Below are positions 1 through 64,000 of a DNA stretch of 64,000 nucleotides, piece by piece. The notes beneath the pieces are model-generated. The model worked only from the letters and a program-made list of their open reading frames with translations, did no database searches and was not told where the DNA came from. The translations under genes and the position numbers were made by a program. How positions within the stretch are numbered: position 1 is the first letter of the stretch; each line of letters begins with the position of its first letter. This DNA comes from Anadara kagoshimensis (lineage: Eukaryota; Mollusca; Bivalvia; Arcoida; Arcidae): contig CM037868.1 in the NCBI GenBank assembly GCA_021292105.1, forward strand, positions 579,549 to 643,548, written 5' to 3'.

Positions 1-484
1 GTATGTTACAGTAACTTGATGACATCACTTCCTTGGCAAAAAGTGGTATTACAATAGTGCGTTGTTATTTTTTAAGTTATTGTTTTATGGGACAACCCAG
101 TATTAAATGATCAGATTAACTTTCTCCGTCTTAACTGTATGATTAACAAGGTTGAAATATTTTTGATATTTATTAATTCATTAGACAAGTTTTTTTCTAA
201 ATTGACACACGTTCTTAAATGGTCATGTGTTTTATGACAATCCTCTGTGTAATTTGGAAGTTATCATGGTTGGCTTCATTCATCCGTATTTATAGTTAAG
301 ATTCCGTTTCGGAAAATAAATTATCAAATATTTTTAACTTTTGCAATAATTGAACCAGTTTTTCAACTAGCAAATCTTATGACACTGCAAATTACTTCAT
401 TAATCAGAAAAAAGAACGATCATTATATTTACAATGTCCTTTTAAATAATTATTCTGCAATAATCTTTTGTTAAAACAAATACT

Positions 485-658
485 ACAGTCCAACTTGCCC
501 TATATTCCACCTTGGTCACCTGCTTATGAAGGTCAGTAGGATTGTATCATAATTGTTCTTTATTCATATTATTTGAACATGTATATAAAGGACATCTGCT
601 AATTAAGGCCACTTTAAGTGGTGCCCTTGGATGGCTTTTATCAACAGGATTGACTGTA
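485..658. mobile_element. Short TIR element, family B (intron)
   Basis: About 175 bp bounded by ACAGTCCAACTTG and its inverted counterpart CAGGATTGACTGT. Internal text such as AAGGCCACTTTAA is shared with copies at 4677-4857, 5521-5692 and (inverted) 26341-26448. The short length, TIRs and lack of an ORF suggest a non-autonomous DNA transposon. Confidence 0.6.
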
Positions 659-759
659 TTTTCATGCTCTAAAATTATGTTTATCGTCATGTTAATTAAA
701 TGTTCTAAACATAGTTCAATTTGGGCATTTTAAATGTTTAATCTTAACATTTGTTTCAG

Positions 760-7915
<7,156 letters not shown>

Positions 7916-8935
7916 ATATTGCGAACAAGTTTCTTATGGTGCAATAATTCCAACATACATGTAGTTACTATATCAGGATGAAATAATGTGGCAGGAATGT
8001 GGGCATGGCAGTGTGATGTTACATATAGTGTATAAATTCTTAAGTTTGTAAATGGTTAAACATAGGTATACGAGATTGAACTCTGAAGATAATATTGTCT
8101 TTCATGTTAAATTTAAGTCTTGTCATACACCTGGTATATGCCTCAATATAATTGTGGATAAAGTACCTGGTGGTGGGATGATTCCAATATGCATGAGATT
8201 GTTGTGACAATTGAAAGTAATGTGACAATAATGTTTGTATGGTAGCGTGATATAACGTATAGTATATAAGTTCTATATTTTGGACAAATGTCTGATGATT
8301 TAGTGGTTCCAACATACATGTCATAACTATGTCAGTATGAAGTGATGTGGCTAGAGTGTGAATATGACAGTATAATATGGCATATTTTGTATATATGCTA
8401 TAGTTTGTAAATGGTTGAATATAGGTATAAACTAGCTTAACCACTGCAGATAAAAGCATATTTAGTCGTCTTGACAAAAGCCTTGTATATGCTACAATTT
8501 AAATGGAAGCAACATACGATACAAATTTTGTGATGGTTGCAATATACATGCAAGTTTTGTCAGTATAAAGTAATTTGACAAGATTGTGAATATAGTAGCA
8601 TAATATGGCATATATTGTATAAGTTCAATATTTTGTAAATGGTAAGAATCCATCAGGTATACAAGATTAAATCCAAGTAAATAATACTACCTATGTAACG
8701 TTTGTAGCTTCACAAGAACCCTTGTATACGATGCAATTGTTGAAAAAATTGTCTGATGGTGTGATGATTTCTGAATCAATATATGACAAATGTGGAAAGG
8801 ATGTATACATGGCAGCGTAAAATGGCATACAGTGTATTAATTTTAATTTAATGTAAATGATGGAAGTCTGGTTAGATTGACAAACAAAGTTAAACTCTGA
8901 AGTTTGAGACAATTGTTTAATGTTCCGTTAAAAAG
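7916..8935 (+). repeat. Degenerate ~230-bp tandem repeats, 3' flank
   Basis: Variants of TTCCAACATACATG recur near 7948, 8180, 8307, 8537 and 8766. Each is followed by GTCAGTATGAAGTAATGTGG-like and GGCATATAGTGTATAA-like text. Spacing is about 230 bp with one ~127-bp partial unit. Probably 3' UTR or flanking DNA of ABCC gene 1; no coding signal. Confidence 0.6.
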
Positions 8936-10440
8936 TAAATAATGAGCCGGTATTAACAGAAGGTATGGATGGCATGTCGCTGTTCAACAGGCCAAATTCG
9001 TATTTTAATTTGGTAAAATGCGGTATTACTATCGTTGGAACATGGAGTCAAATTTTATAATGTTTTTTTAATTTACTAAATCAGGTTAGCGTAACGAACA
9101 AGTCAAAAACCATCTATATATATGTTGAGACATATATTGTTGGCTATCATTAAAAACATTTTTTTCATAATACATAATTGTCTAAATTTAAAGTAATGAT
9201 ATAGAACAGTAGAGTCTAAACAGCGGAACTAAACACTGATAGAATATAGATGTTTGTCTCTGTAACAGTTGTAGAGCCACTGTATTCACTTGAAATGTTA
9301 CAGTCCGTATTTACCCAAACTGTTAGTTACATTCCAATGTTTATATGTGATAATACAAGTCGAATGCATTGTAATATTTAACACACACACACACACACAT
9401 ACGCGTATTTACCTGAAACCCACTACACATGATTTTACACCTGAAACCAACTACACCAGGTTATACATACCCAAAGAGTATTTTATTGTTATTTTTAGAT
9501 TAAAGTTGAAGTAAACTTTGCATTTATCGGTTGGAAGTTCAGAAATCATGAATATTTAGAGTTAGACTTTTGACAATGAATCCACTACATCATTCCATGA
9601 ACGCACACATTCTATCCACTACACTAATTGTATCATGTTACACACATTCTAGTCACTACACATGACGTAACCAAGTTACACACATGAAAGCCGCTACACA
9701 AAAATACATGCCTATAGAGCATTAAAATTAAATGAAGAAGTTATCTTGTGTTGTACCGATTGGGGTTAAAAAAATGTGTTTCAAATAAATGCTGTGCATG
9801 TGTTTCAATTCAATATTTTCGCCTTTGGACCGGATGTTCATAACTAAACCATTGACAATTGTTATTAATTATTGGCTTCATCAATATCTCATTATATCAA
9901 TAAATTACAAACACACCACTCCAAACCTATGCACATTTTGGTACGGTACACATCCTCTCATGTTGGTTTACATTTGTGCCAAGTTTGATCAAAATCCATC
10001 TATAGACATGAAAGATATGGAGCGGACACGATATTGGGACAGACAGGGCGATCCTATATATCCCCTGAAACTGTTTCAGGGTATAAAAACCGTGTGTACC
10101 TCTATTTATGGGAATACATCAGGGTCTTGACCCCATTTTATCTTTTCATATATTCCACACAAGTCTTATGCATGTGACCTTGATCTTTGTGCCCCATGAT
10201 CTTAATCTGTGTCGAAATGGTTGGTATATCAACGCCTGCAATATTCTAATATACATGCCTGTATTTCAGATAATTAACCATTTCCGTATTCTTATGCATG
10301 TGTTATTGACTTTCAAAACTCATCACCTTGAACTATACAGCATATCATTATTCCAGTCTACATGACTTAACATTTTCTGTATTACAAAATATTAAAAAAA
10401 ATGGTAGTAAGTCTTATTATTCAGCTTTTGTAATAGCTCT
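8936..10440. other. Intergenic, no gene seen
   Basis: AT-rich. A (CA)10 tract lies near 9380-9400. Degenerate CACTACACATGA-type repeats run over 9400-9710. Near 9950-10080 a fragment reading GTGCCAAGTTTGATC...ATATTGGGACAGACAGG resembles 6780-6860. No ORF here has recognisable domains. Confidence 0.6.
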
Positions 10441-10444
10441 TGAA

Positions 10445-10575
10445 TATAAACTGATGGACGAGTGGTTAAGGCATTAATTATCCTTCAAATCCAAAACGTT
10501 TCACAGCTGTGGGTTTCAATCCAGTTCAACCGCAAATGGGTTTCCTTGCCGTATGCCTTTAGTGGTTAGCACAAT
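10445..10575 (+). repeat. Possible tRNA-derived SINE fragment
   Basis: GGACGAGTGGTTAAGGCAT resembles a tRNA-Ser D-arm (box A), and GGGTTTCAATCC resembles a T-arm (box B) about 60 bases on. The anticodon arm does not fold well, so this is a decayed SINE head or pseudogene, not a tRNA gene. Confidence 0.4.
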
Positions 10576-10922
10576 TCCAAATTAATGGAATTAATAGTCT
10601 GCAATCTTTATCTGTGATAAAGCACTCTAAATTTCACTGTAGTGCATTACATAAATGTAATATAAAGCAGATAAGAAACATTTGCACGAAGCTGATGCGC
10701 CACATGAACTTGTTTATAGATAAGTTCTCGAGATTAGATCAAGTGTGTAGTTGCAAAAAGCTGAAAAATTTGCTGATGCGACATAAAACAACAAACCAAC
10801 CAAGAGTATGCTATTTACTGCTATTAGCTATAAAATATATAACAGTGAGAAAACCACTACAAGTGCAGTGTATGTTCTTTATAGGAAACGTTCCAAACAA
10901 AAATTCTGTGGAACTAGAATGT

Positions 10923-11041
10923 CTTGCCACCATAAGACTCAACATTAGTTTAAAAAGGACTTCAACAGACAATAACACAATGATGCTGCCACCATCAACA
11001 CCAGAAAAGTAAAATGAGACAAGTCTCGCCTTATGGTGGCA
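10923..11041. repeat. Inverted repeat, 12-bp arms
   Basis: TGCCACCATAAG (10923-10934) is exactly complementary to CTTATGGTGGCA (11030-11041). Internal text ending AAAGTAAAATGAGACAAGTC has a relative at 13921-13995 (CCGGAAAAGTAACACCTAAG). This suggests the end of a dispersed element. Confidence 0.5.
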
Positions 11042-12835
11042 GGACAAGATAAAATTACCCACTTAATGTGATACATTTTTAACAAAAATAACTCCTCTGC
11101 ATTCCTATTTAAAAGGTTGCTAAACCATTATTTATTTCTGTTCATATTTTATACATATACTAGTATACAAAAGCTGATTCAATGCATTCAAAACAAGTAC
11201 TTTATGATATGGTCCCAATCAAAAATAACAGGAATAAAACTTTCACACATGTCAAAAATCATTGATTTTATAGCATTCATTACCAAAATACGAATGGAAT
11301 TTTAATATTTTACAGAATTCTGTATTTGTTTGATGTTTCACAGAACAGTCAAAACAGATTTTTTACTCAAGAATTTCTCGATATTATTATTATTTTTATT
11401 TTTACAGAATATCAACCACAAATTAAACATCCAACTTTAATAAAACAAGAATAACACCAAATTAAATGTTTCACGGAGAAGGCATTTATCTGTACAACAG
11501 AAAGTATAATTTCAAATGTTTTTGTGTTCAAGTAACAACTAACAATTGTACAATATGTTTTAATTACCTTTATTCACCATGTCAGACAAAACTATCATAG
11601 AAATCAGGAATTATTATCAATAGTACGGGCAAAACACAACCAATGATGACTCTCTAAACAGTAAACATTATAGTTTATTTAGATGTAATGAGGCTTTTTT
11701 GTTGTACGTGTATGTTTTAGTAATACAATGTAATTTCATTAAAAGACATGTAATTACATATATTTTAACAGATTTTATCAGTATTTCTTGACATAAAATG
11801 AATCTAATTCCACTGTAATAAAATTTCAACATCAAATTTAGCAAACATTCAACTTCAATTAGAAGATAACAACCATTAAACTTGATAAAAACAGAATTTA
11901 TACTAACAAAATATCCTATTTATTTAGGCTTTTCAGCAAAAAATAATTATTCAAAATTTTGCTTAAACACCACAATTTCTACTTTTTCACTTAAATTCAT
12001 AGCATACATGTAAATGTTACTGTAAAATAATGAAATACATCATATTTTTATACAGGAGTTCCACGGAATTATATGTCTCGCCTGGCTAGTTATTGATCGA
12101 GTAGAAAAAACATTTTTTTCAGATTCAGTCTTGCTGGATTTTAAAAGTTAAATTCCAATTACAGTCATAACTTTTAAATATGCTGCATTGACCTAAGGGT
12201 TTTCTTTTCTATTAGACACTTAAATCTATAGAATGTAGTGGATAATTCTTTTCTTGATATATAATGATACTATACCTATTCTGTTGAGTGAGTATACTTA
12301 GTAAGTATGACTTAATAAACTACATACTTTGAAATATATTTGTAGTATCAATCAGTAATGAAAACATAACTATAAATTCTTTTTTCAATTCTTGACATTC
12401 ATAATTATATTAGATATCTGAGTATCAGACAAAAAATACAGATTTGTGTTGTAAGGTCATGGCTGAAGTTAGTTACATATGCCTTCATCATGATGTGTCC
12501 ATGAGAAAAGCACTGTAACACTAATAATTGCTGTAATAAATTAAAACAAAACAATTCAATCTCCCTTGACCCTAAGTATTGTGTTAATAGATTATCCTTT
12601 TAATCTCTAAATGCAAGATTGAACCCCAAAATGTTTTAAAAAATATTAATTAAATGGCTAACAGATATTGCAACTAACTTGCAAATAACATAACATTAAA
12701 ATAATGTAAACAATGCAAGATATTTTTTAAAAACCTGTATGAATACGTTAAAGTTCTATCCTGATGCAAGATTTTTTAAAAATTTGAAGACAAAACATTG
12801 AGAAATGTAAATATATAACAGTTACAGTATTTACT
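11042..12835. other. Intergenic AT-rich sequence, nothing recognised
   Basis: Low-complexity AT-rich DNA with many stop codons in all frames. No convincing exon, RNA gene or TIR pair was seen. Confidence 0.5.
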
Positions 12836-13660
12836 CAAATTTCACAGCTTTTCTCTCAGAATGCAAAATTTTACCCCAAAATATTTTGGAAAATATAAAT
12901 TAAATGGTTACTGTTATCGGAATTACTCAAACTAATCACATGATATTAAAGTTTAAAAAGTTTGTGTTTTTTTTTCTTCAAAATTTGTACTTTTTGCCCC
13001 ATGTTATGAATAACATTAAAGTTCTTCAAAATTTGTACTTTTTGCCCCATGTTATGAATAACATTAAAGAACTATGTATATTTATGTTTGATATCAAATT
13101 TAAAACCAATATCTTAAATAAGAAATTCTTCAATACATTTTCTCAAAATTTACCATTTTTTACCCAAAAATCAGGAAACCATAAAATGTTACATATATTT
13201 AACAATGTCATCGACCAAATTTAAAATTAATATCTTAAAAAATAAAGTCATAAAAGCATTTTCTCAAACTCTAAGATTTTTTCAACAGAAAAAGCATATT
13301 TCGTCCCAAAATAAAATAAAACCATGAAACATATATTAAAGAACTATGTTAATTTATCATGTTTATATTTTATACCAAATTTCAAACCAATATCTTACAT
13401 AACCAAGTCATCAATACATTTTCTCAAAATTTGCCATTTTTTCACCCAAATAACAATCAACCGTAAAATGTATAGTAAAATCTGTTACATGTATTTAACA
13501 ATATCAATTGACTGATACTGTATACTAAATTCTAAACCAATTCTTGCACAACAAAGCCATTAAAGCATTTTCTCAAAATCTAGATTTTTCAACATAAAAA
13601 GCATATTTTTTTCCAAAAATTTGAAAACATTGCATACAGAACTAATTCACTATGTAATAA
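12836..13660. repeat. AT-rich degenerate tandem repeats
   Basis: A near-exact ~47-bp duplication starts at about 12976 and 13023 (CTTCAAAATTTGTACTTTTT). Motifs TTTTCTCAAAATTTNCCATTT and CAACANAAAAAGCATATTT recur with a period of about 300 bp through to 13620. Confidence 0.65.
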
Positions 13661-15820
13661 TAAGCAAGACTTTACTTTACAGCTAATTTCTATTTGAATA
13701 CTAAGTTAAAATGTTCATTTCTTGACTTTAACACTGAACTTTCACAATTTTTTTTCAAAATATGCAATTTTCACAAGGAAATTAAATATTTTACACCAAA
13801 AAATTACAGAAATGCATACACGTGTTTTAGCTTGCAACTCTAAAACATTAATGAAGTATTTCTTTGAAATTTTAGGTTTTTATCAAGTTTTCTGACTTTA
13901 ACATAAACTTTCACATTTTGACACTCCGCCACTGACGCCAACACCGGAAAAGTAACACCTAAGTCTTGCCTTATGGCAAAGCCAGGCTCGACAATAAATG
14001 ACAGTACAAAAGTACTGTATGAAAATTTTAACTCAAGAAACAAATGATAGACACTAGAGTGTACAAGCCGAGTGGCAAATAGAATTCACATGCCAAATTT
14101 ATATCAGTTCAATATCTGGATGCATATAGAAAAGAAGAAGATATCTTCTAAGTGCACCAGAACGAAACTCAACCTTAGTCTGCAACTCCTGAACGCAATA
14201 ACCAAATTAATAGCATACTTCAGCTGTGTTGCGACTCGGCTAAAAATTGGCTAACCAAATTAAGAACATGAACCGCAAAATGATTTCATTTGCCCCCTTT
14301 AAATGAGTTAATATACAATGAAAATACATCTTACTAACAGTTGAGTTACTTCTCAAGCATGATATGATTATTATTTTACCAGCATGTATTGCTTCATGAT
14401 TAAACAAGAGTATCAATTGCTTTGTTATATTATTTTCATATGCATAAAAGTAGTTTTGTTTTTCTCTTCATCAAAAAATGTCATAAACACTCAGTCTATA
14501 ATCAGCAAATATTTGTCAAAAATGGGCTTAAAGGAAATTGATCTCCAGATACATACATATTACTGTATACACAAAAAAAAAAAAAAAGAGTGTGCAGATA
14601 AGTTTACATATTCAGCAAATTAAGCACAATCAAGATAGCAGCTTGTTGTTAAACAAAAGTTTTAATTTATACATTTATTTGCAAAAAGAGTCTTAAGTTA
14701 CAGAGCAAATGCCTAAATTAGCACATTTGCCACTTTAATGAATCTGAAAATAACTGCAAATTCCCATCTTGAGACATACAGTTTATATTACGAACAGATG
14801 AGTGTATAAAGTTTGTACATGAATGTTTGATGTGTACATGTTTTTAACTAGATTTACTAAATATTTTAAGGTATCTTCATCTTTTCAAAAAATACTGATT
14901 TTCTTATAGTTTACACACAAAACAAAATATTATAATTTTAAATTCCATCCATTATAATCTCAGCTTTAACATTTGAATTAATTGACTAATTCATCATCTG
15001 CTGTTCAGAATCTAATTTTCAAGTGAAATCATAATTACTGTTTTGTTCAATTTTAAATTATGCAACCAACTACAACAATATATACATACAACAAGAAATT
15101 ATTCTTCGTATAAATTCATTCAGTAACAGGACTTGTAGAAAGATATCCAACAAATAACAATGTATAATTGTTTATACAAATGCCCAATCAAATGTCTTTT
15201 TAGAAAATTTCATCAAATGTACACAAGAACAACAAAAGATATGGTCTGATTTTCACTCCTTACAAGCCAATATGTTTTTGCTTTAAGCGCTAGTGCAAAC
15301 GAGCTGTCACAAGGACAGCAAAAAGCCAACTGCACATCTAGTCAGTAAGCATAGAAAAACTTTAACCAGAAAATTTAATATATTTAACATTTGGACACAG
15401 ATTCTTACACTGGGGGTATGACACAAGCCCTCTTCAATCTAAAATCAATAACATTCTTCAGTATTAATAAAATAGGGTGACACCTTTGAAGAAGCCAAGT
15501 TAAGTATTGTTTGGCAACACAGTTTTAAGGTAGGGATTCTGCACCTGTCAAATGTAGTATACATTAAGTCTTATAGTGTGAAGTTTATAAGAATTTTGCC
15601 CAAATAAAAACTGAGAAGACAGTAGAATAAAGGCTAAACAATTCTTAATAATCTTCTGTAGGTTATCAAATATTTAAACTGTTCTTTCATGTAAATATGG
15701 TTAGACACAATTTCCTTTTGATAGCAAACAATCCAAAATGCTAAGTACCTCCAAATCGATGTTTTTTAATGAAATGGCACTCCAAAGTTTTCTTTTGAAT
15801 GATGGTAATTTAATGGTTAA
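13661..15820. other. Intergenic AT-rich sequence, nothing recognised
   Basis: Contains an A14 run near 14572 and the fragment at 13921-13995 related to 10990-11045. No coding or RNA feature can be supported. Confidence 0.5.
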
Positions 15821-17201
15821 AGAGTACCTGTAACAATTTTTTATTTTTACATATGTTATTCTTCATACTGAAATATGACACAATGCGAAAAGTTTATAAA
15901 AATCCATGCCGAAATTAGGGAGATATTGGCGAGTTTGTAATACACCTCCCGTTAATCCAAATAAAAAAGCTTTGTTTTGGTGACCCCGTGCAGTGACGTC
16001 ATTTAAGTAAGAAGACCCCACACAATACTATTTATATACATGAACCAGCTAAAAATTATTTTTATATTTCGCGATAAATTCATTTGATAAAGTGGAATTT
16101 ACATCCGACCGACACCTACCAATAATTAAGCAAATTATTATTAGTCCACCTTGATAAAAATTTGTTTATTAGACACGTACCTTTAATCAACAGGATGTGT
16201 TCTTACAATTAACAAAATTGATTGACAGGTGTACGGATAGAGGAATTTTATGACACCTGTAAATATACTATCTGAATCGTTTGATGTTGTCTTGGATTTA
16301 GAATTTCACACAGTTAAACTAATTGTGAAAAGATAATTATGTATAAAAAAAACTAGAGTTATGGGAGTATGAATAGACTGATAACTGACAATATTATCTA
16401 ATTTTGAAAAATAACATTTTAAATAAATTTTTACCACCGGTCATTTAATTTTTAATGTTTAATAAATAAATAAATAATTTTTAAATAGATAAATAAATAA
16501 ATAATTTTTAAATAAATAAATAAATAATGGTACATGATAAGCAGGTTCAGGATCGTATAAACTTGATAGGTTTTGATGTTTGATTAGTATTGTTTAAACG
16601 CTGGCAACCAGACAGGTAATTTTAAATGTATGAATTTAATTACAGCATTTACTTTTATCAGGTTTCTAGTTTTTGTTTTCTTTATGATCGGGAAAATTTG
16701 GCCTTAGAAATGCATTATTTGAAATCTGGGGTCTTTTCGGACTTAAGATTGTCAACATCCATTTATTTATTTATTAGAATTATATACCGAACTTTTGTCA
16801 ATAAGTAAACTTAGTAAAAAAATATTTAATTGCGTTGTCGACTGCTTGTGTTGTATTTGAAGCCTGTGCCACGTTTCACCATGTTTGGTTGAAAATTTTG
16901 CAGGGTGTGCTGTCTGTAGCAGGTTCTGTATGATTTAATATTAAAATTTAATCTATTTTAAAATTTTAACAAGTGACAATTAATTTTCATAAATTGTCAA
17001 CATCACATTTATTTATTTATTTATTTATTAACATTAGATACTGAACATTTGTAAATAAGTTAACTTAGTAAAAATTCAAGGTTTTCAAACCACTATAACT
17101 TTCTTATTCGGTCATCACTTTTGATGCGGTTTTCGATATTGTGATATATAAATGATATTTAACAAATATATGAAATAAAAAATTTTCGTTACAGGTACTC
17201 C
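15821..17201. mobile_element. TTAA-flanked TIR element, ~1.4 kb, non-coding
   Basis: Starts AGAGTACCTGTAACAATTTT directly after TTAA (15817-15820). Ends with the inverted copy AAATTTTCGTTACAGGTACTC at 17181-17200. Related right ends at 17270-17290 and 17690-17710 are followed by TTTAA. A TTAA target with 14-bp TIRs recalls piggyBac-type insertion, but the terminal bases are not the usual piggyBac ones and no transposase is present. Interior: (AAAT)n tracts at 16455-16530 and 17005-17030. It lies just past the stop codon of the SET/recombinase gene. Confidence 0.6.
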
Positions 17202-17516
17202 ATAATAATCACTAAACTAGCACTTCTTTAATGACCTTCGTCTTGAAGTTATCAAATTTTTAACCGCATATTACAGGTACTCTTTAATAATCACTAAACT
17301 AGCACTTCTTTAATGACCTTCGTCTTGAAGTTATCAAATTTTTAACCGCATATTACAGGTACTCTTTAATAATCACTAAACTAGCACTTCTTTAATGACC
17401 TTCGTCTTGAAGTTATCAAATTTTTAACCGCATATTACAGGTACTCTTTAATAATCACTAAACTAGCACTTCTTTAATGACCTTCGTCTTGAAGTTATCA
17501 AATTTTTAACCGTATA
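17189..17516 (-). repeat. 4 x 82-bp array copied from the end of gene 2
   Basis: Four nearly identical 82-bp units start at 17189, 17271, 17353 and 17435. Read on the minus strand, each holds the last coding part of the terminal exon of gene 2 (through ...KKC and its TAG), some 3' UTR, and the end of the adjoining TTAA element. A fifth, true copy is the gene end itself at 17695-17775. Confidence 0.9.
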
Positions 17517-17684
17517 TTTTATGTTCTTCCATGTAAATCTTGACAAACAGGATTGGTTTTTGATGGCATTTAAACATTCTAGTTTACATGGGACCTTCTC
17601 CAAATTGATGTTCTTCCTAAACTGGCACTCTAAAGCCAAATATATGAAATAAAAATTTTTTGTTACAGGTACTCTTTAATAATC
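17512..17684 (-). pseudogene. Partial duplicate of the gene 2 terminal exon
   Basis: 17516-17634 repeats 17769-17893, the middle of the terminal exon, almost base for base. It ends abruptly and is followed by the same AAATATATGAAATAAAAATT sequence that ends the TTAA element at 17160-17185. It is a downstream duplication lacking the splice acceptor. Confidence 0.85.
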
Positions 17685-17718
17685 ACCATATTACAGGTAC
17701 TCTTTAATAATCACTAAA

Positions 17719-17933
17719 CTAGCACTTCTTTATTGACCTTCGTCTTGAAGTTATTAAATTTTTAACGGCATATTTTATGTTCTTCCATGTGAATCTTGAC
17801 AAACAGGATTGGTTTTTGATGGCATTTAAACATTCTAGTTTACATGGGACCTTCTCCAAATTGATGTTCTTCCTAAACTGGCACTCTAAAGCCATTTTTT
17901 CCTTCTTGTTCCATTTATGCCTGGTCGTTGCAG
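17719..17933 (-). CDS. Gene 2 terminal exon: SANT/Myb-like tail
   Basis: The acceptor GCTATGTTTCAG on the minus strand precedes the exon; TAG is at 17721-17719. It enters with two bases of an Ala codon, as the phase-1 upstream exon requires. Features: RHKWNKKEKMALECQF, then CLNAI, then RFTWKNIKYAVKNLI and a basic tail. The spaced Trp residues suggest a small helical Myb/SANT-type DNA-binding module. This is a resemblance, not a proven homology. Confidence 0.8.
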
Positions 17934-20900
17934 CTGAAACATAGCAGATGATGAGTAAATTGAACCAAACAAACCATATAAATAAAATACATATTTGCAT
18001 CATCAATGTTAACTGTAAATTTAACTGTATTCAAGACAGAATTGCAATAATTATCTGGATAAGAATGACAGCATGATTAAATTAAACTGGTCCTTGTTGT
18101 GAAACATACATTGTATTTAAGTTCATTGATGATTGATCATTATTGCCGAGTTTGTCACTATTTTCCAATCTTCAGTCAGAAATGGTCCAGGAATGACCAC
18201 TATTTTTTAGTGTTGCCCTAAGCAAATATGAATTAGAACCATTTCTTGAGAGCCAAAAACGCCATCCGCCCGACCTCAACATTGACGTCTTGATTAATTA
18301 ATCCCTAATACCCTTAATCACTTGACCACAGTGCACTTTTACCAAACAAAACACTATAATTAAGCTTTAAAGTTTATATAAAAGACATACATACCTTTAG
18401 CACAGTTCTTTTTCACAGCTACTGTTCTTTTTTTGGACACAGTTTTTGGGGTTTCTGAAATTACAGGAATAGTATTTATATTAGACTAATACTTTTCTAC
18501 CTACTAAAGTGACAAAAGTTTTCATCATAACTAGTCACTATAACACAAGTTCCTATTAAAAGATTCCATCGCCCCTTCCCGATAGGCTAAAGTACTTTGC
18601 ATGTATGTTGCCAGGTGGTATGAAATGAGACAAAACCGTGAACGTTACATGCATATCAAGAATTAGACATTTAAGTTGGTGCCTTTCTTTCCAAACTATT
18701 TGGTGAAATTATGAATTACAATTAATGAAAATTTTCATTCTTTACCAAAGTTCACAAGAATTTATTTAAAATCACAATTTTAATCTTTGGAATACAAATG
18801 TCCCTGGATGGACGTATGAAAACTATGCAAGCAGTGAAATTCATAAATTTAGAATTATGGTCTTTCCTATCAAATAAAACAAAATTTCTATGTTTAATCT
18901 TGCACAGCAAAATGTGCCCCAGGAGGTAAATTGGCACTTTTCAGTACAACAATATGGACAATCCATTACTTTCATACATTTGAGTCGAGTATAGGGTGTT
19001 ATTTTATTTGAAATTTACATTTTACATACAGCTTACATCTTCTTTCAGGTGTACTAAAAATGCATTTAAATGTCCAATTCATATCAAGACTTTTACAAAT
19101 GACACTAAATAGGTTTTCAAAGACAGATACATGTTCATGCATATGACAGAATTTTGGATATGTAGAAAGCCTTTAAAATAAAACTAGAACTGTCTCTGAA
19201 AGAGACTAATACCCTCAATTGTTGGTAGAGAATTTTGATCAGTGCATTCTTATGATGCTTGTCATCTATGCATAATTTCTGAAAAATTGGATCATAATAA
19301 TATTATTAATTTAACCTTTTGATAAATTACATGTATGGCCAAAATGAATGTTTGAAAACTTCGAAGTCTGGAAATGGCTAACATCTGTGCATATTTTCAA
19401 AAAATTGGTTCATATGTAACTGAATTAAACTCCGGAAAAATTGTGTCTATGGATGGACAGACAGACAGATGGACAGACATTCTGGTATACCCCACCTAAC
19501 TTTGTTGTGAAGGTATAGCTATAAAACAAAAAGAGTTTAATTACCTGCAAGTGCTTCATTTTCATCACTTTCACTAAAGTCCATTACATCTGCAACATCT
19601 CTTTCAATGACTGTTAAATCCTCTGTTTCAGATTCACTTTCACTTTCAAGTATTTCTGCAACAAAAGAATAAACTAAACCTGACCTTTTTTATATGTAAT
19701 TGGTTTTGCTGTTATCTAAAACATGGAACAAAACATCAACTTTTACAATGTTTAGATTCAATATTTCTAGGAAGAACAGTATTCTTAGTTTCTTATCATA
19801 TCCAACAAACATACCACTCACAATTTCTGAGCAAATTTCCAATAATGATATGAAATAATGGCAATTATATCTTATCTTATCTTATCTTATCTATATTTGA
19901 CACCTTTTAATAGGCCATAGGCCTCTCTGGTGCATTTTAATAATTGTCAGCCAGATCACACTAGCCTACACTTATGTGACCATGACTGGCAGTGTGTATT
20001 GTGCATATGTCTGCTTTGTACTAGTGCGCACTCAGGGCAACTTTTTAGGTGCTAGCTCACCGAGACGACAATTGCAGAGGTTGCAGCCTCACCGGTCCAT
20101 TATCCTGACACCGGATAAGTCAGCAGCAATGTGAAATGAAGTAACTTGCTTAAGGTCACAACATGCCCCGACAGGATTCGAACCCACGACCCTTCGATCT
20201 GGAGTCTGACGCTCTACCAACTGAGCTACATGCTTCCACAATATATAATTATATATATTTGAACATATGAATGCACAATATTATAACAATATGCCAAAGA
20301 GACCTATGAGACTTCAATGCAATATTTGTCACCAGCTATTATATAAATCTTTGTATACAAATTGTGGTGTGCAATATGTAGACCTAGAGGCAATGTACAA
20401 TATACATGTACATAATTCAAGTGCAAGTCACAATTGATAATTATGCCCGTTTTAGATTACAAATAATTTCATGAATTGCATTACCAGATTTGTTTATAAA
20501 AAATGCATGAATGACCATATGCATACTTGCAAATCTTAAGTTTTACATACCTTTCTCTGGAACAAATTCAATTTCATCAAAATCTTTGCCTTTGTACTTT
20601 GCAATGGTGCCATTGTTAATGCTGTGCAAAATCTTTGTAACTTTGGCTGCTTGTGATGCATTTTCAGGCAGGCGATAAAATTCTCTGTGAACCCTGATGT
20701 CGTGGCCTTGAAATGTAGCTAAAATATCTTGAGAATTTTCACTCAAATTAAGAACCTGTGCTAATGTTGCCAACTGTTTCCTCAATTTTGTGGATGTTAA
20801 CGATGAAGGATGTTCCACCCCTGCCTCCTTTGACAATTTCCTAAGACAATCAGAACCTCTGTATGGTTTTGTGAATTCTCCTGGCCTTGCAAATAAGTAT

Positions 20901-23900
20901 GGCTGTTTGACATTTGCTTTGTTCCTATTATCAATCAATACTTCAATTTGTTGTCTCATCTTGTCAGTTAGAAGAACTGGTACCTTCCTGCCTCTTTTTC
21001 CTCTGATTTCAACTCTTGTATGCGATGTGCAGAGACGTTTTTCAAATTCTGTCAGTGTACTCATCACTACAGGATCAGGTCTACCACTGCCATTTTTAAT
21101 GGCATCATTAAATCCTTCAAGCAACATTCTTTCTGCTTCGCCACTTCTTCTCCTATTAAATAAAATGACTTGTGTCAGGAGAACTTGAGCTAGTTTAGAG
21201 TATAAATCAGGGTTGTTTCCAATCTTCTTGCAAAGACTGTTTGCGGTAGATTCCAAGTACTTGTTCAGCTTGACAACATCATCTGTCAATGGGAGCATTT
21301 GAGTTTTATTGTACTTCTGATTATCAAGCGAGTTTAAGGCTACAGAAGAAACATCATCCTTCCAATCACTTGTATACAGGCACAGAAAATCTTCAGCTTC
21401 TTTCTGTTTACATTTGTTGTTTTCTTTTATTGCATCTGAACGTTTATATCGAGCACATTTTTCAGGCTCTGTCCTATTTTTAGGGCTAGAGATGGAGTTT
21501 TAAACATCTGACTCTGTTCATCATACCCAGCTACAATTTTATACATTTTATTAATACATCCCAGTTGCAGCTTTTAAGCACATCATCAACTGACTTTACA
21601 TTAGATACGGATTTGCAGCAAACAACAAGTCGACCAAGTTCACGTAGTTTCTGAGATATGTACTGTATCTTATGCTCTTGTGGGCCATGTTTCTTGAGTA
21701 ATCTTTCTCCAAAGTTTATAATGCGTTTGTCTTGTTCAACAGTAAGTTTGACATCATCATTTTGCATTTTCAAAAAGACTTTGTCTGCTAGTATTTTACT
21801 ACTGCTGTTACATGGAAGCAATGAACGGCCATTTTTAATATGTTCTCTATCACTGTCTTTTGGATCTTTAGCAACACAGGAAGACTGGTGTTTCCACAAG
21901 TCACTTTTTTTGTACAATGCTTTGCAATGAAAGCAAGGAACAAAATCTGTTACTTTCAACTATCATCATTTTGCCTGTATTTGGGAATGATCATTCCATG
22001 CCCCTTTTCTATTACAGCATAATTATGAGCAAAGTCTCCACGGTTAACAAGTTCTTCCCAGCATTTTCTTCGGTTCATACTTCTCTTTGGCAGAGCAAGA
22101 ATTTTAGCCACTTCAATTTCATTTTGGTGCTTTAATGATAAATGTCTTGATATGTTTGGCAACACTATTCCACAAAAAACACATGCATGGCATTTATTGG
22201 AAAGATTTCCTTTAGAATTTTTATTGGCTGCCTGAATAACAATTTTCTTCTCCTGACTGAGCACTGGAAAAATAGCACTTGTTTTATCTTCATTTTCACT
22301 ATCCGATACATGTACATTTTTGTTGTGAATTGCTGGAATTCAAAATTAAACCATAATGTATATATAGAAAACACAAATGTATTGTTTAAATATAGTCAAA
22401 AAGTTGATATATAAATGGAATAACAATTTCAAAGGTAATAATTTACTGTTCATGTCCCCAAAACATTACTCTTATACATGCACGTACTTGATATTTACTA
22501 TATACAACATGTCTTATGTGAATCAATAAGTAACTCAGTGCTTGGTCTGTTATTGGAAGATCATGGGTTCAAAACCTGACTGAAGTCTGACCTAAGACTG
22601 GAAAGTGGGTAGTGACTGTTCTTTTGCCAAGCACTCAGCTTTACGAAAAGAAAGTCAGTTCTTTCGTATGGAAACTTACAAAAATGAGGTCCTGTGTCAG
22701 GGTAGATTTGGCATAAAAAGAACCCTGCTGTGTAATGTCATCAGCGCAATGCACAGGCAAAATTTCTGCACCTTCGTCTATAACTGGTGATGTCTCAATA
22801 TAAGTGAAATATTCTTGACTAGGATGTTAAACACCATTACTCCAGTCCACTCTTACATGAATCATGGCAATCATTACAACCCATGTTACTGTATGATGTC
22901 CAATGTCTGTATTTATAATGTTGTATGCAAGGTCTTCACACACAGTATGCGTGTGATATCTGAAATACTTCATATGCTTCATGTCAGCATACTATGTGTG
23001 TGTAATATGAATCAAGGGCACTACACTTTCAGTCCACTACATGTGTTTGGACTTTACAAACCATTGAATGTAGGCAATGTGGATCACAAAAATGCAGGAT
23101 AATAGTATCAGTGTGAGTACATTTGTATTCATGTTACAAGTTCCAAGTTGTACAACATTTATAGCGGGAATTATTACTGGTACAGCAGAAAAGGTCACAG
23201 TAATAACCTATATGTACATTATATGCAAATTCTTGTATATCAACATTTTATATCAATATATAAAGTTAAATACCAATAAAAATCACAAACGTCAATTGTT
23301 TTTAGAAAAGATGCAGGAATTTAGTAGAATAAGAAAGCAGGTCACAGATCACTGCCCTATACATAGTTTGTAGTGCAATGCATTTATATCAATCTAATGC
23401 AAAATGTTTCTAATGCAAGTCAAATATTTTTTTAAACTTTTAAGAAAAATCAACAAAACACGAAAAGAAGTCAATGTCTATGATCTAACTTTAAAGAAAA
23501 CTGAGTTAATTTAATCTAAAACAATTATTATGATGATTGTCACAATACTTTGATATAAGAACAGATTATGATAGTCTACAGAGGTTGCTCCAAATACATA
23601 ATTATAATAGTTTCTGATAGTACCATATGAGAGGCATGTACCTTTATATTAACACAAAATATAAAATGCTTTCTTAGCATAAAACTACATCAAATTTCCT
23701 TAACAGTAAAGGTAAAGGTGAAAAGACAAAGGTTTTAACTTATGGTTAAAAATACACTGTAGTAGAAAATTTGCATCTGAAAAACGTGTACATGGCAATC
23801 AAATGTAACCAAGAATACAAAACACTACAATACAATATTCAAAAACAAAGAAAATACAAACACATATAAGGACCAATGATTATATAAGCCCCGACTTTGA

Positions 23901-24444
23901 ACAGCATAGTAGTAAATGTCCAGCAGTGTGGTATAGTACTATTGGAGGCCTTAAGCCATCCTACTATTATAACAACCAGTGGTCCACAAATACACACATT
24001 TAAAATTAAAAATAAACCTTACCTTTTTCAAAAGAACAACCGTTATTTGTTGATGACTGAGTTGGATAGTGTTTATTGTCATCATCATCATCATCATCAT
24101 CACACATATCCTCTTTCTGAATGAGATCTGGAAGTAAAGTAGAAACATATATTGGGTATTAAAATATGCAAATTTAAGTTTACAATTGACAATCAACACT
24201 TAATTTCACAATATTGTATGATTTGACAAGTAGCTTATAGCAAGCAAGTCTCTGGTTCCTACATCTTTAAAAGTGGATGTTAATGTCAACAGTTACAACA
24301 AGTGTATTATAAATTTAACCAAGTAAGGAAATCTTCATATACACATATATTTCAAAATCTTTCTAGATCTCTTACAATCTTACCTTTCTCAGAAGAACTA
24401 TCATCATCCGTTGATGATTCAGTTGATAATTCAGTTGGACAATA

Positions 24445-24476
<32 letters not shown>

Positions 24477-26306
24477 GAAGTCCATCCTCTCTCTGAATAA
24501 GATCTGAAAGTAAAGCAGAAAAAATTCATACAAACTCTTAAACTAAATCACAATAACAGTTACAATTACAATGACAGTAACTTCTTTGCTTTATATTTGT
24601 AAGAATCTTTAGTGAGGTTTACTTCATTGTTATTTGGAATTTGGAACACAGAAACGTGAAAAACAAGAACACTATTTTTCTGCCTGTGATTTACGTGTAT
24701 GTACACAAATTATGATAAATTGTCATTTGCGATATCACAATACATATTTGTCCACATCATCATCTCTAATGAATAATGCATCATAGCTATGTGTATTTAC
24801 TTATGCACTGGGTTGCATGTGTGTCATAGAAAGTAGCGAGTTGCATGTGTGTGCATGCATTATGCATCATTGCTAGGTACTTATGTACTGGGTTGCATGT
24901 GTGTCATAGAAAGAAGTGAGTTGCATGTGTGTGCATGCATTATTGCTAGGTAATTATGTACTGGGTTGCATGCGTGTCATAGAAAGTAGCGAGTTGCATG
25001 TGTGTGCATGCATTATGCATCATTGCTAGGTACTTATGTACTTGGTTGCATGTGTGTTCAAGAAAGTAGTTGAATTGAATGTGTGTGCATGAATTATTCA
25101 TCATGGCTATGTGTACTTACTTCTGTGTCTCACAGAAAGTAGTGAATTGCATGTGTGTGTATAGATAATGCCTCGTGACTATTTGTGTTTACTTATGTAC
25201 TGAGTTGCATATATGTGTGTGCATGGATTACACATTATGCTATGTGCATTTACTGATATACATTGGACACCATATCTAAATTTTTTTACACTCTTACCTT
25301 TCTCGAAGGAACTATCATCATCAGTTAATTTAGTTGATACTTTATTTGAACGATCATGAATATTGCCATCAGTATCATCATGCCCATCCTCTTTCTGATT
25401 AAGAACTGGAAGTAAAGCAGAAAATTTGCATAAAAAATAGGAAATTAAATCACAATAAGATATATATATATATATATACATACAGTATAACCTGTGTATA
25501 AAGACCATCCCTGGGACTGAGCAAAAGTGGACTTAATAGACAGGTGGACTTTATATAGAGGGTCACTTTATGAACGAGTAAACATGTATTGTTGATACTG
25601 GTATACAAATAAATGAAAATAATATCTATAATACCTATTAAAATACCCTTTTGTTTAATTTTGTTAAAATTATTTTTATGATATTTAAAAAAAAAAGATT
25701 TATTATCAATCATAGAAGATATTTGAAAAGTGCATTATAATTTTAATGGGCTGTACATCTGATCACATGGTAACAGTTTATCAGTATACACCTGACTACT
25801 GTCTTTGTTTTCTTAGGAAACAGGGTGTCACTAATTAAAACAATAGGTATAGAAAACATACTGCCCAAAATAACAAAGACTGTTTCTAAATGCTGATCTA
25901 ATGGCTTCAGTCATTGACATGAGTATAAGGACTTCACATTTTTCCCCTCAAATTTTTACTTATAATAACTCATCTATACTCTTTGCAACAAAAATTTGTA
26001 AAACTTATACAATGATAATTGATTTATAATAATTATATATTTCTAATCTTCAAGCATTAAGAATATAATAATAACTTGGTAAAAAAATTACACTAAAATT
26101 ATAATATGAAAAATAACTTTTAAAAAAGTTGATTGAAATATTGGACTTTATAGACAGGTTGAGAAGTCATTTGGGACTAATAAGGGTGGACTCTATTCAC
26201 ATTAGACAGGTGGACTTTATATACAGGGTCATATAGTAAAATCCATTGGGGATACTTCAGACCGGTTGCTATAGACAGGTGGACTCTATAGCATGTTATA
26301 CTGTAG

Positions 26307-26345
<39 letters not shown>

Positions 26346-28934
26346 GTTCAAATAATATGAATAAAGAACAATTGGGAAACAACTCTACTGGCCTTTATAA
26401 GTAGGTGGCCCTTACATAGAAGTGGTCTTTAGGGCAGGTTGGACTGTATATATATATATATATGATTTCTAAAATGTAATCTAATGACACTTTTTTGATA
26501 CTGTAATTTTAAACACCTATCTGTGACTTAACTGCTTAGGGCTAACTGAATTTGAACCTAAAATTCCGGACATGATAGGAATCCATTATTAGTGATTACA
26601 TTTCTCTAACAGCAAATGAAAATGAAAGCATCATAAGCATTTGGCATTTTGAATCTTATCATTTTTATCTTACCCCCCTCCATTTCATCTTCGCTCTCTG
26701 ATGATGAATCATCATATTCGCTGTCTGATGATGAATAACCACATTCGCTCTCTGATGATGAATCATATTCGCTCTCTGATGATGAATCATATTCGCTCTT
26801 TGATGATGAAACATCACATTTATCATTGGATGAATTTGGATTACTTTTTGTAGCACTCACTGCTTTCTTTGGTTGATTTAGTTCAAATGGATCTGAATCT
26901 GAATCTGCAAAAAATATTCATAAAATACTAAATAATGAGGAATGACTAAAACCTTAATACCATAGCCAATAAGATTTTTAGTACTATATTTCGTCACTTA
27001 TAACCAACAGTTTTAGACCAAAAATAATTTTTGAAAGGGGTCTACAAGAAAATTAATCTTGGCCATGTCTGTCATGTATACTGAACATAGGCCACAATCG
27101 TCATCAGAAATAATAGATCAGAGTGGTGGGTTTGCCCTAGGTTGTGTTATAACCAAAAAATATGGTATATGATTATTTAAATACTAGAAATCTTAGTAGC
27201 TACAATACAAAAGTTTTGTTATCTTTACTAAACAATCATCAAAATGAAAATAAAAAACAAAACAAAAAACAATATATATATATATTTAACAATGTTTTGA
27301 CAGGACCACTAAAATTCATCTTACCAACTGAGAAAAGCCTGATGAATAGGTTGGCTGAATATTAAAAATGGTATAACTAAAGTTGTGTACATGTAGCTGA
27401 GCTATATGTGGTTTGACAATGTCATTGACCATTCTGATTATATTCAGAGGCTAATAAAATACACGATATCTAGAGATAGACTGATGGCATTTCACACCAG
27501 AGTCAAGATTTTTACTGATGGTCAATTTTGGGATAGAGGAAGAAATGGGTGTACCCAGAGAAAACCACTGAACTTGATTGAGCAAGTTGACAGATTTTTT
27601 CACACTAGGATCTACACAAGGATTATTTGACATATTGTACAATCAGAAAGATTCCTGAAACCATGTTTGGTATGTTTGGAATAAATAGTGGACTAAATAT
27701 AAAGCACTAGTATGAGACTGAAAAAAATTCTTAATTTTCAATTCACCAAGATACAAGTAAATGATACCCACATATTAATAAAGAATTGTTTAGTGACAAT
27801 TATCAATTAAGTATATAGTACATTTGGTCTGCTCCGCTAAATTAAGAAAATAACCTACGATCAATGAAAAACATAACATGAACTAAAACAGCATGCTTAA
27901 GATTAAGATAACTATAAACAAAATGAACATATGCAAGTCTCATCACCAAATTTGGCTCATGGGCAAACTTTAACAATTTTTTTTAAATAACAAAATAAAC
28001 AGCAATAAACAAATTCACCAACATAGAACAATGTAGAAGCTAGTTTTCACTCAATTTACTGATTTATTGTTCGCCAGCACTAAATATTACTTTACTCTAT
28101 TCAATCCAATTCAATAATAGATACAACTTTGACTATACATAATATGTATCTGTAATGTTTTGATTGGCTCTGATATGAATATGAACTAAAGAAACATCAA
28201 GCACTGCTTGCTAACGAAAAAGTCTTAAAAAAATAATAAGAATTCAAGTGAAAACTGTACATTTACATTGCTATTGACCAATAACAAAAACTGTTACCCG
28301 AATCAGATTCCACTGGAATTTTATTGCAAGATTTGTTCTGCAAATGTGTAATTTTAAAATTTAAATTTATTGTTCAGACTTTTTATGAGAAATTGCTTGA
28401 CAATGTTATGTATAGATCCAAATTTAGCACATTCCTTGTTTTTTTTTCATGTATATTTTCTTACCAATATTTTAAAAGCAAAAGATGATGTTCAGGAAGC
28501 ACTGCTTTGCCTAGTTACTCAGACAAAAGGTTACCAAGTAGTCTTATTCAAATTCCTAGAGCAATTGGTAAGATGTACACCTCCAATCTAAGCATTAATT
28601 CCTCATTTTATTTTCATATCTTCCCCCCTCCCCCATATATTCTACTATCAATTTATAAAAAGTTTAGAGGACACTTATTTTTTTAGATGACCTGTGAAAC
28701 ACATAAACTTACCAGATTCCTCCATTCTAAGTTTTTGTCAGCATCGCCATAATCATAACGTATTTCTTGACCTTTAGGAATAGTTTTGGTCGCATACAGA
28801 CAGAGTCTTGGATAGTTGCTGTTAAAGACTTTAAGCTTCATTTTTGAGTTGCATTTTGCACTTTTAACTGCTGAATCATTCACATAGCGACACAACCTGT
28901 TATTTGTGTCAGTGGCATCAATACTGACAAAGAC

Positions 28935-28968
<34 letters not shown>

Positions 28969-30581
28969 TGTAATTATTATTATTTTTATAATAAAAAAAA
29001 CATTACCATACACAAAATTAAACATTAATTCCAATTTTTTATATTTACTACATGTACATGTATATTGATAATAAGATTGAAAACTGGTGCAAAAGAGAAA
29101 ATGTGGAATATTTTCTTGGACAATCTTCTAATGACCAGAGAAATGATAATGCCTTTCCTAGATGAATATAAATACATGTACAACCAGTGCTAGAAAGTAC
29201 TGAAATCTGCAAAACTGAAATAAAACATATGTATGGAGCATCTGAACATGAATTTTGGTGTAAAGATCATTACTTCAATATTTTTTTAATTTGTTTTAAA
29301 TCTGACAGAGACCATAGCAATAGAAACAATTATCAGGAACTGCATGTAGTTCTGTGATTGTTCCTTGGTCATGACCTATCTAAAACAATACTTTTCTCAA
29401 TTAAGGCCTTAATTTTAGTGATTTCTTCAATCTATTAATATCTACATTTTTAAAAATAATTCAAATTTGCATAAACTTGATAAGAATTATATTGAAAATA
29501 AACTCCCAATTTGCATATGGATCTGCAAATTCATCAGCGTAACACACTTTTTCAATTATTATTATTCTTCACTTTTTTTAAAAATGTAAATCTATATTAT
29601 ATATACTTACCAACATGTCTTCTCTCTATATCTAAAATAATACATGTAACATCTGTTGTTTTTCCGTTTTTTCTCTCTCTCAACTGCTTCTTCCAAACTT
29701 ATTCGTTCACCGACATATTCTAACAGGAAATCACCCTTATAAAATGTCTTGGTAGCAAAAACCCCAAACCCTACCAAAATAAATCAAACAGTCTGAATAT
29801 ATTTGTGTGAAAAATGGTTCATACAAGTTTTGGGTAAAAAAAATCAAGGAATTTAAAGTGGTTTTTCAGACTACTGTCTAGTGTAAGGATTTTCAAGGTC
29901 TTTATAAAATAATAAACAGAAAAACACTGTAATATCATTTACAATATACCTTTAATTTTTCAATTAATCCAGATAGTTAAGTTGCTGTTCAAGCCTTTAA
30001 AGATTTTGTTGAGAATTTAATGTATCCAAGACAGGCAAGTCAGGTTCCATTTCTATACCGTATTTTAGGGCTCACACTGCAAATGGCACAAATTGTGACA
30101 TTTTTTTTTAAATAAATTATGACAAAAAATCATCTTTAAATAATAAAATGCCCTAGAAGACTTAAAATTTCTACTTTTGTTTAATATTTGCAACTATTTT
30201 TTTTATGTCAGCGTGTACCCTGTATTTAATCTATCTGGTTTTAAATAACAGATTTGGCATTTGTGTACACAAATAACTCCTAATTGTTTCAATATTAATC
30301 CATGAAATGATTGTTAGTAGTGCTCATTTTTCAGACATTTCAAGTGGAACTTATCAGATTATTATCCCTTCCAATCATAATGTACCCATTAATATGTATT
30401 TTGACGTATGTAAAACATGATGAGAACTTTAGCAGTTTTAAAATTGGTACAAATGTGCAATTCAATTTGTTTCACTTCTCTTACCAATGTACTGATTGAT
30501 AAACATTTTGCAGAAGCCATCCTGGTCCAACCCACTTTCACACCAATAATGGTCACTACTGAGACTATCAATTCTAGGCAC
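17719..30581 (-). CDS. SET-domain / tyrosine-recombinase-like fusion gene (12 exons in phase)
   Basis: Minus-strand exons in coding order: 30581-30485, 29770-29611, 28923-28713, 28337-28298, 26904-26674, 25405-25298, 24503-24384, 24127-24023, 22333-20551, 19655-19545, 18454-18395, 17933-17719. All splice phases agree, and from the fourth exon on every junction is phase 1. The product is about 1080 residues: a KMT5A-like SET domain, an acidic Ser/Asp region, two zinc-finger-like motifs, a tyrosine-recombinase core, a basic linker and a SANT/Myb-like tail. The SET domain predicts lysine methylation; the recombinase core predicts DNA strand transfer or, if repurposed, DNA binding. The big exon has four one-base breaks, so it is either a recent pseudogene or carries assembly errors. 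I recall similar uncharacterised proteins in fish genomes. N-terminal exons remain uncertain. Confidence 0.82.
18395..18454 (-). CDS. Gene 2 exon: basic linker
   Basis: 60 bases, phase 1 to phase 1. Acceptor TAATTTCAG, donor GTATGT. Encodes TPKTVSKKRTVAVKKNCAK, a lysine-rich stretch that could serve as a nuclear localisation signal. Confidence 0.78.
18752..19180. other. Intron of gene 2, no feature recognised
   Basis: Part of the intron between 18454 and 19545. No repeat or RNA could be named. Confidence 0.4.
19183..19520 (+). repeat. Interspersed repeat ending in (GACA)n-like tract
   Basis: Begins ACTAGAACTGTCTCTGAAAG and ends ATGGACAGACAGACAGATGG. The layout is shared with 53800-54030 (inverted; contains TCTGTCCGTCC and AGAGACAGTTCTTGTAC) and more loosely with 38970-39240 (GGACGGACGGACAC). 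Confidence 0.55.
19545..19655 (-). CDS. Gene 2 exon: acidic segment after the recombinase core
   Basis: 111 bases, phase 1 to phase 1. Acceptor TTTTGTTGCAG, donor GTAATT. Encodes ILESESESETEDLTVIERD and then FSESDENEALA, a strongly acidic, low-complexity region. Confidence 0.8.
19868..20237 (-). mobile_element. tRNA-derived SINE, full length (intron)
   Basis: On the minus strand it begins with a tRNA-like head: GTAGCTCAGTTGGTAGAGCG (box A) and GGGTTCGAATCC (box B). A ~250-bp body follows, with an (AAGAT)n tail at 19866-19890. The anticodon stem does not pair, so it is not a tRNA gene. The body shares GCGCACTCAGGGC and TGCTAGCTCACC with the SINEs at 36858 and 46749. Confidence 0.82.
20551..22333 (-). 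CDS. Gene 2 large exon: zinc fingers and tyrosine-recombinase core, four frame breaks
   Basis: Minus strand, acceptor GAATTCCAG, donor GTATGT. The N-terminal part has CVFC...H..H and CFHC...H...C metal-binding-like motifs. The C-terminal 250 residues form a tyrosine-recombinase catalytic core: box I FNRRRSGE (Arg at 21148-21146), a basic strand RGKRGRKVPVLL, box II TKLR (Arg at 20782-20780, with Thr where His is usual), GHDIRVHREFY with His at 20704-20702 and the Tyr nucleophile at 20677-20675. His to Tyr is nine residues, as in lambda integrase. Frame breaks: near 22317-22322 (one extra A in A6), 21957-21959, 21533-21535 and 21453-21455 (one base missing each). Correcting them gives a phase 1 to phase 1 exon of 594 codons, matching its neighbours. 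No other nonsense codon is seen. Confidence 0.85.
22519..22850 (+). mobile_element. tRNA-derived SINE (intron of gene 2)
   Basis: A decayed tRNA-like head (GTAACTCAGTGCTTGG... and ATGGGTTCAAAACC) is followed by the body GTGGGTAGTGACTGTTCTT, AAGAACCCTGCTG and TATAAGTGAAATATTCTTGA. The same body is found at 30868, 41762, 51985 and 63836. Confidence 0.75.
22851..23900. other. Intron sequence, nothing recognised
   Basis: Part of the intron between exons 24023-24127 and 20551-22333. Short open frames here show no homology or splice support. Confidence 0.45.
24023..24127 (-). CDS. Gene 2 acidic cassette exon 3
   Basis: 105 bases, phase 1 to phase 1. Acceptor ACTTCCAG, donor GTAAGG. Encodes LIQKEDMC, a run of Asp, then HYPTQSSTNNGCSFEK. 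Same plan as the exons at 24384 and 25298, so it arose by exon duplication. Confidence 0.8.
24384..24503 (-). CDS. Gene 2 acidic cassette exon 2
   Basis: 120 bases, phase 1 to phase 1. Encodes LIQREDGLH, eight Asp codons (GAT), EYCPTELSTESSTDDDSSSE, then EK. Acceptor TTACTTTCAG, donor GTAAGA. Confidence 0.82.
24781..25260 (+). repeat. TG-rich tandem repeat, ~85-bp units (intron)
   Basis: About six units built on TTATGTACTGGGTTGCATGT, CATAGAAAGTAG and GTGTGTGCATGCATTATGC; later units are more diverged. A lone related segment lies at 31497-31610 in an upstream intron of the same gene. Confidence 0.8.
25298..25405 (-). CDS. Gene 2 acidic cassette exon 1
   Basis: 108 bases, phase 1 to phase 1. 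Encodes LNQKEDGHDDTDGNIHDRSN, then KVSTKLTDDDSSFEK. It lacks the long Asp run of its two paralogues but keeps the QKEDG start and the DDDSS-EK end. Acceptor TTACTTCCAG, donor GTAAGA. Confidence 0.82.
25491..26305. mobile_element. TIR element in (TA)n context (intron)
   Basis: 815 bp beginning TACAGTATAACCTGTGTATA and ending CATGTTATACTGTA, an inverted pair. Internal AGACAGGTGGACTTTATAT recurs near both ends. Flanked by (TA)n on both sides. No ORF. Confidence 0.6.
26341..26448 (-). mobile_element. Partial family B TIR element (intron)
   Basis: Reverse-oriented relative of 5521-5692. It holds ACTGGCCTTTATAAGTAGG and ends GCAGGTTGGACTGTA, next to (TA)n tracts. Confidence 0.5.
26674..26904 (-). 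CDS. Gene 2 exon: Ser/Asp/Glu-rich repeat region
   Basis: 231 bases, phase 1 to phase 1. Acceptor ATTTTTTGCAG, donor GTAAGA after a G run. Encodes DSDPFELNQPKKAVSATKSN, then four or five copies of SEYDSSSE-type units and EDEMEG. Acidic, probably disordered. The TCATCATATTCGCTCTCTGA DNA repeat underlies the protein repeat. Confidence 0.85.
28298..28337 (-). CDS. Gene 2 micro-exon (40 nt)
   Basis: Acceptor ACACATTTGCAG and donor GTAACA bound exactly 40 bases, read NKSCNKIPVESDS plus one base. It enters in phase 0 after 28713 and leaves in phase 1, as exon 26904 needs. Without it the two neighbours do not join in frame, which is the main support. Confidence 0.72.
28713..28923 (-). CDS. Gene 2 exon: C-terminal half of SET domain
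   Basis: 211 bases. Acceptor TTTGTCAG, donor GTAAGT. Encodes IDATDTNNRLCRYVNDSA, KMKLKVFNSNYPRLCLYATK and KGQEIRYDYGDADKN. This matches the KMT5A (SET8) pattern: DAT...N.LGR..NHS, then GEEL.YDYGD. The His of NHS is Asp here; the Tyr-Asp-Tyr-Gly core is kept. Confidence 0.9.
28934..28970. repeat. (AAT)n microsatellite
   Basis: About eleven AAT units on the plus strand, directly upstream (minus-strand sense) of the acceptor of exon 28923-28713, where they form part of the pyrimidine-side tract. Confidence 0.9.
29611..29770 (-). CDS. Gene 2 exon: N-terminal half of SET domain
   Basis: 160 bases entering with two bases and leaving with two. Acceptor TTTTGGTAG, donor GTAAGT. Encodes FGVFATKTFYKGDFLLEYVG and later RCYMYYFRYREKTC. 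GVFAT...GDFLLEY-GE is the standard SET entry motif that lines the S-adenosylmethionine site. Confidence 0.9.
30485..30581 (-). CDS. Gene 2 exon before the SET domain
   Basis: 97 bases, phase 0 to phase 1. Acceptor TGATTGTAG, donor GTAAGA. Encodes VPRIDSLSSDHYWCESGLDQ, then DGFCKMFINQYIG, which runs straight into the SET domain start. Confidence 0.75.
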
Positions 30582-30867
30582 CTACAATCATAAATGTCAA
30601 TATCTAAAAATCGCTGTATTTCAAATATAAACTGGTCTATGTATACATTTTACAGCACTTGCATTCTATAAATTGTGAGACAATAGAATATTATGGTCAG
30701 ATGATTAGAAACTCATGGACTACTGGAATTTTCAAATTTCCTGTCAGTATTTCCTGTAATTGTTCACACCATAGTAAAGTGAGTTTCTTTTGCAATAAAA
30801 TAGCTCTGTCAATCTAGCATAAGTTTAAAACAATTGTGTTAAACTAGTTCAGTGTTGATGTAATTGA

Positions 30868-31186
30868 TGATTGATTGATTAATTAATGGTGTTTAACGTC
30901 CCAGTCAAGAATATTTCACTCATATCAAAGGTTGCCAGCTATAGGCGAAGTGCAGAAATTTTGCCTGTTCGTTGTGCTGATGGCATTATACAGCAGGGTT
31001 CTTTATCGTGCCGAGCCTACCAAGATCCGAAAGAACCGTGACTTTCATTTCGTATTGCTGAGTGCTTGGCGAAAGAACAGTCACTACCCACTTTTAAGTC
31101 TTGGATCAGACGTGGCCCGGGTTCGAACCCACGACCTTCCACGTACGGAGCGAGCACTTTACCAACTTAGCTACCGCAGTGGTCTG
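30868..31186 (-). mobile_element. tRNA-derived SINE (intron)
   Basis: On the minus strand the head reads GGTAGCTAAGTTGGTAAAGT and GGGTTCGAACCC. The body has AAGAACCCTGCTGTATAATG and ends GGGACGTTAAACACCATTAA. Tail (AATC)n. Confidence 0.85.
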
Positions 31187-31375
31187 TAATTGATGAGAAT
31201 AGAACTGATACACTGAGAGGTTGCAACATCATATTTATAAAAGTAAATGACTTTTGAAAATTGGCTTTGTCATGACCTAAATGGAAATAAATTAAAAAAA
31301 AACCAATACACATATTTCACAATAAAAGAAAAAAGATATATTGTACATGTATGTTGTTTGCATTTGCCTACTTAC

Positions 31376-31411
31376 TTTGGCTAATGTTTGACCTGATATG
31401 CTTGCTCTAAG
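31376..31411 (-). CDS. Possible 36-nt exon of gene 2
   Basis: Acceptor CATTTCAG and donor GTAAGT bound 12 codons, LRASISGQTLAK, which join exon 30581 in phase 0. The join to the next candidate upstream (33202-33273) is out of phase, so this exon is unproven. Confidence 0.4.
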
Positions 31412-31765
31412 CTGAAATGTAAATAAAAGAATATGTAAATTTTATTCATTTCAGATTGGTATATTGTATGTATCAAAGATACATGAAAATTCTTTAAGCT
31501 CTTGCATGCATGATTTTGGGATATATGTAAGGATTAAGCATCATCGCTATGTGTATTAACATGTACCTTGCATGCATTTCATAGAAAGTAGTGAGTTGCC
31601 TATGTTTCCATTCCTGGTGGCCAAAATTGCCATTGGCTACTAATTTCTGAGGAATCCTTTTAAAAAGTAACCTATTTTAGCAAATTTGTGGGAAATTACT
31701 TTAAAAAGGACTATATTTTCACAAATTTCGGAAATTCGGCTACTAATTATTTTAAATTTATCATT

Positions 31766-31863
31766 GTATTTCAAGGGGTAATGAAAGATAGTGTGGCGTG
31801 TGCCAAATTCGTTATTTTGAATTTGGCACGCACCACACTATTTTTCATTACCCCTTGAAATAC
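31766..31863. repeat. Hairpin: 45-bp arms, 3 mismatches
   Basis: 31766-31810 (GTATTTCAAGGGGTAATGAA...) pairs with 31819-31863 around an 8-base loop. Likely a foldback element. Only three mismatches in 45 bp. Confidence 0.9.
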
Positions 31864-33201
31864 CATGAGCAGAAATGTCATTTCTTATATTTACTATTCT
31901 TTCTTTTCATAAATATTTTGTATCTTGGCGCTATTTTTTCCATATTTGCTCTTGCGATATAGGGTTTTTAGCCATGCGAGATCGGCGTGTCTCACATGAT
32001 CACGCGACCCCCTGTGTAGGACATGACATAATATTGCGGGAAAATTGATACACGTCAAGGGTCATGACCCCCATTGTCTTTCATTTGGAATTGAATTACA
32101 ATTGCTTCTGTATGTTTCATCGAAGACAGGTACAGTCATATTGTAAATATTGTTGATTGAAGTTGTTGCATTCCAAACATCAATATAAACTCCCATACAA
32201 TTATGTCAAAAAACTTTATTTGGTATGAGTTAATAATAAAAGTTTTATTGAATCATCATCATCATCATAGATGTCATTGAATGAATGGAGGTTTACTTTC
32301 ATATTGATGAACCAAAGTAACTAAATGGGTTACTATAGTGATAATTTATGCAAACTCTTAATTAGGGACTTTCTAGGTCAGATGAGCCTCCAAATATGAC
32401 AAGAAATAAAAAAGGTGACTTTAAATCAGGAATTGAACCCCAGACAATCCCAATAATAGCAAGATGGTATACCAACTGAAACTATTGAACTATGCACAGC
32501 ACTGCCTTCCCCCGGCAATAGACCTAGCAGATATATTAGATGAATGATTAAACTTTTTCAAACATTAGAACTTTTCTGAATCCAAAATAAAATAATTACC
32601 AATTATTTCTAGTTACTGGTTCTTCTGTCTATAGAGGGTTGCTGTTTTTATTTGTTCCCAAAGTGACGGATGTGTACGTGTTATTCTAAAAACTGAACAA
32701 GAACCGGATCTTGCTTAAAATTCCGGTGGATGTAACCTACGCCATGTGTATGGAAAATATTTCTATTAAATTTAATTCATAATATTACTCCATGATTTTA
32801 AATGCTGGAATTTTAATTTTGACTGGCATTAAACTAAAATAAGATATTTGGTGCCATAATTAGACGCTATTCAATCTATAGTTTATAACAGCAACAGTGG
32901 CTGGACTTTTGAGAATATTTCACATTAATCAAGATGTGAATGATAACCAACTGACAGTATCAAGTTGGTCATCAATATTATAACAAATTTTTTTCAACCC
33001 CTCCCCCTTCTATAGTTTATGAAAAATTATTTCAATCTACGATGCTTTAGGCTTTTTTTCACTAATGACATTTAATACAGTATTTACACAAAAAAAAATA
33101 ATCTAAAGTTCTATGACCTATGTTTGATATCATTGATACATTAACAACTATCAAACGTATTTGTCATTGTTGAACTTTGGGCTTGCCAGTGCATTACTTA
33201 C

Positions 33202-33273
33202 CATCTTTTTTCCATAGCTTGATGTAAAGCTGGTCATTTTCAGTTTTTAAAACTGAAACATCTGCAATGGGAT
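33202..33273 (-). CDS. Possible upstream exon of gene 2
   Basis: Acceptor ATTTTTCCAG and donor GTAAGT bound 72 bases with one open frame (phase 1 to phase 1): PIADVSVLKTENDQLYIKLW, then KKD. It looks like a short coiled-coil. Its phase does not fit the flanking candidate exons directly; an A6 run near its end could hide an indel. Confidence 0.4.
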
Positions 33274-33342
33274 CTGGAAAAATAAGTAAATTTGGACATT
33301 TGAAAAAAACTGATGACAGGCAAACTAATGTAACAGGAAAGA

Positions 33343-33655
33343 GAAAAATGTTGGGTTGGATCATGGATCAAACCCGCGACATCCTGCACTATAGACGAGT
33401 GCTCTACCACTGAGCTACCCAGACGGCTACATTCCTCACTTCATTATGTTATTCAATTCTTTGAAGTTGAATGGAAATCACCAGGTTCCCACCTGCTGGT
33501 TGGCCAATTCCCAGGATAGGAAAAGCCCCAAAATATCATGTTCAGGAAAGAGAAAATATGCAGTGCCGGATCGGGGATTGAAGTCGGGACCTTCCTGCAC
33601 TATAGGCGATTGCTCCACCACTATTGGCACTAAGCTACGCAGATCGCTACACTAA
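33343..33655 (-). repeat. Two tRNA-like SINE heads in tandem
   Basis: Minus strand: 33425-33343 contains GTAGCTCAGTGGTAGAGCAC and GGGTTTGATCC-like boxes. 33655-33560 repeats this with a short insertion in box A. Both share CTATAGTGCAGGA. The flanking CAGGAAAGAGAAAA also repeats, so it is a duplicated SINE fragment. Confidence 0.6.
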
Positions 33656-34451
33656 TAACATGTGCTGATAGACCATGCAAATTTTTTCGTGAGCTTCCTT
33701 CAGGGGCGTACGTTTGTACGCAAAACGTCCACATCCTTTTTGCAAAAAAAAAACAAAAAAAAAACAAAAAACCAGAGAGTGAGAGAGAGAGAATATAATA
33801 TATTTCTTATACCAAACCATTGGTATTCATCGGAAATGTTTTATACGAATTCGGTTTATACCGGACTTGATAGCCTCCGAGGTGCGGTTCCAGTGTTGTC
33901 TTGACTTTGCCGGTGATCTTTTCGCTTTGAATGATGATGAGTTAAGGTTTAAGAATGAACCAGTCCTCAAAAGAACGACAAAAACTACCACAGCATAGCA
34001 TAAAATTATAAGAAAAATTCTGATAAATAGCGCCCTGGAGGGCCAAAAAATCGCATCAGGTCGGCCCCCAAACCCCTGCCCTCTTTAGGCGTCCACATCA
34101 TAAACACCCCAGCTACGCCCCTGGCCTTGACCGGGTCATGCTGATATGAACGTATGGCCGGTGGCCTCCTTCCGTTAATCGATCCAATATATCCAAGTAT
34201 TTATAAAATATAGTGGTATTAATCAACAAAACGTCACAAATCGGTAAATTGTTAAGTGGCTGGTTTAACTATGATCTAACATGTCGACCCGGCGACCAAA
34301 TTATAAGCAGTGCTTATTTTCAAATATTACAAGTTTCTGTGCTGAAAAAACGTCAATACCAAAATATAGTAATTCTTTGTTATTCAATAAAACACTTATA
34401 ACAGCATTTAAAAAAAATCAAAATAAATAATGTTAAAATACCGTTGCTTAC

Positions 34452-34502
34452 AGCATTCCTTTTTCTATCACATGTTGTTGACATTGACGCTCCTGGGAAC
34501 AT
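34452..34502 (-). CDS. Candidate first coding exon of gene 2
   Basis: ATG at 34502 in good context (GGCCATGT) opens MFPGASMSTTCDRKRNA and meets a donor GTAAGC in phase 0. It lies about 20 bases downstream of an NRF-1-like palindrome. The join to 33273 is not in phase, so an exon may be missing. Confidence 0.35.
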
Positions 34503-34521
34503 GGCCGAATTTTACATGCCC

Positions 34522-34532
34522 TGCGCATGCGC
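34522..34532. promoter_or_regulatory. NRF-1-like palindrome, candidate promoter
   Basis: TGCGCATGCGC is the core NRF-1 site, common in TATA-less housekeeping promoters of animals. It stands in one of the few GC-richer patches of the region, just upstream of a minus-strand ATG and donor. The promoter role is inference. Confidence 0.4.
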
Positions 34533-34774
34533 GAGTCCTTGCCGAGTAAAGTGTGTAACTGTACAGATCACTGCGGGGATTGCGTGTGAAATTCAACGGG
34601 GTTACACCGGAAACCCAAACATGTAAAAATTTTGTATTGTCTGAATAGGATACGGTCTAAATAGCATTTTCAGACGGATTTTCAACCCAACACTCAAGTG
34701 TATGCGCTGGGTTGAAAATATGGAGTGACTTGCACGTGTGTATTCATTTGAGTGTAGTGGGAAGAAGGTATATA

Positions 34775-34775
<1 letters not shown>

Positions 34776-34815
<40 letters not shown>
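34776..34815. repeat. (CA)n microsatellite
   Basis: About 20 CA dinucleotides. Confidence 0.95.
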
Positions 34816-34817
<2 letters not shown>

Positions 34818-35530
34818 TAGATAAATGTAAATTATATATTTCACTATAGATAATTAAATGAAAAAGGTAATATATAACATTAATTATTTTGTTTGCTTTA
34901 TTTTGTGAAATGAAGACAACTGGATGGAGACGAATGGCCAAATGGAATACAATTAACTTGATTAATGTTATAAGCAATACTGGTATGACGAATGTTGTTG
35001 CATTAAATTTTCGAGTTTTAAAACAACCATATCAAACTTTTTCAGAAATTTTGTAATAATTTACTTAGCGACTTAGTTTAAACAATATTTCAATTTGGAA
35101 GTATATGCCATATAAAACACATTTGAAATACAGAGGATGCCAGAACAAGATATTTCGGAATAAAAGATTCATTTTGACAATCACTCAAATCTTATTACAG
35201 CTAAAATTAAATTTAGTCGCGACTATTTATTTGTTGTACCATAAAATGCTGCTAAATTTACTAGATTTCAGTTAAGAAAAATATTAATAACATGTGATTG
35301 TGTAATCGGTGCCTGTTTTCATTAAGCTTTTTACTTCGTTTTTGGGATTATAGTTCGGACATGGACTGCTATGTTTGTGTTTCATTATTTTATTTTGTGT
35401 ACGTGTTTGTGGTAATGAAGAGTTTTAACTTTAAAGTTCAGCAACTATAACGGAGAGAAAATAAATGTGTGACGTAGCAAGTTTAAAAAATAACATATTC
35501 AGAGTCATGATCCTGAAGTAAATTAATATA
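34816..35530. other. Intergenic AT-rich sequence, nothing recognised
   Basis: No convincing exon, RNA or TIR pair. Confidence 0.5.
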
Positions 35531-36670
35531 TTGAGCACAGACCTGTCGAAAGTTTAACACTGAGCTAATGAAAAGAAATCGAAGCCCGGCAGCCGAGTGG
35601 TCGAGATACGGAAAGATACTTACAAACAAAAGCCGCCTGGTGTTAGAATACAGCTGCCAAAAAAGCTGCCGAGATACTATCAGTTCAATAATCCTTTTAT
35701 TATATAGCAAAATAAATTCCGTTTACTTTCGTCAAGTATTTCATCTAAAATACCATTTTTCGAACAAAACATAAATATTACACTAGTTCTTGTAAATGGA
35801 TATAAGAACTGGTGCAATATGATAACAACACCGCGCTGACGTCGACAACAATCGTATGACGTCATAAACGACAGCGTCATGTGACTAAGCGTGCAAATAT
35901 CGATATTTATTGCACGCTAACACCTCGGGACTTATCGTTTGATTTCTATACGAAGCATATATTGCTATATAATAAATGTATATATAGGATACCTGAAGTA
36001 CGTTACTTATTTAACATTGCAGTGTTCAACGTTACTTATTCAACATTCGAAAATATTTTCGTTTCATTTATAGAATATCCAACTAAACAAATGTTATGGC
36101 ATTCCATGATTAAATGTCACTACTAAGTACGGTTAACCCAGTGCTTCGGAACACATTGGCTTAAAGCTTCATTGTAAGCCCATACCATTACACAGTATAT
36201 TTCATATACACGGAAAGTAAAGTGCCTGAGCAAAGTGAAGCTTTCACTGTGCTTGGAAATATCATTTTGTACTTCTATTCATAGGCAATGTCACTACCAA
36301 GTATGGTTAATCCCATTGCCTCGGAACACATTGGCTTAAAGAATCAATGTAAGTCCATACCATTACACAGTATATTTCATATACACGAACAGTAAAGTGT
36401 CTGAGCAAAGTGAAGCTTTCACTGTGCTTGGAATTTCGAAATACCATTTTTTACTACTACCGGTATTTATAGGCAATGCCACTACCAAGTACGGATATTC
36501 CCAGTATCTCTGAACACATTGGCTTTAAGCATCAATGTAAGCTACTATTATACAATATATTTTCTAGAGGCAGAGAGTTAAGTGCCTGTGCAATGTGTAG
36601 CTTAAAAGAGAGACAGAGATGAACTGTTAATTTGTTGGCTCGTTGTTTAACTTTCGACAGGTCTGTACTG
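35531..36670. mobile_element. TIR element, CAGACCTGTCGAAAG family, ~1.14 kb
   Basis: Left end CACAGACCTGTCGAAAGTTT, right end AACTTTCGACAGGTCTGTAC, an inverted pair. The interior has no transposase; it contains the 174-188-bp tandem repeat at 36113-36606. Family members: 38422-38590 and 41061-44420, with single ends near 40811 and 52319. Confidence 0.75.
36113..36606 (+). repeat. Tandem repeat, 2.7 units of 174-188 bp
   Basis: Units start at 36113, 36287 and 36475 (AATGTCACTACCAAGTACGG, GAACACATTGGCTT, ATTACACAGTATATTTCATA). Embedded in the TIR element. Confidence 0.9.
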
Positions 36671-36857
36671 TAGTTTTGATTTAAGTTAACATTTAAAATG
36701 TGACTGACCAAGTATCTAAAATTAAGGTATTCAGAGTCATGATCCTGAGGTATTGTTTATCTCTAGAAATTAACCCATGCACAGAACAGGCTCCCTGAAA
36801 GTTTAACAGCCGAGTGTCCGAGATATGGATAGCTTGTGGTCGAAAATCTACAGAAAA

Positions 36858-37236
36858 GCCGCGATGGTCTAATGGATAAGACGCCAGTCTATAAATCCAG
36901 GGTCTCTCACTGCTATGAGTTCGAGTCCCGCTCAGACCACACGTGGGAAAGCGAATTTTCCTTGCCATTGGCTTAGAACTACCGATTTACCTGGTATCAG
37001 TATAATGGACTAGGATACGCTTTTCTGCCGCGTACTGATTCGGTGAGCTAGCATCTTAAAGTGGTCTTGAGTACGTACTAGTACAAGGCAGACCATACAA
37101 CACACTCGCCCTTCACATGCATACACGACATTGTTCATAGATTAATCCATCATGATTTATAAAATCGTTCTCGTCGCCAATAGGAGAAAAAATGCTGATG
37201 TGACGTTGAGCAACATTCAACCAACCAACCAACCGA
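36858..37236 (+). mobile_element. tRNA-derived SINE with (AACC)n tail
   Basis: Head GATGGTCTAATGGATAAGAC (box A) and GAGTTCGAGTCCC (box B); the body includes GTACTAGTACAAGGCAGACC. Ends CAACATTCAACCAACCAACC. Same family as 46749-47119. Confidence 0.88.
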
Positions 37237-38421
37237 ACGGAAACCTACCGGGAGATAGATAGCAGTTGCCGAAATATAGCTAATAAGCGGCAGAGTGTTA
37301 ACATTTCCACATTTCCGTACTGTACATGTATTTTGTATAGAATATCTGTATTTCAAGATTTTTTTCTTTTCAGCTAACCCCCAGGCCTACCGGGACGGGT
37401 CCTTTCTATGTTTTTTTTTCAGTTTTTTCCCATTCGTTATGGTAGTTCGATTCGATCGTATGTGGAAGGTCGTGTGTTCTAATCAGGCCGGGTATGACCA
37501 AGACATAAAAACAGGTAGTGTGTGTTCTTCCACAAAAACTCTGCAGTAGAGAAAAGAGAGGAGACCTTAAAACCCGATATGTGTCATGGCAAGCGTGGCG
37601 CTTAAAAAATCCCTCACATTACATTTCCCCGAACGCATTTTCTGCAACTTTACCTACAGTTCCATACGTTGCGATATAAGTGAAATATTCTTGACTGGGA
37701 CGTAAAAGCCAATTTAATCACTCAATCTATGTGTCATGACAAGCTTGACGTTTAAACAAAATCCCTCCCTTCATATTGCCCTAAACGCACTTTTTGCAAC
37801 TTCACCTATAGTTCCATACGTTGCGATATAAAGGAAATATTCTTGACTTGGACGTAAAAGCCAATTCAATTACTCAATCAACCTTAAGCTTTTTGTTTTT
37901 CTTATCTGTATCACACTCTACAACAGGCCCCGGCTTCACAATCATTCCTTAGCTAAGATTTTTTAAACTTAAATTTAGCAAATTTTGGTAATCTCTTTTT
38001 GGAAATACTGATGAATATTTTTGTCAAAACTGCAAATGCAAATGTTTTAATCTATAGGTGATCTTATAAATGACACCTTAAATTCCTGAATATCTTGAAA
38101 ATTAACAAAATTATGAAGATTTGAAATTTTGCAAAATTTAAATTAAGGAAAATCATGGCTAAGGAATGATTGTAAAACCGGGGCTTGATCCTTCAAGTCT
38201 GATAAGTAACCGATTTTATCCGGTTGTAACAATCACTAGTTACGTGACATCGCATTTAATTAACCGTTCGATTCTGTTAGGTGATTAGTAATACAGCCAT
38301 TCCTTCGTACTCCGATTTCGTGACATTGAATTCAATTTATCGGAGAAAATTTCTTTTGTTTTTGTTATCTCTACAGATGAAATTTCCCTACCGTTGTGCA
38401 ATGTCGGTGGACATCTCTATA
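37237..38421. other. Intergenic; short duplicated segment
   Basis: A ~130-bp segment occurs twice, at about 37580-37715 and 37730-37880 (CCATACGTTGCGATATAA, TATTCTTGACTGGGACGTAA), resembling a SINE 3' end. No gene. Confidence 0.55.
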
Positions 38422-38590
38422 CAGTACAGACCTGTCGAACGTTTAACACTGAGCCAGCAAAACTGAGTCAAAACCGGCTGTCGAGCGACCAATAGATAAA
38501 TTATATCTAGTGATCAGAAAGCGAAAGGAGAATTGCCAATTTAACACTAATTCATAAGCTCGGTGTTAAACTTTTGACTGGTCTGTCTTG
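38422..38590. mobile_element. 169-bp MITE of the CAGACCTGTCGAAAG family
   Basis: Left CAGTACAGACCTGTCGAACG, right CTTTTGACTGGTCTGTCTTG, with TA on both flanks (38420-38421 and 38591-38592). The shortest complete member and the best evidence for TA target duplication. Confidence 0.78.
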
Positions 38591-38969
38591 TATATGAAAA
38601 TGTCCACCTTTGTGAATTCCTGTAGGAAATTCTGTTGATCATGGTACATGTATATTGTTATAGTCAGACGCCTAATCAACCCAACAATAGAGACCCTGGA
38701 TTTGTAAACCGACTTCTTTTCCATTAGGCAACCGCGGCCTCTGCTAATATAAAGGGGTTTGACGTTTACCACTCGTGACCTTGGTAAATGGATGATTCTG
38801 ATACTATCAAGGATTACGTGATTTTCAGGGTCTATACTGCGTGTATTTCATAGTGTGACACTAGACGTCCTTATCTTAATCTTTAGATGAACAAATTGTA
38901 ATTATACATTGTACTTTGTTGTGTATGAAGAAAGAATGAATCACAAACATAACGATCCATGTTTAAACT

Positions 38970-39240
38970 AGAAAAACTGTGAGCCACAAGCTCACAAAAA
39001 ATGGCCCCCGCTCCCCCACATAAAAAAATCCATCGGATCAAATTTTTAAACAGGAGGTGCACATCTACATTATATCACAAAGATTGTGTGAAAATTTCAC
39101 GAAAATCCATTGAAGGGTTTAGGAGGAGTTGCGGATAAAAAATAGGTACCCTAAGGTGTAACGGAAGGACGGACGGACACACGGACGGACACCCCTATCA
39201 CTATATACCCACCACTTTTTAAGCGGGGAATATCATAACA
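38970..39240 (+). repeat. Interspersed repeat with GGAC tract
   Basis: Begins ACTAGAAAAACTGTGAGCC and ends GGACGGACGGACACACGGAC...CCCCTA. Layout like 19183-19520. Confidence 0.5.
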
Positions 39241-39469
39241 ATCCCAAAAGTGAGAAAAAACACACCAGTCCATGTTCAAATCACAACCATAAATGTCAAT
39301 CACAAACACATCGGTTTATGTTCATATTACGATTCCATAAGTCAACCACAAACATACTGGTCCATTTTTAACTCACAATCTAAATAGTCACTTACAAACA
39401 AACCGGTCCATATTCAAATCACAATTTCAAAAGTCAAAGGTGAACATTTTGAAAACTGAAAAGAGGTAT

Positions 39470-39835
39470 GTACATGTATGTGCCGGGTGCAAATATTTTG
39501 GTCCGAGTGACAAAACCGAGGAAAGCAACTTTAAATGATAATACTATTTTGTGAAAGGACATACGTGTCGGTGGCAAATACTTACAACTGAGGGAGGTAC
39601 ATTCAACAGCAACATAATTTTTGTGAACAGACACACGTGTCGGTGGCAAATACTTTCACCCGAGGGAGGTACATTAAACAACAACACCATTCATGTGTCG
39701 GGTGCAAATGCTTCAGGCTTCATAAAGGGAAACACGGAAAAGCAACTTAATTTTTGTAAAGGGATAAACGTGTCGGGTGCAAATATTTAGGGCTGTGTTA
39801 AAGGGACAAATGTCGAGTGCAAACATGAAGGGTTG
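39470..39835 (+). repeat. ~72-bp minisatellite, about 5 units
   Basis: Units are marked by ACACGTGTCGGTGGCAAATA or GTGTCGGGTGCAAATAT, near 39478, 39563, 39635, 39694, 39768 and 39810. The open frame across it is a by-product. Confidence 0.82.
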
Positions 39836-40009
39836 CATTGAACTATTATGTATTGATGCAAGAACACTATATATAATCTAGTTATACACCCATTAGCATG
39901 CTTCTAAAGGTTGATTACTAAGATATATGTAAAATACTGGATAGCTGTATGTAAAATATAGGATGATCGTGTATATATTTATGTTAAATATTGAATGAGT
40001 ATACACATT

Positions 40010-40740
40010 CTTGTTATATCTGTGGAAAGGAAAACTTCATTTCGACTTTCATTTTTGACCTGTTAATTAGCTGTGGAACTGTCACTTGTTATTTCTGAGG
40101 ACAGGGAATATGAAATTGGTATTCATTTCTGAACTTTTCTGGTTAACTATGGAATTGATAGGATTTATTTCTGTGGAAAAGAAATCTTAATTTAGTATTC
40201 ATTTTCGGCCTGTTATATATAAGCTGTGGAATTGGTACGTGGTATTTCTGTGGAAAGAGAATCGCAACTTGACTTTTGCACAATAGCTGTGCAATTGGTA
40301 CATGCTATTTCTGTGGAAAGGGAACCTCAACTTGAATTTTTTTATCTTAGTTTTCTCAATAGCAGTGGAATTAATTTTGTTATTTCTGTGGAATGGGAAG
40401 CGTTGCTTGACACTTTTTATACCCTTTTCTCAATAGCTGTGGAATTCATACGTGCTATTTCAGTGGAAACGAAAGCTCAACTTGACATCGAATTTTTACC
40501 CTTTTATCAACAGCTGTGGAATTCATACGTAAAGGGAAGCTCAACTTGACATTAATATTAGATCTTAATTTTTTTCCTCAATAGTATTGGAATTAATTTT
40601 ATTATTTCTGTGGAAAGGGGAGCTATACTTGTCTTTCATTCTTACCTTCTTTCTCTGAATAGTTGTGGAATTGATAACAACTTGATGACATATAATGGCT
40701 ACTGACAGTGATATATATTCTAGTTTCTGTGGAAATTCCA
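40010..40740 (+). repeat. ~75-bp minisatellite, nine units
   Basis: AGCTGTGGAATT variants at about 40068, 40146, 40212, 40285, 40361, 40434, 40511, 40583 and 40660. Each is followed by TATTTCTGTGGAAAGGGAA and CTCAACTTGA. Confidence 0.88.
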
Positions 40741-41761
40741 CACTTTGGGTAAGTAAGTCATAAATAGACATATATTTATATATTCGATAGGTAATGTTTT
40801 ATGCGCACACGTACAGCACAGAGCTGTCGAAAGTTAAACACTGGGCTAACGAAAAGGAGCCGAGACTGGACTGCAGAGTGTCGTAGTGTTACAAAATTGT
40901 CGATATGCCCGCCACTTGATATGAAAATGCGACTGATTGGATGGGATAGGTTATATGTCCGAAACAAAAGTATTTAAATTATATTGAAACGTCACCAGCT
41001 GTATGCGAAGTAGTAGAAATGTTTATCTTTGCAGTGCGCACAGGGTAATATTCCGATATACAGTACAGACCTGTCGAAAGTTTAACACTGAAATAACGAA
41101 AATGGTTCGAATTTCAGCTGTCGAGTTCACAGTGTATGAACGGAACTGTACGCAAAAAAGTAGCTACTGTTCGGCGAAGCGAGAGACAATGAGGTCAACG
41201 AGTAAATTGTTTCTTATTTTCTTGTTGCGTAAATAGCAACTCAAAATCAAATACGGTAAGTAAGCAGTTGTTTTGTATCTTCTTTTTGGGCATTTTTGTA
41301 TGTTATAGAGTCTCAAAATAAATTAAATATTCCATTAAGAACAGCCATGAACACGTATTTGAGCAATGTTGGACCTATATAAAATGTAGATTTATGCTTA
41401 TTTAATCTAAAATATCCGAGAATTTTAAAAATACAAGATGAAAAGAAACCTTTTTTCAATCAGTCTATATAGTTACAAAATCTACTTTGGCACAGAAACA
41501 TTCAAAATAATGTTTCAAACGACATGACTGACAGATGTTACTGTACCGGTAGTTTATATTTTGTCTGTACCGGTAGCGATTTTCTAGATAAAGAAACACT
41601 GTACCGGTAGTTTTTATTTCAGTCTCTCTGTGATACAGGAGAAATTTCTCTTTTTTCGAGTCAGAGATTTTTAATACTTTTATGCTAATTATGATACCAT
41701 ATGATTTTATCTAATTAGTTGTATAAGTATTATGGTAACACAGCCACCACTTCCTTTTAAA

Positions 41762-42105
41762 CATAACCCTTGCGGTAGCTTAGTTGGTATAGAGTGCTCG
41801 CTCCGTAAGTGGGAGGTCGTTGCTTCGAGCCCCGACCAGGTCTGACCCAAAACTTGGAAGTGGGAAGTGACTGTTTTTTTCGCCAAACACTCGGCATTAC
41901 GAAATGAAAGTCACGGTTCTTTCGGATGGGAACTTAAAATAAACGAGGTCCCGGGTCATGGTAGGATTGGCGCGATAAAGAACCCTGCTATAAATTGCCA
42001 TCAGGGCAACGCACACACAGGATTTAGGCACCTTCACCTATAGCTGGCGATTTCTTGAGAAGTGAAATATTCATGACTGAAACGCATTTACTCAACTCAA
42101 CTCCT
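41762..42105 (+). mobile_element. tRNA-derived SINE
   Basis: Head GGTAGCTTAGTTGGTATAGA and GCTTCGAGCCCCG. The body has GGGAAGTGACTGTT, CACGGTTCTTTCGGATGGG, AAAGAACCCTGCTATAAATT and AGTGAAATATTCATGACTG. Tail (ACTCA)n. Confidence 0.88.
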
Positions 42106-42309
42106 CTTAAACTTGTGATAATGCTTTGGCCAAAAAAGATTGTCGTAAAATAAAATACTTTCATTTACAAAGATGGTTTCTTACCATTGTTGTTACTGCA
42201 AATAGTCTTCATACATTTTTATTTTTAACGACATTGAGTTTGAACTTAAGTTTAAAACTACTCGCACCTTAAAGTCGCCCCGAGTGTGTGCTAGTACAAT
42301 GAAAATCAT

Positions 42310-43440
42310 AAACTTAACTTAATGTTCTCTGCGCCAGAAGGCGCATAAGGCCTCAACGCTATCCTTCCATTTTTGTCTGTCCTTCGTTGCTGCTTTGGCT
42401 GTGTTCCATCTACTCCATCCAGCAGCGTTTCTTCCATTTTCGTTGTTCTCCTCCACGGGGACTTGGGTCTTTCCTTTTTTCCCTCTGGCTGCCACCCTAG
42501 TGTTGTCTTTCAGTCATCTGTTCCCTCTTTCCTTAGTATGTGTCCGAATCAGTTCCACTTTCTTCTCCTGATCTCATAGCTTATGTTGTTAAGTCTCAAT
42601 ATATTTTTTCATTAGGTATTTTCTGTTGCCATCTTATTCTTAGTATCTTAACTTTCTGAGGCATTTTGTTTGGAAGCCGTTTGTAAGAGGTGTTCATCTT
42701 TCTTCGTTCTTTTCCACGTTTTACTTTCATAAAACAATACTGGTCCTACCAATGTCTTAAATAGGTGCTTCATTGTATTTTTTCCAATATGTTTGGTGTT
42801 TCAACTCCTTCTAAGTCTATTTCTTTGAATTTAATTTTCCCTATCTTTGATGCCTCTTCAGTCATTTTCTTAGTCTTATCATTCAAGTCTTAGAATTTGG
42901 AGGATAAAAGTGCTATATCTTCCACAAACCCAAGACCTAACAATAATGTTGTAAAGTCACTTCTTATTTCTCTTCTCACTCCATTTGTTGTTTTCTATAT
43001 TATCCGATCTATAGCTAGTAGAAAAGAAACCCTGACATTACACATCCCTGTTTTACACCACTTTTAGCGAACCACTCTACTCTGATGTTTCATTTTCTTC
43101 AATGAAAATTTTTTCTTCTTTTCTTTATTCGAATCCCTCATACATCCCTCTTATAGCATTAGTGATTTTGGTTGAAATCCCATAGCTCTTCATTATCGTC
43201 CAAAGGCTCTTCCTGTGCACCGAGTCGAATGGCTTTTCAAAGCCCACAAAGTATGTGTATATTGGAGTTCTGAATTCATTTGCTTGTTCCAGTATTTTAC
43301 TCATGACGCTCTGTTGTTCCTCTCCCTGGTCTAAATCCTGCATGTTCCTTCCTGAGTCTCTTGTCCACTCCTGTCTTAATCCTTGCAATGACCATACAGC
43401 TAAATTCCTTGCTAATGACTGACACACTAGCGAATCTCAC
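42310..43440 (-). pseudogene. RTE-type LINE remnant (reverse transcriptase fragment)
   Basis: On the minus strand 43427-43125 encodes a stretch with FEKPFDSVHRKSLWTIMKSY, close to the RTE consensus (FEKAFDS..R..LW). Near 42560-42330 the frame fragments resemble the RTE C-terminus (WIGH, WRR, ACAGATGACT..). Frames are broken and the 5' part is missing, so it is dead. Confidence 0.72.
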
Positions 43441-44420
43441 GCACATAGATTATTTCTCAAAGGGTATAATAATCTTGTTGTCGTTGCGAATAGTAGCTTA
43501 CGTTTAATAATATTTCTATATTATAGCTATCACCCCTTAGTTCTTGCAATATGGAAATTTGAGTAATAAATTGCCAAAAACATGCTACAGTATACGATAT
43601 ATTTTAATGCAATTGCAAAATGTATTATAATTAAGGGGCTATTGGTCTTTAATATTGCGCATAGCATATTTTGCTTCAATAGAAAAGAATGATTTATAAT
43701 TTATAATTTAATTACAAAAAGTTCTAGTATCAAACTGAAAATTCCATCTAACTCGCATGGATGACGTGGAAGAGAAAAGTAGGTACCGGTACAGAAACAA
43801 TACAGATGTTGAAAACTACCGGTACAGTTCTAACTTTCGACCACGGAAGGAAAACTTGCTTTTTCAGTGTAAATACGAGTTTTGTAACATTCTGTACATG
43901 ATTTAGGGAATCTAAGAATATTTTTCTACATATAGGTACTGATAATGGAACATACAATGTAAAATAATACGTATTTTACATCATTTAACTGGAAGTGAGA
44001 AGCCCACGGCTCGGCGTTTGATGATGTTCATCATCATATTTATTATATAAGTTGACACTTTTCTGAGAGCATATGGCTACCACTAAAGCTTTATATAGTG
44101 AAGATGGATTAAATAAAAGGGATAAACTAAATCCAGTAAAATTGAGCTAGAAAGATAGATAATCAAAAACCTCGTGTCTCCCGATACACAATCTTCTCGC
44201 TTCGACAGTAGCTACCTTTTTGTGTACAGTTCTGTTCATACACTGTGGAGTTGTTAAGGTATATATAGCTCGTGGTCGAGATGCTGCTGAGAGATATTAG
44301 CAGTTGAATGCTGTGATATAGCTAGCGAGGAGCCGGTATAGCTAACGAGGAACCGATATGAGATGTCGATTCGGCAATTATTCGCTAGTTAAGTGTTAAA
44401 CGTTTGACAGGTCTGTGCTG

Positions 44421-45870
44421 TTGCTCTTTAACACGCAACGACTACCGTGAAACGAAGCATCTGCTTTTAACATCTCGTTTGAGAACCCCGTGACTTTCAT
44501 TTCTAAACTTCCAGTTCTTCGCCAAAAACAAAAGTCTTGGTCAGTCACAACATTCCGAATACAAAACAATAATTCTATCAAATAAGCCACCGTACAAAAA
44601 GAGAGAATTAGTTTTGGTAACTTAAAGTAAAATATATTTTGGGTATCTTTTCAACATCTTGCAAAAAAAGGGTTTGACTATTTTAGTCCAAGCACTGTTA
44701 ATGAGGAACTGTATTCAAAAACAGCCGTCTAGAGCTGTAAAATTAACACTGGTATAAGATTTAATTAGATTAAAATAAAATTTGTTTTATAAATTGTTGA
44801 TGTGAGGTAAAACATTCACCAGACAATCTGTGTTGTCCGTGTTCTTACTTGCGTTTACGCCTGCCAAGGACACAGTATATATTAAACACCTTGCAGGAGT
44901 AACAGGAGGTGTTAACACTTCCGGTGCACTCGGTCTAACTTTAATGGTGGAATCCCACGTGTTTAACCTAATTTTCCAGTTTCAAAGATTTTCTTTAATT
45001 TTGGATTGTGATCTGGACATGAATTGGCATCGTTGCATTTGAATAAGTTACATATTCGCCGTACATTTTGTAGGCTTCATTAGCTGCCTTTGATAGATAT
45101 GTCATGTGCTAAACTTGAATGCATTATTTTAATAAAAAAAAAAATAAAAATCATGACAGAGATATTGTATGTTTGCTTGAAACAGGATGACAAACTTTGA
45201 TCACAGCTGTTCAAATTTGATTTATTTTTTTAAATAGATACGCATGCACGAAATTAAAATATGATAAAATACTGTAAACAAACCTCCGTATCACACCTAA
45301 AATTTCAGCTTAAAAGGCAAGTTAACAGATGTAGGTAAACACTATTGACCTGTCCGCTTGACCTTTAATCTAGAGATTTATTATTGACCAGTACTTTATG
45401 TATAGGGAACAAAGGTGTTATTTTTTTGTCAATATCAAGGCAAATACGCATTGTTTGTGTATTAACTGCAAGTTTTAACACTACTCATGTAATGGGTGAA
45501 TCGTACTCTGCAACTATTTCTAATACAAGGTTAAACGGACAGGTCAATGTTGTTTGCCTGTAAACGTGTAAATATAAAGCATTTTTGGATAACTGTAACG
45601 TGTTACATTGGTAATTGTACATTATGTCACAAACAGAAGATGTGTTTTTTCGAACTTGAAATTTTTCATTTGTAAGTCTTAAGTCAAATAATGTATTGTT
45701 TGTTTTATATTTTCAAAAAACCAGCCGAAGAACAGCAAATCGTAATTGCTGTAGAGCCTACAAGCATTTCGATCTTAAATGCCTAAAATGACAGGCTCAA
45801 TCTGGATATTGTTTGCGCTCTATTCTGTGTTGCTTACATCGGCCCATTCAATGTAGTTATTACGATCTAC
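44421..45870. other. Intergenic, repeat fragments only
   Basis: Contains a family C fragment (44625-44762) and an inverted family A fragment (44885-45020). AT-rich otherwise; no gene. Confidence 0.5.
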
Positions 45871-47497
45871 TATAATAATAATAATAATAAACTTTATTTG
45901 CATAAAGTATACAAATAATACTTATAGCACATAAACAAATACATGCATATGTCACATGGCAAGACATTATAATAGTCGAAATATGAAAATAAATAATCTG
46001 GTCGGAAGGACCGAAAAGTTATTACATATAGTAGTAGTAAACATATTATATAATAACTTATTACAAATATATAATACATATTCATGTAATAGTATTATTA
46101 ATAAATACTGTTATTATAATTGATTACCGTAGTCATATAGCACATACTAATAAATTAAGATATAAATATATTATAATATATATCATAATATATTATACAA
46201 GTAAATCATTATATTAATGGACATTTGACAATTTATAAATTTTTTAACAATTTTTCCCGATGTTTAAACGCAAAATATATGAATTTTGATAGATTTATAA
46301 TATTTTTGTTACTGAGACGACATGATATAAGTAGAGTAAATTTACATATATTTGGCCAATGACAAAAGTACTTATTTAAATATTTGAATCTTAAATTTCT
46401 ATATGCGGGACATACAAGCTCATCTTCAATTGAATTCTTACAACAACATTTACATATTCTACTTGTTTTACATAGACCAGTATATCTACCCTTTTCAATA
46501 GCTAAATTGTGAGAACAAAGTCGGAGACGTGTGAGTGCTGTACGATATTTAGAATCCTTAATAACTGACAGGTAATTTTCAAATTCAAAAACACATTTGT
46601 ATAAATTATAAGAGTTTAACTTTGTATAGCCTCTAGTAGATGACATCCAAGTTTGCTGATATTGATCATGCAGCCTTTGTTTAATTATATTATATTCAGG
46701 TATAAAATAATCTTGACTGTACCAAAAATTTACAAAACCTAAATTACAGTTGGTTGGTTGAATGTTGCTTAACGTCGCATCAGCAATTTTTCAGCTATTC
46801 GCGACGAGAACTATTTAATTAATCTCTATGGATTAATCTATGAACAATTTGTGTATGCATGTGAAGTGCTAGTGTGTTGTATGGTCTGCCTTGTACTAGC
46901 GCGCACTCAGGGCGACTTTACCGTGCTAGCTCACAGAGTCAGTACACCGCAGACAAGCGTACCACTCCCCCAGTCCATTATACTGATACCAGGTGAATCA
47001 GTAAAGGCCAACGGTAAGGAAAATTCACTTTCCCACATGTGGTCCGAGCGGGATTCGAACTCACAGCGGTGAGAGACCCTGGATTTGAAGACTGACGTCT
47101 TATCCATTAGGCCACCGCGCCTAAATTACATAATAATCTTTTAACATTACTGGCCCAATTCATACCATTATAATTATTACAATTTTCTGCATCATGCAAA
47201 AGTATTTTATAAGTATAATATAATAAAGAATTTTTATCCTGAATAATTTTTAACCAATATTTGAGTATACTTTCATATCTATAATATATAAGCGGCATTC
47301 TGCCTAGTTCACCATATACAACAGAATTAATAGTTGACTTCTTAACATTTAGAATAGTTTTACAAAAATGTAAGTGTACTTTTTCTATATTATCACAATC
47401 ATTAAACCCCCATACTAGTCTAATAATCGGATTATGTACCCCTCCTTTTTTCTTACGGTCTTCTTTTGGATTACACCCGCCTTCCCGCCGCCTTTTT
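45871..47497 (-). mobile_element. 5'-truncated LINE (C-terminal RT region) split by a SINE
   Basis: Minus strand. The frame is open from 47496 to 47131 and resumes from 46737 to the stop at 46233. Motifs: KVHLHFCKTIL, VVYGELGRMPL, NWASNVKRLLCNLG, then TALTRLRLCSHNLAIEKGRY and a Cys-rich RICKCC..SIEDE..VCPAYR segment. These are typical of the C-terminal region of a class of LINE polyproteins common in invertebrates. It ends AATAAAGTTTATTATTATTA, a 3' tail of (TTA)n. In-frame stops past 47497 mark the 5' truncation. Confidence 0.82.
46749..47119 (-). mobile_element. SINE inserted in the LINE, with 11-bp target duplication
   Basis: Flanked by CCTAAATTACA at 46738-46748 and again at 47120-47130. 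On the minus strand it starts with a tRNA-like head (GGTGGCCTAATGGATAAGAC, GAGTTCGAATCCC) and ends with (CCAA)n. Removing one duplication and the insert restores the LINE frame. Same family as 36858-37236. Confidence 0.95.
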
Positions 47498-47638
47498 TAT
47501 TACTGCCGAGTTTTTGAATTACGACCAACGTTTTTTGTACATATTGTGTTTATCAAAAATAATAATTCATCAATAATCATAATATAATCGAGTGATTTTA
47601 CTGTTGTTTACCTTTTTTTAGGATACATAAATTGTATC

Positions 47639-47639
<1 letters not shown>

Positions 47640-47727
<88 letters not shown>
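47640..47727. repeat. (AATC)22 microsatellite
   Basis: Uninterrupted CAAT/AATC tetranucleotide run. Confidence 0.97.
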
Positions 47728-47728
<1 letters not shown>

Positions 47729-47954
47729 TCTCATATTTAGAAGTTTGGACTTGAAATATTTTAATCTTGTATTTTACGAAAATTAATCAGAAGACGTCAC
47801 TTGAAATTGAACAAATTTGTAACTTACACCAGATCACATTCTAACATATCATATCCATATGTTCTAACAACGCCAGCTGTTTATAGTTTTTTGTTAAATT
47901 ACGTGTATTTTTAGTCTAGGTTACTGACACATAGAACACTTCTTATTTACTGTA

Positions 47955-47972
47955 ACACACACACACGCACCT

Positions 47973-48041
<69 letters not shown>

Positions 48042-48042
48042 G
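47955..48042. repeat. (CA)n then (GA)n microsatellite
   Basis: ACACAC tract followed by about 28 GA units with one slip. Confidence 0.95.
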
Positions 48043-48770
48043 TCATAATAGTTTTGCCTTATACATGTACCTTTTTAAATGTTATCACTCAATGCATTCA
48101 TAAATGGTTTGTGCAATATTTTTAATGCACTAAGCCACAAAAATTTAAAAAAGGTATATGACATTTTTCAGTCAATGTCAACATTCTCCCTTTTGTGTTT
48201 ACATTTCTCCTTAAATAGGTTGTATAAAAAATGTTTTGTTCAAACCGGAACTCGAACATAAGACTTAAATGCACTAGTAAGCTAACGTACGAATTGAGTC
48301 CGAACCACCACATTCGAGGTGCCACCCTGGAATCAAAATGTTGGTTGACCGCTTTTTGTGGTCGGACAAGCCGAAAAAGTAGCGGGGAGGGAAAAACAAA
48401 AACCTTTAGAAACTTCTCAATATAAACAGACCTTTCCTGAATATACAATCTACTAACAAGTTAACACCGAATCATATCTCTTGATACTTTTCATCATTTT
48501 CAAATTTCTGAATTACAGGAAAAAAAAACAACCACTTAAGCGTGCATTTTTGTTTGCTTAAGCGAGAATCTTGCAGAACTATCAAAATTTGAACACTATG
48601 TTAATGATCATGATGCAAGTCATCTCTGCTAATCGTGGGCATATTTTTGACAGCTGCTATTTGGCACTTGGCACTAGCTATACATATATCGGTTATTCGG
48701 CATCCGAGATCGACTCTTTCCCGTTATCTCTATGTATATGTAAAACTTTCAACAGACATGTTCTTTTGCG
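48043..48770. other. Intergenic, nothing recognised
   Basis: Short open frames on both strands here have no domain or splice support. An A29 run follows at 48773-48802. Confidence 0.5.
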
Positions 48771-48772
48771 TG

Positions 48773-48805
<33 letters not shown>

Positions 48806-48943
48806 GACTTAATATAAGTAAATAATGCCTGACTGAGACATAAGATTCGATTCAATCAATAGAAATCTGACTGAATAAATTATGATAATTAATGCAGGTT
48901 TATTGTACATAAATTATAACAGGTATATGAATTATGCGGCGGC

Positions 48944-49262
48944 ACATAGGTGACATGAAAATGCGTGAGCACGAATAACCATTGCGTGCTCAAGCGATAG
49001 CGTTTACATGCTTACGCGATGGCTACCTTACGTGCTCATGCAAAGGTTTTTGTGTGATTATGCTAAAGATATTCTTAAGATATTGCCTGCTAGCATATTA
49101 GTTATCGCGTGCTCACGCGAATGAAATATGCGAACATGCGAATCACTTTTGCGTGTGCCACAATAGAATTACGCAAAACTTTCGGTTGAAAATGTGTACT
49201 TTTACTTCATAAATATACATTTTAAAATTTTTTTTTTTTATTTTTTTACATGTCACCTATGT
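48944..49262. mobile_element. 319-bp TIR element rich in GCGTGCTCACGCGA motifs
   Basis: ACATAGGTGACATG at 48944-48957 is inverted at 49249-49262 (CATGTCACCTATGT). The interior repeats a GC-rich near-palindrome, TGCGTGCTCAAGCGATAGC and relatives, about six times in both orientations. No ORF. Confidence 0.75.
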
Positions 49263-49432
49263 ACATGTGCCAGTACAACCGGTTGATACTATCGTCTTTT
49301 ACCCCTTCCCTCTCAAGTTTCGTTACATCTTATGTTAGTTTAAACGCATCAGATGTGACACTTGTTATGCAGCGTACTTGTAATGTTACATGTTGTTTGA
49401 TTTACCTCGTATCAGTCGGAAGATTCATGTGT

Positions 49433-49436
49433 ATAT

Positions 49437-49475
<39 letters not shown>

Positions 49476-49522
49476 TATCATTTATTTAATAATTTATTTT
49501 TATTTACATGTATTTATCTTTT

Positions 49523-49589
<67 letters not shown>

Positions 49590-49591
49590 TT

Positions 49592-49622
<31 letters not shown>

Positions 49623-49626
49623 TTAT
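49433..49626. repeat. (TTTA)n long microsatellite
   Basis: About 45 TTTA units in three blocks with small interruptions. It yields spurious Leu-Phe-Ile-Tyr open frames. Confidence 0.97.
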
Positions 49627-50546
49627 AAAAATGAAAATAACCCTTCATTTTGATATTTTACACAAGCAATAACACGCGTACCGAATTACGTATAATTATA
49701 TTACAAGTGTGCAAATTCTTCCATACTTGCATACCAAAATGTAAAATCAATTTCATTTCTTAAAATTTAATTTTTAATTTCAAAGGAAATTATCATACAA
49801 CTAATCAAAAATTTAAACAACAATGTAACATCGCTATGGCGTAGGAATTCAAATCTGTGCGTCGTCCATAATAAGATGACGCCATTGAGATGCGAATCTA
49901 TTCATGCAAAAATAACAGAAAATATCTAACCAATCAAAATGCTTGAAACAAAGCAACATTGAATAATTTGTTATTAAAAGACATAACACAAATCATACAA
50001 AGAGGGAACATTGTTAAAAACTAAAATGTTGATTTATAGAATACGATAATTATCACACATGTTTTTCGGGCTAGATAATCTTATTTCTTCAAACACAACA
50101 ACACATAGTCATTACCCCTGTGGTTGTTCATGAAAGTATGACAAAAGTGTTTATTAAAAAAGACTTACTTCAATTTATTATATTGAATGTTGTGGTTTTC
50201 ATAGAAATTGTAATATAAAATGATTGATTAATCTATTAATTGAAAGGGGTTGTGCGTTTCTGTCGAGAATATTTCACTAACAACGAGACATTACCAACTG
50301 TAAAAATATAATGTTGTAAATTAAAAAAAAATATTTTCAAGGTATTGCTAAATATGGATAAATTTTTCTTTAAATTGCATTATTATTTTGTTCTTGGTTT
50401 TGCATATATTGTCATTATATTTTATGCAATATTTACTATGTATACCCGAAATAAACGTGCGTCCATTTTATCGTAGCACCGGGCAGTTTTGTGTGTCGTG
50501 TCTTTTTCATACAAATTCTAATATAGATTATGTTGTTACATTGTAG
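49627..50546. other. Upstream flank of ABCC gene 2
   Basis: AT-rich. The first coding exon of the downstream transporter (short in ABCC1 genes) should lie here or further upstream, but I could not identify it. Confidence 0.4.
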
Positions 50547-50723
50547 AATGATCAAGTTTTAAGTTTGGATGTACCAAAGTTTACGGATTGTTTCCAACTG
50601 ACAGTACTCGTGTGGGTGCCTTGCGCATGGCTCCTGCTTTCACTTCCGGGTTACATATACTATTTAGCCAAAAAACCGGTAGCATACACACTTCCTGCTA
50701 CAACAATTAGTATAGCGAAATCG
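50547..50723 (+). CDS. ABCC1-like: ABCC gene 2 exon: TMD0 helix 1
   Basis: Acceptor ACATTGTAG, donor GTATGT, 59 codons in phase 0. Begins NDQVLSLDVPKFTDCFQLTV, then LVWVPCAW and a hydrophobic helix, exactly as after exon 1 of ABCC1. An acceptor rather than an ATG opens the exon, so translation starts upstream. Confidence 0.88.
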
Positions 50724-53700
50724 GTATGTATTTGGACTGGCCATCATCACAGTATTGATAAGTATGATCATTCTAGAGATTGCTTTGATATATTTAACGT
50801 CCCATAGTTCCGTTCACTCTCAATTTTGATTGCACACGTGCCAGGTGTAGCTAGCTAAAGGGGAGTTGTTTACCCTTCTGGAGCACCCGGCTTCATTTTC
50901 ATGTTTTTATTGGCTATTTATAGTCTAAATGTATGGAAATTGCATTGAAAATCAAGTACTGAATTTGTAAAAAAGAAACAACTAAGATTAGCGGTGCTCA
51001 AGGGGTTAACGCGTATACTGACCAATTTGAAACTAATAAAACACTTATAATGTCATTCGATATCATTTTCACTTCGATTTGCTACTGCCAAAATAAATTA
51101 AATCCCCAAAAAGTTGATTGCTTTTATATATATTCTTTATATTTTGCTCTTGTATAATTTTCAAACTTCTCTATATTCTCACTAAACAAATTGTAGCAAT
51201 TAATAAAGGTTTTACTTATTTTCACCATGATGACGTTTTTTGAAATGTTTTAAAATTTGTACAATTATAATTTCAGGTTGGCTGTGTGTTACTTTTCGTT
51301 ACAGTTGCACTAGAAGTTTGGGCTTACGATAATTATGGATATAATTGTGATTTAGACAACAAACTTACTTCTGCTTATTATGTGGCTGTTGTTCTACGGT
51401 TTTCAGTATTTGTGAGTACAATAGTTTTATATACATGTCAAATGATGACGGATTGTTTTATATTCAGTCCGTCTGTTTGTCTGGTGGCGTTAAAAATTGC
51501 TTTTGCATTGAACGGCTTCAGCTATTTTTCAGCATATGTTTTGTTTTATGACTTGAGGATGCTGTGTACGTTTTTCCCAAATTAATAAAAAATGATCGTC
51601 TTTAAGTTTTGTAATAGAGATTCATTGTGTATTAAACTCTGTCTACAGTTTTTGAGCAATTGTTTTGAATCTTTGCTACTTTTGATTTTTTAAATAATAC
51701 ATTCAGAATAGCACGCACCAGACAATAACTTTTGAATGTATTATTAAAAAAAATCAAAAGTAGCACATGGCAGTTGTATTAATTATTATTATTTTATTTT
51801 ATATTATTTCAGCTTTTTCTGACTGGTTTCATTCAGTATCTACGTATAAAGGGTATCCCTAGCTCTGGTATTCTGTTTTTGTTTTGGGGTTTAGCTGTGA
51901 TATGTGATATAATTCCTGTACAAGATAAAATATCTGAAAATGTAAGTATTCACCCAGACCAGGTACGGTACTAGAGTTATGAGTTGAGTAATGGTGTTGA
52001 ACGTCCCTAAATATTTCACTTATATCGAGACGTCGCAAGCTATAGGCGGTGAAGAAATTTTACCTGCGTGTTGCGCTGATGGCATTATACAGCAGGGAAC
52101 TTTATCGTGCCAAGCCTACCGAGACATAAGACCTCGTTTATTTTAAGTTCCCATCCGAAACAAGCGTGACTTTCATTTCGTAATGACGAGTGCTTGGCGA
52201 AAAAAACCAGCCACTACCCACTTTCAAATCTTTGGTCAGACCCAGTCGGGGCTCGAACTCACGACCTCCCACTTGTGGAGCGAGCACTTAACCAACTGAG
52301 CTACCACAGTAGTCAGACACTGTACAGACATCTCGAAAGGTTAACACTTACGTAATGGTTTCAAAATCAGTTGCTAATCTTGTCTCTAGTGGTAACTGGA
52401 ACACTTTGAAAAAGTTTTTTTTTTAATTAATAATTTGTGTTTAAAAACAAACATCTTCAAAAAAATGATTGACAAGGCATACCTATGAAGTGAGAACGTG
52501 CTTAAGGTTTTACGAGTGTGTTACCAACATTTGTAAATCTAATGGGTAGACATGGCCGATTGGTGGACACGACCAAGTGGTACTGTCACTGGCTTCCGAA
52601 CCAAGGTTCATGGGTTAAAACCTCACTCAGGACTTTGACATTTACTGAGATGATTTTAATCTCATGTCCATACTAGAGCCGTAGAAAGCTCATTTCCAGA
52701 ATAGTCTTTCGGACGAGACTCAAAACTGAGGTCCCGTGTCTCAGTGCACGCTAAAGACACATCTGTAGAGACTGAAAAAGAGTAGCCCACCTGTGGCCGG
52801 TACAGAAGACGCTTACAACTAGAAGCGAATTAAACAGACTGAGCAAGAAGATGACAGGATAACAATACAACAACAGTGCACTTCATTAGAGAGATTAGCC
52901 ACCACTTGATAAACAAGATAAGAAGTAATGTAAGGAGAAACTACATAGAATTTTAGATGTTTTACGCATTTCTGAAAACCATAGCTTTATGCAAGTTTAA
53001 ATAAAATAAAGAGAAACCGGGATACAATTTTACTGACCTTTAAAACAAGTGACCCTTATATAAAGGTAATCATGAAGGCAGGCTTGACTGTATATTAATT
53101 TTAGTTTGATACTAATAATTATTATTATTATTATAATTCTAATTCTAATATTTATTAACATAAAGCAAAAACAGGCTTATAGTCCGACATAATTACATAT
53201 TAAATACGATTGCGACAGAATACAGCGTTAACATTGAAGGGGTCCCAGCATTGAACAAAACCAAACAATACATAAACACAATTGACGGATTGCCGGTCAC
53301 TCCCACTATGTTCCGACAAAGGGTCGACATGCTTGAATTACACGCAAAGAGAATGAAAACTCGGCCTGGATTGTGCGGTTTAATGACGTCAATGACACTA
53401 GAACGTCATTAGTTGCCGTGACGCTGATTTGGTAGCGTGATGGCGGCCAGTGTCGTGGCCGGCGATACGTCAATTACTAATTAACGATTCCATTTGTTAT
53501 CAATTATAAGACTGCGACATTATTTTTATATTTCAGATTGATTGCCCGGGAAGCATTATACATTATATATATTTTATACTACTGTTTATAGAGTTTATAT
53601 TACATTGTTTCGCTGATAAACGTCCAGATGCCGGTTACCAGTTACTGGGAAAGGTATGTATTTTTAGACACATACATTATTGTGAACATGACGTCATCAT

Positions 53701-56700
53701 ATTTGCTAAAAATAATATACTGATTATATTGTTGTTATTCTGTATACGACGTCATTAAATTTTCGTTATTATACTCTCTCAAACTAGTTATATCCCCAAA
53801 ACTAATTTGAGGTGAGTATATAAAGGATTCGCCATGTCTGTCCGTCCATCCATTCGTCCGCATGTCTGTCTGTCTGTGTAAAATCGGGTCCGAGTCATAT
53901 CTCATAATTGCTTTGAATGACTTTCATAAAAATTCACATCCATAATCTTGATGGCCCAAAGGTCTGTTATGACCTTTATTAAAGGTCTTACCGGAAAAAA
54001 TATTTGGCTCTCAAGAGACAGTTCTTGTACTACTTGATGCCGATATATTTTTGACATTGTGTTCACATCATTCTATATCACGTCAAGGTATTTCCGTATT
54101 ATATTTATATGACGTCACTATATTTTCGTATTTATGCACACGACATCATTAAATTTCCGTTGTTTTATTTGTCGTCAATATATTTTCGTATTTCTGAGCA
54201 CGACACCATTGATGTTCATTATATTTTCATAACTGTGTAGATGACGTCATTATATAAACGTTATATTAGTTAGTGATGTGAAATTGTTCATGTGTCTTTT
54301 GAGACACTTGTACTGAAAGTTGTTTTGGTTGGATCAACTGTAAAAGAAAACTCTTTTGATGTTTTTATATATATTTATTCATTGCGTTTTCAGTCGCAAT
54401 ATCTTGATGATTTAATTCTTATTTTTGCAGCCACAGTGTCCTGATTCTGATGCCTCTGCATTGTCGAATTGGTTATTTTTATGGTTTACACCGTAAGTTT
54501 GATTTTTATTCTGTACCAAACATTTCTCAAAAGCTAAGGTATACTCCCTCATGCAAAGTATGTACTTAGCTTAATTTGGTCAAATTTATATTGGTCCTTT
54601 CGGTAGCTTTTCAACATCTTCAAAATAAATTTGGTTTCATAATTTTGGTCCAAGCACTACTGGTGAGGAATTGTATTCCGAAACGGCCGTCTAGTGCTGT
54701 AAACTTAAAACTGGTATAATATGTAATTATTTATTGATACTATAAAAACAGTTCTTAATATTTAACGTTACATTTTGTTTTAAAAATTTGCTACTAGTAA
54801 AAATAAATCCTCGAAAACTAAGGTATACTCCCTCATGCAAAGTATTTCCTTGGCTAAATTTGATAAAATACATTTTGGTCCTTGGGGTATTTTGAACACC
54901 TTTAAAACAATTTTGGTTTCATAAATTTGGTCCAAGCACTACTGATGATAAATTTAAAATATCGAAACGACCGTCTAGTGCTGTAAAATAAAACTGGTAT
55001 AATATGGCATGATTTGTAAGTTACATGACATCTATGTCTCTGGTACCACCAAAACATATAGATGTTTTATAAAACTCGGTGTTACTAGTATTTTAATTTC
55101 TAAAATCAAATTCAATTCTCAATAGTATAATTATATGAACATAAAAATTTTATATTTTAAAACTAATGACGTTATCAGGTTAACTGCTACTATAAATAGA
55201 TTGATAATTTATATTAATATTCTCTGGATTTTAAAGAGCACAGGCCAATGGTCATCGTTTCTAAAATATATTTACTGTTTATAAAAATAGATTAATAGAT
55301 TTATAAAAAAATATAATTTTTCTTTTATATTTTCTTGCTTGATATAAATAAATTTACGGTTTACACAGGAACTTAAGATTGCTAAACTGAAATCCTAGTA
55401 TTTGATATGCTGGGACAAGCTCACGTTTAACAAACATTTCTTTAGTTGTGTACTATTTATTTGAATTTCAGGGTTGTTTTACAGTCGTATAAAAAAACAA
55501 TAGGTCGGGATGATCTTTGGGAACAAACAGAGAGATTAAAATGTGAAAATGTTGTTCCTGAATTTTTGAAAGCATATCGTCAAGAAAAGAAAGGGTAACA
55601 TTTTTATAACTGACATAGACTATGGTTTTTAGACCAGGTTATTCATCCCCTGAGCCTCTCTACAATATAATCGGAAGTGCGACACAACCCCCCCTCTCTC
55701 TCTCTTTCTCTCTCTTTCTCTCAACCGATTGTTATTTTTTGCCTTCATTGATCAAACCTTTCCTTTGCATGTTAATCTTGAGTAAAATGTACATGACCCA
55801 GTTTTCTACATTATACAGAGCTTTTGAAAAAATAAATTACCACATATGTCATTGTGCAATTTCAAATTCTACATTATACAAAGCTTGTGCAAGTATGCTA
55901 TTGTGGAATTTCAAATTTTATATTATATTAAGCTTTTGCAAGTATGCCATTGTGCAATTTCAAATTCTATATTATACAAAGCTTTTGCAAGTATGCCATT
56001 GTTTAATTTCAAATTCTATGTTATACAAAACTTTTGCAAGTATGCCATTGTACAATTTCAAATTCTACATTATACAAAGCTTTTGCAAGTATGCCATTAT
56101 GCAATTTCAAATTCTGCATTATACAAAGCTTTTGCAAGTATGTCATTGTTCAATTTCAAATTCTATATTATACAAAGCTTAAGCAAGTATGCCATTGTAC
56201 AATTTCAAATTCTACATTATACAAAGCTTTTGCAAGTATGTCATTGTACAATTTCAAATTCTACATTATACAAAGCTTTTGCAAGTATGCCATTGTACAA
56301 TTTCAAATTCTATATTATACAAAGTTTTTGCAAGTATGTCATTGTGCAATTTCAAATTCTACAAAGCTTTTGCAAGTTTGTCATTGTGCAATTTCAAATT
56401 TTATATTATACAAAGCTTTTGCAAGTATGTCATTGTGCAATTAAAAAACACCACGTGAAATGTTGTAATTTGTCGACAATCAAGGAATTGACGTTTCCAA
56501 GTATGCTATTGTGGAATTTCAAATTTTATATTATATTAAGCTTTTGCAAGTATGCCATTGTGCAATTTCAAATTCTATGTTATACAAAGCTTTTGCAAGT
56601 ATGCCATTGTGCAATTTCAAATTGTACATTATACAAAGCTTTTGCAAGTATGCCATTGTGCAATTTCAAATTCTACATTATACAAAGCTTTTGCAAGTAT

Positions 56701-59700
56701 GCTATTGTGCAATTTCAAATTCTACAAAGCTTTAGCAAGCATGTCATTGTGCAATTTCAAATTCTATATTATACAAAGCTTTTGCAAGTATGTCATTGTG
56801 CAATTAAAAAACACCCCGTGAAATGTTGTAATTTGTCGACAATCAAGGAAACTGACGTTTCCATGTCTGAATTTTTTAATTGAAATCGCCGCAAATTCAC
56901 CTTATTCACATAAAGAGACTCACTGATCTAATAATTGTATAAGGTTTTGGTGGACTTGACCGAGTCGTTGTGGTTTAGATTATCATTTCATGCCCTTAGT
57001 AGAACTGTAAAAAGTCCAGTAATGTCGTAATCATTCGAATGAGACTCAACACTGAGGCCCCCTGTCTCAATGGACGCTACACATCTCCGTTATGTTTGAA
57101 AAAGAGTAGATCACATATTGCCGCTATATAGGACGCTTGCAACAAGAAGTGGCTAAATTGACTGAGTAAAAATGCGATTTTCTTTGAAACGTATCTTGCA
57201 CGTTGTTTGTTCTTGCTTTACATCGTTCTATACTACTATAATTTCAGAAATCGCGTGGTGAAGGATACAAAAAATAGAAAAAATGGAATCCAAAATGGTT
57301 TTGTGTATACTGAAGAAAGTTTCTTATTGTCCAGCACAGAGTCTAAATACGACGGAGAAACAACTACACATAAGTCTAAAAAGAAACCCTCCTTATATAT
57401 GACAATACTGAAGAAATACTGGCACCACTGGCTGTTAGGGGCAACACTAAATACATTCAGTATGCTCGGATCTTTAATACAACCATTGGTTCTCAGGTAC
57501 GTGTAATAAAAAAGCATACCGATTCACGTCCGAATCACAATCCAAACGCAAAGTAAAAAAAAAAAACTGACAAGTCAGGTTAGACACAAGAACTTCCATC
57601 AGGAAAATGAGACCAGGTGCTCCGTATGGGTAAGCACCTCCTGTTTAGGTAGCTACACCCGTCATGTGTTTAATCAAAATTGTGTGAAAGGAACATGGGA
57701 CTTCGGAATTATTATTAAACTTGTGATGTTTTAATGTTTTATTAAACTCTGTTTAAAAACACAAGACTAATATTTTTAACAAATTAAGTATCTTGAAATG
57801 GCTTGTTATTACTTCCATTGCCGTGTAAAGCGAAGTTAATAACACGTTAAAGCTCGTTATGATTAGTTTGTTTTGCACGGCAATGAAAATTGACATTTTA
57901 TCGTCATTGAGGACTTTATGTGTCTATAGGCTACTAAGTATAAGCAATATGACACGCACCATGTTATTCTCGGATGCCAAACCTCAGTGCGGGGTGTTTT
58001 GTTTGAAATTCATCACATACGCATCCTTTTGAAAGCAAAGACATTTTATTTCCCCCAGACAATGTATAGCCGAGGATCAGGATAAATATTTTGAAGAATG
58101 CAATGCCAGTGTGCAGATATGTCAGATGGTTGATTCTGAATTGGATCTTGATGATAATGACAGTGGTAGGCCTGCCAATGATAATTTATTAAAATTAGCA
58201 TACTATATTCAAGTCTAATGTTCACCCGTACCGCTTGTTTACCTTATCAAAATGTCCCTGATCAGCCAAACAGCTACCACCGGTGACAGAATCCCTCATC
58301 TCGCATCCATTCCATAGGCGGTTAAACATTGAATCATCCAAGAAAACATTAATTCCATGTCAATAGTTGATTTAGGGGTTTGTTTAACACACTGTTCATT
58401 CAATCAATATAGTTTTTCTCATGTTATGGGTAAAAAATCAAAATGTAAACACGCCTGTCCTACAAACGTTTGGCCGTCACGTATGACGTTGTACAAAGTG
58501 TTGTTTGTTTTCATGATTGCGAGACATAATATAATCCCTTTTTGTCAATGAATTAAAATGTAACATAATTTATATGTTGACTGAAAATAACTAAAAAATG
58601 AATAAAAATATATAAATTCAAACCTATTTCAGCTTTTTTATCGGATATTTTATCGTTTCATAAAGATGTCATTTATTGTATCACTACGCAGTTCAGCCTT
58701 GTAACGTCGATTTTCTGAAAATCAGCTGATCAGTTCAGAAATGTAGGTCAGCTTTAAAAAATGTTAAATTTTGGGTTTGTAATTATGAGAATTGAATTGC
58801 ACTTTTTACGTTGTTATCGGGGTGTAACAACGTGAAAATTATCATAAATTGTGTAAAACCGCGTAGCGCTACGCGGTTTTACACAATTTGTGATAATTTT
58901 CACGTTGTTACACCCCGATAACAACGTAAAAAGTGCAATTCAATTCTTAAATAACTTCAATTGTCATGCAAAGTACATCATTAATAGCGCGTTATAGCGC
59001 TTTTTTCGTTATTCGGTCAAAGTCAGTGGAAGTTTTAGTGCTAAGAATGCCATCTCTAGATAGTTTAATGGCTATATTTACATTTTGTATTGTTGACCAT
59101 CATATTTTGTTTTTTAATCCTGAAATAAATAAATTGAAAATACTTCGTGTACGACATGCATTTCCCATCTCTGGAACAGCCGATCAACGACGTCACACGT
59201 ATATATATGTATATATTAATTTTATTGTTATTGTTATTATGATTATTTATTTATTTATTTATTTATTTGTTTATTTATTTATATTTTCGACAGCGGCCTT
59301 ATTGATTACATTGAGAGAGGAAAATCTCGAGGAGATCCGGTATGGCACGGTTATGCGTTAGCTTTTGCAATGCCTCTTTTGGGAGAAATTGATTCTTTAT
59401 TTTATACGAGCAGTATGCATATACTAATGAGTTTGGGTCTTCAAATAAAAAGTGCTCTAATTGGCGCCATCTACGAAAAGGTAAAGTAAATACTGTAAAG
59501 TATTTTCGCGGTGTTCTAAATTTCACTTATTTGGCGGTCTTTTGTTTTGTGCGAAAATTAATACCAAGCGGAAACTATAAAATGATAAATTGAGTTATAT
59601 TGCATATTTAAAAAAAGCGAAAATTTAACTTCGTGGATATGTCTAAATGACCTATACCGCGAAAGTAAATACATGCGAAATTAATTTTGTTTACACTACA

Positions 59701-62700
59701 TCTGTCAACTCATCACAGCCGGCCGGTCGTTATTGTTCGAATCTTTTATTCAATCTGTTGTTCATATTTCCTTTTCTGTTCCATGATTAAAAGTATCAAA
59801 CTGTTCATGTTCAAAACAATCATACCAATCCATGTCCAAATTACAATTCTAAAGAAAAATAGAAAGTTAGAAACCTGGAAATTAAGTTAAGTTAAACGTT
59901 TGAACTTCCACCAGTGTAGTGAGATTGGTTGCCCCGAAAGTGTAAGCGCCTCCTGTCTAGCTAACTACACCCGCCGCTCGCGAAATCTGAATTGAAAATG
60001 AAAGAAAATTCAACTATGGGCTTATCGTACTTATAATAAATATTGCGATGATGGAAGAACCATTCGACCCGTTTGATCCCATTTCTATACAAAAAAAATC
60101 AAAATGTGCAATTTTACTGGATTTTTTTGTTTTCTGTCTATTGAATATTGTACCATTGTACGTGTCATGTGACTTTGAGGGATGTTTAATAAAATTTCAT
60201 TTATTTAATTCAGTCCTTGGCTATTAGCAATAGGGCATAGAGAAAATTGTATTATGTCTTTTTTACTTATTTATTTATTTATTTCAATCCTTGATTGTCA
60301 GCAATAAGACATAGATAAATTATACAATTGGGGAAATGTATTTATTTATTTATTTATTTATTTATTTATCTATTAAAGGCATTGACTATGAGCAATAAAT
60401 CGAAGAAAAATTACACAATTGGAGAAATAGTAAATCTTATGTCCGTTGACTGTTTACGTATTCAGGACGCATTTTTATTTTCCTACAATATCATGATGTT
60501 TCCTGTTTGCATGATTGTCGGAATTGCGGAATTATGGGCCGTCATAGGCATATCTACAGTGGCTAGTATCGCAGTGATAATTATTATAGGGTTGATAAAC
60601 GGATTGTTTGGAAAACTACAGGAAAACTACCAGCAGAAGGCGTTGTTTCTGAAAGGAAATAGAATTAAACTTTTAAATGAGGTTTTAAATGGTATCAAGG
60701 TAACATATCATAATATCATAATATATAATAATATTGGTACCTTGTGTTTCTTTTCAACAATTTGGGAAAACATTTCGGTTTCATAATTTTGGTGGTCCAA
60801 ACACAACTGATGAGGAAATGTATATTTCGAAACGTCTGTCCAATACTGTAAAGATCAAACTGGTATAATATATAATTTGCATATATTCATAAGATAGTGT
60901 TCCTTCTTATGAAACATGATGAGAGCCAGCTGTTCTATTTTACTGACGTACCACGTATACGTAATGTTATGTGCTGCGAAAAATCAAGCTAATCTATCTT
61001 AAGGGAGGCAATCTTAATGGCAAAATTTTTGTATTAACTTCCAAGGATGGAATTTACCAAGACACAAAAGTTCCAAATTAACCAATATCAAATTACGAGG
61101 AAGTAGACAATACAAAATGAAGTTAAAAAAAATATGCACGTCTTGCATGTCCGACATTTTGTCCCAAACAGATGTCGTCTCGATACCAGTTCTCTCGGTT
61201 GTTTCACGCAGAATTTATTTTTTACTTTAATTATTCGTTGTTAAATACATTCCCTACAGTTTTAACAAATTTCACAACATTTGATATAGATATTTTTTGT
61301 CCGAAGTAATTCTTCAAGTCCACGAAACACTGTTTTTACGAAAATTGGTGCAAAAAATAAAAGAATCGAGATGCACATACCATTTACCCGTTTGCTTCGC
61401 TGAGGATCATGTATCTTTGAACGCGAGTGCAAAAGTGCTTCCTTTCGGAGGATCATGATTATTTTATATTTGTTTTTATATAGGTGTTGAAGATGTATGC
61501 CTGGGAGAATGTCTTCACAGAAAAAATAACTAAAATACGACGAGCAGAAATGAGATTATTAAGTAAAATTGCAGTTGTTTCAGCATTGTCTATATTATTT
61601 TCAGTACATAGTCCATTTATGGTAAGTTCTTCTCATAACAAAATAAATGTCCTTTATGTAGTTCCAATATATAATATAGGCAAACAACATTGAGCTTCCG
61701 CTTGAACTTTAATTTAAATATTAATCATCGATAAGTTCAATTATGTGTAGGGAACACAAGCGTTTATTTCGTCTATACTACCATGAGTGATAGTCATTTC
61801 ATACATAGAGTAGGCATGTACAAGGTATATGTATATATTTGAATCATAACACCACTCATTAATAAGGTGGAATATCGTACATGAATATTCCTAATAAAAG
61901 GTCAAGCGGACAGGTCACTTTTTTACCTTAATTTTAGTTTTTTTTACGTTTAGATTAAAATTTGTGTATGGCTGGGTATATTTCTTCTTCGTTGGATTGC
62001 ATATAAAAGCATTTTTCTGAATAATCTCTTTGACAGGATGTAATGATTGATTGAATTGGGCTTCAGATCACAGTTAAGAATATTCTATATCGAGATAAAA
62101 ACGAACATACTTATCAATGACTTAGATATAGGGGAAAAGCAGACAATGTGACCTTTGCAGTGCGCTCAGGGCAACCACAGGGGTGATTCTTTTACGTGCA
62201 ACGCCTTCCGTGGATAGGGACATTGGTTTTTAAGGTCTCTCCTGAAGAACCCCGGGACTTTAATTCTAAATGCGGAGTACTTGGCGAAAGAACAATCACT
62301 ACCTTATTTCAAGTCTTCGTCTGACCTGTCCTAGGTTCAAAAGAATGATCTACTAATGTACATACTGAACGTTCACCCTACTGAGTTGAGCTACCGTAGG
62401 GGTACCTATGACGGGAGAGAGACACAATAAAAACCCATCAGCCTATATGCAAATCGCAGCAATCCCATAACCGAAGTAAGCACAGCGATATTTTTTCTGT
62501 TTGGTGCTAAATTTGAATTGTTATTTAAATTTAATGTTTATTCGTCAATAAAATATTCAGGAACGTTTTTGTGATTTATTTTCCAGATGCATTATTTCCT
62601 GATATTGGCTTATATATTGACATCGTCACAGTTCTTTGATCCACAGAAGGCTTTTGTAACCCTATCATTAGTCAACATTTTGAGATACCCTTTAACAGTA

Positions 62701-62730
62701 TTACCTTTCGTAATCACTGGTGTTATACAG
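50547..62730 (+). CDS. ABCC1-like: Second ABCC1/MRP1-like transporter, 5' half (11 exons)
   Basis: Exons 50547-50723, 51277-51411, 51813-51941, 53537-53653, 54431-54492, 55472-55594, 57248-57496, 59294-59480, 60379-60699, 61484-61621 and 62587-62730 join in frame to 594 codons. The first four give TMD0 (five hydrophobic helices), the next two the L0 linker (CPDSDASALSNWLFLWFTP), the rest TMD1 with TIGEIVNLMSVD and GNRIKLLNEVLNGIKVLKMY, hallmarks of ABCC1/2/3. The presence of TMD0 makes it a long ABCC, not an ABCC4/5 type. The start exon is not seen, and the NBDs lie beyond the window. It is a tandem paralogue of the transporter at 760-7546. Introns carry SINEs, TIR elements and a 49-bp minisatellite. 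Confidence 0.94.
51277..51411 (+). CDS. ABCC1-like: ABCC gene 2 exon: TMD0 helices 2-3
   Basis: Acceptor ATTTCAG, donor GTGAGT, 45 codons. Encodes a hydrophobic helix (VGCVLLFVTVALEVWAY), a loop, and the start of helix 3. The frame stays open past the donor to 51585, but joining at 51411 to LFLTGFIQYLRIKG restores the family pattern. Confidence 0.85.
51674..51766. repeat. Inverted repeat, ~33-bp arms (intron)
   Basis: TGCTACTTTTGATTTTTTAA... at 51674-51706 is complementary to 51734-51766, with about two mismatches. A foldback element. Confidence 0.75.
51813..51941 (+). CDS. ABCC1-like: ABCC gene 2 exon: TMD0 helices 3-4
   Basis: 43 codons between acceptor TTATTTCAG and donor GTAAGT. Encodes LFLTGFIQYLRIKGIPSSGI and the next helix. 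Confidence 0.9.
51985..52312 (-). mobile_element. tRNA-derived SINE (intron)
   Basis: Minus-strand head GGTAGCTCAGTTGGTTAAGT and GAGTTCGAGCCCC. Body with CACGCTTGTTTCGGATGGG and AAGTTCCCTGCTGTATAATG. Ends GGGACGTTCAACACCATTAC. Confidence 0.88.
52548..52862 (+). mobile_element. SINE of a second family (intron)
   Basis: Head GGCCGATTGGTGGACACGAC and ATGGGTTAAAACC. Body TCGGACGAGACTCAAAACTG, AGGTCCCGTGTCTCAGTG, GTAGCCCACCTGTGGCCGG, AAGACGCTTACAACTAGAAG. A second copy is at 56945-57172. Confidence 0.75.
53279..53475. mobile_element. Family D TIR element (intron)
   Basis: Inverted copy of 5733-5936. Ends CAATTGACGGATTGCCGGTC and GGCCGGCGATACGTCAATT are an inverted pair; interior TGGCGGCCAGTGTCG. 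Confidence 0.72.
53537..53653 (+). CDS. ABCC1-like: ABCC gene 2 exon: TMD0 helix 5
   Basis: 39 codons, acceptor TATTTCAG, donor GTATGT. IIHYIYFILLFIEFILHCFA is the fifth TMD0 helix; it is followed by DKRP and LLGK. Confidence 0.9.
53800..54030 (-). repeat. Interspersed repeat with (GACA)n-like tract (intron)
   Basis: Inverted relative of 19183-19520: ATGTCTGTCCGTCCATCC at the left and CTCAAGAGACAGTTCTTGTA at the right. Confidence 0.55.
54431..54492 (+). CDS. ABCC1-like: ABCC gene 2 exon: L0 linker start
   Basis: 62 bases, PQCPDSDASALSNWLFLWFT plus a split Pro. CPE/D-xxASFLS..TFWW is a conserved ABCC linker motif. Acceptor TTTTTGCAG, donor GTAAGT. Confidence 0.9.
54525..55015 (+). repeat. 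Family C repeat in two tandem copies (intron)
   Basis: Copies at 54525-54735 and 54815-55015 share CTAAGGTATACTCCCTCATG, TTGGTCCAAGCACTACTG and CGAAACGNCCGTCTAGTGCT. Confidence 0.75.
55472..55594 (+). CDS. ABCC1-like: ABCC gene 2 exon: L0 linker end
   Basis: Acceptor AATTTCAG, donor GTAACA. Encodes VVLQSYKKTIGRDDLWEQTE, then VVPEFLKAYRQEKK. The motif G..DLW is conserved in ABCC proteins. Confidence 0.9.
55843..56850 (+). repeat. 49-bp minisatellite, ~18 units, with a higher-order duplication
   Basis: Unit CATTGTGCAATTTCAAATTC...TATACAAAGCTTTTGCAAG. Two blocks (to 56490 and 56500-56850) each end with the same cap, CAATTAAAAAACACCNCGTG and TTGTCGACAATCAAGGAA. As 49 = 3 x 16 + 1, all three forward frames stay open and give spurious 345-, 186- and 136-codon frames. 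Confidence 0.95.
56945..57172 (+). mobile_element. SINE of the 52548 family, decayed (intron)
   Basis: Shares GAATGAGACTCAACACTGAG, TCTCAATGGACGCTACAC and GGACGCTTGCAACAAGAAGT with 52548-52862; the head is degraded. Confidence 0.68.
57248..57496 (+). CDS. ABCC1-like: ABCC gene 2 exon: TMD1 entry
   Basis: 249 bases with Lys/Asn-rich linker text, then PSLYMTILKKYWHHWLLGAT and LIQPLVL, the first TMD1 helix region. Acceptor ATAATTTCAG, donor GTACGT. Ends with two bases of Ser, completed at 59294. Confidence 0.9.
57510..57720 (+). repeat. Family A repeat (intron)
   Basis: CCGATTCACGTCCGAATCAC, AGAACTTCCATCAGGAAAAT, TAGGTAGCTACACCCGTCA. Closely related to 6160-6365. Confidence 0.68.
58059..58165 (+). 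other. Exon-like segment, possible poison exon
   Basis: Acceptor ATTTCCCCCAG and donor GTAGGC bound 107 bases with an open frame (QCIAEDQDKYFEECNAS...). Including it would shift the frame and give a stop inside the next exon (TAG at about 59359). The flanking exons 57248-57496 and 59294-59480 join cleanly without it. Confidence 0.35.
58789..58946. repeat. Loopless 158-bp near-perfect palindrome
   Basis: Arms of 79 bp meet at GCGTAGC|GCTACGC (58861-58874) with a single mismatch near 58848. The outer arm reads GAATTGAATTGCACTTTTTA. Lies in an intron of ABCC gene 2. Confidence 0.95.
59294..59480 (+). CDS. ABCC1-like: ABCC gene 2 exon: TMD1
   Basis: 187 bases; the first base completes Ser, then GLIDYIERG, PVWHGYALAFAMPLLGE and SLGLQIKSALIGAIYEK, which matches the RIKTAVIGAVYRK segment of ABCC1. 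The acceptor TTTTCGACAG directly follows a (TTTA)n tract (59243-59282). Confidence 0.92.
59805..60000 (+). repeat. Family A repeat (intron)
   Basis: CATACCAATCCATGTCCAAA, GTTTGAACTTCCACCAG, TAGCTAACTACACCCGCCG. Confidence 0.65.
60379..60699 (+). CDS. ABCC1-like: ABCC gene 2 exon: TMD1 core
   Basis: 107 codons. ALTMSNKSKKNYTIGEIVNL, MSVDCLRIQDA, two hydrophobic helices, then GNRIKLLNEVLNGIK. GEIVNLMSVD and the final motif are near-invariant in long ABCC proteins. Acceptor CTATTAAAG, donor GTAACA. Confidence 0.95.
60735..60880 (+). repeat. Family C repeat (intron)
   Basis: TTTCATAATTTTGGTGGTCC, CAACTGATGAGGAAATG, TCGAAACGTCTGTCC, AAACTGGTATAATAT. Confidence 0.6.
61484..61621 (+). CDS. ABCC1-like: ABCC gene 2 exon: TMD1 (VLKMYAWE)
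   Basis: 46 codons between acceptor TATATAG and donor GTAAGT. VLKMYAWENVFTEKITKIRR matches the VLKLYAWE signature of ABCC1; a helix follows. Confidence 0.94.
62140..62405 (-). mobile_element. tRNA-derived SINE, decayed (intron)
   Basis: Minus-strand head GTAGCTCAACTCAGTAGGGT. Body GGTAGTGATTGTTCTTTCGC, AAAGTCCCGGGGTTCTTCAG and TGCCCTGAGCGCACTGC. Box B is degraded. Confidence 0.65.
62587..62730 (+). CDS. ABCC1-like: ABCC gene 2 exon: TMD1 last helices
   Basis: 48 codons, acceptor TTTTCCAG, donor GTAAGT. MHYFLILAYILTSSQFFDPQ, then KAFVTLSLVNILRYPLTVLP, as in the ABCC1 segment before NBD1. This is the last exon seen. Confidence 0.94.
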
Positions 62731-62784
62731 GTAAGTGACGATAATAAACTGCTCTCTATAAATAACTAAACATCACAGTATTGT

Positions 62785-63025
62785 TGATAAGTTTGATGTC
62801 TCTGTGTCCAGGATTGCCTTGGATATATTTGACGTCTCATAGTTCCATGTTCCTTTCACACAATTTTGATTACACACGTGACGGGTGTAGCTAGCTAAAC
62901 AGGAGGTGCTTACCCTTCCGGAGCACCCGGCCTCACTTCCCTGGTGGGAGTTCACGTGTCTAACCTAACTTGTCAGTTCCAAAGTTTTTACTTTGCTTCT
63001 GGATTGTGATTCGGAAATGGATAAG
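62785..63025 (-). repeat. Family A repeat, inverted (intron)
   Basis: ACACGTGACGGGTGTAGCTA, CCCGGCCTCACTTCCCTGG, GAGTTCACGTGTCTAACC. Confidence 0.68.
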
Positions 63026-63409
63026 TATGTTTGTTTTTGATTAAACAAATGTATATTTGCCATAAGTTTACATTATAATCATCGTATCCACTTCTGTTCA
63101 TAGAATTGAAATGTTGAATTTTTTCTGTATTTGTAAGTAATAATTTATCTGTATGATCTTTATGTATGTAATAAAGTTGTTTTTTTGAAAATCAATTTTC
63201 TTTGATTTTTCTGAAACTTTTGGAGAAAATATAGAAATCTGGAAAAATGACATTTTCCAGATAAAACACTATTTCAGCTGAAAAACATTCAGCTTTATCA
63301 TAACGATGTTTTCAACAATTTAATTTTGTGAAGGTTTTGAATCTGTTATGATAGGACCAGTTTAAAACATGTGTGATAATTTATAGACGGTAGTGTAGAT
63401 TTATTCAAG

Positions 63410-63565
63410 GAAACACAAACATACGGGCTGATATCCGAATCACAATCCCAAAAGTCGAACACAAACATAGCGGTCCATGTTCAATTCAGAATCCCAAAAG
63501 TCAAACACAAACATACCGGTCCATCTTCAAATGAGAATCCATATTCCATCGCAGTACAAAAGCAA

Positions 63566-63603
<38 letters not shown>

Positions 63604-63720
63604 AAAGAAGAAGCATAAGCAAACAAACCAGACTTTTCTGAATCACAATTTCAAAAGCAAATTTAAAACATTGAAACGTTCAAGTTAATTTTAACACAGG
63701 AATTTCTACCAGGAAAATGA
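63410..63720 (+). repeat. Family A related repeats with A-run (intron)
   Basis: CAAACATACCGGTCCATSTTC-type units recur three times. An A32 run lies at 63570-63601, and AGGAATTTCTACCAGGAAAA is near the end. Confidence 0.6.
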
Positions 63721-63835
63721 ATATTTAATTCGATGGAACAATCAAACACCCACTATTCTATTATATTCATAATTAAATGCCAAATCATATTTTAAAGCTG
63801 AATTAAAATCTCTCAACGCTCCGGTTACCTCTAAG

Positions 63836-64000
63836 ATACCACTGCAGTAGCTCAGTTGGTAGAGAGCTGGCTCCGCTAGTGAAATGTTATGGGATCGAAA
63901 CCTGACTAGGTATGACACTAGACTTAAAAGTGGGTAGTTACTGTTCTTTCGCTAACACTTGGTATTACGAACTGAAAGTCAAGGTTCTTTCAGATGGGAA
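63836..64000 (+). mobile_element. tRNA-derived SINE, cut by window end
   Basis: Head GCAGTAGCTCAGTTGGTAGA and GGGATCGAAACCTGA. Body AAGTGGGTAGTTACTGTTCT and GTCAAGGTTCTTTCAGATGG. Continues past 64000. Confidence 0.85.

Follow-up and report, generated by a model that had tools for sequence, protein, structure and literature searches.

A putative 25-kb tyrosine-recombinase transposon with a KMT5A-like SET domain, found between AC tracts in the bivalve Anadara kagoshimensis

Fungi provide the best-known large tyrosine recombinase (YR) transposons. The fungal Starships resemble the element reported here in being large eukaryotic YR-bearing elements and differ in their hosts and in their cargo, no cargo gene being recognised here in the frames scanned. 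DUF3435, which we take to be the Starship captain domain, has no Pfam match at E values up to 1, and the same is true of DUF3504, the animal Crypton-derived YR type. One published account describes the animal Cryptons (CryptonA and CryptonI) as DNA transposons with a YR, with more non-autonomous than autonomous copies and with neither terminal repeats nor a C-terminal domain (PMC3212892). Our element is likewise an animal DNA transposon with a YR whose non-autonomous copies predominate; unlike Cryptons as described there, it has inverted arms, a tail exon, a SET domain, introns, a length of 25 kb and AC-tract flanks. Endogenous nimaviruses of crustaceans are YR-bearing elements inserted in simple repeats, and some of their YR genes have multiple exons (PMC10871703). 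These features recall the present element, which differs in its 25-kb length, in the repeat it occupies and in that no viral gene was recognised in the scanned frames. SETMAR (Metnase) also couples a SET domain to a transposon enzyme but is a single gene of the host, carrying a mariner DDE transposase, whereas here a mobile unit carries a KMT5A-type SET domain with a YR. Literature searches found no counterpart of the element.

We analysed a 64-kb window of the A. kagoshimensis genome and found that a multi-exon gene on its minus strand sits inside a 25.4-kb mobile element (Table 1), whose borders are approximate, as exact positions are ambiguous within the AC tracts. The left and right arms are identical at 18 of 23 positions, and CCCACTACAC and its complement each occur once within the 64 kb, one at each element end. 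Genome-wide, the end patterns were identified 48 times (left) and 47 times (right), with no occurrences of the reversed patterns used as controls. A right end accompanies 44 left ends in conserved order at spacings of 15.7–29.3 kb, and a YR is present in 8 of these 44 copies; recombinase-less derivatives share the element's ends.

All flanks that were read (12 of 12 left, 11 of 11 right) are (AC)n tracts. When joined, the flanks align unbroken to C12:2218551-2219190, a paralogous empty site 1.6 Mb away. An AC tract probably predates the insertion, the empty site being known by the location of the match. The element is present in dozens of copies in the host genome, comprising young, near-identical copies across many contigs and several diverged families; the copies on contigs C17 and C5 differ at 12 of 24,783 bases. 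Common exact ends, AC-tract flanks, the empty site and the mixture of young and diverged copies bear out one of two proposals of an earlier, sequence-only reading, namely a large intron-bearing mobile gene family.

Table 1. Coordinates of the element and of its gene, counted from the first base of the window
Feature	Position	Strand	Basis
Whole element	9381..34806	gene on -	left: matches starting 9374-9385; right: six-copy alignment
Left-border AC tract	9381..9398	n/a	sequence
Left arm TATTTACCTGAAACCCACTACAC	9406..9428	+	inverted partner of right arm
Right arm, inward reading TATATACCTTCTTCCCACTACAC	34752..34774	-	inverted partner of left arm
Right-border AC-rich tract	34775..34815	n/a	sequence; tandem repeat finder 34774-34815
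Exon 1, upstream of SET	30485..30581	-	AG/GT borders and open in 8/8 copies
Exon 2, first half of SET	29611..29770	-	PF00856 once spliced; protein identical in 8/8 copies
Exon 3, second half of SET (VNDS, YDYG)	28713..28923	-	PF00856 alone E 7.2e-7; KMT5A alignment
Exon 4, acidic/serine cassette	26674..26904	-	copy comparison; phase mismatched to exon 3
Exon 5, acidic cassette, phase 1-1	25298..25405	-	copy comparison
Exon 6, acidic cassette, phase 1-1	24384..24503	-	copy comparison
Exon 7, acidic cassette, phase 1-1	24023..24127	-	copy comparison
Exon 8, two zinc-finger-like motifs and tyrosine-recombinase core	20551..22332	-	PF00589; 599-aa intact frame in sisters
Exon 9, acidic, phase 1-1	19545..19655	-	7/8 copies; missing from partial copy
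Exon 10, basic, phase 1-1	18395..18454	-	7/8 copies
Exon 11, tail and stop codon	17719..17933	-	7/8 copies

Twelve exons with fully consistent phases had been proposed; we identified 11, with phase agreement at 9 of 10 junctions. The mismatch falls at the SET-to-cassette junction, where exon 3 ends in phase 0 and exon 4 requires phase 1; scanning the interval between them returned a single weak candidate exon (52 nt). That SET and recombinase lie on one protein is unproven because this junction is out of phase. The acidic cassettes noticed earlier are recovered as exons 4 to 7, with the aligned acceptor of exon 4 reading tg in four copies, where a 3-base gap shifts the border. Cassette lengths differ among copies always by multiples of three, which is not proof of coding because these stretches consist of trinucleotide or 24-base repeats. 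A SANT/Myb-like tail, also suggested previously, has no SANT/Myb match in Pfam at E values up to 1. The exon 11 sequence has a 98% tandem copy at 17431-17638.

The recombinase core is recognisable as a Phage_integrase match (Pfam accession PF00589) within 20543-21499 (E 8.9e-7; 29.3 bits, cut-off 27.1), in agreement with the first reading of the DNA. The whole intact exon scores slightly under the cut-off (26.7 bits) and the YR of a second family lower (19.9 bits); one of three family proteins matches at E up to 0.01. The window family is not among the 148 PF00589 places listed genome-wide (148 scored of 603 candidates; lowest listed 33.1 bits). Residues R, K, R, H and Y are invariant across three aligned families, as are two CxxC...H zinc-finger-like motifs, also anticipated, which match Pfam zf-C2H2_3rep below its cut-off (E 0.0041). 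Where YR signatures usually have their first His, the sequence reads TSTKLRKQ and no such residue is apparent. Comparison of a profile built from few YR sequences with XerD and the integrases of lambda, P2 and HP1 yielded an uninformative probability of 0.7% (0.0–0.2% for 20 column shuffles), and a single-sequence AlphaFold model, at a pLDDT of 37, was likewise uninformative. Searches of solved structures with the YR returned chance cytochrome P450 matches only, and a PHROGs search returned no integrase family. We hold the YR assignment, made from sequence, with modest confidence. The window copy is unable to encode a whole recombinase because its YR exon shifts frame three times (~21,960 to ~21,470; 12 in-frame stops); the exon is open, at 599 aa, in sister copies on contigs C1, C5, C15 and C17.

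The predicted KMT5A-like SET domain was upheld: exons 2 and 3, once spliced, match PF00856 at E 1.3e-18. Among solved structures, to which this comparison was confined, KMT5A (SET8) provides the best relatives (E 8.5e-25; first non-KMT5A chain 1.1e-13). The element's domain differs from KMT5A in riding on a mobile element and in its cofactor motif, which is INHS in KMT5A but VNDS, VNDA and VNDS, respectively, in three families of the element.

For 80 of 109 YR matches, a SET exon is located upstream in the same orientation, with ~0.003 expected at each. These 109 come from 125 YR matches, the other 16 being extra pieces of places already counted; the follow-up of this association used 16 SET matches picked from 150. 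The association persists over YR identities from 100% to 26%, and its recurrence at dozens of places means that the SET-then-YR arrangement is not due to chance. Open frames of 585–752 aa are present at six of the 29 YR matches lacking a listed SET, and SET may therefore not be universal. Between families, pN/pS is 0.27–0.34 for SET and YR (SET 0.27, bootstrap 0.19–0.38), and both are under purifying selection. Substitutions number 16 in 3194 exon positions versus 104 in 9102 non-exon positions; between the window copy and that on contig C3, exon (3/3194) and non-exon (10/9952) rates are not different.

Taken from sequence comparison, the most probable explanation, which we hold with considerable confidence, is that the locus is a ~25-kb DNA transposon moved between (AC)n tracts by its own tyrosine recombinase. 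The recombinase would bind the ~23-bp inverted arms beside the AC tracts, steered by its zinc-finger-like motifs, and the element would be excised, probably as a circle with an arm-AC-arm junction, before recombining with another AC tract. Because frame breaks are shared, we infer that copies with a broken recombinase, including that in the window, are mobilised in trans by others. The KMT5A-like SET domain would be a working component of the element, and its most likely role would be to methylate chromatin (or the recombinase) at the donor or target and thereby allow integration or expression to evade silencing. It may share a polypeptide with the recombinase or be the product of a neighbouring gene in the element.

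This last arrangement, two genes in one transposon, would pair a KMT5A-like SET gene, made of exons 1-3 and reading through to a stop around 28683, with a separate recombinase gene spanning exons 4-11. The exon 3/exon 4 phase mismatch, the lack of a good bridging exon in the gap and SET exon 3 remaining open at 28 places without a YR match all favour it. Against it, the two parts keep the same strand and an ordered spacing across many families, every later junction is phase 1, and YR-less copies also retain the beginning of exon 8 and the final exon in 13 of 19 scored places. We regard it as a serious possibility, although somewhat short of an even chance.

That SET is a passenger without catalytic function seems unlikely. 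Its VND in place of INH and a YDNG in place of YDYG in one partial copy are consistent with such a role, but VND is common to all three families read, and the low SET pN/pS and the association retained at distant YR identities argue against it. That the locus is a fragment derived from a large endogenous DNA virus or a YR retroelement (DIRS, Ngaro, PAT) is very improbable. Endogenous nimaviruses do enter simple repeats through YRs (PMC10871703), but no family reached the Pfam cut-off in 10 further element reading frames (part of its frames), and the best reverse-transcriptase-related match (E 0.091) is below cut-off. No reverse transcriptase or DDE transposase reached the cut-off across the 18 reading frames scanned, again part of the element's frames. 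Viral or prokaryotic origin was rejected after scans of viral contigs and prokaryote genomes returned no relative, using few and short peptide patterns that may miss distant ones. The other early proposal, a host chromatin gene with a captured recombinase now serving the host, draws on introns and a KMT5A-like domain typical of host genes but is scarcely credible and was rejected, as the entire unit is repeated in many copies with exact ends, the recombinase exon is broken in the window copy and a paralogous empty site exists.

The transposon reading extends, tentatively and at just under an even chance, to a separate superfamily with these elements as its founding group. Its members would be large, intron-rich, AC-microsatellite-targeted animal transposons with a tyrosine recombinase and a core, long-conserved KMT5A-related methyltransferase domain, writing their own chromatin mark to aid integration or evade silencing. 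These observations reveal an abundant, diversified and apparently very recently active YR transposon group within the simple repeats of an animal genome, with a histone-methyltransferase-like domain that selection maintains. If SET acts in movement, the element would offer a testable case of a transposon altering its own chromatin, and arrays of genes that animal annotations label ‘KMT5A-like’ or ‘phage-integrase’ may be transposons.

The gene that a sequence-only reading had viewed as a SET methyltransferase fused to a tyrosine recombinase (YR) lies within a repeat, as DNA searches of the genome reveal. That reading's second interpretation, a large intron-bearing mobile gene family, thus holds: the gene belongs to a repeated unit with shared ends. 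Six aligned copies stop at window positions 34803-34813 on the right, and matches to other copies start at 9374-9385 on the left (39 candidates scored, window copy included). We identified 48 left-end and 47 right-end patterns in the 1.115-Gb genome, in which the reversed patterns, used as controls, do not occur. A same-strand right-end partner accompanies 44 of the 48 left ends, at spacings of 15.7-20.0 kb (35 pairs) or 25.2-29.3 kb (9 pairs). Eight of these paired elements contain a YR match, all among the nine long ones, and 36 have none. A loosened left-end pattern gave 11 places additional to the first 48 (letters were seen for two); by eye comparison of coordinates, a SET match sits at the expected place and orientation in 10 of them. 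Two adjacent left-end fragments without a paired right end were also found elsewhere in the genome (C12:14199259-14210830); they share 94% identity with the window along ~4.8 kb.

An AC tract abuts the element in each of the 12 left and 11 right flanks read. Inverted arms lie immediately inside these tracts, with 18 of 23 positions equal. The stretch CCCACTACAC, common to both arms, is present just once on each strand of the 64-kb window, in each case at an end of the element. Joined end to end, the arms would give an arm-spacer-arm arrangement, as many YR core sites have.

When joined, the flanks of the window element give a one-piece match to C12:2218551-2219190 (over 1-610, 88% identity; 640 bases long on C12). 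Because ABC-transporter exons lie on either side of the element in the window (see table), which suggests a tandem ABC gene region, this C12 segment (2.218 Mb) is probably a paralogue from a duplicated ABC gene region that lacks the element. We infer that an AC tract was already present beforehand at this empty site, located by the match only. The insertion mechanism is supported in outline. On C10, one copy's right end is followed by a second family's left end (CATACTCGCATTCCCCTGAAACCCACTACA), with pattern starts 46 bp apart. At this place (L033, near 35939428-35939503), the copy and the second family's left end sit next to each other in a single AC tract, which looks as if it had been used twice.

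Features located in the window
Feature	Position	Strand	Match
ABC-transporter exon	696-1085	+	PF00664
ABC-transporter exon	4319-4594	+	PF00005
tRNA-like stretch	20169-20230	minus	Rfam tRNA, 31.4 bits
Inverted repeat stretches	22585-22839 and 30884-31111		89-93% complementary
Spliced SET part	30581-30485, 29770-29611, 28923-28713	minus	PF00856
ABC-transporter exon	60319-60786	+	PF00664

The multi-exon gene proposed on the minus strand (30581-17719) is partly confirmed, with 11 exons found rather than twelve. Apart from exon 8, reading frames are open in the compared copies (eight for exons 1-7, seven for exons 9-11). Phases agree at 9 of 10 junctions and are phase 1 from exon 4 onward. The mismatch falls between exons 3 and 4, where a bridging-exon scan gave a single weak candidate. 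For four copies, the alignment places a 3-base gap at the exon 4 acceptor. One transcript across the whole gene is plausible. The tRNA-like stretch and inverted repeats look like tRNA-derived short repeats inserted into introns. Elsewhere in the window, a 351-aa open frame of a repeated ~20-aa unit (55828-56883, plus strand; no Pfam match) is probably a minisatellite.

The proposed KMT5A-like SET domain is confirmed by the spliced SET exons, which match PF00856 at E 1.3e-18. Among solved structures, its top relatives (E 8.5e-25) are KMT5A/SET8 chains, and a chain without either name first appears at E 1.1e-13. KMT5A has an INHS motif, whereas the window family has VNDS; two other families have VNDA (L060) and VNDS (L061). 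SET intron position and phase are identical in the family read as L060.

The recombinase core is likewise borne out, as 20543-21499 matches PF00589 (E 8.9e-7, 29.3 bits; cut-off 27.1). Intact exon 8 as a whole scores 26.7 bits, slightly under the cut-off, and another family scores 19.9 bits. The R of NRRRSGEAE, K of GKRGRK, R of TSTKLRKQ, and H and Y of GHDIRVHREFY are invariant in three families, and by the YR pattern we take them to be the likely catalytic residues. The pattern's usual first His is not evident. The suspected zinc-finger-like motifs correspond to two CxxC...H motifs invariant in three families. In the tail exon, neither SANT nor Myb gives a match at E up to 1. The original observation is largely right, twelve exons and SANT-like tail excepted. 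The last exon is partly tandem-duplicated (17431-17638 and 17687-17894, 98%), and four 82-base repeats adjoin the duplication (all within 17189-17894).

We examined 109 of 125 YR matches, the other 16 being further pieces. At least 80 of the 109 (69 + 11 more) are accompanied by a same-strand SET exon no more than 40 kb upstream, against a chance expectation of about 0.003 per match. The association extends from YR identities of 100% down to 26%, and spacing is similar among members of a family. Among the matches listed, 6 of 29 without SET have open frames of 585-752 aa, and one (C9:28451752) has SET downstream only. Comparisons between families, in which synonymous sites are close to saturation, give pN/pS values of 0.27 (SET) and 0.29-0.34 (exon 8). 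Within the family, the window and C17 copies differ less in exons (16/3194) than outside them (104/9102, p 0.001), similarly for C5, C15 and C10; the C3 comparison shows like change in both (3/3194 and 10/9952).

Copies can be very similar, with 12 differences in 24,783 bases between C17 and C5 and 40 in 24,894 between the window and C3. Exon 8 is open over 599 aa in the C1, C5, C15 and C17 copies. Three frame breaks are common to the window and C8 copies; of these the C3 copy carries the first alone, and C10 is broken elsewhere. Since breaks are common to copies at different places, this suggests that broken copies were moved in trans by other copies. In 13 of 19 places scored, the equivalents of window positions 22206 and 17929 adjoin each other, bringing the exon 8 start beside the last exon. 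Among the matches listed, SET exon 3 is open at at least 28 places without a YR match (protein identity 84-94%) and has stops at 7 further YR-less places.

The element works like a YR DNA transposon, and its scanned reading frames contain no reverse transcriptase at cut-off. DUF3504 and DUF3435 have no match in the element at E up to 1, so we do not class it as a Crypton or Starship. Its nearest parallels are endogenous nimaviruses, which enter simple repeats by means of YRs (PMC10871703), and animal Cryptons, which have abundant non-autonomous copies (PMC3212892). SETMAR is described as a known fusion of SET with a transposase. Among the open-literature papers listed, we recognised no comparable element. 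At least 148 places in the genome score above the window family for Phage_integrase (among the matches listed), several of them forming near-identical sets with open frames of 402 or 419 aa; the Anadara kagoshimensis genome is thus rich in other YR elements. The element described here represents a group of animal YR transposons in which a KMT5A-like SET domain is conserved.
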